From positions 62,001 to 126,000 of the forward strand of contig NZ_JAAGNI010000261.1 in assembly GCF_010550605.1 (NCBI RefSeq): a DNA stretch of 64,000 nucleotides, given 5' to 3'. This DNA is from Streptomyces sp. SID9727. GTDB lineage: Bacteria; Actinomycetota; Actinomycetes; Streptomycetales; Streptomycetaceae. The notes beneath the pieces were generated by a model. That model was not told the origin of the DNA. It saw nothing but the letters and a program-made list of their open reading frames with translations, and made no database searches. Both the position numbers and the translations under genes were made by a program. This document shows positions 1-64,000 of the stretch, in pieces (position 1 is the stretch's first letter; every line of letters begins with the position of its first letter).

Positions 1-2
1 TC

Positions 3-734
3 GAGGACGAGGAACGCGAGGCCTACGTCGTCCTGATGGAACGGCTGCCCCGGGACGACCGGCCGTGGTCCCCCGACCGGGTCGAGCAGGCGCTGGCCGC
101 CATCGCGCGGGTCCACGGCCACTGGCTCGGCCGGGACCGGCAACTCCTCGCCGAGGGGTGGCTGCACCGGGTGCCGGAGCCGACCGCTCTGGCCAAGGCG
201 GGGGACCTGTGGGAGTCGCTGGTACGCCATGCCGCGGCGGAGTCGCCGCTGCTGCTCGACGCCTCACGGGCGCAGATCATGCTCGGCATCGTCGAGGACG
301 CCGGCTACTGGACGCAGGAACTCCAGGAACAGCCGCGCAGCCTGGTCCACAACGACTTCAATCCGCGCAACATCGCCCTGCGGGACGGACAGCCGGTCGT
401 CTACGACTGGGAACTCGCCACCCTCGGCGTGCCGCAGCGGGACGTCGTGGAACTGCTCGCGTTCTGCCTCCCGCCGGAGACCACCACCGCCGAGGTGGAC
501 CGGCTGCTCGACCTGCACGCGCGGGCCGTGGCCGCGGTGTCCCCAGAGGCGGCGGCCGTGGTCGCCGGCTGCGACTGGCGTCGCGGATACCAGCTGGCGC
601 TGCGGGAGTTCATGACGACCCGGCTGGCGTTGTACGCGGCCGGGCACAGCCAGCGCGAGTTCGACTTCCTGCCACGGGTGCTGGACACGACGTTCGCCCT
701 GTGGTCCCTCGAACAGGCACGGGACGGTGAGTGA
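3..734 (+). CDS. APH-family phosphotransferase, 5' end outside window
   Basis: The reading frame is open from the first codon at base 3, so the N-terminal lobe lies to the left of the window and the first in-frame ATG (36) is internal. The visible part is the C-terminal lobe of an aminoglycoside phosphotransferase / choline kinase fold. It has the Brenner motif HNDFNPRN near base 348, with catalytic Asp and Mg-binding Asn, followed by YDWE in place of the usual DFD-type metal motif. The stop overlaps the next start by 8 bp, so the two kinases are probably co-transcribed. The substrate cannot be told from sequence; proteins of this family phosphorylate sugars, choline or antibiotics. Its position beyond the convergent tyrA gene suggests it is outside the biosynthetic locus. 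Confidence 0.75.
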   Translation, partial: EDEEREAYVVLMERLPRDDRPWSPDRVEQALAAIARVHGHWLGRDRQLLAEGWLHRVPEPTALAKAGDLWESLVRHAAAESPLLLDASRAQIMLGIVEDAGYWTQELQEQPRSLVHNDFNPRNIALRDGQPVVYDWELATLGVPQRDVVELLAFCLPPETTTAEVDRLLDLHARAVAAVSPEAAAVVAGCDWRRGYQLALREFMTTRLALYAAGHSQREFDFLPRVLDTTFALWSLEQARDGE

Positions 735-1521
735 GGTGCGCACAGCCCTGGTCGGCACGGACGGGACGGGCAAGACCACGGTGCTGCGCCGGATCCGCGA
801 GACGCGGGAGGTGGGCGTCGTCCACGCCATCCGGTGCCACGACGACCCGCACAGCCCCTTCGCCGAACTCTCCCTGGCACTGGCCGGCGCGTCCGCCGCG
901 GCGGACGCGCTGGGCCGCGTACAGCTCAAAGTCGCGGTGCTCTACCTCCAGCTGTGCCTGTACGGCCCGGCGGAACGGCAGGCGGGGGCGGGCCGGCGGA
1001 TCCTGCTGGCCGACCGCCATCCGCTCATCGACCCGCTGGTGTACCTGCCGTTGTTCGCGCGCCTGGCGCGGGACGAGGAACCGGGCGACGACGTGCAGAA
1101 CTGGTGGCGCAAGCAGGAGCCCGGCGCGGCACGCGCGGTGCGCGATTGGCTGCGGGAGTGCTCCGGCGGCACCGACCCCTGGCCGCTGGGCACCGAACTG
1201 CTGCGGCTGGGCACGCGATCCGGGCCGGAGATCCACCACGAGCTCGGCCGGCGGCTGGGCGTCACGACGCCCGATGCGGTGCTGCTGCTCGACCTGCCGG
1301 TCCAGGAGGCGCTGCGGCGCATCGGGGAACGCGCCGGCGGCAGCGAACTGCACGAGACGGTGTCCTTCCTCTCCTCGACCCGGCAGCGCTACGGAGAGGT
1401 GCTGGACTGGCTGGGCGGGGCGGGCGCCGGACGCGAGGTGGTGGTGCGGCGCATCGACTGCTCGGGGCTCTCCGTCGACGAGGTGGCGGGCCGGGTGTGG
1501 GAGGCGCTGGAGCAGCTGTAG
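727..1521 (+). CDS. Thymidylate kinase-like P-loop kinase
   Basis: A 264-residue protein starting at a GTG that overlaps the end of the preceding kinase gene by 8 bp. It has an N-terminal Walker A motif GTDGTGKTT at residues 10-18 and an ADRHP segment near residue 95, matching the DR(Y/H/F) motif of thymidylate kinases. A C-terminal leucine-rich LLLDLP strand comes before the LID region. Family members phosphorylate nucleoside monophosphates, but many actinomycete relatives, like this one, are too divergent for a confident substrate. It converges on tyrA with 38 bp between them. Probably not part of the biosynthetic pathway. Confidence 0.65.
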   Translation: MSEVRTALVGTDGTGKTTVLRRIRETREVGVVHAIRCHDDPHSPFAELSLALAGASAAADALGRVQLKVAVLYLQLCLYGPAERQAGAGRRILLADRHPLIDPLVYLPLFARLARDEEPGDDVQNWWRKQEPGAARAVRDWLRECSGGTDPWPLGTELLRLGTRSGPEIHHELGRRLGVTTPDAVLLLDLPVQEALRRIGERAGGSELHETVSFLSSTRQRYGEVLDWLGGAGAGREVVVRRIDCSGLSVDEVAGRVWEALEQL

Positions 1522-1559
1522 CGGGGTGCCGGGCCCGGTGACGAAGCGTCCGCGGGCGT

Positions 1560-2645
1560 TCAGTCCTGGATGTTCCAGCCGTGGTCGCGCAGGCTGGCGG
1601 CCAGTGCCTTGGCCGAGGCGGGGGCCACCGCGAGTTGGACGTGCCCGGTCTGCCGGCCGGTGGAGTGCTCGACGGCGACGTCCTCGATGTTTACCCCGAG
1701 GAAGCCGACCTCGCCGAAGAGGCGGCCGAGTTCGCCGGGCTGGTCGCCGAGCACGACGGTGACGGCCTCGTAGGAGGCGGGCGGCGCGCCGTGCTTGCCG
1801 GGAATGCGGGCCTGGCCGGTGTTGCCGCGGCGGATCAGGTTCTCGATCCCGGCCAGGGAGGCCTGCCGTTCGCCCGCGTCGGCGGCCTGGAGCCCCCGCA
1901 GCGCGGCGACGGTGTCCGCCAGATCGGCGGCGACCTCCGCCAGGACGTCGGCGACCACGCTCGCGTTGGCGGCGAGGGCGTCGACCAGCAGGGCGGGCGT
2001 GGCGGCGGCGATCCGGGTGACCTCGCGGATGCCCTGGCCCGAGAGCCGGACGGCGGTCTCGTCCGCGTCCTCGAGGCGGGTGGCGATCAGGGAGGAGACC
2101 AACTGCGGTGCCTGCGAGATCAGCGCCACGGCGCGGTCGTGCGCCGCGGCGTCCATCACCCTGGGCGTCGCACCGCAGAACGCGACGAGTTCGAGCACCG
2201 CGTTGAGCGTCCCGGTGTCGGTGCCGGCGTCGGGGGTGAGCACCCAGGGCCAGCCTTCGAACAGGTCGGCGCGCGCGGCCAGCGGGCCGCGACGGTGCAG
2301 GCCTGCCATGGGATGGCCGCCGAGGTAGTGCGCGGTGTCCAGGCCGAGCGCGGCGATGTCCGCACGCGGGCCGGCCTTCACGCCGGCCACATCGGTGTAG
2401 CAGCGCGCGAGGCGGCGTCGCTGGCAGTCGGCGAGCACCGCGCCGACCTGTGCCGGCGGTACCGCGATGACGGCCAGGTCGACGCGGCCTCCGGGCGGTT
2501 CGGAGGTGCCCGCACCGAGGGAGGCGGCGGTCCACAGGACGTCCGGGTCGGCGTCCTCCAGGTATACGTCCAACCCGCGCCGGGTCAGTGCGAGGGCTAT
2601 GGAGGTGCCGATCAGTCCGGTGCCGATGACGGCGGCATTGCGCAT
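1560..2645 (-). CDS. tyrA: Prephenate dehydrogenase with C-terminal ACT-like domain
   Basis: Oxidatively decarboxylates prephenate to 4-hydroxyphenylpyruvate with NAD(P)+. The 361-residue protein opens with a Rossmann motif GTGLIGTSIA, has the GGHPMAG segment conserved in TyrA proteins near residue 115, and ends in an ACT-like domain (about residues 290-361, starting VTVVLGDQPGELGRLF). The start at 2645 places the dinucleotide-binding strand at the N-terminus and has an AGGGA sequence upstream; an ATG 48 bp further out is less likely. TyrA copies in antibiotic clusters raise the 4-hydroxyphenylpyruvate supply. That is the substrate of the hydroxymandelate synthase encoded at 61769-62866, so the gene probably belongs to this locus although it is divergent from PKS 1. 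Confidence 0.9.
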   Translation of the reverse strand: MRNAAVIGTGLIGTSIALALTRRGLDVYLEDADPDVLWTAASLGAGTSEPPGGRVDLAVIAVPPAQVGAVLADCQRRRLARCYTDVAGVKAGPRADIAALGLDTAHYLGGHPMAGLHRRGPLAARADLFEGWPWVLTPDAGTDTGTLNAVLELVAFCGATPRVMDAAAHDRAVALISQAPQLVSSLIATRLEDADETAVRLSGQGIREVTRIAAATPALLVDALAANASVVADVLAEVAADLADTVAALRGLQAADAGERQASLAGIENLIRRGNTGQARIPGKHGAPPASYEAVTVVLGDQPGELGRLFGEVGFLGVNIEDVAVEHSTGRQTGHVQLAVAPASAKALAASLRDHGWNIQD

Positions 2646-3300
2646 GGGTTGTTCACGTCCCTGGAACAGTGGAGTGTGAGTGGGTCCGCGCATTCGGCCC
2701 CGCGTGCGCTCTCCGTCCGGCGATCACGCCGGGCGGGCCGACCGCGACAGAGCATATGTCCCATCCACGGAGAGCGCCAGCGACGCCTGGCCGCAAGGGT
2801 GTTGACGGAACGTCAGGTAATTTTGGCCCGCGTCGGTGCGTGGCCTGCGGCATACGGCATGTGCGTGTCGTATGTTGGTGCATTGATTGCGCTTTTGCCC
2901 CTGTAATTCTGGTGACAGAAATCTCGCATTCCGCTTGTGGTTGACTCTGTAACTGCTTGACGCCGCCTGGGGTGCTCATTAGAGTGAACAGCAATTCAAA
3001 AGGCTTTCAGTGTGCGGGCTGATGTGCGCTCGCACGGCTGGTCGGCCGGACGAGTCTCGCACGGGGGAGTGGTTCAAGTTGAGGTATGCGGTGCGGACGG
3101 ATGTATTGAGCATCCGCTGAGGTGCCTTCGGGTTGTGGCGTGAAATTTGACCCGCCCTTTACCCTCGGTCTACCGATTTTTTCCCCCGCCGTTGAAGGCG
3201 GGTCACCAGTGGCTCTTCATATGGGCCCCCATTTGTACCTTTCCGGCTGCTCCATTCAGCGCGAGAAAGTGTGCCGAGGAAGTCTTGGTGGGAAATTTCC
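2646..3300. other. 655-bp divergent intergenic region between tyrA and PKS 1
   Basis: No gene is supported here. Base composition is clearly more AT-rich than the surroundings, especially 2820-3000 and 3140-3250, as expected for a control region. It contains a good promoter-like pair (2957-2985) reading towards PKS 1. In the presumed leader, GACCCGCC (3149-3156) can pair with GGCGGGTC (3197-3204) around a T-rich loop. The leader would be about 300 nt, long enough to hold regulator sites, but I see no recognised operator or riboswitch. Confidence 0.6.
2957..2985 (+). promoter_or_regulatory. Sigma-70 (HrdB)-type promoter for PKS 1
   Basis: TTGACG at 2957-2962 and TAGAGT at 2980-2985 are separated by exactly 17 bp, close to the consensus for the main vegetative sigma factor of Streptomyces. 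It points towards PKS 1, whose start is about 310 bp downstream. Assigned from sequence alone. Confidence 0.5.
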
Positions 3301-10665
<7,365 letters not shown>

Positions 10666-10726
10666 GCCCCGCACGACGCGCGAAGCCCGGCCCCGCACAC
10701 GCACTTCGTGCCGCCGGCCCGCGCCA

Positions 10727-10757
10727 GGGCGCCCCGCGCTTGTCCGCCGGGGCGCCC
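10727..10757 (+). terminator. GC-rich hairpin after PKS 1
   Basis: GGGCGCCCCG (10727-10736) pairs perfectly with CGGGGCGCCC (10748-10757) around an 11-nt loop, 62 bp after the PKS stop. There is no T-tract, which is usual for Streptomyces terminators. It may attenuate read-through into the NRPS genes. Confidence 0.4.
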
Positions 10758-10815
10758 GCGCCCGCCCGCTCCCGTCCCCGGGCATCCCTGCCCGGACATC
10801 CGACTTCGTAGCGCC

Positions 10816-10883
10816 GTACCGCCTCCCCGCGGAGCCCCGTACCGCCTCCCGCGGAGCCTCGTACCGCTTCCCCGTGGTGGCGT
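10816..10883 (+). repeat. Three imperfect 22-23 bp tandem repeats
   Basis: Units starting GTACCGC at 10816, 10839 and 10861 share the pattern GTACCGCCTCCCCGCGGAGC, with the third unit most diverged. They lie in the 270-bp gap between PKS 1 and the first NRPS, about 50-120 bp before the NRPS start. Function unknown; they could be regulator sites or replication slippage. Confidence 0.6.
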
Positions 10884-10935
10884 CGGACCGACCCCGTCCG
10901 ACGGCACCGACCTGCCCGAGTAGGAGTTCCCCGCC

Positions 10936-13900
10936 ATGACAGAACCCGGAAAGCACACCGACCCGGCGGAGTTTCTCGCCCGGCTCGCCCAGCACGGCGT
11001 ACGTCTGCGGCTGGTCGACGGCGAGCGCATCGAGGTGCGCGCAGCCGTCGGACAGCTGTCCGACGGGATCCGGCGCGAGCTCGCCGAGCGCAAGGCGGAA
11101 CTGATCGGCCTGCTCAAGCAGGGCGACGCCGCCGCGCTCCCGCAGATCGTCCCCGACGAGGACCGGCGGCACGAGCCGTTCCCGCCGTCCGACCTCCAGA
11201 TGTCGTTCCTGGTCGGCAGCAGCTCCCAGTTCGAGTACCACGTCCGGCCGCACCAGTACATGGAGTTCGACTTCGCGGAACTCGACCCCGAGCGCTTCGA
11301 GACCGCGCTGGGCGCCATGCTGCACCGCCAGCGCGGCAGCCTGGTGGTGGTGCGCGACGACCTCCAGCTGGAGACCGTCCGCGACCCGGCACCCGTGAAG
11401 GTCCGGGTCACCGACGTCCGGCAGGCCCCCGACGCGGAGGCGCAGGCCGTCATCGAGCGGACCAGGGACGAGATGCAGGCGGCCGAACTCCCGCTGGACA
11501 CCTGGCCGTGGATGGACGTACGGATCACCCGCTACGGCGACGGCCGGGCGCGGCTGCACTACAACAACAACAACTTCTTCAGCGACGGCCCCGGCACCGG
11601 CCGCTTCCTCGACAGCGTGCTGGCCAGCTACCACGAGCCGTCCGCAGCCCTGCCGGAACTGCAACTGGGATACCGTGACTGCGTGCTGGCGCTGGCCGCC
11701 CTGGAGGAGTCCGAGCGCGGCGAAGCCTCCCGGAAGTACTGGTGCGACCGGATGGCCGACTGGCCACAGGCACCGGACCTGCCCCTGGTGACCGGCGCGG
11801 ACACCCGCAGCAGGGCCCAGCTGACCCGCCGCGAGTTCACCCTGACCGCCGCGCAGTGGAGCCGCTTCAAGCAGCACGCGACGGACAACGGCGTCACCGC
11901 GACCAACGCGGTGTACGCGGTGTACGCGGAGATCGTGGCGTACTGGAGCGGCTCACGGCACTTCCTGCTGAACAACATGATGACCCACCGGCTGCCGCTC
12001 CACCCGCAGATCACCGAGGTGGTCGGCAACTTCGCCTCGCTGTACCCGCTGGAGGTGGACTGGCGGCACGACGAGGCCTTCCGGGACCGCGCCGGACGGC
12101 TGCAGACCCAGGTCATGACGGACGTCGAGCACACCTACTGGAGCGGGGTGAAGGTCCTCCAGCAGCTCAACCAGGTGCGACGCACCCCCGGAAAGGCGGC
12201 CTGCCCGTTCGTGGTGGGCAGCGGCCTGTTCATGGGGCACCTGGACCAGCCCGTCTTCAGCCACCTGGAGACCCCGCAGGTGCTGCTCGACAACCAGTTC
12301 TGGGAGCAGAGCGACGGCGGCCTCTGGGTGGTCTGGGACCTGATCGAGAGCATGTTCCCGGCAGGGCTCATCGACGCCATGCACACCGCCTACCGCGAGC
12401 TGCTCCTGCTGCTCGCCGAAGACCCGGCCGCCTGGGCCCGCTCCTCCTTCGACCTGCTGCCCGCCGAACAGCGCGCCCGCCGCGCCGCGGTCAACGACAC
12501 CGGCCGCTCCGTCCCCGAGGGCCTGCTCGGCCGCGCACTGCCCCAGCAGGCCGGCCGACGGCCCGGCGCGAGCGCCGTGGTGGCGGCGGACGGCACCCTC
12601 GACTACGCGCAACTGCGGGAACGCGCGCAGGAGCTGGCTGCCCTCCTGCACCGCAACGGCGTCCGGCCCGCGGACTGCGTCGCCGTCCTGCTGCCCAAGG
12701 GCGCCGAACAGATCGCCGCCGTGCACGGCGTGCTCGCGGCGCGGGCCGCCTACGTGCCCATCGACCCCGGCTGGCCCCGGGAACGCGTGGGCGAACTTCT
12801 CGCGGACGCACGCGTCACCGCGGTGCTCACCTCCGAGGCCGAGCGGGACTCGCTCGTCCCGGTCGCCGGCTGCCCCGTACTGGCGACGACGCAGGCGACA
12901 GCCGTGCCGGGCCCGCCGGCCGTGCCCGAGGGCGATCCGGGGGACACCGCGTACGTGATCTACACCTCGGGGTCGAGCGGCAAGCCCAAGGGCGCCATGC
13001 TCGACCACACCGGCCCGCTGAACACCGTGGTCGACATCAACCGCAGGTTCGCCATCGGCCCGGACGACGTCGTCTTCGGCGTCTCCTCGCTCTGCTTCGA
13101 CCTGTCCGTCTACGACGTCTTCGGCACCGCGGAGGCCGGCGCGACCCTGCTGCTGCCACCGCCCGGTACCACCGATCCGGGGCAGTGGGCCGACCTGGTC
13201 CAGGAACACGGGGTCACGGTCTGGAACTCCGTACCCGCCCTCATGCAACTGTTCGCGGAGGCCGCGGAGCAGGCCGGTCTGACCTTCCCGGCACTGCGTG
13301 TGGTCCTGCTGAGCGGCGACTGGATCCCGGTCCAGCTCCCGGCGCTGATCGGCCGGATCGCCCCGCACGCGCGGGTGGTGAGCCTCGGCGGTGCGACCGA
13401 GGCCTCGATCTGGTCCATCCACCACCCGATCGACCGGGTCGACCCCGACTGGGCGAGCATCCCGTACGGCCGCCCGCTCGGCAACCAGCACTGGCGGGTG
13501 CGGGACGCGGTCGGCCGGGACGCCCCCGACCGGGTCACCGGCGACCTGTACATCGGCGGTACCGGCGTCGCGCTCGGCTACCTCAACGACCCCGACCGGA
13601 CGGCGGCCTCCTTCGTCACCGACCCGGTCACCGGCGAGCGGCTGTACCGCACCGGCGACCTCGGCCGCTATCTGCCCGACGGGGACATCGAGTTCCTGGG
13701 ACGCGCCGACTTCCAGGTCAAGATCCAGGGCTTCCGGGTGGAACCGGGCGAGATCGAGCACGCGCTCGCCCAGCACCCCGCCGTACGGCACGCGGTCGTC
13801 GTCGCCCGCACCGCGGGATCGGGGCGGCAACTGGCCGGGTACGTCGTCGCCGAGCACGACGCACCGCGCCCGCGGCCGGAGGAGCTCATCGCCCACCTGG

Positions 13901-15150
13901 CCGACCGGCTGCCCGGCCACCTCGTGCCGAGCTTCGTCGTCGTCCTCGACGCACTCCCGCTCACCGCCAACGGCAAGCTGGACCGCCGCGCCATCGAGGC
14001 GATAGGCCCGACGTACGACGACCGGGCCCGGACGCACACCCCGCCGGGGACGGAGACCGAGAAGGCCCTCGTGGAGATCTGGGAGTCCGTCCTGGGGGTC
14101 GACCGGATCGGCATCCACGACGACTTCTTCGACCTCGGCGGGCAGTCCTTCGCGGCGCTGCGCGTCATCGGCATGGTCGGTACGCGGCTGGGGCTGCGCG
14201 CCCCGCTCGGGGCGCTGCTGGAACGCCGCACCGTCGCCGCCCTCGCCGAGCTGCTGGAACAGGACACCGGGCAGGACACCTGGTCCCCGCTGGTGGCGCT
14301 CGACGACACCGGCGAGGGGACGCCCTGGGCGCTGGTGCACCCGGCCGGCGGGAACGTGCTCTGCTACCGGGGCCTCGCGGAACTGCTGGACGGCCCCTGC
14401 CACGCCTTCCAGGCACCCGGCCCCGGCGTCGGCAGGCAACCGCTGGACACCGTGGAGGCGCTGGCCGAGTGCTACGCCGAGGCGCTGCTCGCCGTCCGCC
14501 CGCACGGGCCCTACCGGGTGGCCGGCTGGTCGTCGGGCGGGGTGATCGCCTTCGAGCTCGCCCGGCTGCTGGAGCAGCGGGGCGAGACCGTGGAGCGACT
14601 CGTGGTGATCGACTCCCCGGCCCCGGAGCGGGCCCTGGACCAGGAGGCGTCCGGGACGGGCGCGACCGGCGGGACGGAGAGGGCCGACGGAGCCGACGAG
14701 GCGGCCATGCTGCTGTGGTTCCTGGAGGACCTCGACGTCGGCTTCGACCCGGCGGCCGTCCGGCCGTCCGCGGCGGCGGAACTGGCCGCCGCGCCGGAGC
14801 CGGAGCGGCTCGCCCGCGCGGTGGAGCTCGCCCGCGCCCAGGGCCTGGAGGTCCCCGAGGCCGCGGACCTGGCGCTCAGCTGGCCGGTGTTCCGCGGGGT
14901 CATCACCGCCTGCCACCGCTACCGCGCGCGCACCGTCGCGGCCGACGTCACCGTGGTCCGGGCCGCGCACGGGAGGGTGAGCGAGTTCGAAGGCCACCCC
15001 CACACGGAATCCGCGGAGTGGGGCTGGGCCCCGCTCACCGGCGGCCGCACCACCGCCGCCACGACCGACGGCACCCACCACACCCTGCTCACCGGCGCCC
15101 ATGTCGCGGCCGTCGCCGCGCTCATGACCACGTGTCCGGCTCAGCACTGA
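10936..15150 (+). CDS. NRPS, docking-Cy(atypical)-A(Cys)-PCP-TE
   Basis: A 1404-residue terminal NRPS. A TubC-type docking domain occupies residues 1-60, a heterocyclisation-family condensation domain about 75-500, an adenylation domain about 530-1020, a PCP with Ser1071 in GGQSF, and a thioesterase about 1130-1400 with Ser1199 in GWSSG. Specificity positions read by alignment to GrsA give D-L-Y-N-L-S-L-I-W-K, the usual cysteine code. The Cy motif DxxxxDxxS is changed to NNFFSDGPG at residues 212-220, so the first Asp and the Ser are lost; heterocycle formation is doubtful. The TE should release the chain by hydrolysis or cyclisation. Start ATG 10936 has TAGGAG 10 bp upstream. The gene precedes NRPS-B although its TE marks it as the last module. 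Confidence 0.93.
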   Translation: MTEPGKHTDPAEFLARLAQHGVRLRLVDGERIEVRAAVGQLSDGIRRELAERKAELIGLLKQGDAAALPQIVPDEDRRHEPFPPSDLQMSFLVGSSSQFEYHVRPHQYMEFDFAELDPERFETALGAMLHRQRGSLVVVRDDLQLETVRDPAPVKVRVTDVRQAPDAEAQAVIERTRDEMQAAELPLDTWPWMDVRITRYGDGRARLHYNNNNFFSDGPGTGRFLDSVLASYHEPSAALPELQLGYRDCVLALAALEESERGEASRKYWCDRMADWPQAPDLPLVTGADTRSRAQLTRREFTLTAAQWSRFKQHATDNGVTATNAVYAVYAEIVAYWSGSRHFLLNNMMTHRLPLHPQITEVVGNFASLYPLEVDWRHDEAFRDRAGRLQTQVMTDVEHTYWSGVKVLQQLNQVRRTPGKAACPFVVGSGLFMGHLDQPVFSHLETPQVLLDNQFWEQSDGGLWVVWDLIESMFPAGLIDAMHTAYRELLLLLAEDPAAWARSSFDLLPAEQRARRAAVNDTGRSVPEGLLGRALPQQAGRRPGASAVVAADGTLDYAQLRERAQELAALLHRNGVRPADCVAVLLPKGAEQIAAVHGVLAARAAYVPIDPGWPRERVGELLADARVTAVLTSEAERDSLVPVAGCPVLATTQATAVPGPPAVPEGDPGDTAYVIYTSGSSGKPKGAMLDHTGPLNTVVDINRRFAIGPDDVVFGVSSLCFDLSVYDVFGTAEAGATLLLPPPGTTDPGQWADLVQEHGVTVWNSVPALMQLFAEAAEQAGLTFPALRVVLLSGDWIPVQLPALIGRIAPHARVVSLGGATEASIWSIHHPIDRVDPDWASIPYGRPLGNQHWRVRDAVGRDAPDRVTGDLYIGGTGVALGYLNDPDRTAASFVTDPVTGERLYRTGDLGRYLPDGDIEFLGRADFQVKIQGFRVEPGEIEHALAQHPAVRHAVVVARTAGSGRQLAGYVVAEHDAPRPRPEELIAHLADRLPGHLVPSFVVVLDALPLTANGKLDRRAIEAIGPTYDDRARTHTPPGTETEKALVEIWESVLGVDRIGIHDDFFDLGGQSFAALRVIGMVGTRLGLRAPLGALLERRTVAALAELLEQDTGQDTWSPLVALDDTGEGTPWALVHPAGGNVLCYRGLAELLDGPCHAFQAPGPGVGRQPLDTVEALAECYAEALLAVRPHGPYRVAGWSSGGVIAFELARLLEQRGETVERLVVIDSPAPERALDQEASGTGATGGTERADGADEAAMLLWFLEDLDVGFDPAAVRPSAAAELAAAPEPERLARAVELARAQGLEVPEAADLALSWPVFRGVITACHRYRARTVAADVTVVRAAHGRVSEFEGHPHTESAEWGWAPLTGGRTTAATTDGTHHTLLTGAHVAAVAALMTTCPAQH

Positions 15151-15170
15151 ACCCAGCAGGAGGACCCGCC

Positions 15171-18100
15171 ATGGACCACGACCTGATCTCGGAGCTCCAG
15201 CAGCTCGGCATCAAGCTGAGGCTCTCCGGAGACAAGCTCGACGTGATCGCGCCGCCCGGCGCGCTCACCGCCCCGCTCCGGGACGCACTGCGGGCGCAGC
15301 GCGACGAGTTGGTGACCATGCTGCGCGCCGCGGAGCAGGACGCCGAAGCGGCCCCGCTCACCGCGGGACACGAAGAGCGTCACGAGCCCTTCGTGCTGAC
15401 AGACATCCAGCACGCCTACTGGATCGGCCACAACCGAGCCCTGGAACTGGGCGGGGTGGCCACCCACTTCTACTTCGAGCTCGACCGTGACGGCCTCGAC
15501 GTGGCACGCCTCGAGCGCAGCCTGCGCAAGGTCATCGCCCGGCACGACATGCTCCGCGCCGTGGTCGGCCCGGACGGCCGCCAGCGGGTGCTGCCCGAGG
15601 TCCCGGAGTACGAGATCCGGTTCTACGACCGGACGGACGCGGACCAGGACTCCTTCGAGGAGCACCTGCGCACCCTGCGCGGCGAGCTCGACCACCAGGT
15701 CCTCGCCCCCGACATCTGGCCGCTGTTCGACATCCGCGCCACCTCGCACCGCGAGGGGCTGCGCCTGCACATCAGCCTCGATCTGCTGATCATGGACGCC
15801 TACAGCTTCGACCTGCTCTTCCGTGACTGGCAGCACTACTACGAGGACGAGAGCTGGGACCCCGAGCCGTTCGCCATCGGCTACCGGGACTTCGTCCTCG
15901 CGGAAGAGGCCAAGCGCGGCAGCGCCCGCCACCAGGCCGCCGAGAAGTACTGGCTGGACCGGCTCGACGAACTGCCGCCCGCCCCCGACCTGCCGCTGGC
16001 GGTCCAGCAGGGCCCCGCGGAGAGCACCGTCTTCACCCGGCGCCGGGCCGCGCTGCCCCGCGAACAGTGGGCCCTGGTCAAGAAGTACGCCCAGGAACGC
16101 GGCCTCACCCCCTCCACGGTCCTGCTGGCCGCCTTCACCGACGTACTGCGCCTGTGGTCGCTGCAGAGCGACTTCACGCTCAACCTGACCCTCTTCAACC
16201 GGCCCGCGGAGGCCCACCCTCAGATCGGCGGGATCATCGGCGACTTCACCTCGCTGACCCTGCTCCAGATGAGCGGCGGCCAGGACGAGACCTTCGCCCG
16301 GCGCACGGCCGGCTTCCAGCAGCAGCTGATGCGGGACCTGGAACACCTGTCGTACAGCGGCGTGCGGGTCCTGCGGGAGCGCGCCCGCAGGCGCGGCGCC
16401 GGTCTCGGCGCGGCCATGCCGATCGTCTTCACCAGCGCCCTCGGGTTCTCGGGGGACACCGACGCGATGGACGGCATGGCCTTCTTCGGAGAGTACCGGC
16501 ACGGCGTGAGCCAGACCCCGCAGGTCTGGCTCGACCACCAGGTGCTGGAGGAGAACGGCGAGCTGGTCTTCAACTGGGACGCGGTGGAGGCCCTGTTTCC
16601 CGAGGGCCTGCTCGACGACATGTTCGCCACCTTCCGGACCCTGCTGGACAGGCTGAGCAGCGAGCCGGGCCTGTGGGACGCGCTGGGGCCCACCGTCTCG
16701 GCCCCGAGCCCGCAGCTGGCGGCGCGCACCGGCGTCAACGCCACCGCGCTGGAGCTGCCCGGCGGAACCCTGTTGAGCATCGTCGCCGACCAGGCGCTGC
16801 GCACACCGGACGCCACGGCGGCGGTGTCCGAGGACGGCAGCCTCCGCTACAGCGAGGCGATGGCCTCGGCCCACCGGCTCGCCCACCGGCTCACCGCGCT
16901 CGGCGCCGCGCCGGGCACCCTGGTCGGCGTCGTACTGGACCGGAGCCTGGAACAGATCCCGGCGGTCCTCGGCGTGGCGGCCTCCGGGGCGGCCTATCTG
17001 CCCGTCGATCCGCAGTGGCCCGCGGCCCGGCGGCAACAGCTGCTGGAATCCGGCCGGGTGAGCATCGTGGTGACCTCGGCCCGCCACCGGGACGGTCTCG
17101 ACTGGCCCGAGCAGACGATCCTGGTGGCTCTGGACGACGACGAGACCCTGGCACAGCCGTCCACCGCACCGGACACCGCGCCCGCGCCGGAGGACCTCGC
17201 CTACGTCATCTTCACCTCGGGGTCCACGGGCTCTCCCAAGGGCGTGATGATCGACCACCGGGGCGCCGTCAACACCGTCCAGGACCTCAACAGGCGCTTC
17301 TCGGTCGGCCCCGCGGACCGGGTGCTCGCCCTGTCGTCGCTCACCTTCGACCTCTCCGTCTACGACGTCTTCGGCACCCTCGCGGCCGGCGGCACCGTCG
17401 TCCTGCCGAGCCCCGAGCGCGCGCACGACCCGGCCCACTGGGCCGAGCTGGCCGAGCGCCACGGCGTCACCGTGTGGAACTCGGTGCCCGCCCTGATGCA
17501 GCTCTGGGCCGACTCGCCCGCCCGGCTGTCCGAGGAACGCGCGGGCGACCTGCGGCTGGTACTGCTCAGCGGCGACTGGATACCGGTGGCACTGCCCGAC
17601 GCGGTGCGTGCCCGCCACCCGCGCGCCGAGGTCATCAGCCTGGGCGGGGCCACCGAGGCGTCCATCTGGTCGGTGCACTACCCGATCGGCGAGGTCCCGC
17701 CCCAGTGGACCCGGATTCCGTACGGCAAGCCGCTGGCCAACCAGACCCTGCACGTCCTCGGCGACCGTTTCGAGGAACGGCCGGTGTGGGCGACCGGCGA
17801 GATCTGGATCGGCGGCACGGGCGTGGCCATGGGCTACTGGGCCGACCCGGAGCGCACCGCGGAGCGCTTCGTACGGCACCCGCGCTCGGCTGAACTGCTC
17901 TACCGCACCGGCGACCTCGGACGCTACCTGCCCGACGGAAACATCGAGTTCCTGGGACGCGCCGACTTCCAGGTGAAGCTCAACGGATACCGGGTGGAAC
18001 TCGGCGAGATCGCCGCCACCCTGGAGCGGCTCCCCTCGGTGGGCCGGGCGGTCGTCCGGGTGGACACCAACCCCGTCACCGGCCGCCGCCAGCTCGTCGC

Positions 18101-18548
18101 CCACGTGGTACCGGACGGAAACGGTCCGGCACGGCCGGAGCCCGCGGAACTGCTCGCGGCGCTGGCCGGACTGCTCCCCGACTACATGGTCCCCAAACAC
18201 TGCCTGCTCGTCGACGCGATCCCGCTGAGCGCCAACGGCAAGGTCGACGCCGCCGCACTGCCGGTGCCCTGGAGCGACCTGGCGGAACACGAGGTCGTCG
18301 CGCCCCGCGACGGGACCGAGGCGCGGGTGGCGGCCATCTGGGCGGAGGTCCTGGGGTTCGACGACTTCGGAGTGGAGGACAACTTCTTCGAACTCGGCGG
18401 CGACTCCCTGCACGCCGTGCACATCCTGACCGGGGTGCGGGACGCGTTCCAGTGGGAGGGCGACGTGGAGGAAGGGCTGCAACTGCTCTTCGAGAACCCG
18501 ACGGTGGCCGGCCTGGCCGACCTGCTCAAGGCCCGGCTGGGGAGGTGA
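15171..18548 (+). CDS. NRPS, docking-Cy-A(Cys)-PCP
   Basis: A 1125-residue single module with an N-terminal TubC-type docking domain (1-55), a heterocyclisation domain with the canonical motif D204-LLIM-D209-AY-S212, an adenylation domain with cysteine code D-L-Y-N-L-S-L-I-W-K, and a PCP (Ser1079 in GGDSL). There is no oxidase or thioesterase domain. It should condense cysteine onto an incoming acyl chain and cyclodehydrate it to a thiazoline. The ribosome site GCAGGAGGA lies 8 bp before ATG 15171, and the gene follows NRPS-A by 20 bp. Because it lacks a TE, it most likely acts between PKS 1 and NRPS-A. Its C-terminus has no acidic docking tail like that of PKS 1, so how it hands over is unclear. 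Confidence 0.94.
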   Translation: MDHDLISELQQLGIKLRLSGDKLDVIAPPGALTAPLRDALRAQRDELVTMLRAAEQDAEAAPLTAGHEERHEPFVLTDIQHAYWIGHNRALELGGVATHFYFELDRDGLDVARLERSLRKVIARHDMLRAVVGPDGRQRVLPEVPEYEIRFYDRTDADQDSFEEHLRTLRGELDHQVLAPDIWPLFDIRATSHREGLRLHISLDLLIMDAYSFDLLFRDWQHYYEDESWDPEPFAIGYRDFVLAEEAKRGSARHQAAEKYWLDRLDELPPAPDLPLAVQQGPAESTVFTRRRAALPREQWALVKKYAQERGLTPSTVLLAAFTDVLRLWSLQSDFTLNLTLFNRPAEAHPQIGGIIGDFTSLTLLQMSGGQDETFARRTAGFQQQLMRDLEHLSYSGVRVLRERARRRGAGLGAAMPIVFTSALGFSGDTDAMDGMAFFGEYRHGVSQTPQVWLDHQVLEENGELVFNWDAVEALFPEGLLDDMFATFRTLLDRLSSEPGLWDALGPTVSAPSPQLAARTGVNATALELPGGTLLSIVADQALRTPDATAAVSEDGSLRYSEAMASAHRLAHRLTALGAAPGTLVGVVLDRSLEQIPAVLGVAASGAAYLPVDPQWPAARRQQLLESGRVSIVVTSARHRDGLDWPEQTILVALDDDETLAQPSTAPDTAPAPEDLAYVIFTSGSTGSPKGVMIDHRGAVNTVQDLNRRFSVGPADRVLALSSLTFDLSVYDVFGTLAAGGTVVLPSPERAHDPAHWAELAERHGVTVWNSVPALMQLWADSPARLSEERAGDLRLVLLSGDWIPVALPDAVRARHPRAEVISLGGATEASIWSVHYPIGEVPPQWTRIPYGKPLANQTLHVLGDRFEERPVWATGEIWIGGTGVAMGYWADPERTAERFVRHPRSAELLYRTGDLGRYLPDGNIEFLGRADFQVKLNGYRVELGEIAATLERLPSVGRAVVRVDTNPVTGRRQLVAHVVPDGNGPARPEPAELLAALAGLLPDYMVPKHCLLVDAIPLSANGKVDAAALPVPWSDLAEHEVVAPRDGTEARVAAIWAEVLGFDDFGVEDNFFELGGDSLHAVHILTGVRDAFQWEGDVEEGLQLLFENPTVAGLADLLKARLGR

Positions 18549-18552
18549 CCCG

Positions 18553-20106
18553 GTGAGTACGCGAGAAGGGGTCCCGTACTGGGACGACGTGGTCGTCGGC
18601 GCGGGCTCGGCCGGAGCGGTCCTCGCCGCCCGGCTGTCCGAGCGGCCGGAACGCCGGGTGCTGTTGATCGAGGCGGGCGAGCCCCCGGACGCCGCGGGCG
18701 GGTCGCGGGAGCAGGCCGGGGTGCCCGTCCTCGCGGGCCGCAACTGGGACTACACCGCGCGGGCCTCCGCCGGCGGCAGACGGGAATTCCCGTACGCGGT
18801 CGGCAGGACCCTCGGCGGTTCCTCCGCCGTCAACGGCGCGCTCGCCCTGCGTCCGCTGCCCGCGGACCTCGACGTCTGGGCGGCGGCCGGCAACCCGGAG
18901 TGGACCTGGGAGCGACTGCTGCCGTACCTGGTCGGGTTGGAGACGGACCACGACGTCAAGGGCCCCGAGCACGGCACGGACGGGCCGCTGCCGATCCACC
19001 GGGTGGCCCGGGAGTCGCTCGCCACCACCGCACAGGCCTTCCTCCAGGGCTGCCGGCAACTCGGGCTGCCCGCTCTGGAGGACCTGAACTCCGGTGCCGC
19101 GCTCGGCGCCGGAATCACTCCCGCCAACGCCGTAGGAGACCGCCGGATCTCCACCGCGGAGAGCCATCTCGCGGCGGCCCGGGAGCAGCCCAACCTGACC
19201 CTGTGGACCGGCACCGTGGCGGCCCGGGTGCTGCTGGACGGCCACCACCGGGCCACCGGCGTCGAGGTGTGGCGCGACGGGCGGCTCCAGCGCGTCGGGG
19301 CGGGCCGGGTCGTCCTGGCGGCGGGCGCGGTCAACACGCCCGCGGTGCTGCAGCGTTCGGGCATCGGCGACCCCCGGCTGCTGGCCGGACTCGGCATCGA
19401 TCCCGCCCTGGACCTGCCCGGCGTGGGACAGAACCTCGCCGACCACCCCGCGATCGTGCTCTGGTCGGAGCCCCGCCCTGGTGTCTGCCGGGCGGGCAGC
19501 AGCTGGCACCAGGTCACCGCGCGCTCCGCGTCCGATCCGGCCGCGGCGGGCGGCGCGGCGGACCTCGGGCTGTTCCTGCTGGACGCGGTGCCCACGGCGG
19601 CCAATCCGCTGATCGGCGGCATGCTCCGCGCCGAGCTGGCGGTGGGGCTGTCCGCCATGGTGCTGCGGCCCGCCTCCCGCGGCTCGGTCACGATCCGCGA
19701 CGCGGACCCCTCGACCCCACCGGAGATCGTCCTCGGCCTGGCCACCGACCCGGCCGACGTGGAGCTCCTGATGGCCGCCGTACGGCAGGCCTGGGCACTC
19801 CTGCGGTCGGCGCCGATGGCCGGCCTGCTGGAACGGGTCCTGGTGTGGACCGACCGGATGGTCCGCGAGGACAAGATGCTGCGCGGAGCCGTCACCCGCT
19901 TCGTCTCGCCCAGCTGGCACGCCGTCGGCACCGCTCGCATGGGACCGGCGGACGACCCGGGGGCCGTGGTGGACCAGCGCTGCCGGGTCCACGGCGCCGA
20001 GGGGCTGTACGTGGTCGACGCTTCGGTGCTCCCGGTGATGCCCAGCGCCCCTCCGAACCTGACATGCCTCGCACTCGCCGAAAGGGTGGCCCGATGGATG
20101 GGCTGA
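18553..20106 (+). CDS. GMC-family FAD oxidoreductase
   Basis: A 517-residue glucose-methanol-choline family flavoprotein. The N-terminus carries the FAD-binding VVGAGSAGAVLAARL and an E residue (IEAGE) for the ADP-ribose. The GMC signature GRTLGGSSAVNG is near residue 90, and the C-terminal catalytic segment is HAVGTARMG with PSAPPNLTC near the end. These enzymes oxidise alcohols or C-H bonds with O2. GTG 18553 follows a GGAGGTGA that overlaps the NRPS-B stop, so the gene is translationally tied to the NRPS. Since neither NRPS has an oxidase domain, this enzyme may oxidise the thiazoline or a hydroxyl on the chain, which is inference only. Confidence 0.9.
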   Translation: MSTREGVPYWDDVVVGAGSAGAVLAARLSERPERRVLLIEAGEPPDAAGGSREQAGVPVLAGRNWDYTARASAGGRREFPYAVGRTLGGSSAVNGALALRPLPADLDVWAAAGNPEWTWERLLPYLVGLETDHDVKGPEHGTDGPLPIHRVARESLATTAQAFLQGCRQLGLPALEDLNSGAALGAGITPANAVGDRRISTAESHLAAAREQPNLTLWTGTVAARVLLDGHHRATGVEVWRDGRLQRVGAGRVVLAAGAVNTPAVLQRSGIGDPRLLAGLGIDPALDLPGVGQNLADHPAIVLWSEPRPGVCRAGSSWHQVTARSASDPAAAGGAADLGLFLLDAVPTAANPLIGGMLRAELAVGLSAMVLRPASRGSVTIRDADPSTPPEIVLGLATDPADVELLMAAVRQAWALLRSAPMAGLLERVLVWTDRMVREDKMLRGAVTRFVSPSWHAVGTARMGPADDPGAVVDQRCRVHGAEGLYVVDASVLPVMPSAPPNLTCLALAERVARWMG

Positions 20107-20951
20107 CGTACCGCTCCACCACCGCCCGGGAAGGGGAGTGGGCCGTCCGCCGCCGGCCGCTGCCACAGGCCCGGATGCGGCTCTTCTGCGTGGCGCACGC
20201 GGGCGGCGGCGCAGGCGCCTTCCGCTCCTGGGCGCCGTACCTGGAGCCCGGGATCGAGGTCGTCGCGATCCGTCTTCCGGGGCGCGAGACCCGCTTCCGC
20301 GAGCGCCCCTACGACCGGCTCGACGACCTGCTGCCGCCACTCCTGCGGAGCATCGCCCCGCTGCTCGACCGGCCGCACGCCTGGTTCGGCCACAGCATGG
20401 GCGCGGGCATCGCGTTCGAGGTCTGCCGTGCCCAGCGCCGGCTCGGGCTGCCCGATCCGGACCGGCTGCTCGTCGCGGGCCTGCCCGCACCGCACCTGCC
20501 GCGCCGGGCGACCCCGGTGCACGACGCGCCGGCCGCGGAACTCCTCGCCCGAATCGGCCAGTTGCACGGGACGGAGGACGCAGGCAGGGAGAACGGGACC
20601 CCGGTGAGCGGCGAGGCCGGCGCCACCCCGGCGGGCAACCCGATGCTGAACGTCATGCTGCCCACCCTGCGGGCCGACTTCGCCGTGGCCGAGACCCACA
20701 CCCACCGCCCCGGCCCGGCGCTTGACTGCCCGCTCACCGTCTACGGAGGCCGGTCGGACGCCTCCACCACGAGGGAGGAACTCGCGGCCTGGTCGAGGCA
20801 CTCCGATGCCGACACGACCGTCCGCCTCTTCCCCGGCGGGCACTTCTTCCCGCACGACGACCCGGACGGCTTCCTGCCCGTGCTGGCGGACGACCTGCTC
20901 GGCGGGCGGTCGCACCACGAGCCGGTGAGCAGCGGGGCGTACGGTCACTGA
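20094..20951 (+). CDS. Type II thioesterase (first of three)
   Basis: A 285-residue alpha/beta hydrolase of the editing thioesterase family, with the nucleophile in GHSMGAG, the oxyanion segment AHAGGGAG and a C-terminal GGHFF carrying the catalytic His. These proteins free carrier domains of stalled or wrong acyl groups. ATG 20094 overlaps the GMC oxidase end by 13 bp and has AAAGGG upstream, so it is the last gene of the PKS-NRPS operon. An insertion of about 20 residues (rich in Gly, Glu and Thr) near residue 165 is longer than in typical family members. Confidence 0.9.
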   Translation: MDGLTYRSTTAREGEWAVRRRPLPQARMRLFCVAHAGGGAGAFRSWAPYLEPGIEVVAIRLPGRETRFRERPYDRLDDLLPPLLRSIAPLLDRPHAWFGHSMGAGIAFEVCRAQRRLGLPDPDRLLVAGLPAPHLPRRATPVHDAPAAELLARIGQLHGTEDAGRENGTPVSGEAGATPAGNPMLNVMLPTLRADFAVAETHTHRPGPALDCPLTVYGGRSDASTTREELAAWSRHSDADTTVRLFPGGHFFPHDDPDGFLPVLADDLLGGRSHHEPVSSGAYGH

Positions 20952-21251
20952 CGCGGTGCGGTGCCGTACGGAGGGAACACAGCCGGTGCTTTAGCGGGGC
21001 GGGCGACAGTGGGCCGCGCGGATCGGTGCCCTGCTCAGGGAGCCGCCGCCGCTCCGTCTGCCCGGATTCCCCCGTTGCTCCCCCCGGGCAGGCGGAGCGT
21101 CTCTGCAGGACGCCCGGTCACCGCACCGGCTCAGTCCTCCGGGGCAGAGGCGGACACCGGCCGGACAAGCGGGACTTCAGCATGCGTCGGCATGCTGCCG
21201 CCGGGCGCACGCCCCGTGCCGCCCGCTCGGGAGCACGACGGAGGGACCGCA
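20952..21251. other. 300-bp intergenic region before the exporter gene
   Basis: I see no gene. The region holds one copy of the recurring hexamer CTTTAG at 20989-20994, 258 bp upstream of the exporter start, and otherwise looks like GC-rich leader. No clear terminator follows the thioesterase gene. Confidence 0.5.
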
Positions 21252-22766
21252 ATGCGGGAGATGCAGGAGACGGACGAGGCCCGGGGGCCGGCAGCCGCAG
21301 AGGAACGGCCGGATCCGCGGCGCTGGTGGGTGCTCGGGGTGCTGTCCCTCGCCCTCTTCGTGATCGTCCTCAACAACAGCCTGCTCAATGTCGCCCTGCC
21401 CAGCATGAGGCGGGACCTGGGCGCGAGCATCGGCGAGACCCAGTGGGTCGTCGACAGCTATGCCCTGGTCCTCGCGGCCGGCCTGCTCACCGCGGGCACC
21501 CTGTCCGACCGCTATGGCCGCAAACGGGCCACCATGCTCGGCATGGCCCTGTACGGAGGGGGCAGCCTCATCGCGCTCACCGCGCAGGGCACCGGCCAGC
21601 TGATCGCCGCCCGGGCCGTGATGGGAGTGGCCGCGGCGATGGTCATGCCGGGCACTCTGTCGATCCTGGTGGACGTGTTCCCGGAACGGGAGCGGCCCCG
21701 GGCCATCGCCGTGTGGGGCAGCACGTCCGCCCTGGGGGTGGCCGTGGGCCCGGTGATCGGTGGCGCGCTGGCCGCCCAGCTCGGGTGGGGCTCGGTGTTC
21801 CTGGTGAACCTCCTGCCGGTGGTCGTCGTGCTGACCGCGGGCGTCTTCCTGCTGCCGGAGTCCGCGGCGAAGGTACCGCGCCCGATGGACCCGGTGGGTG
21901 CCGTCCTGGGCGGAGCCGCCATGGCAGGAGTGGTGTTCGGCGCCATCCAGGCATCGAGCCAGGGTTGGACGTCGCCGACGGTGCTCGGCGGGTTCGGGGC
22001 GGCGCTCGTCGCCGGGGGCGCGTTCACCGTCTGGGAGCGGCGGCATCCGAGCCCCATGGTGGACTTCGCGCTGCTGCGCCGACCGGTCTTCCTGGGGGCG
22101 AGCGCGGGGATCACGCTCCTGTTCAGCGGTGTGGCGGGCACGCTGTTCGTGCTGACCCAGTACCTGCAGTTCCACCTCGGATACAGCCCGTTGCGGGCCG
22201 GACTCGCGATCGCCCCCGTCGCGGTCGCGGTCGGCATCGGCTCATCCGTCTCACCCTGGCTGGCCCGGCGCACCGGCCCGCGCGGCGGCGTGACGACGGG
22301 CCTCGCGGTGGCCGCCGCAGGCATCTTGACGCTCGCCGCGAACGGAGCGTACCCGGGCATGCTGATCGGCCTGGCCCTGCTGGGCATCGGGGCCGGCGTG
22401 GCGTTGTCCCCGGCGACGGACACCGTGCTTCGACTGGTGCCGCCGGAGCGCGCCGGCAATGCCTCCGCGCTCAACGACACCATGCTGGAGCTGGGCAACG
22501 CCATGGGGGTGGCCGTCGTGGGCTCGGTGCTCGCCCAGCGGGCCGGCGGCCCGCACACCGCCGCCCCCTCCGACTTCGGGAGTTCCGCCGCCGCCGGCTT
22601 CGGCGCCGCCGCGGCGATCGTCGCCACGGGCGTCGTGCTGGCCTGCGTGCTGCTGCCGGGAGCGACACGGCCCGGGCGCCGGGAGCCGGGGCACGGGGGA
22701 GCGGAGGCGGACGCGCCGGAGGGATCCGGCCCGGCGACCCGCCGGCCGACGGCCCCCCGCTCCTGA
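21252..22766 (+). CDS. DHA2-family 14-TM drug:H+ exporter
   Basis: A 504-residue EmrB/QacA-type major facilitator protein. Motif A (GTLSDRYGRKR) is in the first cytoplasmic loop and the antiporter motif C (GPVIGGALAAQLGW) is in TM5, which is typical of drug exporters. Hydrophobic segments are consistent with 14 membrane spans, and the charged N- and C-termini are cytoplasmic. ATG 21252 has GGAGGG 7 bp upstream and follows the putative CTTTAG control site. In this context it is the best candidate for product export and self-protection. Confidence 0.9.
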   Translation: MREMQETDEARGPAAAEERPDPRRWWVLGVLSLALFVIVLNNSLLNVALPSMRRDLGASIGETQWVVDSYALVLAAGLLTAGTLSDRYGRKRATMLGMALYGGGSLIALTAQGTGQLIAARAVMGVAAAMVMPGTLSILVDVFPERERPRAIAVWGSTSALGVAVGPVIGGALAAQLGWGSVFLVNLLPVVVVLTAGVFLLPESAAKVPRPMDPVGAVLGGAAMAGVVFGAIQASSQGWTSPTVLGGFGAALVAGGAFTVWERRHPSPMVDFALLRRPVFLGASAGITLLFSGVAGTLFVLTQYLQFHLGYSPLRAGLAIAPVAVAVGIGSSVSPWLARRTGPRGGVTTGLAVAAAGILTLAANGAYPGMLIGLALLGIGAGVALSPATDTVLRLVPPERAGNASALNDTMLELGNAMGVAVVGSVLAQRAGGPHTAAPSDFGSSAAAGFGAAAAIVATGVVLACVLLPGATRPGRREPGHGGAEADAPEGSGPATRRPTAPRS

Positions 22767-23008
22767 CCGATCCCAGCGCGCGACCTTCCGCGGTCCGCAG
22801 CACAAGCGAGCCCTTAGCAGGGCGAACCACGATCGGCGGTGCCCCAGCAAGCCTCGCCGGCGCCAAGCCTGCGGATCTCGGAGAGGTCAGGCACAGACGT
22901 TGACAAGTTTCCGCACCCCTACGGAACTGACCCTGGACCGAGGAGCCGTGGCCCGCGGCCTCGTCGCCCGCACCACCGGCTCCACGCCGGCGCAGGCAGG
23001 TGTCTGAG

Positions 23009-24784
23009 ATGCAGGACCCGGCCTACCGCACCGCCGAGGAGCTGGACCGCTTCCTCGGCGACCCCGACGATCCGAGCGGCTGGTTCTCCCACGCGCGCTG
23101 CCTGGAACTCGACGAGAAGGAGGAGTTCCCCGCCGAGATCTGCCTCCGCCTCGACGACTGGGGGCTGCCCTCCTACTACGTACCCGAGGAGCACGGCGGC
23201 CGGCTGACTGGCTACCCGGGGCTGCTCCAGCTCATACGCGTCCTCGCCCGCCGCGATCTCACCGTCGCGATCGGCCACGGCAAGACCTACCTCGGCGGCG
23301 TCTGCGTCTGGGTGGCGGGACACGCGGAGCAGGCCGCGCGCCTGGGCGCCGATGTCCGGGCCGGGGTTCCCGTCTCCCTCGGCCTGACCGAGCGCGACCA
23401 CGGCAGCGACCTGCTCGCCGGCGAGGTGCGCGGCGCCGCCGGCGCCGAGGGCTGGCTGGTCAGCGGCGAGAAATGGCTGATCAACAACGCCACCCGGGGC
23501 AGCCTGCTGTCCCTGCTCACCCGCACCGACCCGGCCGGAGGCCCGCGCGGCTTCAGCGTCCTGCTGGTGGACAAGCGCGAGCTGGACAAGGACGTGTACC
23601 ACCACCTGCCGAAGGTCCACACGCACGGCATCCGCGGCGCCGACATCTCCGGCATCGCCTTCGACCAAGCCCGCGTCGACCGCTCCGCACTGGTCGGCGC
23701 CGAGGGCGGAGGTCTGGAGATCGCACTCAAGGCGCTCCAGCTGACCCGCACCCTGTGCGCCGCCCTCTCCCTGGGCGCCGCGGACCACGGCCTCAGGCTC
23801 GCCGTCGACTTCACCCTGCGGCGTGAGCTGTACGGCAAGCTGCTGGGCGACCTGCCGCAGGCGCGCCGGACGCTGGGCACGGCCGCGGCCGACGTACTGC
23901 TGCACGAGGCGCTGGCAATCGTCGCCTCCCGCCTGGTGCACACCCAGACCGACGAGATGAGCATCACCGCGGCGGTCACCAAGTACACACTGCCCAGCGG
24001 GACCGAGGACGTTCTCGCCCGGCTCACCCAGCTGCTCGGCGCCCGCGCCTTCCTGAAGGGCGTCCACGCGGGCGGCATGTTCCAGAAGGTCGAGCGTGAC
24101 CACCGGATCGTCGGCCTGTTCGACGGGAACACGCTGGTCAACCTGAACTCCCTGGTCAATCAGTTCCGGTCGCTGATGCGCGGCCGACGGCGCGGCACCG
24201 GCGACGTGGCCGGTGCCCGGGCGGCCTACGACCTGTCCCTGCCGGTGCCGGAGCTCCGGCCCGACCGGCTGTCCCTGGTGGCACGGCACGGCAGCGGCGT
24301 CCTGGCCGGGCTCGGCGAGTCCGTCGCCCGGCTGACCGAGCTGGCCGGGGAGCAGCCCGCGCTGGCCCCGGCCGCCGAGGCCGCCCGGCGGATCGCGGAC
24401 GTCAGCGACCGCGTCCACGCCGAGATGGAACGGTGGCAGGGCGTGCTCGGGGACGTGCCGCCCGCCGCGTTCGAGACCGCCCGCCGCTACACCCTCTGCC
24501 ACACGGCGGCGGTATGCCTCGGCCTGTGGACTCACAGCGCGCGCCTGTTCACCGGCACCAGCGCCGCCCCGCTGTGGCAGGACGGCCTGTGGCTGCGCGC
24601 CGCCCTCGGCCGGCTGCTGGAGCGGCTGGGCGAGCCGGACGCCGGGGACGGCGAGGCGTACGAGGAACTGGTCGAGCACCTGGTCGCCACCCGGCGCTCC
24701 GGCGAGCTCTTCTCGCTGCACCCCTACCGGCTGCCGACGGAAGGCCTCCGGCCGGCGGACGACCCGACCACCGTGGGCAACTGA
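23009..24784 (+). CDS. Acyl-CoA dehydrogenase-like flavoprotein 1
   Basis: A 591-residue large-type acyl-CoA dehydrogenase. It has a helical N-terminal domain, a beta domain with GLTERDHGSD and GEKWLINNA, and a C-terminal helical domain including the R-D-H-R segment near residue 370. The catalytic base of the family (Glu in YEGT) aligns with Asp in LFDGNT (codon at 24122-24124). Such enzymes desaturate acyl thioesters at C2-C3, sometimes on carrier proteins. ATG 23009 is preferred over GTG 23000, which would sit directly on the GGCAGG ribosome site. It is followed by a paralogue after 22 bp, and the pair is probably co-expressed. The 242 bp upstream hold no gene, only a CCTTAG variant (22812-22817) of the recurring hexamer. 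Confidence 0.88.
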   Translation: MQDPAYRTAEELDRFLGDPDDPSGWFSHARCLELDEKEEFPAEICLRLDDWGLPSYYVPEEHGGRLTGYPGLLQLIRVLARRDLTVAIGHGKTYLGGVCVWVAGHAEQAARLGADVRAGVPVSLGLTERDHGSDLLAGEVRGAAGAEGWLVSGEKWLINNATRGSLLSLLTRTDPAGGPRGFSVLLVDKRELDKDVYHHLPKVHTHGIRGADISGIAFDQARVDRSALVGAEGGGLEIALKALQLTRTLCAALSLGAADHGLRLAVDFTLRRELYGKLLGDLPQARRTLGTAAADVLLHEALAIVASRLVHTQTDEMSITAAVTKYTLPSGTEDVLARLTQLLGARAFLKGVHAGGMFQKVERDHRIVGLFDGNTLVNLNSLVNQFRSLMRGRRRGTGDVAGARAAYDLSLPVPELRPDRLSLVARHGSGVLAGLGESVARLTELAGEQPALAPAAEAARRIADVSDRVHAEMERWQGVLGDVPPAAFETARRYTLCHTAAVCLGLWTHSARLFTGTSAAPLWQDGLWLRAALGRLLERLGEPDAGDGEAYEELVEHLVATRRSGELFSLHPYRLPTEGLRPADDPTTVGN

Positions 24785-24806
24785 CGTGAGCAATCGAGAG
24801 GACGCC

Positions 24807-26576
24807 ATGCCGATGGGCAGCACGGCCAACGGGCCGTACGGAGCGGGGCCGTACCCGCCCGGCGGTCAGGAGGACCGGGTCGTCGCCCGGATCGCCGAGC
24901 TGGAGAAGCGACTGGGCGACCCCACCGACGCGTACGGCGAGATCTCGTACGCCAGGCTGCTGGAGGCCGACGAGCGCGCGGAGGTGTCCAAGGACGGCGA
25001 ACGGGCGCTGGACGACCTGGTGCTCAACGCGGACTTCGTGCCCCACCGGCTCGGCGGCCGGCTGGAGCGTGTCGACACCCTCGTACGGGTGATGCGGCAG
25101 GTCTTCCGCCGCGACATCACCCTCGGCCTCGGCTACGGCGTCACCTCCTTCATGGCCGCCGTCAACGTCTGGCGATCAGGCACCGGCGAGCAGCAGCGGC
25201 GCCTCGCCGACCTGCTGCTGGACGGGGGGAAGGTGTCTGTCGCCTTCCACGAGCTCGCGCACGGGAACGACTTCGTGCACAACGAGTTCCAGGCCCGCCC
25301 GGTGGCCGGGGGATATCTGCTGAACGGCGCCAAGCAGGTCATCAACAACGCCGACCGGGCCGCCGCCTGGGTGCTGTTCAGCCGCACCAGCCCCGCGCCC
25401 GGCAGCCGCAGCCACTCGGTCGTGCTGGCCGAAGGAGCCGGGCTCGACCAGGACCGGTACCGCCTCCTGCCCCGCTACGACGCGGTCGGCGTGCGCGGCT
25501 GCCACCTGTCGGGCCTGGAGTTCACCGACTGCCCGGTCCCCGCCTCCGCGCTCGTGGGCGACGAGGGCAAGGGCGTCGAACTCGCCCTGCAGGCCTTCCA
25601 GATCACCCGCAGCGCCCTCCCCGGCATGGCTCTCGGGGCCGCCGACACCGCCCTGCGCACCGTCACCGGCTTCGCGCTCGGCCGACGGCTGTACCGCAAG
25701 TCCGTCATGGACATCCCGCACGCGAGGGCCACCCTGTCGGCCGCCTTCCTCGACCTGCTGATCTGCGACAGCCTCTCGCTGGCCGCGACCCGCGCCGTGC
25801 ATGTGCTGCCGGACCAGACCAGTGTCTGCGCCGCCGCGGTCAAGTACCTGGTGCCGAAGATGCTCACCGAGGCGATGTACGACCTGTCGATCGTGCTCGG
25901 CGCCCGGTTCTACGTCCGGGAGGGCGAGTTCGGGATCTTCCAGAAGCACGTGCGCGACCTGCCGGTGCTGAGCCTCGGCCACGCCGGCTCGGCCGCCTGC
26001 CAGGCCACGATCATTCCCCAGCTGTCCCGGCTCGCGCGCCGCTCCTGGTTCAGCGACGACCCGGCGCCGGGAGCGGTCTTCCGGCTGCACGACGAGCTGC
26101 CGGACATCCCGTTCGACCGGCTCACCCTGGCCAGTGGCCGCGACGGGATCAGCGCCTCGCTGGTCGCGGCCGTCGACGAACTGCCCACCGGCACCCCCGA
26201 GGAGCGGTCGGCGCACGGTGTCGCGCTGCGCCTCGTGGAGGAGCTGCGGCGGGTCCAGGAGCAGAGCCTCGGCCTCGCCCCCCGGGACCGCACCGCCCTG
26301 GCCAGTCCGAGCGCCTTCGCCCTGGCCGACCGGTACGCGGTGCTGCTCGCCGCCGCCTCGGTGATCGGCGTCTGGCAGCAGGCCCAGGGCGGCTCCGACA
26401 GCTTTCTCGCCGACCCGGCGTGGCTGGGCGCCGCCCTGCACCGGCTCGCCCGGCGTCTCGGCCTGTCCGTGCCCGACCTGCCCGGATCCTGCGAGGAGCG
26501 GCTGCACAAAGAGGTGCTGGCCCGCTTCCGGGGGTCCCGCAGCTACGACCTGTACGACACCCCGCTGGCCGGCTGA
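24807..26576 (+). CDS. Acyl-CoA dehydrogenase-like flavoprotein 2, catalytic base missing
   Basis: A 589-residue paralogue of the preceding gene with the same layout: FHELAHGNDF in the flavin-facing loop, NGAKQVINNAD in the beta domain, and RDLPVL in the final helical domain. The residue aligning with the catalytic Glu is His in SLGHAGS (codon at 25980-25982), and no acid is nearby. It may have lost dehydrogenase chemistry, use another residue, or act as a partner of the first protein. ATG 24807 has GAGGA 5 bp upstream; GTG 24786 has no ribosome site. Its C-terminal sequence YDTPLAG reappears in a decayed fragment at 49794-49921. Confidence 0.85.
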   Translation: MPMGSTANGPYGAGPYPPGGQEDRVVARIAELEKRLGDPTDAYGEISYARLLEADERAEVSKDGERALDDLVLNADFVPHRLGGRLERVDTLVRVMRQVFRRDITLGLGYGVTSFMAAVNVWRSGTGEQQRRLADLLLDGGKVSVAFHELAHGNDFVHNEFQARPVAGGYLLNGAKQVINNADRAAAWVLFSRTSPAPGSRSHSVVLAEGAGLDQDRYRLLPRYDAVGVRGCHLSGLEFTDCPVPASALVGDEGKGVELALQAFQITRSALPGMALGAADTALRTVTGFALGRRLYRKSVMDIPHARATLSAAFLDLLICDSLSLAATRAVHVLPDQTSVCAAAVKYLVPKMLTEAMYDLSIVLGARFYVREGEFGIFQKHVRDLPVLSLGHAGSAACQATIIPQLSRLARRSWFSDDPAPGAVFRLHDELPDIPFDRLTLASGRDGISASLVAAVDELPTGTPEERSAHGVALRLVEELRRVQEQSLGLAPRDRTALASPSAFALADRYAVLLAAASVIGVWQQAQGGSDSFLADPAWLGAALHRLARRLGLSVPDLPGSCEERLHKEVLARFRGSRSYDLYDTPLAG

Positions 26577-26824
26577 TCCGCCGAGCACAGCCGCTCTCCC
26601 GGGGTACGGGGCCCGGCGCTTTGCCGGACTTTTAGCGCGGCAGCACACGGTGGAGCCCCGCCGTCGTCTTCCCGTACGGACTGAACACGTCCGGGAGAGC
26701 CGCTCGAGGCGTTCTGATGTCGGCGGGCTCCCGCCCGCCGGGCGGTACTCCCTTTCACGGCTCCAGCCGGGCCGAGTGAGGCCGCTGCCGGATCGACGGT
26801 CAGCCGGACATGCGAAAGGCAGTC

Positions 26825-27976
26825 ATGATCAATCTCTTTGAGCCCCAAGTCGGAGCGAGGGAACTCGCCGCGGTCGCCGAGACCTTCGAGGACAAGTGGC
26901 TGGGACACGGCCCTCGCACCCAGGCCTTCGAGGCCGCGTTCGCGGAGCACATCGGCGTGCCCGCCGAACACGTCGTGTTCCTCAACTCGGGTACCGCGGG
27001 ACTCTTCCTCGCCCTGGAGACGATGGACCTGCAGGCCGGGGACGAGGTGGTGCTGCCGTCCCTCAGCTTCGTCGCCGCCGCGAACGCCGTACTCAGCTGC
27101 GGTGCCCGGCCGGTCTTCTGCGACGTCGACCCCCGCACCCTCAATCCCACGGCCGAGGACGTCGAGAGGGTGATCACGCCCCGCACCAAAGCAGTGGTCG
27201 TCCTGCACTACGGGGGCTCGCCCGGTGACATCGTGCGCATCGCGAGCCGCTGCCGGGAGCTGGGTGTCACCCTCGTCGAGGACGCGGCCTGCTCGGTGGC
27301 CTCCCGGGTGGAGGGGCGGGCCGTGGGGTCCTTCGGCGACATCGCCATGTGGAGCTTCGACGCCATGAAGGTCCTGGTCACCGGCGACGGCGGAATGATC
27401 TACCTCAAGGACCGGGAACGAGCGGTACGGGCCAGGCGGCTGGCCTACCACGGGCTGGCCCAGCCCAGCGGTTTCGGCCATGCGAAGGTCAGCTCCCGCT
27501 GGTGGGAGCTGGACATCCCCGAGCCCGGGCGCCGTGTCATCGGCAACGATCTCACCGCCGCGATCGGCGCCGTACAGCTGAGCCGGCTGCCCGAGTTCGT
27601 CAGCCGCCGCCAGGAGATCTGCGCCCTCTACGACCGTGAACTCGCGTCAGTGCCCGGCCTGTTGCTGCCTCCCGCCCTGCCGGACGGCCACGAGTCCACC
27701 CACTACTTCTACTGGGTGCAGACAGACCCGGAGATCCGGGACGACCTGGCAGACGACCTCTACAAGGAGGGCATCTACACGACCTTCCGCTACGCGCCGC
27801 TGCACAAGGTTCCCGCCTTCGGCTCCCAGAACCTTCGGCTGCCTCACTCGGACTGGGCCTCGGAACGGACCCTGTGCCTCCCCCTGCATCCCGGCCTCAG
27901 CGACGGCGACGTGCACACGGTCGCGGCGGCCGTGCGCAAGGCCGTCGAGAACCGGCGGGCGGCAGGGGCCCGGTGA
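26825..27976 (+). CDS. DegT-family PLP aminotransferase, probable NDP-hexose 4-aminotransferase
   Basis: A 383-residue sugar aminotransferase of the DegT/DnrJ/EryC1 fold. The catalytic Lys is K182 in WSFDAMKVL, the PLP-contacting Asp is in VEDAACS, and LNSGTAGLFL forms the phosphate loop. ATG 26825 has AAGG 5 bp upstream; ATG 26810 has no ribosome site. The window encodes both 2- and 3-deoxygenation and no 4-ketoreductase, so the likely substrate is dTDP-4-keto-2,3,6-trideoxyhexose, as for SpnR in forosamine synthesis. No N-methyltransferase is present, so the amine probably stays free. The 248 bp upstream hold no gene, but CTTTTAG at 26629-26635 resembles the recurring hexamer. Confidence 0.85.
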   Translation: MINLFEPQVGARELAAVAETFEDKWLGHGPRTQAFEAAFAEHIGVPAEHVVFLNSGTAGLFLALETMDLQAGDEVVLPSLSFVAAANAVLSCGARPVFCDVDPRTLNPTAEDVERVITPRTKAVVVLHYGGSPGDIVRIASRCRELGVTLVEDAACSVASRVEGRAVGSFGDIAMWSFDAMKVLVTGDGGMIYLKDRERAVRARRLAYHGLAQPSGFGHAKVSSRWWELDIPEPGRRVIGNDLTAAIGAVQLSRLPEFVSRRQEICALYDRELASVPGLLLPPALPDGHESTHYFYWVQTDPEIRDDLADDLYKEGIYTTFRYAPLHKVPAFGSQNLRLPHSDWASERTLCLPLHPGLSDGDVHTVAAAVRKAVENRRAAGAR

Positions 27977-28130
27977 CGCCGTCGGTACGGGTCAGCAGGC
28001 GTCCGCTCCGCTACGTCTGCGGCATCCGGAACACGGCGGGTTCAGCGGGGCCACGGCCCGGCCACCGCGTACTGGACGGCGCTTCGGCGCAGCGCGCGCG
28101 TGGAGCCGCCGCACGGGCGCACAACGCAAG

Positions 28131-28147
28131 CGGTTCTTTAGAACCGG
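28131..28147 (+). promoter_or_regulatory. Palindrome centred on CTTTAG before the glycosyltransferase gene
   Basis: CGGTTC and GAACCG flank TTTA, giving a 6-bp inverted repeat 64 bp before the glycosyltransferase start. It contains an exact copy of the CTTTAG hexamer seen upstream of five other transcription units. It could be an operator or a small hairpin. Confidence 0.3.
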
Positions 28148-28210
28148 CCTGCACGCTCCTGGCGAACGGCAACCGCCAGCGTCGAACGGACAACCTCCAG
28201 GAGGTCAGCG

Positions 28211-29500
28211 ATGCGCATTCTCTTCCACGTCTTTCCGGCATCGTCACATGTATATCCAGTCGTTCCCATGGCATGGGCGCTGCAGGCCGCCGGTCACGAG
28301 GTCGTGATGGCCGCCTCCGAGGCCCCGGTCGACCCGAACCTGTTCAAGAACATCGCCTCGGCCGGCCTCACCGCAGTGTCCCTGGGCGGCAAGGAGGAAC
28401 TCGCCGAATCGCTGGCGCCCGCCCTCGCCGCCGCGAACAGCCCCAACCGGCGCACCGCGGCGATCGACCCGGACGACGAGGACTCCTGGCGCACCTGCCA
28501 GGCCATGCTGACCGTCCTGTTCAACGCGCACTATCCGCCGGAGCCGGCCGGCGGCGACCGCCGGCCGGTCGTGGACTCGCTGGTGGAATTCGCCCGTGAC
28601 TGGCGCCCGGATCTGGTGCTGTGGGACCCGCTGGCTCCGACCGGGGCCGTGGCCGCGCGTGCCTGCGGCGCCGCCCACGCCCGGCTCCTGTTCGGCATGG
28701 ACAACGTCGGCCTGGTCCGCTCCAAGATGCGGGAGGAACGGGAAGACCCGGCCTCCGGCCCGACGGAGGACCCGTGGATGCCGTGGCTGGAACCGATGCT
28801 GGAGCGGTACGGTCTCGACTTCACCGAGGAGACGCTGCTCGGCCAGTGGACCCTCGACCTGACTGCGGCCCGGATGAGCTACCCGCTGGATCTGAGCTAC
28901 GTACCGGTCCGCTGGATCCCGTACAACGGCGGCGGCAGCCTTCCGAAGTGGCTGCACACCCGTCCCGAGCGGTCCCGGGTGGTCTTCACACTCGGCCAGA
29001 CCCGGCGGCTCTTCGACGGTCCGCAGGGCGGCTTCCCGCTGCGGGAGTTCTTCGACTCCCTGTCCGACCTGGACCTGGAGATGGTCGCCACGCTGAACAG
29101 CGATCAGCTGGCTGCCGTGGGGACGCTCCCGGACAACGTCCGTGCCATCGGATACGTGCCGCTCAACCAGATACTGCCGACCAGCTCGGCGGTCATCCAC
29201 CACGGCGGCGGAGGCACCTCCGGTGCCTGCGTGGCGTTCCAGGTACCGCAGCTGATCGTGCCGATCCCGTTGTGGGACGAGAACATCGTGGCGCGGTACA
29301 TCCACCGCCGGGGTGCCGGACTGGTCGTCGACCCCGCGGAGATGGACGTCGACGGCATGCGCAAGGACCTCGTCCGGCTGATCACGGAGCCGTCGTTCCG
29401 CACCGGGGCCCGCGACCTGTACCAGGGCATGCTGGCCGCTCCGGCGCCGAAGGACGTGGTTCCGGTCCTGGAGAGACTGGTCACGGAGCATCGCGGCTGA
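28211..29500 (+). CDS. Antibiotic macrolide-type glycosyltransferase (GT1)
   Basis: A 429-residue GT-B glycosyltransferase. The N-terminal acceptor domain starts with a Rossmann strand and the usual SSHVYPVVPMAWALQAAGHEV, and the C-terminal donor domain carries HHGGGGTSGACVAFQVPQ and PLWDEN, which bind the NDP-sugar diphosphate. It resembles EryCIII/DesVII-type enzymes, but I see no P450-like activator gene; the only P450 here has an intact heme site. AGGAGGT lies 5 bp upstream of ATG 28211. It is 31 bp ahead of the sugar nucleotidyltransferase gene, so it probably transfers the aminosugar made by this operon. It is the only glycosyltransferase in the window. Confidence 0.92.
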   Translation: MRILFHVFPASSHVYPVVPMAWALQAAGHEVVMAASEAPVDPNLFKNIASAGLTAVSLGGKEELAESLAPALAAANSPNRRTAAIDPDDEDSWRTCQAMLTVLFNAHYPPEPAGGDRRPVVDSLVEFARDWRPDLVLWDPLAPTGAVAARACGAAHARLLFGMDNVGLVRSKMREEREDPASGPTEDPWMPWLEPMLERYGLDFTEETLLGQWTLDLTAARMSYPLDLSYVPVRWIPYNGGGSLPKWLHTRPERSRVVFTLGQTRRLFDGPQGGFPLREFFDSLSDLDLEMVATLNSDQLAAVGTLPDNVRAIGYVPLNQILPTSSAVIHHGGGGTSGACVAFQVPQLIVPIPLWDENIVARYIHRRGAGLVVDPAEMDVDGMRKDLVRLITEPSFRTGARDLYQGMLAAPAPKDVVPVLERLVTEHRG

Positions 29501-29531
29501 AAGGCAGCGCCCACGAAGTGAGAGGATCACC

Positions 29532-30599
29532 ATGAAGGCTCTCGTGCTGGCCGGCGGAACGGGCACCCGTCTACGGCCCTTTAGCTACTCGATGCCCAAG
29601 CAGCTCATCCCCATAGCGAACACGCCGGTCCTGGAATACATCGTGCGGGGCATCCTGGACCTGGGCGTGCAGGACATCGGCATCATCGTCAGCGGCCTCG
29701 ACAACGGGATCCGGCAGGCCCTCGGGGACGGATCGCGGTTCGGAGTCCGGCTGACCTACATCCTTCAGGACGCTCCGCTCGGTCTTGCTCACGCGGTCTC
29801 CACCGCCCGGGACTTCCTCGGCGACGACGACTTCGTGATGTATCTGGGCGACAACATGCTGCCCGACGGAATCTCGGACATCGCCGATGAATTCGCCGCC
29901 CGCCGTCCGGCAGCCCATGTCGTGGTGGGCAAGGTCGCGGACCCGACCGCCTTCGGCGTCGCCGAGCTGGGCCCCAACGGTGAGGTACTGCGCCTGGTGG
30001 AGAAGCCGCAGCAACCACGCAGTGACCTGGCTCTGATCGGCGTGTACCTCTTCACCGCCGCGATTCACGAGGCGATCGCGGCCATCACGCCCGGTGCCCG
30101 TGGCGAGCTGGAGATCACCGACGCGATCCAGTGGCTGGTGGCGGCCGGCGCGGACGTGCGGGCCAGCCAGTACGAGGGCTACTGGAGGGACACCGGGAAG
30201 GTCGAGGACGTCCTGACGTGCAACGAGCGCATCCTGGACGACCTCCGGCCCTCCGTGGCCGGTGCGGTCGACGACGCCAGCGTGCTGGTGGGGCCGGTTG
30301 TCGTGGAGGAAACGGCACGCGTCGTGCGCTGTCGCATCGAGGGGCCGGCGATCATCGGTGCGGGCACAGTGGTGGAGGACAGCGACATCGGCCCGTACAC
30401 GTCCATAGGACGCGACTGCACGGTCGTCGAAAGCCGGCTGGCGCATTCCATCGTCCTGGAAGGGGCCTCGGTCACCGGCCTCCAGGGCATGCACAGTTCC
30501 ATCGTCGGCCGCTCCGCCTCCGTAGGCATCACCACGGAGGGCACGGACCGTTACCGTCTGGTCGTCGGAGACCACACCCACGTGGAAGTTGCGGCATGA
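29532..30599 (+). CDS. rmlA: Glucose-1-phosphate thymidylyltransferase
   Basis: Makes dTDP-glucose from dTTP and glucose 1-phosphate, the first step of the deoxysugar route. The 355-residue protein has the nucleotidyltransferase signature LAGGTGTRLRPFSYSMPKQL at residues 5-24 and a C-terminal left-handed beta-helix (about 245-345, hexapeptide-like I-G-A-G-T-V repeats). That makes it the long RmlA form common in actinomycete antibiotic clusters. The stop overlaps the start of the 4,6-dehydratase by 4 bp (ATGA). Confidence 0.95.
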   Translation: MKALVLAGGTGTRLRPFSYSMPKQLIPIANTPVLEYIVRGILDLGVQDIGIIVSGLDNGIRQALGDGSRFGVRLTYILQDAPLGLAHAVSTARDFLGDDDFVMYLGDNMLPDGISDIADEFAARRPAAHVVVGKVADPTAFGVAELGPNGEVLRLVEKPQQPRSDLALIGVYLFTAAIHEAIAAITPGARGELEITDAIQWLVAAGADVRASQYEGYWRDTGKVEDVLTCNERILDDLRPSVAGAVDDASVLVGPVVVEETARVVRCRIEGPAIIGAGTVVEDSDIGPYTSIGRDCTVVESRLAHSIVLEGASVTGLQGMHSSIVGRSASVGITTEGTDRYRLVVGDHTHVEVAA

Positions 30600-31582
30600 G
30601 AATCCTGGTCACCGGCGGGGCTGGGTTCATCGGCTCCCATTTCGTCCGCAGCCTCCTCGCGAACAACTACGCGGGATGGGAGGGCGCCCGGGTCACCGTC
30701 CTGGACAAGCTGACCTACGCGGGCAACCGCAGCAACCTGCCGGTCTCGCACCCGCGGCTGGAGTTCGTCCAGGGCGACATCCGCGACGCGGGCCTGTTGC
30801 GCGAACTGCTGCCCGGGCACGACGCCTTGGTTCACTTCGCAGCGGAGTCCCATGTGGACCGCTCGCTGGCCGACGAGGAGGAGTTCTACCTCACCAACGT
30901 CCTGGGCACCCGGACCCTGCTCCACGCCGTGGTGGACAGCGGTGTCCAGCGGGTCGTGCACGTCTCCACCGACGAGGTGTACGGATCGGTGGAGGAGGGG
31001 TCCTGGACCGAGGACTGCCCGCTGCTGCCCAACAGCCCCTACGCGGCCTCCAAGGCCTGTTCCGACCTTGTCGCCCGCGCCTACTGGCGCACACACGGAG
31101 TGAACCTCTCCGTCACGCGCTGTTCCAACAACTACGGGCCGTACCAGCACCCCGAGAAGCTCATCCCGCTGTTCGTCACCAACCTGCTGGAGGGACAGCG
31201 GGTGCCGCTCTACGGCGACGGACTCAACATCCGCGAGTGGCTGCACGTGGACGACCACTGCCGCGGCATCCATCTCGTGCTCGACGGCGGCCGCCCCGGC
31301 GAGATCTACAACATCGGCGGCGGCAACGCCCGGACCAACCTCGCCCTCACTGAACGCCTGCTCGAACTGACCGGCCAGGGGCAGGACATGATCCGCTACG
31401 TCGCCGACCGCGCGGCACACGACCTGCGGTACTCCATCGACGACTCCAAGATCCGCACGGAACTGGGCTATGCGCCGCTGACCGGCTTCGATGAGGGGCT
31501 GGCCGCCACGGCGGAGTGGTACAGCGACAATCCGGGCTGGTGGAAGGCCGTCAAGCACGGAACCGAAGGTGCGGCCGGCTGA
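30596..31582 (+). CDS. rmlB: dTDP-glucose 4,6-dehydratase
   Basis: Converts dTDP-glucose to dTDP-4-keto-6-deoxyglucose. The 328-residue short-chain dehydrogenase has the NAD-binding GGAGFIGSHF, the STDEVYG segment containing catalytic Thr, Asp and Glu, and the YAASK catalytic pair. ATG 30596 overlaps the rmlA stop, giving translational coupling. No 3,5-epimerase gene is in the window, so the derived sugar should keep the D configuration. Confidence 0.95.
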   Translation: MRILVTGGAGFIGSHFVRSLLANNYAGWEGARVTVLDKLTYAGNRSNLPVSHPRLEFVQGDIRDAGLLRELLPGHDALVHFAAESHVDRSLADEEEFYLTNVLGTRTLLHAVVDSGVQRVVHVSTDEVYGSVEEGSWTEDCPLLPNSPYAASKACSDLVARAYWRTHGVNLSVTRCSNNYGPYQHPEKLIPLFVTNLLEGQRVPLYGDGLNIREWLHVDDHCRGIHLVLDGGRPGEIYNIGGGNARTNLALTERLLELTGQGQDMIRYVADRAAHDLRYSIDDSKIRTELGYAPLTGFDEGLAATAEWYSDNPGWWKAVKHGTEGAAG

Positions 31583-31783
31583 ACCCGGCGGAGCCCTCGG
31601 GCTTCGTGCCACGGGGCTCGGGGGCACCGGCCACCCGGGTCGCCGCGTTCGGCTGCCACGTGGCAGCAACTGGATAACTCACGACCGCTGTGCCTCCCGG
31701 GGCGGATGCCGCGGCGCACGCCTCGATGCCTCGTTGCGGAAACCGCACGCGACCACGGCGCCGGCCAACGGAAGGACATGACG

Positions 31784-33088
31784 ATGACTGTCAACAAGGA
31801 CACCGTGCTGGATGTGGTGCGCCAGTACCACCGGGAAACCGCCTCGGACGCGGTGTTCGAGCCCGGAGTGACGGAGATCTGGCCGTCCGGCGCGGTTCTT
31901 GACGAAGAGGACCGGGTCGCCATCGTCGAGGCCGCACTGTCCATGCGTATCGCTGCCGGGCCCAGCTCGAAGAAGTTCGAGTCCGCATTCGCCAAGCTCC
32001 TGAAGCGGCGGAAGGCCCATCTGACGAACTCGGGGTCCTCGGCGAACCTCCTCGCCGTCTCGGCCCTGACCTCCGAGACGCTCGGTGACAGAAGGCTGAA
32101 GCCCGGGGACGAGGTGATCACGGTCGCGGCGGGGTTTCCCACCACCGTGAACCCGATCCTGCAGAACGGGCTCATACCCGTCTTCGTGGACGTGGAACTG
32201 CCGACGTACAACACCACGGCCGACCGGGTGGCAGCGGCGATCGGCCCCAAGACCCGGGCGATCATCATCGCCCACGCGCTCGGCAACCCCTTCGAGGTGG
32301 CCGAGGTGGCCCAGCTCGCCAAGGACCACGACCTCTTCTTCGTCGAGGACAACTGCGACGCGGTCGGCACCCTCTACGACGGACGGATCACCGGCACCTT
32401 CGGTGACATGAGCACGGTCAGCTTCTACCCCGCGCACCACCTCACCATGGGTGAGGGCGGCTGCGTCCTCACCTCCAACCTCCAGCTGGCCCGCGTGGTG
32501 GAGTCGCTGCGCGACTGGGGCCGGGACTGCTGGTGCGAACCGGGCAAGAACAACACCTGCTTCAAACGGTTCGAGTACCAGATGGGGAACCTGCCCGCAG
32601 GGTACGACCACAAGTACATCTTCTCCCACGTCGGTTACAACCTGAAAGGAACCGACATCCAGGCCGCGCTGGGCCTGACGCAACTCGCCAAGCTCGACGG
32701 CTTCATCGAGACGCGCCGCCACAACTGGAGCCGCCTGCGCGAAGGCCTGGACGGCCTGCCGGGCCTGCTGCTTCCCGAGCCGACCCCGCGGTCCCGGCCG
32801 AGCTGGTTCGGCTTCGTCATCACCGTCGACCCGAAGGCCCGCTTCACGCGCGCCGAACTGGTCGCGCACCTGGAGGAACGGAAGATCGGAACCCGGCGGC
32901 TGTTCTCCGGCAACCTCACCCGGCAGCCGGCCTACATCGGCCGTCCCCACCGCGTCGTCGGCGACCTCACCAACAGCGACATCATCACCGAGCACACCTT
33001 CTGGATCGGCGTCTACCCAGGGCTCACGGACGAAATGCTGGATTACGTGGTCGCCACCATCAAGGATTTCGTAGCCGAGCGCGGCTGA
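31784..33088 (+). CDS. NDP-4-keto-6-deoxyhexose 3-dehydratase (E1/SpnQ/UrdQ type)
   Basis: Removes the C-3 hydroxyl of an NDP-4-keto-6-deoxyhexose using PMP and an iron-sulfur centre. The 434-residue protein has the aspartate-aminotransferase fold, but the usual PLP lysine is replaced by His219 in FYPAHHLTMGEGG. That is the hallmark of this dehydratase class and matches His220 of CDP-sugar E1. The Cys cluster WCEPGKNNTC near residue 248 is placed for a [2Fe-2S] centre. ATG 31784 has GGAAGGA 8 bp upstream; ATG 31778 is too close to it. A reductase partner is not encoded in the window, so cellular ferredoxin or flavodoxin reductases would have to serve. Confidence 0.93.
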   Translation: MTVNKDTVLDVVRQYHRETASDAVFEPGVTEIWPSGAVLDEEDRVAIVEAALSMRIAAGPSSKKFESAFAKLLKRRKAHLTNSGSSANLLAVSALTSETLGDRRLKPGDEVITVAAGFPTTVNPILQNGLIPVFVDVELPTYNTTADRVAAAIGPKTRAIIIAHALGNPFEVAEVAQLAKDHDLFFVEDNCDAVGTLYDGRITGTFGDMSTVSFYPAHHLTMGEGGCVLTSNLQLARVVESLRDWGRDCWCEPGKNNTCFKRFEYQMGNLPAGYDHKYIFSHVGYNLKGTDIQAALGLTQLAKLDGFIETRRHNWSRLREGLDGLPGLLLPEPTPRSRPSWFGFVITVDPKARFTRAELVAHLEERKIGTRRLFSGNLTRQPAYIGRPHRVVGDLTNSDIITEHTFWIGVYPGLTDEMLDYVVATIKDFVAERG

Positions 33089-33136
33089 GAGTCCACCGCA
33101 TCCACACATCGCCAGAAGCCAGGGGGAGTTACCTCG

Positions 33137-34525
33137 ATGCCGTCCCATGTTCTCCAGAGGCGTGAGGTCCAGAGCCTGCCGGCGCGTCTCGCCGCGTCGG
33201 CCGCGACCACTCACGGGGCGCAGCTGCCCACCGAGCACTTCGACAGCTGGCTGGCCGAGCGGCGCACAGCCAACACCTTCCGCGTGGACCGCATACCGTT
33301 CGCGGACATGGACGGTTGGTCGTTCCAGGAACACACCGGGAATCTCGTGCACCGAAGCGGCCGCTTCTTCACCGTCGAAGGGCTGCACTTCACGGAAGAC
33401 GGTCAGCCCCACGGCGACGGCCCGTACAGCGACTGGTACCAGCCCATCATCCGGCAGCACGAGGTCGGCATCCTCGGGATCCTGGTCAAGGAGTTCGACG
33501 GGGTACTGCACTTCCTGATGCAGGCGAAGATGGAACCGGGCAACCCCAATCTGCTCCAGCTCTCGCCCACGGTCCAGGCGACCCGCAGCAACTACACCAA
33601 GGCCCACAAGGGCGGGGACGTCAAGTACATCGAGTACTTCGTCGGGCCCGGCCGGGGCCGGGTCATCGTGGACGTACGTCAGTCCGAGCACGGCTCGTGG
33701 TTCTCCCGGAAGTCCAACCGCAACATGGTGGTGGAGGTGGCGGGGGAGGTGCCGCTGTCGGACGACTTCTGCTGGCTGACTCTTGGGCAGATCAATGAGC
33801 TGCTGCACCGCGACAACGTGGTCAACATGGACTCGCGCACGGTGCTGTCGTGCCTGCCCGTCGGGGACGAGTCGGGTGATGCCCTGCTCTCCGACACCGA
33901 ACTGCTCTCGTGGATCACCGGTGAGCGCTCCCGGCACAGCGCGCGCGCCGAGCGGGTCCCGCTCGACCACCTCCCCGGCTGGAAGCGCGGAACCAGTGCG
34001 ATCGAACACGAAGCGGGACGCTACTTCCAGGTCGTGGCCGTGTCCGCGCAGGCGGGGAACCGTGAGGTGACCGGCTGGACCCAGCCCCTGTTCGAGCCGG
34101 TCGGCCAAGGCATCCTCGCCTTCCTCACCCGTGAGGTCGAGGGCGTCGAGCATGTGCTGGTGCAGGCCCGGATCGAACCCGGTCTCGTCGACACCGTCGA
34201 GCTGGCACCGACCGTCCAGTACACCCCGGACAACTACGCCCACCTCCCGGAGAGGGAGCGCCCCCGGTTCGCGGAACGGGTGCTTCGCGCGGGCGGCGAC
34301 CGTATCCGCTACGACGTCGTGCACTCCGAGGAGGGAGGCCGCTTCCTCAATGCCGAGAGCCGCTGCCTCATCGTCGAGACGGATGCTCCGCTGGACGCTC
34401 CGGCCGGCTACGCCTGGGTCACCCCCGCGCAGCTCACCTCCCTGGTCCGGCACAGCCACTACCTCAACGTCCAGGCCCGCACCATGCTCGCCTGCCTCAA
34501 CGCGACGAGGACCGGAACCCGATGA
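33137..34525 (+). CDS. NDP-hexose 2,3-dehydratase
   Basis: Eliminates water across C2-C3 of NDP-4-keto-6-deoxyglucose to give the unstable 3,4-diketo-2,6-dideoxy sugar. The 462-residue protein is made of two similar halves (about 20-230 and 250-460), each with a G-R-(F/Y)-F-x-V segment and a block of the type AKMEPGNPNLLQLSPTVQ or ARIEPGLVDTVELAPTVQ, as in SpnO and other family members. The ribosome site GGGGAG precedes ATG 33137, and the stop overlaps the next gene by 4 bp. Confidence 0.95.
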   Translation: MPSHVLQRREVQSLPARLAASAATTHGAQLPTEHFDSWLAERRTANTFRVDRIPFADMDGWSFQEHTGNLVHRSGRFFTVEGLHFTEDGQPHGDGPYSDWYQPIIRQHEVGILGILVKEFDGVLHFLMQAKMEPGNPNLLQLSPTVQATRSNYTKAHKGGDVKYIEYFVGPGRGRVIVDVRQSEHGSWFSRKSNRNMVVEVAGEVPLSDDFCWLTLGQINELLHRDNVVNMDSRTVLSCLPVGDESGDALLSDTELLSWITGERSRHSARAERVPLDHLPGWKRGTSAIEHEAGRYFQVVAVSAQAGNREVTGWTQPLFEPVGQGILAFLTREVEGVEHVLVQARIEPGLVDTVELAPTVQYTPDNYAHLPERERPRFAERVLRAGGDRIRYDVVHSEEGGRFLNAESRCLIVETDAPLDAPAGYAWVTPAQLTSLVRHSHYLNVQARTMLACLNATRTGTR

Positions 34526-35562
34526 CCGCCCCACTCCGGGTGGGGGTGATGGGATGCGCGAACATCGCGGTACGCCGAATGCTGCCCGCCTTCGTCTCCA
34601 GCCCGGACATCGAGCTCGCGGCGGTGGCCAGCCGCGATCCGGACAAGGCGCGGCAGACCGCCGAGCGTTTCGACTGCCGTGCCGTCCACGGGTACGAAGA
34701 GCTCCTGGAACTGGACGACATCCAGGCCCTCTACGTGCCGTTGCCCGCGGCCCTGCACGCCCGGTGGGTCGAGGCGGCGCTGCGCACGGGCAGACACGTC
34801 CTCGCCGAGAAACCCGTCACCACCCACTACGCGCGCACCAGCGAGCTGTTCGAGCTCGCCTCCTCTCGTGACCTGGTGCTCATGGAGAACGTCATGTTCG
34901 TCCATCACCGCCGGCACGAGGCCGTGCGGCGCCTGATCGCGGACGGAGCACTGGGTGAACTGCGCTCGTTCCACGCGGCATTCACCATCCCGCCGCTCGC
35001 GGACAGTGACATCAGGTACAGGCCGGAGCTCGGCGGCGGGGCCCTGCTGGACGTCGGGATCTATCCCCTGCGGGCCGCACTGCACTTCCTGGGCCCCGAA
35101 CTCGACGTCGTCGGCGCCCACCTCGCCCAGGGGGCGGGACGGCAGGTCGACACCTCCGGCGCAGCACTGCTGAGTACTCCCGGCGGCGTGACGGCCCAGG
35201 TCACCTTCGGCATGGAGCACGCCTACCGCTCGTCCTATGAACTACGGGGTAGCGAGGGGAGCTTGACCGTCGACCGGGCGTTCACCCCGCCCGCCGGACA
35301 CGTCCCCGTCATCGGGCTCCACCGCGGCGCGACGACCGAGGAGATCCGCCTGGAGCCGCACGATCAGGTGGCGGCCACCGTAGCGGCCTTCGCCGCTGCC
35401 GTGCGCACCGGAACCTCGCCGGACGCCGGCGGCACCCTGCGGCAGGCGGAACTCCTCGACACGATGAGCCGGCTTGCCTCGCGCCCGCCCGCGCCCGCTC
35501 CCCGTGCTGCCGCGTCACCTGGCCCGCGCATCCTGACTCCGAGGCGTGGAGGACAGCCATGA
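34522..35562 (+). CDS. NDP-hexose 3-ketoreductase (Gfo/Idh/MocA family)
   Basis: Reduces the 3-keto group of the 2,3-dehydratase product to give NDP-4-keto-2,6-dideoxyhexose. The 346-residue protein has a Rossmann opening GVMGCANIAVRRMLPAF, the EKPVT motif with catalytic Lys near residue 95, and a YPLRA-type segment in the C-terminal domain. Overlapping start and stop codons with the dehydratase gene are typical, because the two enzymes work as a pair. The C-3 hydroxyl it makes is probably removed next by the 3-dehydratase. The protein's last codons lie within a duplicated ribosome-site region. Confidence 0.93.
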   Translation: MTAPLRVGVMGCANIAVRRMLPAFVSSPDIELAAVASRDPDKARQTAERFDCRAVHGYEELLELDDIQALYVPLPAALHARWVEAALRTGRHVLAEKPVTTHYARTSELFELASSRDLVLMENVMFVHHRRHEAVRRLIADGALGELRSFHAAFTIPPLADSDIRYRPELGGGALLDVGIYPLRAALHFLGPELDVVGAHLAQGAGRQVDTSGAALLSTPGGVTAQVTFGMEHAYRSSYELRGSEGSLTVDRAFTPPAGHVPVIGLHRGATTEEIRLEPHDQVAATVAAFAAAVRTGTSPDAGGTLRQAELLDTMSRLASRPPAPAPRAAASPGPRILTPRRGGQP

Positions 35563-35588
35563 ACCATCTGATTCCGAGGTGTGGAAGA
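35533..35588 (+). repeat. Direct repeat of a ribosome-site segment (two 21-bp copies, 35 bp apart)
   Basis: 35533-35553 and 35568-35588 match at 18 of 21 positions; the three differences are transitions. Both copies end just before an ATG and contain a G-rich ribosome site (GGAGGA or GAGGTG). The duplication created a second start region between the ketoreductase and transporter genes. Confidence 0.7.
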
Positions 35589-35591
35589 TGA
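35559..35591 (+). CDS. Ten-codon micro-ORF bridging ketoreductase and transporter genes
   Basis: ATG 35559 overlaps the ketoreductase stop (ATGA), has a perfect GGAGGA 5 bp upstream, and encodes MNHLIPRCGR. Its stop (35589-35591) in turn overlaps the transporter ATG at 35588 as a second ATGA. The arrangement would pass ribosomes from one gene to the next. It could be an accident of the local duplication rather than a functional peptide. Confidence 0.35.
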   Translation: MNHLIPRCGR

Positions 35592-36865
35592 CCACGATCT
35601 ATCAGCGTCTCCGATCCGCGAAGGCCGGGACCGACAGCGGGCCGGTGCAGTGGGAGGTGGTCGTCATCGCCTTCCTGACCGTTCTCCTCGACGGATACGA
35701 CACCGCCGTACTCGGCTTCGCCGTGCCCACGATCGCGGGGGAGTGGAACCTGGACGAGTCGGCGTTCACTCCGGCCCTCGCGGTCACCAACCTCGGTGTG
35801 GTGATCGGCTACGTGTGTTCCGGGCGGGCCGCCGCGCGCTTCGGGCACAAGCGGCTGATCGTCACCGGAACCGTGGCGTTCGCGGCGGGGTCCGCACTGA
35901 CCGTGCCGGTGGACTCGGTGATGACGCTCGGCGCGGCACGCCTGGTGACCGCCCTCGGCCTCGGCATCGTCCTGCCCTCGTGCGTCGCGCTCGCGACGGA
36001 CCACGTGCCCCCGGCACGCCGGGAGGCGGTCAGCGTAGGGGTCGTGCTGGGGATCACCCTCGGGGCCGTCGTCGGAGGGCTGGTCAGCGCACCCCTCGTC
36101 GAGACATTCGGCTGGACCTCCCTGTTCTGGGTCGGCGCCGCGCTGCCGGTCCTGCTGCTGCCGCTGTTGGTGCGGAGACTGCCCTCCGGACCCGTCTCCC
36201 GGTCCGCTTCGCCGACGGCGGCGGCCGACCCCGCCCTGCGGCGGCTGTTCGAACAGGGCATGGCCAAGTGGACCGTGCTGTTGTGGTGCCTCGCCCTGCT
36301 CATGTACGCGGTGAACTACCTGCTGCTCGCCTGGCTGCCGACGATGCTGACCAAGGGTTACGGATTCACCGCCGCGCAGGCTCCGGTGGGTGTGTCGATG
36401 ATCGCCATGGGCGGAGTGCTCGGCGGACTTCTGCTGATCCCGCTCTGCTCCCGGTTCGGTGCGCCGCGCGCCCTGGCCGGGATGGTGGTGGTGGGTGTCG
36501 TCTTCCTCGCCGCCGCCTCTCAGGTGGACGCGGGCCGCGTGGTGCTGCTCGCGGTGCTCATCGTGGCCGGTGCCGGCATCGTCGCGGGCGTGGTCGGCCT
36601 GACGGCCCTCGCGGTGTCGCTCTATCCCGCCGCAGTCCGCACGACCGGCGTCGCCTGTGCCGCCGCGTTGGGCCGCGTCGGCTCCATCGTCGGCCCGGCA
36701 GTCGGCGGAGGTCTGATAGCGCTGGGCATGTCGAGCCGGAACATTCTGCTGCTGTCCGCGGTGCCCGTAGCCATCGGGGCCGTGCTGGTCTTCGCCTTCG
36801 TCGTACGGGCCCGCCGCATGGCACACCCCGCCCTGCCCGCGAGCGAGTACGCGGAACCGGCCTGA
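35588..36865 (+). CDS. MFS transporter, aromatic acid:H+ symporter (AAHS) type
   Basis: A 425-residue, 12-TM major facilitator protein. TM1 carries LDGYDTAVLGF, the DGxD motif of the AAHS family (PcaK, MhpT-type aromatic acid carriers). The loop between TM2 and TM3 has RAAARFGHKR, and SLYPAAVRTTG in TM11 is also AAHS-like. It differs from the DHA2 exporter at 21252. ATG 35588 has GAGGTG 7 bp upstream; GTG 35546 is possible. Last gene of the sugar operon, followed by a strong hairpin. It could move an aromatic acid precursor or the product; direction cannot be told. Confidence 0.82.
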   Translation: MTTIYQRLRSAKAGTDSGPVQWEVVVIAFLTVLLDGYDTAVLGFAVPTIAGEWNLDESAFTPALAVTNLGVVIGYVCSGRAAARFGHKRLIVTGTVAFAAGSALTVPVDSVMTLGAARLVTALGLGIVLPSCVALATDHVPPARREAVSVGVVLGITLGAVVGGLVSAPLVETFGWTSLFWVGAALPVLLLPLLVRRLPSGPVSRSASPTAAADPALRRLFEQGMAKWTVLLWCLALLMYAVNYLLLAWLPTMLTKGYGFTAAQAPVGVSMIAMGGVLGGLLLIPLCSRFGAPRALAGMVVVGVVFLAAASQVDAGRVVLLAVLIVAGAGIVAGVVGLTALAVSLYPAAVRTTGVACAAALGRVGSIVGPAVGGGLIALGMSSRNILLLSAVPVAIGAVLVFAFVVRARRMAHPALPASEYAEPA

Positions 36866-36881
36866 TCCGGCGGGCCCCACA

Positions 36882-36910
36882 CGGCCCCGCCGGTGCGACC
36901 GGCGGGGCCG
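36882..36910 (+). terminator. Strong hairpin ending the sugar operon
   Basis: A perfect 13-bp stem, CGGCCCCGCCGGT (36882-36894) with ACCGGCGGGGCCG (36898-36910), has a 3-nt loop and lies 17 bp after the transporter stop. There is no T-tract. Confidence 0.7.
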
Positions 36911-37435
36911 GCCGGGGTCACCGGACCGGCGGAGGCGGAGGGCCGGAGGAACAGCGAGGCGGGCACCTCGACCCGGAGCCGGGACAGCCCCTGGCGGGCG
37001 TGCTCGAACGGATCGACGCCGGCATCGCCGCACTGCTGCCCGGCTGCCACGTTGCCGGGGGCGGGAGAAGGACCGCCGGTCGGCGGACCCGCACCTCGTG
37101 GTCAGCGACGGGTCGCCGAGCCGGTCAACGGCACGCCGATGCCCGCCGACCGCTCGGACGGTCTGCCGTCGCCGACAGGCCGTCACGGATCACGGGCCGT
37201 CATGGATCACGGAGGGACCATTGACCGACGAGGACGCAACGCGTCGTGTTCGTCGCGGCCGGCCGTACACCGAGGCTGACCAGCGACATCATCGTGACCG
37301 GCGCTCACTAAAGCCCTGGATAAGCCGATCTTTTTCGTCCGGCGGCGGCGATGTAGGTTCGCCGAAATCCCGCCTCCTCGAGCGGGAACGGGTTCACGCA
37401 CTGTGATGGGCCGTGAGAGCTCAGGGGGTTGCCAG
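36911..37435. other. 525-bp intergenic region before the FabH gene
   Basis: No intact gene. CTAAAG at 37308-37313 is an inverted copy of the recurring CTTTAG hexamer, 123 bp before the FabH start, and the sequence from 37300 is AT-richer and promoter-like. A minus-strand reading of about 36920-37050 gives a peptide ending VEVPASLFLRPSAS, reminiscent of the end of LacI-type regulators, but it is too short to call. Confidence 0.5.
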
Positions 37436-38470
37436 ATGTCCGCAACATATCTCACCACTAGCGACGTACCCGGAAGGCGGGCGCAGGCCGCGGCGGTCAT
37501 CGCCGGTCTCGGAACCTGCCTGCCGACCACCGAGATCGACAACGACGCTCTGTCCAGGGATCTGGACACCAGCGACGCGTGGATCCGCACCCGTACGGGC
37601 GTCGAGGCCAGGCGCCGGGTCGATCCACAGACGTCGATGCGCGATCTGGCCTGTGCCGCCGGCGCGAACGCCCTGCGTTCGGCAGGTGTGAACACGGCCG
37701 ACGGTCTGATCCTCGCCACGTCCACTCCGGACCGCCCCTGTCCCGCCGGCGCCCCGGAGGTCGCCTCCCGCATCGGCCTCGGTCAGGTGGCGGCGTTCGA
37801 CATGGCCGCGGTCTGCAGCGGCTTCGTCTACGCAGTCGCCTCGGCGGCCGGCCTGATCACCAGCGGAATGCTCGACAGCGTCCTCGTGGTGGCCGCGGAG
37901 ACCTACTCCCGCATCGTCGACCCTGCGGACCGCGGCACGGCCGTGCTGTTCGGGGACGGCGCGGGTGCGGTTCTGCTGCGCCGCGGCACCGTGGACGAGC
38001 AGGGTGCCCTGCTCGCCTTCGACCTCGGCAGCGAGGGGGCGGACGCCGACTTGATCCACATTCCCGGCGTAGCGGAACAACCGACCGGAGAGCGCTGGTT
38101 CCGCATGTCGGGCCGGAAGGTCTACATACAGGCCATCGACCGGCTGGCGGGATCGGCACTGCGGGTGACCAAGGACTGCGGCTGGGGTCCGGAGGACATC
38201 GATGCCTTCGTCCCCCATCAGGCGAACGCCCGCATCATCGACGCGGTCGGGGACCGCCTGGGGCTGACGCCCGGGGCGGCGGTGAGCAATGTGGCCCGGC
38301 TCGCCAACACGGCGTCCGCGTCCATCCCGCTCGCCCTGGCCGACGGCGTCCGGTCGGGGCAGCTGAAGCCCGGCGCCCGAACCGTTCTCACTGCCTTCGG
38401 CGGTGGGCTGACCTGGGGCTCCATCGCCCTCACCTGGCCTGCGACCACACCTGTCGGCTCGGAGATCTGA
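37436..38470 (+). CDS. 3-oxoacyl-ACP synthase III (FabH-like)
   Basis: A 344-residue KAS III with the complete triad: Cys127 in AAVCSGF, His in VPHQANARI near residue 262, and Asn in ANTASASIP. It should condense a short acyl-CoA with malonyl-ACP to start a dedicated acyl chain. ATG 37436 has AGGGGG 8 bp upstream. Followed by an ACP and a KAS II gene, it forms a small fatty-acid-like set of the kind seen in lipopeptide clusters such as that for CDA. The chain may be the acid later activated by one of the two FAALs; that is inference. Confidence 0.92.
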   Translation: MSATYLTTSDVPGRRAQAAAVIAGLGTCLPTTEIDNDALSRDLDTSDAWIRTRTGVEARRRVDPQTSMRDLACAAGANALRSAGVNTADGLILATSTPDRPCPAGAPEVASRIGLGQVAAFDMAAVCSGFVYAVASAAGLITSGMLDSVLVVAAETYSRIVDPADRGTAVLFGDGAGAVLLRRGTVDEQGALLAFDLGSEGADADLIHIPGVAEQPTGERWFRMSGRKVYIQAIDRLAGSALRVTKDCGWGPEDIDAFVPHQANARIIDAVGDRLGLTPGAAVSNVARLANTASASIPLALADGVRSGQLKPGARTVLTAFGGGLTWGSIALTWPATTPVGSEI

Positions 38471-38504
38471 ACCGCCGACTTCATCCATCGAAGGGAAAAC
38501 CCTG

Positions 38505-38741
38505 ATGTTCGTCGACTACCTCACCACCCTGCTCACCGGCGTGTACAAGGTTCCCGGCCCCATCGACGCCACGAAGTCCTTCCGGGATCTGGAGGTCGAC
38601 TCGTTGTCCCTGGCCGAGCTCGCCGCGCAGTTGGAGGACGAGTTCTCGATCACCGTCGAGGAGGAGGAGCTGGGACCGCAGACCACGGTGATCGAGCTGT
38701 CCGAGTTCCTCGAGACCCGGGGGGCGGTCCTGTCGGCATGA
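38505..38741 (+). CDS. Acyl carrier protein
   Basis: A 78-residue free-standing ACP with the phosphopantetheine serine in EVDSLSLAEL near residue 33 and an acidic helix II-III typical of fatty-acid-type carriers. Ribosome site GAAGGG precedes ATG 38505. The stop overlaps the KAS II start (ATGA), so the two are coupled, and the carrier probably serves the adjacent FabH and FabF. Confidence 0.93.
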   Translation: MFVDYLTTLLTGVYKVPGPIDATKSFRDLEVDSLSLAELAAQLEDEFSITVEEEELGPQTTVIELSEFLETRGAVLSA

Positions 38742-39976
38742 CCCGCCACACTCACTCTCGCCCCGATGTGACCATCACCGGCCTCGGGCTGGTGACGCCG
38801 GCCGGCGTGGACACCGAGTCGGCGTGGAAGACGACGTGCGAGGGGCGGCCCGCGGCAGCGGCAGATCCACGCCTCGCCGGCCTGGGGGTCCCGTTCAGCT
38901 GCTCCGTGACGGACTTCGACGCCGAGCTGACACTCGGTGTGGAAGCCCGGAGGATGGCCCACTTCACCCAGTTCGCTGTCGCCGCCGCCCGAGAGGCCGT
39001 CGCCGACGCGGGGGCGGCCGGCCATGTCTGGGATCCCACCAGGGTCGGCGTCGTGGTGGGAACCGGCATCGGAGGACAGGACACCTGGGAGGAACAGGGC
39101 GCGCGCATGCGGGACAGGAGCCCGCGCGCGGTCAACCCCCTGACGGTTCCCAAGGCCATCGGCAACATCGCCGCGACCACCATCGCCATGGACCTCGGGC
39201 TGCACGGGCCGTCGTTCAGCACGTCCACCGCATGCGCCACCGGAACCACGGCGCTGGGGCTCGCCCTCGACCTGCTGCGGGCGGGCCGCTGCGACGTGGT
39301 CCTGGCCGGCGGCACCGAAGCCGCCGTGACCCCGCTGGTCACCACGGCCTTCGACCGGCTCAAGGCCCTGTCCCGACGGCAGGACGACCCGTCCGGCGCG
39401 TCGCGTCCCTTCGATCAGGATCGTGACGGCTTCGTGCTCGCGGAGGGAGCGGGCGTCCTCGTCCTGGAGCGGACCGAGGACGCCCGGGCCCGTGGCCGCC
39501 GCGGCTACGCACGGCTGCTGGGGTACGGATCCACCACGGACGCCCACCACCTCACCGCCCCGGACCCCGAAGGCCGCATGGCACAACTCGCCATACAGCG
39601 GGCCCTGGAGGACGCGCAGCTCGACCCCGCGGACATCGGGCTCGTCAACGCCCACGCCACCGGCACACCGCAGGGCGACGCCGTCGAGGCTCGTCTGCTG
39701 GAGCGGGTCTTCGGGGGCAACGTCGCCGTCACGTCGACCAAGGGGGTCACCGGCCACATGCTCGGCGCGACCGGAGCCGTTGAGGCCGCGTTCACAGCCC
39801 TGTCGATACGGGACGGGCTGATACCGCCGACCGCCAACTTCCACGCGCCCGGGCCGGACATCGCCGGGGTGGACATCGTCCACGGCAATGCCCGGTCCAC
39901 GCAGGTGTCCGCAGCCGTGAGCAATTCCTTCGGCTTCGGTGGGCACAACGCAGTGGTCGTTCTCGGCCGCGCCTGA
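38738..39976 (+). CDS. 3-oxoacyl-ACP synthase II (FabF-like)
   Basis: A 412-residue KAS II with active-site Cys in STACATG, His in NAHATGTPQGD and His in KGVTGHMLGA, so fully catalytic. There is no chain-length-factor partner, so this is an elongating fatty-acid-type synthase rather than half of a type II aromatic PKS. It would extend the chain begun by the FabH at 37436. Ketoreductase, dehydratase and enoyl reductase functions are not encoded alongside and must come from primary metabolism or be absent. Confidence 0.92.
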   Translation: MTRHTHSRPDVTITGLGLVTPAGVDTESAWKTTCEGRPAAAADPRLAGLGVPFSCSVTDFDAELTLGVEARRMAHFTQFAVAAAREAVADAGAAGHVWDPTRVGVVVGTGIGGQDTWEEQGARMRDRSPRAVNPLTVPKAIGNIAATTIAMDLGLHGPSFSTSTACATGTTALGLALDLLRAGRCDVVLAGGTEAAVTPLVTTAFDRLKALSRRQDDPSGASRPFDQDRDGFVLAEGAGVLVLERTEDARARGRRGYARLLGYGSTTDAHHLTAPDPEGRMAQLAIQRALEDAQLDPADIGLVNAHATGTPQGDAVEARLLERVFGGNVAVTSTKGVTGHMLGATGAVEAAFTALSIRDGLIPPTANFHAPGPDIAGVDIVHGNARSTQVSAAVSNSFGFGGHNAVVVLGRA

Positions 39977-40063
39977 CCGCGAGGGCAGGAGGCGGCCGGC
40001 GCCCCGCCACCGCAGGCCGGTCATGCTGCGGTGGCCGGGGCGTCGGCGTTCCTGCCACCTTCT

Positions 40064-40233
40064 CCTAAGGGCTGTCCCGCAATTCCCGGTGGATCAGCGC
40101 GCGGCGTCAGATGCGGTGCATCGCAAGGCGGAGAGGCGCCCGCATACTGGACGTATTCGGGCGTTTCGACAACGCGGCGAGGTGCCGCAGCTGTCGTCGT
40201 GCGCCCGCCGGGAATTGCGGGACAGCCCTTAGG
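40064..40233. repeat. MITE-like element with 26-bp perfect terminal inverted repeats
   Basis: 40064-40089 is the exact reverse complement of 40208-40233. The 170-bp element is largely self-complementary: a second near-palindrome surrounds the centre (CGCCCGCATAC against GTATTCGGGCG, about 40137-40165), so it can fold into one long hairpin. It encodes no transposase; open frames inside it are products of the symmetry. It lies between the FabF and SRPBCC genes and could act as a transcript end or RNA stabiliser. Ends of this kind (GGGCTGTCCCGCAATTCCCG) are, to my recollection, scattered through Streptomyces genomes. Confidence 0.8.
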
Positions 40234-40468
40234 TGGAGGGTCCGGCGGCTCGGCCGTCCGGAGACCGGCCGACCGCATCTGATCGCCCACCGGGTCCGCT
40301 TCGGGTCGTCCCGGTGCACGGCCGCCGTCGGACGCCTGCCGCTAAAGCGCGGCTAAGGGGGTGTTCCGGCACGCTGGGGGAACCGGGTCGTCCTGGCTAC
40401 CGTGGGACTCCGGTTTCCGGTTTCCCTGTGCGCGGTTCCCGACGGTGCCGTGGAAGGAGCACAACACC

Positions 40469-40909
40469 ATGCGCCGCATTTCCTCCGAGGTCCAGATCGA
40501 CGCCGGCACCGAAGAAGTGTGGTCCGTGCTGACCGACTTCTCCCGGTTCCATGAATGGAACCCCTTCCTGGTGGAGGCCTCGGGCCGGCCAGTTGTCGGA
40601 CAGCGCCTCAGTCTGCGGTTCCGGCTGCCGAACCGAGGCCGCGAGATGACGTTCCAGCCGACCGTGCTCGTCTGCGAACCGGGACGCCTCCTGCGCTGGC
40701 GTGGCCGCCTCGGCACGCCTGGAATCTTCGACGGCGTGCACAGCTTCGTGCTGACGTCCCGTGACGGGGGCACGCACGTCCTGCAGACGGAGACGTTCAC
40801 GGGCGTGCTCGTCCGTGTCACCGGGTCGGTCATCAGCCAGAGCGAAGTGGGCTTCGGCCGGCTCACCGACGCCCTGAAGACTCGGGTCGAGGCCCGGACC
40901 ACCGCCTGA
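40469..40909 (+). CDS. SRPBCC-family protein (polyketide cyclase/dehydrase-like)
   Basis: A 146-residue START-like fold protein. It begins with the typical beta-strand and helix SSEVQIDAGTEEVWSVLTDF, then the FHEWNPF segment, and ends in a long C-terminal helix. The family binds hydrophobic ligands and includes aromatase/cyclases, but general ligand-binding proteins look the same. ATG 40469 has AAGGAG 9 bp upstream; ATG 40361 would add residues not seen in the family. CTAAAG at 40342-40347 lies 122 bp upstream. Its role could be folding or cyclising an intermediate. Confidence 0.75.
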   Translation: MRRISSEVQIDAGTEEVWSVLTDFSRFHEWNPFLVEASGRPVVGQRLSLRFRLPNRGREMTFQPTVLVCEPGRLLRWRGRLGTPGIFDGVHSFVLTSRDGGTHVLQTETFTGVLVRVTGSVISQSEVGFGRLTDALKTRVEARTTA

Positions 40910-41011
40910 GTGCCACTCTCCGTGCTCACAGGCAAGGGGTCGCAAGGGCCTCTTTAGCCCATCTCGGGACGATCGGCTCACCGTGACTCCTCCGGAAGGG
41001 CAGCACTGACG

Positions 41012-42262
41012 ATGAATAGTGAGCTAACCGCACAGGTGTGCATAGTCGGAGGGGGGCCGGCGGGGCTCACTCTCGCCGTGGAGCTCGCCAAGCGTTCGAT
41101 CTCCGTCGTGGTCGTGGAGCAGAGCGGCCACTTCGACCGGTCGTTCCGAGGCGAGTCCGTCTCCCCCGACTCGGTCTGGCTCCTGGACCGGCTGGGGCTC
41201 CTCGACCGGCTCGACGGCTCCTACCAGCAGATGCACCGCATGGAGATCATGGACTCGGGCAGTACGGTCCTGCGCGCCGATTTCAGGCGGTTCCCGTACC
41301 CGCACCCCTACCCGGTGGAGCTGCCCCAGCCCGCGCTGCTGTCGGCCCTCGCCGAGCTGGGAGAAGAACACCCGGAGCACTTCACCCTGGTACGCAAGGC
41401 AACGGCGACCGGCCTGCTGCAGGAGGGCGACGGACCCGTGACCGGGGTGCGGGCCCGCACCCCGGACGGCGAGGTGACCGTTCGGGCCGCCTTGACCGTG
41501 GCGGCGGACGGCCGGTTCAGCAAGGTACGGGAGATGTCGGGGCTGCCGTACACCCGCGTCCCGTTGGAGCGGGACGTCGTGTGGCTGAAGCTCCCCTTCC
41601 CCGAGGAGTGGGACGACCGCACGTACCGCATCCGCATCCACGGCGACCAGCACGGGCTGTTCATCCCCACGCGGCCGGACAGTGTGCGGGTCGGCTTCAA
41701 CATCCCCAAGGGCGGCCTCAAGGAGCTCCGTTCCCAAGGGCTGCCCGCCCTGTACGCACGCCTGGATCGGCTCGCTCCCGAACTGTCGGGCGCTGTGCGT
41801 TCGGAGATCCGGAGCTGGTCCGACACCTCCATGCTGGACATCTTCACCACGCTGATGCCGCGCTGGCACCGTCCCGGGCTCGTTCTGACCGGCGACGCGG
41901 CGCATACCCTGACACCCATTCTCGGCCAGGGCGTCAATCACGCCATCATCGACGCGGTGACTCTGGCGCCGCTGGTGCAGCAGGCATTCAAGGCCGGCGG
42001 CACGACCGAGCAACTGACGAGCGCGGCCGAGCGGTTCCAGCGGGCGCGTGAAACCTCGGTGGACAAGTCCCGCGGCCTTCAGCTGCGCCAGGAACGGCTG
42101 TTCGCGCTGCACGGCGCGGGCAGTGTGCTGCGCCGCGTCCTCTACCGCGTGATGGACCACAGCCAGCCGCTGAAGCAGCGAGTGCTCGCGGGCGCCTACT
42201 TCCAGCTGCAGAAGCCCGGCCCGCACCAGACCGTCGCCCAGGGGCCCAACTCGCGTGTGTGA
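41012..42262 (+). CDS. FAD-dependent monooxygenase (group A)
   Basis: A 416-residue flavoprotein of the PHBH/UbiH class. The N-terminal dinucleotide motif is VCIVGGGPAGLTLAVELAKR, a central VAADGRFSKVR matches the DG motif, and GDAAHTLTPILGQGVNHAI is the second FAD-binding motif. The family hydroxylates or epoxidises using NAD(P)H and O2. The C-terminal 90 residues are basic and lack a thioredoxin-like extension. A monooxygenase beside a FabH/ACP/FabF set recalls HcmO in the CDA cluster, but the substrate is open. An exact CTTTAG lies 55 bp upstream, and a terminator shared with the convergent P450 follows. Confidence 0.88.
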   Translation: MNSELTAQVCIVGGGPAGLTLAVELAKRSISVVVVEQSGHFDRSFRGESVSPDSVWLLDRLGLLDRLDGSYQQMHRMEIMDSGSTVLRADFRRFPYPHPYPVELPQPALLSALAELGEEHPEHFTLVRKATATGLLQEGDGPVTGVRARTPDGEVTVRAALTVAADGRFSKVREMSGLPYTRVPLERDVVWLKLPFPEEWDDRTYRIRIHGDQHGLFIPTRPDSVRVGFNIPKGGLKELRSQGLPALYARLDRLAPELSGAVRSEIRSWSDTSMLDIFTTLMPRWHRPGLVLTGDAAHTLTPILGQGVNHAIIDAVTLAPLVQQAFKAGGTTEQLTSAAERFQRARETSVDKSRGLQLRQERLFALHGAGSVLRRVLYRVMDHSQPLKQRVLAGAYFQLQKPGPHQTVAQGPNSRV

Positions 42263-42311
42263 GCGCCCGGCCGGCCCCCGGTAGCCGCCGTGACGACACC
42301 GGGCCCGAACG

Positions 42312-42358
42312 CGCCGTCGGCCGTCACCAGCCCTGTCGGGCGGTGACGGCCGACGGCG
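42312..42358. terminator. Bidirectional terminator between monooxygenase and P450 genes
   Basis: A 16-bp perfect stem, GCCGTCGGCCGTCACC (42313-42328) with GGTGACGGCCGACGGC (42342-42357), extends by one more C-G pair and has a 13-nt loop. It lies between two convergent genes, 50 bp after one stop and 18 bp from the other. Confidence 0.8.
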
Positions 42359-42375
42359 TCAGCCGGCGGGCCGGC

Positions 42376-43614
42376 TTACCAGGTCACGGGCAGCCGGGTC
42401 AGCCCGTGCACCATCATGCCGCTGGTCATGCGCAGCTCTTCGACCTCCTCGGCGAGCTTGAGGCCGGGGAAACGGCGCAGCAGCGTCCCGATGACGATCT
42501 GCAGCTCGGCTCGGGCGAGTGCGGCACCGAGACAGTGGTGCGGTCCGTGCCCGAAAGCCAGATGCTGTCCAGCGGAAGGGCGGACCGGGTCGAAGTCGGA
42601 CGCCTGCCCTTCCGGGAACCGGTCGGAGTCCTGGTTGGCCGAGCAGATCGCCGCGATCACCGCGCTGCCCTTCGGGATCACGGTGCCGGCCAGCTCCACG
42701 TCCTCCAGCGTGACGCGCAGCGGGCCCCCGTCGCCGATCGGGTTGATCCGCAGCAGTTCCTCCACCGCATGCTCGATCATCTCGGGGCGCTCACGCAGTG
42801 CGGCGAGGTGCTCGGGATGACGCAGCAGGGTGAGAACACAGGTCCCGATCATGGAGACGGTCGTCTCATGGCCGGCGACGAGCAGGATGATGCACATGGT
42901 GATCAGCTCTTGCTCGGTGAGCTTGCCGTCCTCGTCGTGCGCGGCGACGAGCGCCCCGATGAGGTCGTCGGTGGGCTCCTCGCGCTTGCGGTCGATGAGC
43001 TCCTTGAGATACGCGATCATCGACGCGCGCTGAGCCGCGGACTCCTCCTCGGTGTGCGAGGTGAGTGACACGAACGCGTCCGACCAGGCGCGGAAGCGGT
43101 CCCGGTCCTCGAAGGGCACTCCGAGCAGTTCGCAGATGACCATGACCGGCAGGGGAAAGGCCAGCTCGGTGTTGAGGTCGACCGGCCCGGACAGCTTCTC
43201 CATGGAGTCGAGCAGACCATCGGTCAGCTCCTGGATGCGCGGGCGAAGTTGCTGCACCCGGCGGTTGGAGAACTCCCGGATCACCAGCTTGCGCAACTGG
43301 GTGTGCTCGGGCGGGTCCATGGTGAACAGTCCACCGGCCAGCGGCGGTGTCTTCGAGAGCTGGGGCGCACCCGGTGCCACGGTGGCCGCACGGCTGTACG
43401 CGCCGTCGGCGAGCACCGTGCGCACGTCGTCGTAGCGACTGACCACGTATCCCGTGTCGCCGCTGGGAAGTCGAACGTGCGCGACAGGGCACTGGTCTCG
43501 CAGCTCGGCGTAGACAGGAGGTATCTCGACCGCTGACGGTCGGTGGAACGGGTAGCTGAGGGTGGGGTCGTCGGCCGCGGAGGGCTCGGTGGCCGCCTGC
43601 TGTTCAGTGTCCAT
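42376..43614 (-). CDS. Cytochrome P450 (bacterial class I)
   Basis: A 412-residue soluble P450. The I-helix oxygen motif AGHETT, K-helix EELLR (ExxR) and heme loop FGHGPHHCLGAALAR with the cysteine ligand are all intact, so it is a catalytic enzyme and not a glycosyltransferase helper. It looks like the CYP105/107-type tailoring enzymes of Streptomyces. Ribosome site AGGAGG lies 8 bp before the ATG. It is transcribed leftwards, after the small membrane protein gene. No ferredoxin gene is adjacent. Likely hydroxylates or epoxidises the product. Confidence 0.93.
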   Translation of the reverse strand: MDTEQQAATEPSAADDPTLSYPFHRPSAVEIPPVYAELRDQCPVAHVRLPSGDTGYVVSRYDDVRTVLADGAYSRAATVAPGAPQLSKTPPLAGGLFTMDPPEHTQLRKLVIREFSNRRVQQLRPRIQELTDGLLDSMEKLSGPVDLNTELAFPLPVMVICELLGVPFEDRDRFRAWSDAFVSLTSHTEEESAAQRASMIAYLKELIDRKREEPTDDLIGALVAAHDEDGKLTEQELITMCIILLVAGHETTVSMIGTCVLTLLRHPEHLAALRERPEMIEHAVEELLRINPIGDGGPLRVTLEDVELAGTVIPKGSAVIAAICSANQDSDRFPEGQASDFDPVRPSAGQHLAFGHGPHHCLGAALARAELQIVIGTLLRRFPGLKLAEEVEELRMTSGMMVHGLTRLPVTW

Positions 43615-43703
43615 GGAGAAAGCCTCCTGAGATGAGCGTAGGTCGAGGTCGTACGGAGCTTCGGTCGCCGCGCCCGGGGGCGCGCACGCCGATCGGCCGG
43701 CGC

Positions 43704-44123
43704 TCAGCGCTGCCAGCCGTCGGCAGTGCGCAATCCGTAGCCGAGCGCCCGGTCAGCGGCGATGTGCAGCAGCCAACCGAGTGCCAAGGTGAACAGGCCC
43801 GTGTTGTCACTTGGCCCGTCGCCCGGCAGGAAGGGGACGATGATGAGCCCCAGAACCGGGAGGATCGGCCGGTGGACGAGGTTGTAGGCCGCCACCCTGC
43901 CGCGTTGGAGCTGCCCGGGTTCGTGCGGCCCCCCCGGCCCGACGATCAGCGTCAGGTCAGGAGCGAGGAAACCCACGATGCCCAGCGGAATCGTCGCGCC
44001 GGGGTGGTTGACCATCTCGAGCACGGTCCAGGCCAGCAGGAATAAGGCGAGCAGGGCCCAGGCTCCACGGACCGAGCCCGAGGTCGAACTCCGGGTGGCC
44101 TTGTGGTGCGTTGGGGAAGTCAT
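43704..44123 (-). CDS. Small DUF4260-type membrane protein
   Basis: A 139-residue protein with about four hydrophobic segments, an N-terminal hydrophilic tail, and a C-terminal HIAADRALGYGL that matches the DUF4260 family as I remember it. Function unknown. ATG 44123 has AAGGAGT upstream. It contains a TTA leucine codon (plus-strand 44043-44045), so its translation may need the bldA tRNA. It lies 89 bp before the P450 gene in the same direction and may share its transcript. Confidence 0.75.
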   Translation of the reverse strand: MTSPTHHKATRSSTSGSVRGAWALLALFLLAWTVLEMVNHPGATIPLGIVGFLAPDLTLIVGPGGPHEPGQLQRGRVAAYNLVHRPILPVLGLIIVPFLPGDGPSDNTGLFTLALGWLLHIAADRALGYGLRTADGWQR

Positions 44124-44755
44124 GCAGTCACTCCTTGCAGGGAGACGGCGGCCGAGATCCAGCTTGGGGCGGGGCACTAAACGGTGGGCAAAGCGACGAC
44201 TCCAGCGGTGCGGGATCCGGTCGTGCCTCAGCCGTGCGTCGCACCCTTCTCGTCGAATCGGCCGGGTCCGCATCGCGGGGGCGGACGACCTCCTACCGGT
44301 CGGATGTCCACCTCGATGAGGTCCCCGGCGTGCGGGAGGTGTTGGCTCACTGGTCAGGGCCGGTTGACAGGTAGTCAGGTCATTACGTTCGGTTGTTGCC
44401 CGGTAAGCGTAGTGCTGTTCGGTGAACCGGACGGGCCGAAGTGGCCAACCGCTGCGCGGCGCGCCGGGGCCGTGGCAGCCTCGACGTGAACGCGGCGCGG
44501 CGCCGCTGAAGCCCCCGTGGGAGAGCCGCGAACAGCAGCGGACGACTGTCAGGTGAAGGAAGCGACCGCCTTGCCCGTGAAGGAGAGCCACCGGAGAGCG
44601 AGCGGTACCGGTCGCCCCTCCGCGACGACCCCGCGCCGGACTCGGCCGCCTCCGATTTGGCTGTTTTTTAGCGGGAGACCCCACCCTTGCGGCACGCCTT
44701 CCGGGGCCGGCCCCGGGGGGTGTCCCGACATCGGACGAGCCCCAGGCGGAACGGT
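44124..44755. other. 632-bp divergent intergenic region
   Basis: No gene is supported on either strand; the open frames are short and lack codon bias. Divergent promoters for the DUF4260/P450 pair and the thioesterase are expected here. A TTGACA is at 44364-44369 without a convincing -10 partner. The sequence 44377-44410 is AT-richer. TTTTTTAG at 44664-44671 and GTTTAG on the minus strand (44177-44182) are variants of the recurring hexamer, each pointing at the nearer gene. Confidence 0.5.
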
Positions 44756-45547
44756 ATGACGCGTTACCTGTCCCAGACATCCCTGTCCGGACCGGACGAG
44801 GGGGCCGGGCTGCGGCTGCTCTGCTTCCCGTACGCGGGCGGCGGCGCGTCGGCGTACCGGAACTGGCAGCGCGGCCTCGACGCCCGGGGCGCGGGGGTGC
44901 GGGTGGTGCCCGTGCACCTGCCCGGCCGCGAGGGGCGGATGAACGAGCCCCGCTTCCGCGACATGCGGGACCTGGTCGCCGACCTGGACGAGCAGCTCGA
45001 CAGCGAGCTGGAGCACCCGCACGTGTTCTACGGTCACAGCATGGGCGCGCTGATCGCCCATGCGCTTGCTCGCCGCCGCCAGCAGCGCGGTGCCCCGCTC
45101 CCGCTCGCTCTGGTGCTGAGCTCCTACCGGGCCCCACACCTGCCCGCGCCATCGATCGCCGAGCCGGGCGCGAGCGATGAGGAACTGGCCGCTGAACTCG
45201 CCCGGTTGGGAGGCATTCCGAAGGCCATCCTGAAGCACCCCGACTTCCTTGCCGCGCTGATGCCCATCGCCCGTGACGACCTGCTGCTGTGCACCACCTC
45301 CGGCGGGACCGGCACCGAGCCCGTGCGGGTGCCGATGCACCTGTTCGTCGGTGTCCAGGACCAGCTGGTGTCCCTGCCGCAGCTGCTGGCCTGGAGGGAA
45401 CATGCCGGACACGGCTGCGAGGTGCGGACCATGCCCGGAGGGCACTTCTTCATTCGGGCCCACGAGCACTCCTTCCTGCGGGAACTCGCCGGCGTGACCA
45501 GCCGGTACGCCGACGAGGCGGCTCACGCCGATGCCCTGCCCTCCTGA
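44756..45547 (+). CDS. Type II thioesterase (second of three)
   Basis: A 263-residue editing thioesterase with PYAGGGASAY at the oxyanion loop, the nucleophile in YGHSMGALIAH, Asp in GVQDQLV and His in PGGHFF. Length and motifs fit the family closely. ATG 44756 has only a weak ribosome site (GGCGGA). It opens the tetronate gene set, 106 bp before FkbH, and probably clears stalled chains from the carriers of that set. Confidence 0.92.
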   Translation: MTRYLSQTSLSGPDEGAGLRLLCFPYAGGGASAYRNWQRGLDARGAGVRVVPVHLPGREGRMNEPRFRDMRDLVADLDEQLDSELEHPHVFYGHSMGALIAHALARRRQQRGAPLPLALVLSSYRAPHLPAPSIAEPGASDEELAAELARLGGIPKAILKHPDFLAALMPIARDDLLLCTTSGGTGTEPVRVPMHLFVGVQDQLVSLPQLLAWREHAGHGCEVRTMPGGHFFIRAHEHSFLRELAGVTSRYADEAAHADALPS

Positions 45548-45653
45548 GCACGGCACAGAGCCCGGCGCCGGGCCGGGCCGGGCACACGCAAGGAAGGCTT
45601 AAGTGGCGTCCCGCAGGCTTGGCGTGTCCGTCGGGCTCGGCGAAGGAGAGGCT

Positions 45654-47582
45654 GTGAGCGCGGTTGTGAACACCGTCACCGAAGAACGCACCGGGCCGCT
45701 GGACAGACTGCGCGCCCTGTACGACGAGGGGCGGTTGGCACAGGAGTTCCGGCAGGTGCCCGGGCTGTTGGCCGAACTGGCGACAGCGCCCGGAGCACCC
45801 GGGGGCGACCTGGTTCGGGCCGGCCAGCTGCTGTCCCGGCTGGACCCCGCACAGGTGCTGGACGCCTGCGAGGGGCTGGAGGCGGTCGCCGTGGCGGTGA
45901 CCGGGCACTCCACCCTGGGCGCCCTCGTCGCGCCGCTCACCGCCGAACTCGCCCGCCACGGCTTCGTACCGAAGGTGCACTCCGGCGACTACGACTCCTG
46001 GCTGCGCGAACTCCAGGACACCGGCAGCGATGTGTACGCCACGGGCACAGACCTCGCCCTGTGCGTTCTGGACGCCCAAGTGGTCTTCGACGAACTGCCG
46101 CACCCCTGGCGGGTGGAGGACCTGGAACAGGCCCTCTCGGCCAAGTCGCGCCTGCTGGAATCGCTGGCCGCCCGCTACGTCGAGTACGGCACCGGAACCC
46201 TGGTGCTCAACACCCTGCCGCTGCTCTCCACCCACACCCGTCAGCTGGTCGACGCCCGGTCCCGGGCCCGCATCGGGATCGCGTGGCGGGAGTTCAACGC
46301 CGGTCTGCTGGGCATCGCCGCCGCCCATGAGCGGGTGCGGGTGATCGACCTGGACCCACTGATCGCCTCGGGCGGCCCGGTGAACGAGCCCCGGTTGGCC
46401 GCATACGCCAAGGCCCACCTCGGCGAGGAACTGCTCGCGGCGTACGCCCGCGAGGTCGGTCACCTGGCCCGCGGCCTGCGCGGGCGAGCCAAGAAGGTAC
46501 TGGTGGTGGACCTCGACAACACCCTGTGGGACGGCATCCTGGGCGACGACGGACCCGAAGGCATCGTCGCGGCCACCACGTACCGGGGAGAGGCGTTCGG
46601 CCGGTTCCAGCGGGTGGTGGCGCAGCTCGGTTCCCAGGGCGTGCTGCTGGCCGTGGCCAGCAAGAACGACCGGGAACCAGTGCTCGAAGTGCTCCGCCAC
46701 CACCCCGACATGGTGCTCCGGGAGGGCGACTTCGTCCGGGTGAACGCCAACTGGCAGCCCAAGGACGGCAATCTGCTGGACATCGCCGGGAAGCTCAACC
46801 TGGGTGTCGACAGCTTCGTCTTCGCCGACGACTCCCCCTTCGAGTGCGGGCTGGTGGCGAGCAACCTGCCCCAGGTGGCGGTCGTACGGCTGGACGAGGA
46901 ACCGGCCCTGCACGTGGAGCGACTGCTCGCGGACGGCTGGTTCGACGTCGCCGAGCTGACCGCGGAGGACCGAACCCGCGCGGCCCAGTACGGGGCCGAG
47001 GCGGCGCGCCAGGACCTGCTGGAGAGCGTGGGCTCGATGGAGCACTATCTGGCCCAGCTCGACGTGCGCGTCGACCTCTCCCCGGTGCGGGACCACGAGG
47101 TGGCCAGGGCCGCCCAGATCACCCTGCGCACCAACCAGTTCAACCTCACCACCGAGCGGCTGCAGGCAGCCGACATCCGGTCCCGGCTGGACTCCGTCGC
47201 ACATCGGGTGCTCGCCGTGCGCACCACCGACCGCTTCGGCGACAACGGGCTGGTGGGCCTGGTGCTGATGCGGATCGCCGAGGACGGGTGGCACATCGAC
47301 AACGCGCTGCTCAGCTGCCGGGTCTTCGCCCGGGGCATCGAGCAGGCTGCTCTGGCGGCCGTGCTGGGACGTGCCCGCGAGGCCGGGGCGCCTGCCGTCC
47401 ACGCCCGCTACCGGCCCAGCGCCAAGAACCGCAAGGTGAGGGACCTCTATCCGTCGCTGGGCTTCACGACGACGGGTGAGAGCGAGTCCGGCGAGATGAC
47501 GTTCCGGCACGGCCTGGGCGTCCTGCCCGAGGTGCCGAGCCACGTTCACCTGGCCGCGGACTTCGCCATGGACGCGGACTGA
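45654..47582 (+). CDS. fkbH: FkbH-like glyceryl-ACP synthase
   Basis: Takes the three-carbon unit of 1,3-bisphosphoglycerate, dephosphorylates it and loads glycerate onto an ACP. The 642-residue protein has an N-terminal helical region, a SGNH-like middle part, and a HAD domain with VVDLDNTLWDG (Asp286 and Asp288 as nucleophile pair) and FADDSPFECG. A C-terminal GNAT-like domain has KNRKVRDLYPSLGF. GTG 45654 has AGGAG upstream; GTG 45603 would add a poorly conserved leader. FkbH supplies the glyceryl unit of tetronates and of methoxymalonyl extenders. The other genes here (KAS III-like, small ACP, E2-like acyltransferase) fit the tetronate case. Confidence 0.93.
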   Translation: MSAVVNTVTEERTGPLDRLRALYDEGRLAQEFRQVPGLLAELATAPGAPGGDLVRAGQLLSRLDPAQVLDACEGLEAVAVAVTGHSTLGALVAPLTAELARHGFVPKVHSGDYDSWLRELQDTGSDVYATGTDLALCVLDAQVVFDELPHPWRVEDLEQALSAKSRLLESLAARYVEYGTGTLVLNTLPLLSTHTRQLVDARSRARIGIAWREFNAGLLGIAAAHERVRVIDLDPLIASGGPVNEPRLAAYAKAHLGEELLAAYAREVGHLARGLRGRAKKVLVVDLDNTLWDGILGDDGPEGIVAATTYRGEAFGRFQRVVAQLGSQGVLLAVASKNDREPVLEVLRHHPDMVLREGDFVRVNANWQPKDGNLLDIAGKLNLGVDSFVFADDSPFECGLVASNLPQVAVVRLDEEPALHVERLLADGWFDVAELTAEDRTRAAQYGAEAARQDLLESVGSMEHYLAQLDVRVDLSPVRDHEVARAAQITLRTNQFNLTTERLQAADIRSRLDSVAHRVLAVRTTDRFGDNGLVGLVLMRIAEDGWHIDNALLSCRVFARGIEQAALAAVLGRAREAGAPAVHARYRPSAKNRKVRDLYPSLGFTTTGESESGEMTFRHGLGVLPEVPSHVHLAADFAMDAD

Positions 47583-47904
47583 AGGGGCGGCGGTGGCATC
47601 GGAAAGGCGAGGAAGACCACCGGTGCTCCGTGCGGCCCGGGGCCGGGTACGGGCACGGGCCGACCTCGGCCTGAGGGGCGGCGTGGTCACCGCGAGCCGC
47701 CCTGCCGCCCGCCCCACACCGGAGCGGGCCGCCGTATCGCTGGACGAGCCGCCTCCTACGCGGTGAATTCCAGGTACGTGGGGTCGGCCAACGACCGCGG
47801 GCGACGTCAGTGCACCCGGGGTCCACGCCGGCGGCTTCAACGACGGCTTTAGTGCCCGACCGAAGGATCAGTCCGGTTGTGTCGGCCGAACGAGGAGATT
47901 GATG
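47583..47904. other. 322-bp intergenic region before FAAL 2
   Basis: No gene. GGGCGGC (47676-47682) can pair with GCCGCCC (47696-47702) as a possible weak terminator of FkbH. Just upstream of FAAL 2, CGGCTT occurs twice 12 bp apart (47833 and 47845), the second copy running into CTTTAG at 47847-47852. Spaced heptamer-like repeats are typical of SARP binding sites, so this may be a regulator target. Confidence 0.4.
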
Positions 47905-49671
47905 ATGGCGGACTTCCGATCGTTTGCGGAGTTGGTGCTCGCGCGAGGGGAACAACGTGAGGACGCGGACGCCTACCTGTTCCTGGAGTACGGGGTAGGA
48001 GGGCCGGAAACGGAGCGGCTCTCCTACGCCGGCCTCGACCGCGCGGCGAAGGGACTCGCCGCGTGGCTGCAGGACCGGGGGATGAGCGGTCGCCGGGTCC
48101 TGCTGCTGTACCCGTCGGGGCTGGACTTCGTCAAGGCGTTCGTGGGGTGCCTGTACGCGGGCGTGGTGGCCGTGCCGGCGCCACTGCCCACCGAGCAGGG
48201 CCAGGGCTTCCACCGAGTGTCCGCAATCGTCCGGGACGCCCAGGTCGGTGCGGTGCTGACCGTCGGGAAGCACGCGCCGGACATGGACGCATGGCTGGCG
48301 CAGGAGGGCTTCTCCGATGTGCGCTGCCTCGCGACGGACGCCTTCACCGGCGACCCGGCCGCCTGGGTCGACCCGAAGCTGAACCCCGACGACCTGGCGT
48401 TCCTCCAGTACACCTCCGGGTCGACGAGCGAGCCCAAGGGGGTGATGGTCTCGCACCGGAACCTCCTGGCCAACGAGGCCGCCATCCAGCGCTCCACCGG
48501 CAGCGACGCGGACACGGTCCTCGGCGGCTGGCTGCCCTTCTTCCACGACATGGGCCTGATCGGGCACGTACTGCTGCCTCTCTGGCTGGGCTCCAGGGCC
48601 GTGCTGATGTCACCCACCTCCTTTCTCCGTCGGCCCGTGCGCTGGCTGGAACTGGTGAGCGAGCACCGGGTGACCCTCTCCGCCGCCCCCAACTTCGCCT
48701 ATGACATGTGTGTCCGGCGAGTGCCCGACACGCGTCTCGGAGGCATCGACCTGTCCAGCTGGCGGGTCGCCTGCAACGGCTCGGAGCCCGTCCGGGCCGA
48801 CACCCTGCGGGCGTTCGCCGAGCGGTTCGCACCGTACGGGTTCTCCGCCGACAGCGTCTTCCCTTGCTACGGCATGGCCGAGACCACGCTGCTGGTCTCC
48901 GGCAAGCGGCCCGGCCGGACGGCGGTGCTGCGCGAAGTGGACACCGCCGGGCTGGAAGCGGGCCGGCTGGAAGGGCCGTTCCTCCAGGCACCGACTCAGA
49001 CCCTGGCGTCGAGCGGCGTGGTGAGTGCAGAGGACTTCGAGGTACGCATCATCGACCCGAAGACCCGCGAGGAGCGCCCCGAGGGCGGGGTCGGCGAGAT
49101 CTGGGTGCGCGGCGCCAGTGTGTCCGCCGGCTACTGGAGGAGACCCGAGGTCAACGCCGAGACCTTCGGCGCCAGGATCGCCGGTGCGGAGGAACTCGGG
49201 CCCTGGCTGAGGACCGGCGACCTGGGGGCGATGGAGCACGGCGAGCTGTTCGTGACGGGCCGTCTGAAGGAAGTGGTCCTGATCAACGGGCGCAACATCT
49301 ACCCCTCCGACGTGGAGGGCGCGGTGCGCGCACTGGACCCGGCCTTCGGGCCCGGAGCCGTCTTCTCCGTCGACACCGACCAGGAACGACTGGTGGCGAT
49401 CCACGAGGTCCACCCGAACGCCCTCGCAGGCGAGAACCTCATCAGCGCCGCCTCCCGAGTGCAGGAGCTGATCAGCCGCGAGTTCGCCGTGCCCGCGGGC
49501 AACGTGCTGCTGGTACGCCCGGGCGTCGTCCGCAGGACGACCAGCGGCAAGATCCAGCGGACCCTGATGCGCAAGCTCTTCCTGGACGGCGCCATCACCC
49601 CACTGCACGCCGTACTCGATCCGGGAGTACGCGAGCTCATCGGATCCCCGGGCCTGGAACCGGTGAGCTGA
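47905..49671 (+). CDS. Fatty-acyl-AMP ligase (FAAL 2, stand-alone)
   Basis: Activates a free carboxylic acid as acyl-AMP and passes it to a carrier protein. The 588-residue protein has the adenylation motif YTSGSTSEPKG, the FAAL-type WLPFFHDMGL, FPCYGMAETT, and the C-terminal hinge and lysine region (TSGKIQRTLM). It is homologous to the FAAL domain of PKS 1. ATG 47905 has GAGGAG 7 bp upstream. The ACP gene downstream is the obvious acceptor, followed by a KS-AT-ACP protein, so it primes the second polyketide system. Its substrate may be a stand-alone acid or the acid released by the NRPS thioesterase. Confidence 0.93.
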   Translation: MADFRSFAELVLARGEQREDADAYLFLEYGVGGPETERLSYAGLDRAAKGLAAWLQDRGMSGRRVLLLYPSGLDFVKAFVGCLYAGVVAVPAPLPTEQGQGFHRVSAIVRDAQVGAVLTVGKHAPDMDAWLAQEGFSDVRCLATDAFTGDPAAWVDPKLNPDDLAFLQYTSGSTSEPKGVMVSHRNLLANEAAIQRSTGSDADTVLGGWLPFFHDMGLIGHVLLPLWLGSRAVLMSPTSFLRRPVRWLELVSEHRVTLSAAPNFAYDMCVRRVPDTRLGGIDLSSWRVACNGSEPVRADTLRAFAERFAPYGFSADSVFPCYGMAETTLLVSGKRPGRTAVLREVDTAGLEAGRLEGPFLQAPTQTLASSGVVSAEDFEVRIIDPKTREERPEGGVGEIWVRGASVSAGYWRRPEVNAETFGARIAGAEELGPWLRTGDLGAMEHGELFVTGRLKEVVLINGRNIYPSDVEGAVRALDPAFGPGAVFSVDTDQERLVAIHEVHPNALAGENLISAASRVQELISREFAVPAGNVLLVRPGVVRRTTSGKIQRTLMRKLFLDGAITPLHAVLDPGVRELIGSPGLEPVS

Positions 49672-49793
49672 CATGGCAAGTCCGCCCGTCAGCGGCAGCG
49701 CCTTCGCGCGCGCTCCAGGGCCCGCCGCCACCCGGGCCGGCACCCTCGCACGGACCCGAGATCAGTGCTCCGCCGCGATGTCGCGCGGAGCCC

Positions 49794-49921
49794 CGCCTTG
49801 CCCAGCGCATCGGACAGCACATGAGCGACCTGCCCGTCGGCCGCCCGGAGCAGAGCCACGGGAAGTGCTGCGGCACCTCCGCGAACACCGAGACGTGTAC
49901 GACACACCACTCGCCGGCTGA
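49794..49921 (+). pseudogene. Decayed C-terminus of an acyl-CoA dehydrogenase like ACAD 2
   Basis: Read from 49794 the frame gives RLAQRIG then DLPVG, matching RLARRLG and DLPGS near the end of the ACAD 2 protein. After a frameshift around 49845-49862 the next frame gives REVLRHLREHRD and VYDTPLAG followed by a stop, matching KEVLARFRGSR and LYDTPLAG with a two-residue gap. No ribosome site, start or flavin domain survives. It is the tail of a third acyl-CoA dehydrogenase gene, left between FAAL 2 and its ACP by duplication and deletion. Upstream to 49672 nothing convincing remains. Confidence 0.72.
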
Positions 49922-49963
49922 TCAGCCGGCGGCCAGACGCACCAACGCAGCGAGGAGTACGCC

Positions 49964-50260
49964 ATGACTGTCCCCACCGGCCGCCCTGACACCCTCCATG
50001 AGCACACCGTCGAGACGCTGAGCGAATGGATCGCCCACCGGATCTCCCTCTACCTGAAGCGACCGGCCGGAGAGATCGCGTCCACCGTGCCGCTGGCCGA
50101 ATACGGCCTGGACTCGGTCGCCGCCCTGAGCCTGTGCGGCGACATCGAGGAGGACTTCGACCTCGTCCTGGAGCCCACAGTGGCCTGGGACTACCCGACG
50201 ATCGACGCGCTCGCCAGATACCTGGTGGAGGAGCTGCGCGCCACCGTGGGAGAGGCGTGA
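49964..50260 (+). CDS. Acyl carrier protein, partner of FAAL 2
   Basis: A 98-residue carrier protein with the phosphopantetheine serine in YGLDSVAALSL near residue 49 and an acidic IEEDFDLVLEP stretch following it. AGGAG lies 8 bp upstream of ATG 49964. The stop overlaps the PKS 2 start by one base (TGATG). It resembles PKS-type carriers more than fatty-acid ACPs and probably carries the acyl group from FAAL 2 to the KS. Confidence 0.92.
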   Translation: MTVPTGRPDTLHEHTVETLSEWIAHRISLYLKRPAGEIASTVPLAEYGLDSVAALSLCGDIEEDFDLVLEPTVAWDYPTIDALARYLVEELRATVGEA

Positions 50261-53259
50261 TGCAGCCGGTTGCCCTGGTCGGCATCGACTGCCGCTTCCC
50301 CGGAGCCCCGGACCCCGCCGCGTACTGGGACCTGCTGATGCGGTCCGGCGACGGCGTCGGACCCGTACCCGAACAGCGGTGGAACGCGGACGAGTTCTAC
50401 TCGGCCGCGGGGGCCGAAGGGCGCTCCAACACCGCCCAGGGCGGCTTCATCACCGACGCGGACGCCTTCGACCACGAGTTCTTCGCGATCTCGCCACGCG
50501 AGGCCGCCGCCATGGACCCGCAGCAGCGGCTGCTGCTGCAGTGCGCCTGGCGCGCGGTCGAGGACGCCGGTGTCGCGCCGCGGAGCCTGGCCGGAAGCGC
50601 CACCGGGGTCTTCGTCGGCGTCATGGGCAACGAGTGGGCGCACCTCCATCTCACCGACTACGCACGGGTCACCGCGCACGTCGGCTCCGGCAACGGCTAC
50701 TGCATGACCGCGAACCGGATCTCCTACCACCTCGACCTCAAGGGGCCGAGCCTGGCGGTGGACACCGCCTGCTCCTCCTCGCTGGTCGCCGTCCACCTGG
50801 CCTGCAACGCCCTGCTGGCGGGGGAGTGCGACACCGCCATCGCGGCCGGTGTGAACGTGGCCCTCACTCCGGCCCTGGGCATCTTCTACACCCAGGCAGG
50901 GCTCTCCGCCCCCGACGGCCGGTGCAAGCCCTTCAGCAGCGACGCGAACGGCATCGGCCGCGGCGAGGGCGTCGGCGCGGTGGTCCTGCGCCGGCTGGAG
51001 GACGCGATCGCCGACGGGCAGCCCGTCTACGCGGTCATCCGCGGGACGGCCGTCAACCAGGACGGGCGCAGCAACGGCATCGTCGCACCCAACCGCTGGT
51101 CCCAGCAGGAGGTGCTGGCCGCGGCCTACCGGCGGGCCGAGGTGGAACCGTCCGACGTGACGTTCACCGAAGGCCACGGCACCGGCACCGTGCTGGGCGA
51201 CATGATCGAGGTCAAGGCGCTCGGCGGCCTGCACGCCTCGCGGACCGGCAAGCCCATGGCACTGGGCTCGGTCAAGGGAAACCTCGGACACACCGAAGGC
51301 GCCGCCGGGGTCGCCGGGCTCATCAAGGTCGCCCTTTCCCTGCACCACCGCGTGGTACCGCCCAGCCGGTTCGCAGCCCGGGAGAATCCGGCGCTCAAGC
51401 TCTCCCAGCACGGCCTGCGGCTGCTCAAGGCGCCCTTGCGGCTGGCAAGCGGAGCCACCGTCGCAGGCCTCAGCAGCTTCGGAATGGGCGGCACCAACGC
51501 CCATGCGGTGCTGGAGTCCGTGCCCGCGCACGCCGCACGGCCGAGAAACGGCGAAACCGGCAGGGCCACCGGAATAGGAACCGCGGTCTTCACCGTGACC
51601 GCACCCACGGCCAAGGCGTTGCGCCGCAACCTGGTGGCACAGGCCGACGCCCTGCAGCGCCACCGGGTGGTGCCGGCCGGCGTGGTGGGCTGGAACAGCA
51701 ACCGGCTCAACTCCGGACACCGGGTCCGGTTCGCCGCGACGGCCGACAGCGTCGGCGACCTGACGACCGTGCTGCGCCGGGCCGCCGAGGACGAGGAGCA
51801 CCTGGCGGACCTCGCCGGCGAGTCCGCCCGACCGGTCCGGCCCGCGCTGCTCTTCACCGGCCAGGGCTCCCAGTACCCGGGTATGACTGCCGGGCTCTAC
51901 CGCGACGCCCCGCTCTTCCGGCGGTTCCTCGACCGAGCCGACAAGGCGCTGCTCCCGCACACCAGCGGTTCGGTGCGCGACATGCTGCTCTCCGCGGACC
52001 CGGCGGTGCACCGCACCGGCTGGGCGCAGCCCGCCCTGTTCGCCGTCGGCTACGCACTGGCAGCCACCTTCGTCGAACTCGGGGTGCGCCCCGCGCTGAT
52101 GCTCGGGCACAGCGTCGGAGAGTACGCGGCTGCGGTGATCGCCGAGGCGCTCCCGCTGGAGGAGGCGGCCCGGCTGATCGCCGCTCGCGGAAAGCTGATG
52201 CAGGAACTTCCGGACGGCGGTGGGATGCTGGCCGTCCGGGCCGACGCCGCCGCACTGGCGGAGCACATCGACGCGGAGCCGCTGCTCGGGATCGCCGCGG
52301 TCAACGGGCCGACGTCCACCGTGCTCTCCGGCCCTCTGACAGCACTGGCAAGGATCGAGGAGGAGCTGACCCGTGCGGGAGTGAGATCCCGCCGCCTGGA
52401 GGTCTCGCACGCGTTCCACTCGCCGCTGATGGACTCCATGCTGGAGCGTTTCGCGGCGGTGGCGGAGCAGACCGGAGGCACCGTTCCCGCCGTGCCGGTC
52501 CACTCCACGCTGCGCGGCAGGCTGCTGCGGGACGAGCCGATGGACGCCGCGTACTGGGTGGAGCACGTCAGAGCCCCGGTGCTCTTCGCCGACGCCGCAC
52601 GGCAGCTGCTGGACGAGGCACCGACCCACCTCCTGGAGATCGGCCCGCGGCCGGTGCTCGCTCCCATGGCGCGCCGACTGCTCACAGCCACCCAGCAGGC
52701 CGAGGTCCGCAGCGTCCACCCGGTCCCAGGCGAACAGGCCGGCGGCCGGGAGCTTGCCGAGGCGGTCGCCGCACTCTTCCGCGGCGGAGCGCACATCGCC
52801 TGGGACGCCGCCTACGCCGGTCAGCACCGGGTGGCCCACCGCCTGACTCCGTACGCCTTCGCGGACGATCACCGGTTCTGGGCCCGCGGGCCGGCCCCCG
52901 CCGCACCGCCCGTCCGGACCGTGCGACAGGACGGCGTGCGGCCAGGCATCCCGATCGCGGACGCGTCGCAGCCCGTGGCGCTCTCCCCGGACCGCCGGCA
53001 CGCAGCTGACCCGGTGGCCGAAACCGTGCTGGACGCCGTCGCCCGGGTGGGCAGGTACGCGGCCGATGCGGTCGACCCGCGGTCGAAGCTCTACGAGGAC
53101 CTCGGCTTCGACTCGGTGATGGTGCTGGAGCTCAAGAACGAGATCGAGGAGCGGTTGCCCGACCTCGAACCGCTGAGCCTGGAGGACCTACTGCCCCGGC
53201 TCTCCTCGATCGGAGACCTGATCGGTTTCGTGCGCGAACGACGCTCCGCCGCCGCCTGA
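50260..53259 (+). CDS. Type I PKS module KS-AT-ACP (PKS 2)
   Basis: A 999-residue single extension module. KS: Cys171 in DTACSSS, His306 in TEGHGTGT (family usually EAHGTGT) and the His of KGNLGHTEGAAG. AT: Ser618 in GHSVGEY and SHAFHSP, indicating malonyl-CoA. ACP: Ser952 in GFDSVMVLEL. No ketoreductase, dehydratase or thioesterase is present, so the product should be a beta-ketoacyl thioester. That is the substrate expected for condensation with glyceryl-ACP to a 3-acyl tetronate. Translation is coupled to the preceding ACP gene. Confidence 0.94.
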   Translation: MQPVALVGIDCRFPGAPDPAAYWDLLMRSGDGVGPVPEQRWNADEFYSAAGAEGRSNTAQGGFITDADAFDHEFFAISPREAAAMDPQQRLLLQCAWRAVEDAGVAPRSLAGSATGVFVGVMGNEWAHLHLTDYARVTAHVGSGNGYCMTANRISYHLDLKGPSLAVDTACSSSLVAVHLACNALLAGECDTAIAAGVNVALTPALGIFYTQAGLSAPDGRCKPFSSDANGIGRGEGVGAVVLRRLEDAIADGQPVYAVIRGTAVNQDGRSNGIVAPNRWSQQEVLAAAYRRAEVEPSDVTFTEGHGTGTVLGDMIEVKALGGLHASRTGKPMALGSVKGNLGHTEGAAGVAGLIKVALSLHHRVVPPSRFAARENPALKLSQHGLRLLKAPLRLASGATVAGLSSFGMGGTNAHAVLESVPAHAARPRNGETGRATGIGTAVFTVTAPTAKALRRNLVAQADALQRHRVVPAGVVGWNSNRLNSGHRVRFAATADSVGDLTTVLRRAAEDEEHLADLAGESARPVRPALLFTGQGSQYPGMTAGLYRDAPLFRRFLDRADKALLPHTSGSVRDMLLSADPAVHRTGWAQPALFAVGYALAATFVELGVRPALMLGHSVGEYAAAVIAEALPLEEAARLIAARGKLMQELPDGGGMLAVRADAAALAEHIDAEPLLGIAAVNGPTSTVLSGPLTALARIEEELTRAGVRSRRLEVSHAFHSPLMDSMLERFAAVAEQTGGTVPAVPVHSTLRGRLLRDEPMDAAYWVEHVRAPVLFADAARQLLDEAPTHLLEIGPRPVLAPMARRLLTATQQAEVRSVHPVPGEQAGGRELAEAVAALFRGGAHIAWDAAYAGQHRVAHRLTPYAFADDHRFWARGPAPAAPPVRTVRQDGVRPGIPIADASQPVALSPDRRHAADPVAETVLDAVARVGRYAADAVDPRSKLYEDLGFDSVMVLELKNEIEERLPDLEPLSLEDLLPRLSSIGDLIGFVRERRSAAA

Positions 53260-53285
53260 ACCCGTCCCGTCGAAAGGACCCCACC

Positions 53286-54326
53286 ATGCAGTCACCGCCC
53301 GACCGCGATCCCGCCGAGGTGTACGTCGCCTCGGTCGGCACCGCCCTGCCCGGCGACCCGATCGACAACGCCACTCTCGCCAAGGCGCTGAAGATCAACG
53401 CGGAGTGGATCGACCACTTCATCGGCACCCGCACCCGCCACTTCGCCCGGGACCTCGGGACCGGGACGGTGCGCTGGTCACTGGCCGACCTGTGCGCCCA
53501 GGCCGGTGCGCGGGCGCTCGGCGCCTCCGGGGTCGACCCGGCGGACATCGACTTCCTGGTGCTCGCCACCGCCACCCCGGACAACCTGATGCCCGCCACC
53601 GTCAACCACGTCGCCGACCAGCTCGGTCTCGACCAGGTACCCACCTACCAGCTCCAGTCCGGCTGTGCCGGTGCCGTGCAGGCGATCGGACTCGGCCGGA
53701 CGCTGATCGCCGGTGATGGGCACCGGGCCGGCCTGGTCATCGGCGGCGACGTCTGCAGCAAGCACCTCGACCTGAACCGGGACCTCGCCGACGCCGCCCC
53801 CAGCGACCTGGTCAACTTCGTCCTCTTCGGCGACGGTGCCGGGGCCGCGGTGCTCACCGCCGAACCCGCGGCGGAGGCGGTGGCCCTGCGCCGTGTGCTC
53901 AACCGGTTCACCGGCCTCGGGCGGGAGCCCGGCCAGGTCATCGACTGGTTCGGCCTCGCCGACCGGTACGAGGACCGGCAGGCGGTCAAGGAGGACTACA
54001 AGGCCATCGAGGAGTTCGTCCCCGTGATGGCGGTGGAGATCCTCTGGGAGATGCTCGGCGACCTCGACTGGTCCCCCGAGGATCTCGGCTATCTGTTGCC
54101 GCCCCAGCTCTCGGGCCGGATGACCCGCCGCATCCACGAGGAACTCGATGTGCCCGGCGCGGTGGAGGTGTCCTGCGTCGCCGACACCGGCAACAACGGC
54201 AACGCGCTGCCCTTTCTCCAGTTGGAGCAACTGCTGGGACAGATGTCCAGCGGCGAGAAGGCACTCGCGGTGGCCGTGGAGTCCAGTAAGTGGATCAAGG
54301 CGGGCTTCGCCCTCGAAAAGATCTGA
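53286..54326 (+). CDS. KAS III-like tetronate-forming condensing enzyme
   Basis: A 346-residue FabH-fold protein. Cys127 in LQSGCAGAV is in place, and Asn is present in DTGNNGNALPF. The segment that normally reads PHQAN with the catalytic His instead reads PPQLS (Pro273 at the His position). Its neighbours, FkbH, a small ACP and an E2-like acyltransferase, match those of the RK-682, agglomerin and spirotetronate KAS III-like proteins that join a beta-ketoacyl chain to glyceryl-ACP. So I infer C-C bond formation and lactonisation here rather than fatty-acid priming. AAGGA lies upstream of ATG 53286. Confidence 0.88.
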   Translation: MQSPPDRDPAEVYVASVGTALPGDPIDNATLAKALKINAEWIDHFIGTRTRHFARDLGTGTVRWSLADLCAQAGARALGASGVDPADIDFLVLATATPDNLMPATVNHVADQLGLDQVPTYQLQSGCAGAVQAIGLGRTLIAGDGHRAGLVIGGDVCSKHLDLNRDLADAAPSDLVNFVLFGDGAGAAVLTAEPAAEAVALRRVLNRFTGLGREPGQVIDWFGLADRYEDRQAVKEDYKAIEEFVPVMAVEILWEMLGDLDWSPEDLGYLLPPQLSGRMTRRIHEELDVPGAVEVSCVADTGNNGNALPFLQLEQLLGQMSSGEKALAVAVESSKWIKAGFALEKI

Positions 54327-54353
54327 CACCCCGTCGCTGATTGGAAGACACTG

Positions 54354-54581
54354 ATGCAGACCATCGATGAGTTCGCCTGCCTGGTCCGTGAGGAACTGGG
54401 CATCCCCCTGGCGGACGAGGACCTGGCGGCCGACCTCGACCGGCTCCCCGAGTGGGACTCCCTCTACATGCTCAAGCTGGTCACCGCCCTCGAGCGCAGC
54501 ACCGGCCGGAAACTGGTGGTGGGGCGAGTGCTGGAGGCCCGCAGCCTGAACGCGATCTACGAGATGGCGGTCGCCCCGTGA
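54354..54581 (+). CDS. Small ACP for the glyceryl unit
   Basis: A 75-residue carrier protein with the serine in PEWDSLYMLKLV near residue 36; the E-W-D-S-L motif is shared with the dedicated glyceryl-ACPs of tetronate clusters. It should be the FkbH partner. GGAAG precedes ATG 54354, and the stop overlaps the next gene's GTG (GTGA). Confidence 0.9.
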   Translation: MQTIDEFACLVREELGIPLADEDLAADLDRLPEWDSLYMLKLVTALERSTGRKLVVGRVLEARSLNAIYEMAVAP

Positions 54582-55423
54582 CGGCCGCCCCGCACCCCGA
54601 GCGCCGTCGACGGCACACCCTGTACTTCCTGGAGTACGCCGCCCGGCAGCGCCTGGTGCACCTGGACACCGAGATCGACATGACTCGCATCCAGCACCAC
54701 CGCGCCGGGGCCCGGGAATCGGGGCGGCGCTTCTCGGTGGTCGCCTACCTGCTGCACGCCGCCGGCCGAGTGCTGGAACGCCACCCCGAGGCGAACGCCG
54801 TCATGGCCCCGGGCTGGCCCGGTCTGCGCGCTCCTCGGACGGTCCGCTTCACCGGCGTCACCGCGAAACTCGCGCTCGACCGCACCGCGGACGGCGAACG
54901 CACCGTACTCTCCGCCCTGCTGCCCGGTCTGGAGTGCGCCGACCTGGCCACCATCCAGGCGCGGATCGACCGCTACCGGAGCCCGGCCGCAAGCGGTCTC
55001 CCCGAATTCCGCGGCGTACGGATGCTGGACCGGCTGCCGGTCCCGCTGGGCCGGACGGCGTTCGCCACCGCACTGCGCAACCCGCGACGCCGCCCCGCCG
55101 TGCTGGGCACGGTCGCGGTCAGCTCGCTCGGGCACCGCCCTGTCGACGGCTTTCACGCCGGCGGCGGCACTGCGGTGACGCTCAACGCCGGACAGGTGGT
55201 CGACCGACCCGTCGTCCGCGACGGCCTGATCACGGCAGCCCCGCTGATGCGACTGGGCCTCACCTTCGACCACCGGGTCATCGACGGCGGAGCCGCCGCC
55301 GATGTCCTCGCCGATCTCAAACAGACCATGGAGTCCTTCGACGACGGCCCCGCCAGTCCTGGCACCGGAGGGCAGGCCGAGCTCCGGGTACCGGACGGGA
55401 CGACCACCGCAGGGACGGCCTGA
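54578..55423 (+). CDS. E2-like acyltransferase (2-oxoacid dehydrogenase catalytic-domain type)
   Basis: A 281-residue protein that is only the catalytic domain of dihydrolipoyl acyltransferases, without lipoyl or peripheral-binding domains. The C-terminal active-site motif LTFDHRVIDGGAA (HxxxDG with catalytic His and Asp) is intact. In agglomerin and quartromicin synthesis such enzymes acetylate the primary hydroxyl of the tetronate so that a hydrolase can eliminate acetate. The GTG start overlaps the glyceryl-ACP stop. The last 35 residues are Gly/Pro/Thr-rich and likely disordered. Confidence 0.88.
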   Translation: MTAAPHPERRRRHTLYFLEYAARQRLVHLDTEIDMTRIQHHRAGARESGRRFSVVAYLLHAAGRVLERHPEANAVMAPGWPGLRAPRTVRFTGVTAKLALDRTADGERTVLSALLPGLECADLATIQARIDRYRSPAASGLPEFRGVRMLDRLPVPLGRTAFATALRNPRRRPAVLGTVAVSSLGHRPVDGFHAGGGTAVTLNAGQVVDRPVVRDGLITAAPLMRLGLTFDHRVIDGGAAADVLADLKQTMESFDDGPASPGTGGQAELRVPDGTTTAGTA

Positions 55424-55530
55424 GCCCACCGGACCATCGTCGTGACGGACGCCGTACCGAAGTGCCCCGCACCCGGCACGGCCCCGTCCACCGGACCCGC
55501 CCGACACCCGCCCACTCGGAGACGGACGCA

Positions 55531-56577
55531 ATGGACCATCTGGCAGAACTCAAGGAGTTCGCCCGGCTGCACGGACGCAGCCAAGGCCTGACGGAGCAGC
55601 ACGTCCAGGCCGTACTGTCCCGGATCAGCGGCGACCGCCCCGGCGACCCCCACTCCTGGGCGCAGGTGTGGACCGCCGAGGGGGACGCACTGAGGCAAGG
55701 AGGCCACCCGCTCGACGCCTGCCGCCACTACGCGCTCGCGCGTTTCCCCCACCACGGCGACGAGGACCGGCAGCTGGCCCAGGACCGTTGCGTCGAGGCC
55801 TTCGACACCTGGCGGCGCAGCGGCCGGGCCGGCATCGAGCGGCTGGAGTTCGACCACCCGGACGGCACCATGGCCGCTTGGGCGGCCGGACTGTCCGCCG
55901 ACCGGCCGCGACCCCTGCTCCTGATCATGGGAGGCATCGTCAGCGTCAAGGAGCAGTGGGCACCGCTGCTCCCGCTCTTCGCCCGGCTGGGCTTCGCGGC
56001 CGTGGCCACGGAGATGCCCGGGGTCGGCGAGAACACCCTCGCGTACCGGGCCGACTCCTGGCGTCTGCTGCCCCATCTGCTCGACCAGCTGGCGGGCCGG
56101 GCACGGGTCACGGAGACGGCGATGCTCGCCCTCAGCTTCAGCGGACACCTCGCCCTGGCAGCCGCCGCCGAAGACGCCCGCATCCGCAGCGTCCACACGG
56201 TCGGAGCCCCCGTCTCCGACTTCTTCACCGACCCTGCCTGGTGGCCCAAGGTCCCAGGGATCACCGTGGAGACACTGCGCCGCCTCACCCGCACCGAGGA
56301 CGACGACGAACTGCGCGGTGTACTGGCCCAGTTCCCGCTCACGCCGCCCCGGCTCGGTTCGCTGGACATCGCCGTCGCCTACGTGGCCAGCTCGCGCGAC
56401 GAGATCATCCCGCAGGCCGAACACCGTCGGCTCGCCCTGCTGCTGCCGCAGGCCCGGTTCAAGGTGTTCGACGATGTCCACGGCTCCCCGGAACACGTGG
56501 GTGCGATGCGCCGCTGGCTGGTCCTCTCCCTGCTGCGTGCCCGCCTCGGTGGACGCCGGGCGGTCCGGGCCGGCTGA
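55531..56577 (+). CDS. Alpha/beta hydrolase of the tetronate acetate-eliminating type
   Basis: A 348-residue protein with an N-terminal helical part (1-105) and an alpha/beta hydrolase core. The nucleophile elbow is ALSFSGHLA, the oxyanion strand LLLIMGGIVSVKE, and the catalytic acid and His are probably in SSRDEIIP and DVHGSPEH. Position and size match Agg5-like enzymes, which eliminate acetate from the acetylated tetronate to give an exocyclic methylene. GGAG lies 9 bp before ATG 55531. Last gene of the tetronate operon, followed by a convergent terminator. Confidence 0.85.
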   Translation: MDHLAELKEFARLHGRSQGLTEQHVQAVLSRISGDRPGDPHSWAQVWTAEGDALRQGGHPLDACRHYALARFPHHGDEDRQLAQDRCVEAFDTWRRSGRAGIERLEFDHPDGTMAAWAAGLSADRPRPLLLIMGGIVSVKEQWAPLLPLFARLGFAAVATEMPGVGENTLAYRADSWRLLPHLLDQLAGRARVTETAMLALSFSGHLALAAAAEDARIRSVHTVGAPVSDFFTDPAWWPKVPGITVETLRRLTRTEDDDELRGVLAQFPLTPPRLGSLDIAVAYVASSRDEIIPQAEHRRLALLLPQARFKVFDDVHGSPEHVGAMRRWLVLSLLRARLGGRRAVRAG

Positions 56578-56589
56578 GCGAAGGGCGCG

Positions 56590-56625
56590 GGCCGTGCGAC
56601 GGGGAACCTGCCCCGCCGCACGGCC
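56590..56625. terminator. Bidirectional hairpin between hydrolase and SARP genes
   Basis: GGCCGTGCGACGGGG (56590-56604) pairs with CCCCGCCGCACGGCC (56611-56625) with a single mismatch and a 6-nt loop, 12 bp after one stop codon and 10 bp from the other. Confidence 0.75.
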
Positions 56626-56634
56626 GGCCCGGGA

Positions 56635-59349
56635 TCAGAGCCGCTGAGGGAGCCGCTGGGCCGGGACACCGACGGCGTGTTCCGCGGCGGCCGGGGCGAA
56701 CGAAAGCCGGCTCGGAGCCAGCAGCCACATGCCCGGACCCACCTCCACGGCCGCCCCCCGGTCCTGGGCGGCGGTGATCCGTGCCGCCGCGCGGCGCGCG
56801 TACTCCGCCCAGCGGTGGTCACCGAGCAGCTGAGCCGTCCGCCCGCACTCCGCGAGCTGCCGCAAGGCGTCCTCGACCAGCCCCTGACTCAGGTCCACCA
56901 TCGCCAGTCCGTTCAGCGCGGCCACGACCCCCCGCAGGTCGTGGCCGGCCGAGCAGATCGCCAGCGCTCTGCCGTATCTCCTGGCAGCGGTCGGCAGATG
57001 ACCCTGGCCCAGCAGCACGTCGGCCTCCCCGATCGTGCAGCGTGCGGCACCGAGCTGGTCGCCCACCAGACTGAACAGCCGCCGGGCCTCGTCGTACCGG
57101 CCGAGCGCCAGGTCCGCCTCACTGCGCTGCCAGGCGAGATCACCCAGCGAACGGAGCACTGCCGCCGAGGCCGTCGGCGAGCCCGCCCGGCGTGCCGCGT
57201 CCAGCGCGCGCCGATGGGTCTCCTCCCACTCCTCCCAGGCCGCACACGTGTGGAAGTACCCGGCGGCACTGCTCGCCAGCTCCCACACGAAGGCCCCCAG
57301 CCCGGCCTCGTGCGCCAGGCGCACCGACGCCACCAGCCCCGCCGCCTCCTCCCGGAACCAGGCGAGCGACGAGTACCGGTCCAGTGCCGGATCCTCCACG
57401 TACGCCGAAAGCTCCGGCGACATCTCCCCGGTCCGCGGGATCCGCCCGGGTGCGAGCAGCGCGTCGGCCCGCCGCGACAGCGTCAGGAAGGCACCGCACA
57501 GGCGCTTCGTGGCCTCCTGCAGCGACTCCTCGCTCTCCTCCTGGCGCAGTTGTACGGACAGCACCCGCAACAGCTCATGGAAGCCGTAGCGGACCTGACG
57601 TCCCTCAGGCTGCGGCCTGGCCTCCAGCAGCTGCGCGCGGACCAGACCCTCCACCAGCTCCTCGGCGACGGGCAGGGACACGCCGAGGAGCGCTGCCGCC
57701 GTCCACAGCGCGAAGTCGGGCGCGGGCGACAGCCCCAGCAGCCGGAAGGCCCGCTGCTGCTCCGGTCTCGCCTCCAGATAGACCGTCATCAGGCACGCCC
57801 TCAGGTCCAGGTCGCCCTCGTGCAGCCGCTGCAGCCGGGTACGCTCGTCCCGCAGCCGGGCCGCCAGGCCCGCGGCGGTGGTGTGCGGACGGGCGACCAG
57901 CAGAGCGGACGCGACCCGCAGGGCCAGGGGCAGATAGCCGCAGAGCCCGGCGATCTCAGCGGTGGCCACCGGGTCGGCCGCCATCGGCTTGCCCCCGTTG
58001 GCGTGGAGCATCTCCATCGCCTCGTCCGGCAGCAGAGGCTCCAGGACGAGGTGTCTGGCACCGTCCAGGGCCGACAGCGTCCTGCGGCTGGTGATGATGA
58101 CCGAACAGTCGCCGACCGCTGACAGCAGCGGCCGGACCTGGGACTCGGAACCGGCGTCGTCGAAGACCAGCAGCAGTCGCCTGCCCCGCACCGCTTCCCG
58201 CAAGGACGCGGTGAGCCGTCCGCGGTCGGCGGGAAGCGGACCCGCCGGGCTCTGGTCCTCCTGCGCACCGAGCAACCGCAGCAGCGCCGCCGCCGCCTCC
58301 TCGGTGGTCAGATGCCGGTCGAGAGCCCCACGCAGCCGGAGCATCACCTGCCCGTCGGGGAACGCGTCCGCCACCTGCCTGGTCAGATGCGTCGCCAGTG
58401 CCGTCTTGCCCACACCGGCATGCCCGGCCACGGTCAGCAGCTGCACCGGATGCTCTCCGGCCTCGCCGCGCAGCATGCGTTCGGCCGCGGCGGTCACCTC
58501 GTGGCGGCCGACGAACCCCGCCGCCCCGGCGGGCAGTTCCCGCAGCGGCACAGTGGACGGGGCGACGGCGGAACCGCCCGGTGCGAGCGGTTTCCAGTCC
58601 AGGGACGGGTCCGAGCGCAGGATCCGTTCCTGTAAACGCCTGACCCCGCGCCCGGGTTCCACGCCGAGGTCCTCGACCAGCGAGCGCCGCAGTCTGCCGT
58701 AGACGCGCAGAGCGTCCGACTGGCGGCCGGTGCGGTACAGCACCACCATGAGATGCCCGTGCAACGACTCCCGCAGAGGGTGCTCGGTGGCCAGGGCCAT
58801 CAACTCCCCGGCGAGCGACTTGTGCCGACCCAGCCGCAGATCCGCCATGATGCGCTGCTCCAGGGTCTCCATCCGTAACTCGTCCAGTCGGATGGCAGAG
58901 CTCTCCAGACGTACACCGTGCGGCACCCCGGAGAGCGCCGGCCCGGTCCACACCTCCAAGGCGTCGTGCAGCAGTTCGGACGCGTTGGCGTACTCGCCCT
59001 TCTCGTAGAAGCCACGGCCCGCCGCGTTCAGCGCCTCGAAGCGCGCCAGGTCGAAGTCCCCCTCGGGCACGCGCAGCAGATAGCCCGGCGAGCGGGTGAG
59101 AAGGAGCCCTTCGGACGCCTGCTGAGGGGATTCGGCCTCGGCCAGGAGCTTGCGCAGTTGCGACACGTAGACCTGAAGGGTGGTGGTCGCGGTACGGGGC
59201 GGTTCGGTCCCCCAGAGTTCGTCGATCAGGCTGCTCGCGGAGATGACCTCCCCGGCTCGCACCAGGAGGGTGGCCAGCAGCGCGCGAGGTTTCGCGGCGG
59301 ATGGCGTGCGGGGGGACACGGAGACCGGCCCCAGGATCCGGAAACGCAT
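56635..59349 (-). CDS. Large SARP-family transcriptional regulator (AfsR-like)
   Basis: A 904-residue activator: an OmpR-like winged helix (1-95, FRILGPVSVSP and ELWGTEPPRTATTTLQVYV), a BTAD domain (95-245), an NB-ARC ATPase (about 280-560, Walker A GHAGVGKTA near 307) and a TPR-rich C-terminus. SARPs activate antibiotic genes by binding spaced direct repeats next to the -10 box. ATG 59349 has GAGGA 8 bp upstream and starts at the conserved N-terminus. Two TTA leucine codons (plus-strand 58876-58878 and 58633-58635; Leu158 and Leu239) make it dependent on the bldA tRNA. It is the only clear pathway-type regulator in the window. Confidence 0.93.
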   Translation of the reverse strand: MRFRILGPVSVSPRTPSAAKPRALLATLLVRAGEVISASSLIDELWGTEPPRTATTTLQVYVSQLRKLLAEAESPQQASEGLLLTRSPGYLLRVPEGDFDLARFEALNAAGRGFYEKGEYANASELLHDALEVWTGPALSGVPHGVRLESSAIRLDELRMETLEQRIMADLRLGRHKSLAGELMALATEHPLRESLHGHLMVVLYRTGRQSDALRVYGRLRRSLVEDLGVEPGRGVRRLQERILRSDPSLDWKPLAPGGSAVAPSTVPLRELPAGAAGFVGRHEVTAAAERMLRGEAGEHPVQLLTVAGHAGVGKTALATHLTRQVADAFPDGQVMLRLRGALDRHLTTEEAAAALLRLLGAQEDQSPAGPLPADRGRLTASLREAVRGRRLLLVFDDAGSESQVRPLLSAVGDCSVIITSRRTLSALDGARHLVLEPLLPDEAMEMLHANGGKPMAADPVATAEIAGLCGYLPLALRVASALLVARPHTTAAGLAARLRDERTRLQRLHEGDLDLRACLMTVYLEARPEQQRAFRLLGLSPAPDFALWTAAALLGVSLPVAEELVEGLVRAQLLEARPQPEGRQVRYGFHELLRVLSVQLRQEESEESLQEATKRLCGAFLTLSRRADALLAPGRIPRTGEMSPELSAYVEDPALDRYSSLAWFREEAAGLVASVRLAHEAGLGAFVWELASSAAGYFHTCAAWEEWEETHRRALDAARRAGSPTASAAVLRSLGDLAWQRSEADLALGRYDEARRLFSLVGDQLGAARCTIGEADVLLGQGHLPTAARRYGRALAICSAGHDLRGVVAALNGLAMVDLSQGLVEDALRQLAECGRTAQLLGDHRWAEYARRAAARITAAQDRGAAVEVGPGMWLLAPSRLSFAPAAAEHAVGVPAQRLPQRL

Positions 59350-59504
59350 CAGATGGGTCCTCAGTAAAGCGGTTGGGGAAAACGGACGGTTCGTGGGCGG
59401 CCCGTTCCCGGAGCCGCCGGACGTACTCCCGGTCGCTCCGGGTGACTTCACGCCGTCGAGGTCCGGCGTCCCGGCACGTGCCTGAGCACACCGGCCGCAG
59501 CGGG

Positions 59505-60521
59505 TCAGCAGTCCTGCAGGAGCGATACGGAGGTGCTGGCCACGACCCGGCTGCCCTGGCTGAAGATGGCCCGCATCCGGGCAACAGGACGGCCGGCGGT
59601 GTCCCGGCTGGGGCGGCGAGAGGAGACGGTGCAGGTCAGCGGCAGGTTGGTGTCCCCAAGGCCGCGGTAGGAGGTCCGCCAGTGCGTCATGACGGCGTGG
59701 CCGGGTTCGAAGCCGTGCAGTTCCGAGGCCACCAGTACGGACGCCTGCCGGGACGCTTCGAGGAACAGCGACCCCGGAATGGGCCCTCCGGACGGCGAGT
59801 GGAAGACCTCGTGCCCCGGGGCCGGATCGACCGGCAGAATGTACTTCCCCTCCAATACCCGAAGCGGCGGCCCGACCAGCACATTGCGCGGGTCGTCGCG
59901 GCCGACGTGGGCCGGGGGCAGGGACCGGCCCCCGGCGGCGGGTGTGGTCGGGCAGGTCTCGTTCAGGCTTTCGCGCCTGCCCCGTGCGCGGTGACTCTGG
60001 AGGGTCCGCAGCATGACGAACACCAGCCGGGTCCGATTCAGCCCGCAGGTCATGCCGCCGATGGTCACCTTGGCCACCGACTCCAGAGAGCGTGGGATGC
60101 CGTTGACCACGTCACTCGGTGTGAGAGTGAGATCCATGGCCAGATGGGCGGCCCGCCCGGTACGGCGCCACGGGGTGAGGTCGAGGATGTCGGTGCTGGT
60201 GGAGGCAATCGCTCTGGGCCGGTGGGCGGGCACCCGGAAGTACTGCTGAGCGACGAAGTGCGCCGCCTGATGCATCGTTTCCACCGGGAAGAGCACGTCG
60301 TGGAAGATCCCCGGCCCGTCGGTGAACAGGTCGTGGTCGTCCGGCAGTTCCGTGGACAGGACGAAGCGCTGCTCCTCGGGCGCCGAGGTGTCCAGGACGA
60401 AACCCTCGGTGGTGGCCGGCCGGCGCAGCAGATGCAGCGGCGCCGGCACGCCCTTCGTGGTGGCATGGGCCGAGCTGTTGGAGAGCGGATGGTCGGAGGG
60501 GAACGGGAGCGCAAAATCCAT
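59505..60521 (-). CDS. AfsA-family protein (gamma-butyrolactone synthase-like)
   Basis: A 338-residue protein with two AfsA-type hotdog repeats. The first includes HDLFTDGPGIFHDVLFP and MHQAAHF, and the second HEVFHSP, then PGSLFLEASRQASVL, which is the best-conserved AfsA segment. AfsA/ScbA-type enzymes join a beta-ketoacyl-ACP to dihydroxyacetone phosphate to begin gamma-butyrolactone signal synthesis. GAGGA lies 8 bp before the ATG. The gene sits directly upstream of the SARP gene, a usual pairing. No butyrolactone receptor (TetR type) is in the window. A biosynthetic rather than signalling role cannot be excluded. Confidence 0.8.
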   Translation of the reverse strand: MDFALPFPSDHPLSNSSAHATTKGVPAPLHLLRRPATTEGFVLDTSAPEEQRFVLSTELPDDHDLFTDGPGIFHDVLFPVETMHQAAHFVAQQYFRVPAHRPRAIASTSTDILDLTPWRRTGRAAHLAMDLTLTPSDVVNGIPRSLESVAKVTIGGMTCGLNRTRLVFVMLRTLQSHRARGRRESLNETCPTTPAAGGRSLPPAHVGRDDPRNVLVGPPLRVLEGKYILPVDPAPGHEVFHSPSGGPIPGSLFLEASRQASVLVASELHGFEPGHAVMTHWRTSYRGLGDTNLPLTCTVSSRRPSRDTAGRPVARMRAIFSQGSRVVASTSVSLLQDC

Positions 60522-60593
60522 GGAGTGGTCCTCAGACTGGCGGCGCTCGGAGCGTCGGATGGGGGGGGTGGGAGCGGGGGCTTGCCGCAGGTG

Positions 60594-61772
60594 CTACCGG
60601 CGAGGCACGGACACTGTCCGCAAGGCCGTGGAGGTGACCACGCGCAGAGCACGCGCGGCCTCGACCGACGCGCAGCCGGCCAGCCCGAGCGAGTCCCGCA
60701 GCTCCTCGGCCAGCATGCGCAGGACGCCCTCGACCCCCGCCTGACCACCCGTGGCGAGCCCCCAGAACACGGGACGTCCGACGAGCACACCGGAGGCGCC
60801 GAGCGCCACGGCCTTGACGATGTCGCTGCCGGTGCGCACCCCGCCGTCGACCAGGATCTCGCAGCGGCCGTCCACGACGTCCCGGATCTCCGGCAGCACC
60901 GCCATCGGCGGCACCGCGCCGTCGAGCTGCCGCCCCCCGTGGTTGGAGACGACGATCGCGTCGACCCCCCGGTCCGCCGCCTGCTGTGCGTCGGCGGGGT
61001 CCAGGACGCCCTTGAGGATCAACCGGAGACCGGTGCGCTCCCGGAGACGTTCGACGTGCTCCCAGGAGAGCGAGGCCGTCATGAACGACTTGGTGTGCTC
61101 CGCTACCGCGGACGTCCGGGACCCCGAGGCGTGGGCCAGCGACCCCGCGCCTTCGGCGAGGTGCGCCGCCTGGACGTCCAGGGGCAGCGAGAACCGGTTG
61201 CGCACGTCGCGCAGCCGGCGGCCCATCCACGGCAGGTCCACGGTCAGCATCAGCGCCTCGCAGCCCGCCGCCTCGGCCCGGTCCACGAGATCGAACAGGC
61301 GGGCCTCGTCGTTGAGCCAGTACAGCTGCAGCCACAGCCGGCCGCCCTGGGCCGCGATCTCCTCCAGCGGATAGCTGCTCAGCGTTCCGGTGACGAAGGG
61401 CACCCCGGCGTCCCGCGCCGCGCGGGCCACCGCGGGCTCGCCGTCGGGGTGGACGAGCCGGTGGTACGCCATCGGGGCGACGGCCAGCGGCGCGGACGCC
61501 TCCCGGCCCAGCAGCGTGGCCGCGGCCGTGCAGCCGGCGACGTCCCGCAGGACGCGCGGCACCAGGTGGATCTGCTCGAAGGAGGCGAGGTTGGCGCGCA
61601 GTGAGGACTCCGTACCGCTGCCGCCCGTGATGAAGTCCCAGACGTCGGGAGGCAGTACCGCGGCGGCGGCCCGCTCCAGGTCCTGCAGACAGGCGTGTTC
61701 GTACGGCGCCGGTGCGGCGGCCTCCCCCCGCGCCGGGGCGGGCACGGAGGAGTACGAGGGAGGTGCCGTCAC
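60594..61772 (-). CDS. hmo: 4-Hydroxymandelate oxidase (FMN alpha-hydroxyacid oxidase)
   Basis: Oxidises 4-hydroxymandelate to 4-hydroxybenzoylformate. The 392-residue TIM-barrel flavoprotein carries the catalytic histidine motif SNHGGRQLDG, the FMN-binding WLQLYW and VDGGVRTGSDIVKA. The GTG start at 61772 overlaps the stop of the hydroxymandelate synthase gene by 4 bp (GTGA). This coupling with hmaS is what separates it from general lactate oxidases. The product is the precursor of 4-hydroxyphenylglycine, or it can be used as the keto acid. Confidence 0.92.
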   Translation of the reverse strand: MTAPPSYSSVPAPARGEAAAPAPYEHACLQDLERAAAAVLPPDVWDFITGGSGTESSLRANLASFEQIHLVPRVLRDVAGCTAAATLLGREASAPLAVAPMAYHRLVHPDGEPAVARAARDAGVPFVTGTLSSYPLEEIAAQGGRLWLQLYWLNDEARLFDLVDRAEAAGCEALMLTVDLPWMGRRLRDVRNRFSLPLDVQAAHLAEGAGSLAHASGSRTSAVAEHTKSFMTASLSWEHVERLRERTGLRLILKGVLDPADAQQAADRGVDAIVVSNHGGRQLDGAVPPMAVLPEIRDVVDGRCEILVDGGVRTGSDIVKAVALGASGVLVGRPVFWGLATGGQAGVEGVLRMLAEELRDSLGLAGCASVEAARALRVVTSTALRTVSVPRR

Positions 61773-62866
61773 TGTGTGCTACCACCCTGCTTGGACCGCT
61801 CCAGCTCGACCGCCTCGTACAGCGCCTTGATGTTGGAGCTGCCGAAGGTCTCCGCGCCCAGCCGCTCGATGATCTCGAAGAAGAGGGTGCGACGCGGGTG
61901 CGAGGAACGGGTGAATATCTGGAACAGCTGGCCGGCGTGGTCCTCGTCCACCAGGAGGTTCCAGGCGCGCAGGTCCTTCATCGGATGGTTCTTGGGCGAC
62001 AGCCGCTCGCCGAGCAGGTCGTAGTAGGAGCCGGGCGTGGTCAGGAAGTCCACCCCGCGCGCGTCCAGGGCCCCGACGGAACGCACGGCGTCCTCCACGG
62101 AGAACGCGATGTGCTGCACCCCGGCGCCGCCGTGCCGGGCGAGGAACTCGTCGATCTGGCCGGGTTCCGCGGTGGTGTCGGGTTCGATGACGGTGAAGGT
62201 CACCGTTCCCGAGGAGCTCTGGACCACCTTGGAGTTCATCGCCTGGGCGCCGATGACGATGTGCTCCTCGAAGATCGCCTCGAAGCCGAGCACCTGGCAG
62301 TAGTGGTCCACGGTCGACTGCAGCTCGCCCGCGTCCACACAGACCGCGAAGTGGTCGATCTCCAGGAGACCGACGGGCTGGGTGTGTGCGCGCGCGACGG
62401 CAAGGGCGGACGGGTCGGCGACCAGACCCCAGGGCAGCGTCGGACCCGCGCCGCCGTGCTCCGGAACGAAGGTGTGCACGACGTCGCCGAAACCGCCGAC
62501 GGTCGCCGTCTCCCCGCCCGCCGGGTGCGGCGCCGGGGCGGCCACCGGCCGGGCCCCGCGCCCGGTGGCCTCGGCGAAGGCCTTGCTCACGTCGGGGACC
62601 CGCAGGGCGATGTCGGCCACCCCGCTGCCGTGCCGCCGGGTGTACGCGCTGAGAGGGTGGTCCTCCGCGCCGCTCTCGGTGAGGACGAGCGTGATGTCGC
62701 CCTGGGCCAGCGCGACGCTCCTGAGGTCCTTTCCGGCGGACACCTCACGGGCCACCACCTGGAACGCGTACTGCTCGACCCAGGCAGCCGTGCTCTCGCC
62801 GAGGTCGTCCACATAAAGCTCGACGTACTCGATACCGAGATCGCCGTAGACCGGAAACCCACTCAC
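61769..62866 (-). CDS. hmaS: 4-Hydroxymandelate synthase
   Basis: Non-heme iron dioxygenase converting 4-hydroxyphenylpyruvate to 4-hydroxymandelate. The 365-residue protein has two vicinal-oxygen-chelate halves; iron ligands are the His residues in IDHFAVC and VQHIAFS and a Glu in the FFEIIER region. The C-terminal GSSNIKALYEAVE is closer to HmaS proteins than to 4-hydroxyphenylpyruvate dioxygenases, which usually end with NFKALFE-type sequences, and coupling to hmo supports that. A homogentisate-forming dioxygenase is the alternative. GTG 62866 has GGAGAG upstream. Confidence 0.9.
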   Translation of the reverse strand: MSGFPVYGDLGIEYVELYVDDLGESTAAWVEQYAFQVVAREVSAGKDLRSVALAQGDITLVLTESGAEDHPLSAYTRRHGSGVADIALRVPDVSKAFAEATGRGARPVAAPAPHPAGGETATVGGFGDVVHTFVPEHGGAGPTLPWGLVADPSALAVARAHTQPVGLLEIDHFAVCVDAGELQSTVDHYCQVLGFEAIFEEHIVIGAQAMNSKVVQSSSGTVTFTVIEPDTTAEPGQIDEFLARHGGAGVQHIAFSVEDAVRSVGALDARGVDFLTTPGSYYDLLGERLSPKNHPMKDLRAWNLLVDEDHAGQLFQIFTRSSHPRRTLFFEIIERLGAETFGSSNIKALYEAVELERSKQGGSTQ

Positions 62867-62939
62867 GTGATGCTCTCCTAAGAAATGTCGCGGGACTGCG
62901 CCGGGTGCGAGGCCGACATGGCGGTGTGCGGTACGGACA

Positions 62940-62983
62940 GGGGCGCCGGGCTGTGGCGCCCCGGGCCCGGGGGCCGGCGCCCC
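62940..62983 (-). terminator. GC hairpin between the MbtH-like and hmaS genes
   Basis: GGGGCGCCGG (62940-62949) pairs perfectly with CCGGCGCCCC (62974-62983). The loop itself can form a smaller GC stem. It lies in the 145-bp gap inside an otherwise same-direction gene row and may reduce read-through to hmaS. Confidence 0.45.
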
Positions 62984-63011
62984 GGGCGAGGAGACGGCGT
63001 TGCGCCGCCGG

Positions 63012-63224
63012 TCAGTCGGTGGCCATGGCGTCGACCAGGCTCTGGGGGCGCATGTCGGTCCAGTTGGTCTCCACGTACTCCAGGCACTTCGCGCGCTCGG
63101 CCTGACCGAAGACCGTCTCCCAGCCCTCGGGCACGTCCACGGACGCGGGCCACAGGGAGTGCTGCCCCTCGGCGTTGCGCAGCACGAAGTAGGGGGCGCT
63201 GTCGTTCTCGAACGGGTTCGTCAC
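63012..63224 (-). CDS. MbtH-like protein
   Basis: A 70-residue NRPS chaperone that binds adenylation domains. It shows the family signature: NPFEND at the N-terminus, NAEGQHSLWP, PEGWETV, CLEYVETNWTDMRP. GTG 63224 gives the standard length and has AAAGGA 8 bp upstream. The cysteine A domains at 10936 and 15171, or NRPS genes beyond the right edge, are its possible clients. Confidence 0.96.
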   Translation of the reverse strand: MTNPFENDSAPYFVLRNAEGQHSLWPASVDVPEGWETVFGQAERAKCLEYVETNWTDMRPQSLVDAMATD

Positions 63225-63288
63225 AGTGGTGTCCTTTGCGGTGTGTTGCGGTGTGCGACAACGGGCCGTGGGTTCGCGGACCGTCGGT

Positions 63289-64000
63289 TCAGGTGGCAGC
63301 GGGTACCCCGACGCGGGAGAGCAGGTCCCGCATGAGGGCGGTGCCGTGGTCGGTGAGGTAGAAGTGCCCGCCGGGGAAGGACCGTGCGGTGAAGGAGGCA
63401 CGGGTGGTGGCCGCCCATGCCGCCGCCGAGTCGGCGTCGACATCCGGGTCCTCGTCGCCGTAGTACGCGACGACGGGCGCGTCCAGGACGCCGTCGGTCT
63501 GTCCGGCCTGGTACCGCTCGACGATGCCGTAGTCGGCGCGGATGGCGGGCAGTATCAGCTCCAGCAGATCGGGGTGGTCGAACGTGGCCGTGTCCGTACC
63601 GCCCAACTCACGCAAGTGCTCGACGAGTTCGGCGTCGGGTGCGGACGAGAGGGACTGCTCGGGCAGCGACTCCCACCCGGGCCCGGAGCGCCCCGAGACG
63701 AACAGACCGGTGATCCGGGCGCCGTGCACCTCCTGCAGCCGCCTGGCGACCTCGAAAGCGACCGACGCGCCCATGCTGTGCCCGAACAGCGTCAACGGCC
63801 GGTCCAGCAGCGCCGAACACTCCGCGACCGCCGGCGCCACCAGCGCCTCCATCGTCTGTGCGAGCGGATCGAGCAGCCGGTCCTCCCGCCCGGGATAGCG
63901 CACCGCGCGCAGCTCCACGTCGTCGGGGGCCAGGGGCCCCCACGCCTGGTAGAAGCTCGCCGCGCCCCCCGCGTGCGGGAAGCAGACGACGCGCGTCCTG
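63289..64000 (-). CDS. Type II thioesterase (third), 5' end outside window
   Basis: The frame is open to the window edge and begins with VVCFPHAGGAASFYQAWGPL, so only a few N-terminal residues are missing. The nucleophile is in FGHSMGASVAFEVA, the catalytic Asp in YYGDEDPDVD and the His in PGGHFY. It is an editing thioesterase of the NRPS/PKS type, 64 bp ahead of the MbtH-like gene and co-directional with it. Together with MbtH and hmaS it hints that NRPS genes continue to the right. Confidence 0.92.
   Translation of the reverse strand, partial: RTRVVCFPHAGGAASFYQAWGPLAPDDVELRAVRYPGREDRLLDPLAQTMEALVAPAVAECSALLDRPLTLFGHSMGASVAFEVARRLQEVHGARITGLFVSGRSGPGWESLPEQSLSSAPDAELVEHLRELGGTDTATFDHPDLLELILPAIRADYGIVERYQAGQTDGVLDAPVVAYYGDEDPDVDADSAAAWAATTRASFTARSFPGGHFYLTDHGTALMRDLLSRVGVPAAT

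Follow-up and report, generated by a model that had tools for sequence, protein, structure and literature searches.

Several studies describe which residues of Cy domains in nonribosomal peptide synthetases (NRPSs) matter for which step. In the structure paper on HMWP2 Cy2 (PMC9547227), the DXXXXD aspartates are assigned a structural role and cyclodehydration is said to depend on an Asp-Thr dyad and a nearby Gln; work cited there found cyclodehydration severely reduced once the gate Phe was mutated. PMC10445470 describes DxxxxD as a motif that matters for forming the peptide bond, and replacement of the first Asp by Ala in one Cy domain only halved one product according to PMC9396620. Cy domains with other outcomes are also on record. 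AzsO from azaserine biosynthesis, a Cy domain with Asn at both dyad positions, forms an ester, and the same source counts the Thr-to-Asn change in 129 of 1165 putative Cy domains (PMC10445470). For the Cy domains of the pxb cluster, formation of an amide or thioester only has been proposed, and Cy catalysis is suggested to begin with the formation of a thioester (PMC9396620). CaeA2 of the caerulomycin pathway is proposed to form a C-C bond with an oxidised cysteine, together with the acyl-CoA-dehydrogenase-like CaeB1 (PMC8149447), and AngR of the anguibactin pathway, in which the first motif Asp is Asn and the PCP serine is lost too, is called non-functional (PMC6836290). DtpB of the thiolutin pathway combines Cy, A and PCP domains for cysteine and yields uncyclised Cys-Cys.

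The locus studied here lies in a window of 64,000 nucleotides (the whole stretch of DNA that was analysed) from Streptomyces sp. SID9727, and encodes a PKS followed by two NRPSs, NRPS-A and NRPS-B, with ATG start codons at 10936 and 15171, respectively (Table 1). Both NRPSs possess a TubC_N domain according to Pfam. The nine specificity positions of the A domain read DLYNLSLIW in both proteins, which we take to be a cysteine code, in line with the earlier note, which had called the code of NRPS-A complete. Seven of nine relatives carry the same code, one has DLYNMSLIW (L051), and the sequence of the last is cut (L049). NRPS-A gives one Condensation match only, and a TE rather than a Ct domain follows its PCP. 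The PCP serine (Ser1071 in NRPS-A) and the TE serine are kept in all nine NRPS-A-type rows that span them. An obafluorin-type TE with an active-site cysteine was rejected, since the TE of NRPS-A has an ordinary serine (GWSSG).

Table 1. Features of the NRPS-A locus, in window coordinates
Feature	Position	Strand	Basis or distribution
PKS: AMP-ligase (probable FAAL)-ACP-KS-AT-DH-KR-ACP, probable donor to NRPS-A	3271..10665	+	Pfam
PKS C-terminal tail DVEVLTL, candidate docking motif	10642..10662	+	tail comparison
NRPS-A: TubC_N - Cy-derived domain - A(Cys) - PCP - TE	10936..15150	+	1404 aa; Pfam
TubC_N docking domain of NRPS-A	10969..11121	+	residues 12-62; Pfam PF18563, E 7.7e-10
Cy-derived domain of NRPS-A	11167..12441	+	residues 78-502; sequence match, tree, predicted fold
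Phe91, replaces acceptor-tunnel Tyr	11206..11208	+	F in 11/11 clade, 1/59 others
Changed motif N212-x4-D217-xx-G220 of NRPS-A	11569..11595	+	translation, alignment
Met348-x-Thr350, replaces Thr and gate Phe of NLTLFNR	11977..11985	+	M and T in 11/11 clade
Cys423, five residues before lost dyad Thr	12202..12204	+	C in 11/11 clade, 0/59 others
Gly428, replaces dyad Thr	12217..12219	+	clade G 6, S 5; others T 50, A 7, S 2
Retained dyad Asp452 and helper Gln454	12289..12297	+	clade D 11/11, Q 9/11
A domain of NRPS-A, code DLYNLSLIW	12544..13977	+	residues 537-1014; Pfam
TE domain of NRPS-A, Ser1199 in GWSSG	14332..15120	+	residues 1133-1395; Pfam
NRPS-B: TubC_N - Cy - A(Cys) - PCP, no TE	15171..18548	+	1125 aa; Pfam
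Intact motif D204-x4-D209-xx-S212 of NRPS-B (DLLIMDAYS)	15780..15806	+	translation
GMC oxidoreductase, adjoins NRPS-B in relatives too	18553..20106	+	
Stand-alone thioesterase	20145..20951	+	Pfam; 80% relative in L054
Two acyl-CoA-dehydrogenase-like flavoproteins	23000-24784 and 24786-26576	+	Pfam; relatives in DvalAA-43 locus L063

Translation bears out the earlier claim that the motif DxxxxDxxS is intact in NRPS-B (residues 204-212) and reads N-x4-D-xx-G in NRPS-A (212-220). The span then given for the latter, 11563-11592, points to the right place; it encodes NNNNFFSDGP (residues 210-219) and falls three bases short of including the Gly220 codon, the full segment 210-220 being NNNNFFSDGPG. 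The NRPS-A domain is a Cy domain by descent, as judged from both its branch and its fold. Its best solved relatives are eight Cy sequences ranging from EpoB (E 2.3e-68) to PchE (7.5e-31), while ordinary C domains trail at 2.9e-06 or worse. AlphaFold2, run on 13 sequences from the window and its relatives, gave a model with a mean pLDDT of 90.7 and a pTM of 0.89, and the Cy fold is predicted to be intact. When this model was compared with the PDB by Foldseek, the 19 best rows were all Cy structures (TM to query 0.81-0.91) and the first non-Cy structure appeared at rank 20; EpoB, BmdB Cy2, HMWP2 Cy2, PchE and FmoA3 resemble it with TM values of 0.84-0.91.

Scanning 84,980 species genomes revealed eight loci of the NRPS-A clade, which altogether comprises 11 Cy domains, the window's included, from Streptomyces, Amycolatopsis, Saccharothrix, Lentzea, the locus L082 and two gammaproteobacterial metagenome-assembled genomes (MAGs). 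Identity to the NRPS-A Cy domain is 89% in Streptomyces sp. DvalAA-43, 66% in both Amycolatopsis saalfeldensis and OK074, 58% in both Saccharothrix deserti and Saccharothrix sp. S26, 56% in Lentzea cavernae, 46% in an Alteromonadaceae MAG and 39% in a gammaproteobacterial MAG. Further members are encoded on a plasmid of Streptomyces sp. NBC_01435 (84% over NRPS-A) and in L082, a relative of Saccharothrix sp. S26. The locus scan used two peptides, HYNNNNF and FPP[SP]DLQM, and six of its eight loci (L045, L047-L051) carry HYNNNNF only, so that this peptide was a condition of their being found. OK074, NBC_01435 and L082 were found without it as a filter, and all three carry it. Residues F91, M348, T350, C423 and E445 played no part in finding clade members.

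A maximum-likelihood tree was built from 49 rows. Its 10 clade members (L082 is counted in the residue table and absent from the tree) form one group with 100/100 support inside the Cy domains. Its neighbours are the Cy domains L011-L013 and L029, and the joint group, supported at 99/97, also includes the third Cy domain of OK074. A branch with 100/100 support parts the 10 clade and 36 other Cy-type rows from three C domains of the same genome. The clade with N-x4-D-xx-G that the earlier note had proposed to look for therefore exists, although the last motif position varies within it (G in nine, A in one and C in one of 11). The first position is Asn in all 11 members; among 59 Cy domains outside the clade it never is, 57 having Asp, one Ser and one Glu.

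The clade is rare. The exact peptide pattern occurs in two of 392 genomes of the genus, the window's own among them, and a match at E 1e-90 occurs in one of 396 genomes of the phylum, again the window's own. In the order of the Alteromonadaceae MAG, one of 293 genomes (the MAG itself) matched at 726 bits, followed by a next match at 291 bits; in the family of Saccharothrix sp. S26, four of 200 genomes matched at 769-796 bits, with the next at 343 bits. Intermediates between the clade and other Cy domains were not among the matches listed in these genus, phylum, order and family searches.

The changed motif is not decay. Against DvalAA-43, dN/dS (NG86) equals 0.22 for the Cy domain, 0.29 for the A domain and 0.33 for the TE domain, and Cy has the lowest value of the three in all four pairs compared (DvalAA-43, NBC_01435, Amycolatopsis and OK074, with dS at 0.7-0.9 for the last two), which indicates that the domain is in use. 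It is therefore highly improbable that the Cy domain of NRPS-A is inactive and that another enzyme joins the cysteine, as for AngR, which has the same Asn at the first motif position and is described as non-functional at these domains (PMC6836290). AngR has lost its PCP serine, as described there, whereas NRPS-A combines the Asn with a retained PCP serine; moreover, constraint is stronger on Cy than on A or TE, and the changes are common to members from Actinomycetota to Gammaproteobacteria.

To describe these changes, 12 positions were scored. Three are those of DxxxxDxxS; the other nine come from the HMWP2 Cy2 structure paper (PMC9547227): the tunnel Tyr, the Thr and gate Phe of NLTLFNR, the floor Asp and Thr, the latch Gln, the dyad Thr and Asp, and the helper Gln. 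The nine were mapped onto the alignment by spacing, and the 12 were chosen after the alignment had been viewed. The comparison set of 59 other Cy domains was not drawn at random; it consists of the closest matches to NRPS-A from each search in which a locus was kept, a bias that should work against the contrast. The residue table leaves out two Cy matches with no stored locus (G788:C53 and G1186:C1) and the repeats L069, L080, L081, L083 and L098; for OK074, NRPS-A and NRPS-B were taken from L046 and their duplicates in L040 omitted.

Nine of the 12 positions are lost in nine clade members and 10 in the remaining two. Among the other 59 Cy domains, 16 have lost none, 16 one, 13 two, one three, five four, six five, one six and one seven, and all five NRPS-B rows keep all 12. 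Compared with canonical Cy domains, NRPS-A is changed at the first motif Asp, motif Ser, dyad Thr, gate Phe, tunnel Tyr, floor Asp and Thr, and latch Gln, and has in common with them the second motif Asp, the dyad Asp, the helper Gln and a cysteine-type A domain. Its Thr-Asp dyad is thus reduced to Asp452, with Gly428 in place of the Thr. At the gate position, the other 59 have Phe in 38 cases and Thr in none. Phe91, Asn210-213, Met348, Thr350, Cys423 and Glu445 are invariant in the clade (11/11); of these, F91 is seen once and N213 twice among the 59, and N212, M348, T350, C423 and E445 never. The second motif Asp and Ser429, next after the dyad Thr, are kept in 11/11 members and Asn346 in 9/11.

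We propose that the Cy-derived domain of NRPS-A condenses a PKS-made acyl chain with cysteine, does not carry out cyclodehydration and passes the cysteine to the TE in its open form, and we give this reading about an even chance. Domain order, changed residues, clade, constraint and predicted fold are taken from the sequence, and from them we infer docking, chain order, condensation, lack of ring closure and the free thiol. The PKS would be loaded through its AMP-ligase and perform one malonyl extension with KR and DH processing, and its acidic C-terminal tail would dock on the TubC_N domain of NRPS-A. The Cy-derived domain would form the amide bond between acyl chain and cysteinyl-PCP and then stop, and the TE would free a product with an open cysteine and a free thiol. 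Alternatively, the substrate of NRPS-A may be a chain already lengthened by NRPS-B with a thiazoline. An open cysteine is the simplest outcome at NRPS-A, and an ordinary thiazoline former is very unlikely. PxbG Cy3/Cy4 (piscibactin/photoxenobactin) are likewise proposed to condense cysteine with no thiazoline formed; Cy4, mutated at D2771, differs from NRPS-A in having DXXXXDXXS, as far as the pxb source describes it.

Condensation with an open cysteine had been put forward in the earlier note, and the wider changes in the domain (Gly428, Thr350, Phe91) back it, whereas the retention of Asp452 and Gln454 does not. The free thiol may serve TE release, as also suggested there; the TE itself has an ordinary Ser. 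The reason then offered, that the first Asp and the Ser matter for cyclodehydration, is not supported: PMC9547227 and PMC10445470 point to structure and to bond formation, respectively, and in PMC9396620 removal of the first Asp only halved one product. This role of DxxxxD in bond formation (PMC10445470), together with the description of AngR as non-functional (PMC6836290), also counts against condensation alone, as does the presence of other Cy domains lacking the dyad Thr (7 Ala and 2 Ser of 59). Since Asp452 and Gln454 are retained and Ser replaces Thr in 5/11 members, residual or altered cyclisation is conceivable; with the DxxxxD role added, these features would also allow a rebuilt active site with other chemistry.

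One such possibility, an improbable one in our estimate, is that a site rebuilt around Asp452 and Gln454 still forms the thiazoline. The conservation of Asp452 (11/11), Gln454 (9/11), Ser429 and Asn346 would suit it, as would the Ser for Thr in five members and the Thr-to-Ala change in seven other Cy domains (L011-L013, L017, L085, L087 and one more). Set against this is the joint change of 9-10 of 12 positions, the gate Phe and tunnel Tyr among them, given the severe decrease of cyclodehydration on gate Phe mutation in work cited by PMC9547227. A rather unlikely but distinct option is that the clade forms a catalytically new branch of the condensation superfamily. Its Cy scaffold (Asn-rich HYNNNNF loop, Cys423, Glu445, Asp452) would then direct the cysteine thiol away from the newly made amide carbonyl and towards another target, for instance by conjugate addition to the PKS-made 2-enoyl chain, giving a seven-membered 1,4-thiazepane ring, or by S-acylation.

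As a reading in its own right, an S-acyl-cysteine made by thioester formation on the cysteine thiol appears unlikely. An S-acyl cysteine with a free amine readily rearranges to the amide, which speaks against it. It draws on AzsO, which lacks the Thr-Asp dyad and forms an ester on serine (PMC10445470), on the thioester proposed as the first Cy step (PMC9396620), and on the lack of the dyad Thr in NRPS-A together with its clade-specific Cys423 and E445. AzsO resembles NRPS-A as a Cy-derived domain with a replaced dyad Thr, an N-terminal docking domain and one acyl transfer with no ring closure, as is proposed here for NRPS-A. As described, AzsO keeps DxxxxD, has Asn for both Thr and Asp, works with serine and lacks a TE, whereas NRPS-A shows the reverse motif pattern, a kept dyad Asp, a cysteine-type A domain and a TE. 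The AzsO-type combination of DxxxxD with Asn for Thr is absent from the clade, whose 11 members have the motif Asn and Gly (6) or Ser (5) at the Thr position, with no Asn there.

Another bond altogether, such as a C-C bond with an oxidised cysteine as proposed for CaeA2/CaeB1 (PMC8149447), seems quite remote. CaeA2 shares with the NRPS-A cluster a PKS chain, cysteine and an acyl-CoA-dehydrogenase-like flavoprotein, and with the proposed role of NRPS-A a Cy domain with a non-thiazoline outcome; two such flavoproteins are encoded at 23000-26576 and also in the DvalAA-43 locus. Tblastn at E 1e-12 and 1e-15 reported no relative of either one in the regions flanking the Saccharothrix/Lentzea loci or in L054. 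CaeA2 furthermore retains DxxxxDxxS, extends an unreduced PKS chain, has no TE in its description and needs a flavoprotein-recruiting Ct domain after the PCP; in NRPS-A, Pfam finds the TE and no second condensation-type domain.

A related PKS is found in the same cluster for 11/11 members, adjoining NRPS-A in 10 and lying ~16.5 kb off in OK074. The AMP-ligase is present in nine PKS loci, the Amycolatopsis and Alteromonadaceae loci not spanning that part. All 10 aligned PKSs (L082 excepted) have the KR Tyr and DH His motifs and nine have an AFHS-type AT motif, which points to a malonyl-extended 2-enoyl chain as the likely product. Acidic C-terminal tails ending in Glu-x-x-x-Leu/Ile are partners of TubC-type docking domains. 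The PKS C-terminus has this form, behind an acidic stretch, in all 11 clusters, and none of five NRPS-B proteins does.

An NRPS-B relative (at least 45% identity) was not found in the 37-57 kb around NRPS-A in four actinobacterial loci, the two MAG contigs being too short to judge. In these four, NRPS-A directly adjoins the PKS and its Cy domain is the sole C-type domain seen with the PKS, so that any acylation there would have to be its work; the PKS would most simply feed NRPS-A directly. NRPS-B may then be an addition in the Streptomyces/Amycolatopsis/OK074 group, acting on the way from the PKS to NRPS-A or else on a side branch. An oxidase insertion in the Amycolatopsis NRPS-B was rejected, as the extra ~390 residues are a methyltransferase domain. 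The insertion in the OK074 NRPS-B is visible only as an alignment gap.

Further genes 3' of NRPS-B encode an MFS transporter, an aminotransferase, a glycosyltransferase, deoxysugar enzymes, a ketosynthase, a P450, an FAD-oxygenase and an FkbH-type protein. The set of GMC oxidoreductase, thioesterase, acyl-CoA dehydrogenase and MFS transporter presumably resembles the holomycin cluster. A dithiolopyrrolone cluster was nevertheless rejected: the A domains of that family have a special Cys ~15 residues past the second core region, which NRPS-A lacks, and neither a thioredoxin-reductase-like oxidase nor a PPC-decarboxylase-like protein was found among the Pfam-scanned neighbours, a part of the window genes. 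NRPS-A also differs from DtpB by its TubC_N and TE domains. A product of this cluster type had no recognised match in the full text of openly licensed PMC papers. In each of the four actinobacterial loci lacking NRPS-B, genes for a heavy-metal P-type ATPase, an AhpD-like protein and MerR-type regulators precede NRPS-A on the other strand. The ATPase scores above the cut-offs of TIGR01525 and TIGR01512 and below that of the copper model, and at the strict threshold of E 1e-200 it was not found in 59 other genomes of the family. This P-type ATPase/MerR neighbourhood, seen around four closely related loci, would be in keeping with a metal-binding thiol as the product.

Cy domains that only condense or that form esters have already been published, and the NRPS-A clade adds another variant. 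Genome-mining programs assign thiazoline formation to every Cy-A(Cys) module and would mispredict this clade. The clade provides a natural, well-folded set of Cy domains in which most cyclisation-linked positions are lost and the dyad Asp is kept. Condensation and cyclodehydration, two steps not yet clearly told apart, could be compared within one cluster, NRPS-A against NRPS-B, with the same cysteine-type code and the same candidate donor PKS. Finally, the clade flags clusters that may make free-thiol lipids or polyketides, four of which, all actinobacterial, adjoin a P-type ATPase and MerR-type regulators.

Within the Cy domain of the NRPS-A clade, Cys423 is invariant and occurs in none of the 59 other Cy domains compared. 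It lies five residues N-terminal to the site of the lost threonine of the Thr-Asp catalytic dyad. In the sister Cy domains L011, L012 and L013, which are housed in PKS-NRPS proteins, this threonine is replaced by alanine and 5-6 of the 12 Cy-linked positions are lost. Genes for a luciferase-like monooxygenase and SAM recycling adjoin the PKS-NRPS genes of these loci; L068 is the annotated version of the NBC_00162 copy. A third Cy-A-PCP-TE protein of OK074 carries the motif S-x4-D-xx-G and has lost 7 of the 12 positions, with the dyad threonine retained.

The FkbH-type protein, the second AMP-ligase and two acyl-CoA-dehydrogenase-like proteins of the window probably belong to the NRPS-A cluster, because relatives of all four stand side by side in the Streptomyces sp. 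DvalAA-43 locus. OK074 encodes relatives of the window's FabH-type (57%) and FabF-type (50%) ketosynthases, both close to its PKS. In Amycolatopsis saalfeldensis, the A domain of NRPS-B is interrupted by a methyltransferase domain, whereas the window NRPS-B has no such insert.

Coordinates of the features discussed
Feature	Locus	Position
Cys423 codon	window	12202-12204
Two acyl-CoA-dehydrogenase-like proteins	window	23000-26576
FabH-type and FabF-type ketosynthases	window	37403-39976
FkbH-type protein	window	45603-47582
Second AMP-ligase	window	47899-49671
Third Cy-A-PCP-TE protein	L040 (OK074)	10767-15572
NRPS-B	L045 (A. saalfeldensis)	13994-18538
Heavy-metal P-type ATPase/AhpD-like/MerR-type group	L050	4841-9233
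Same group	L100	12294-16542
Same group	L047, L048	

In four actinobacterial loci (L047, L048, L050 and L100), genes for an AhpD-like protein, MerR-type regulators and a heavy-metal P-type ATPase whose C-terminus is rich in Cys lie divergent to NRPS-A. These neighbours hint that the product of these loci may be a metal-binding thiol.
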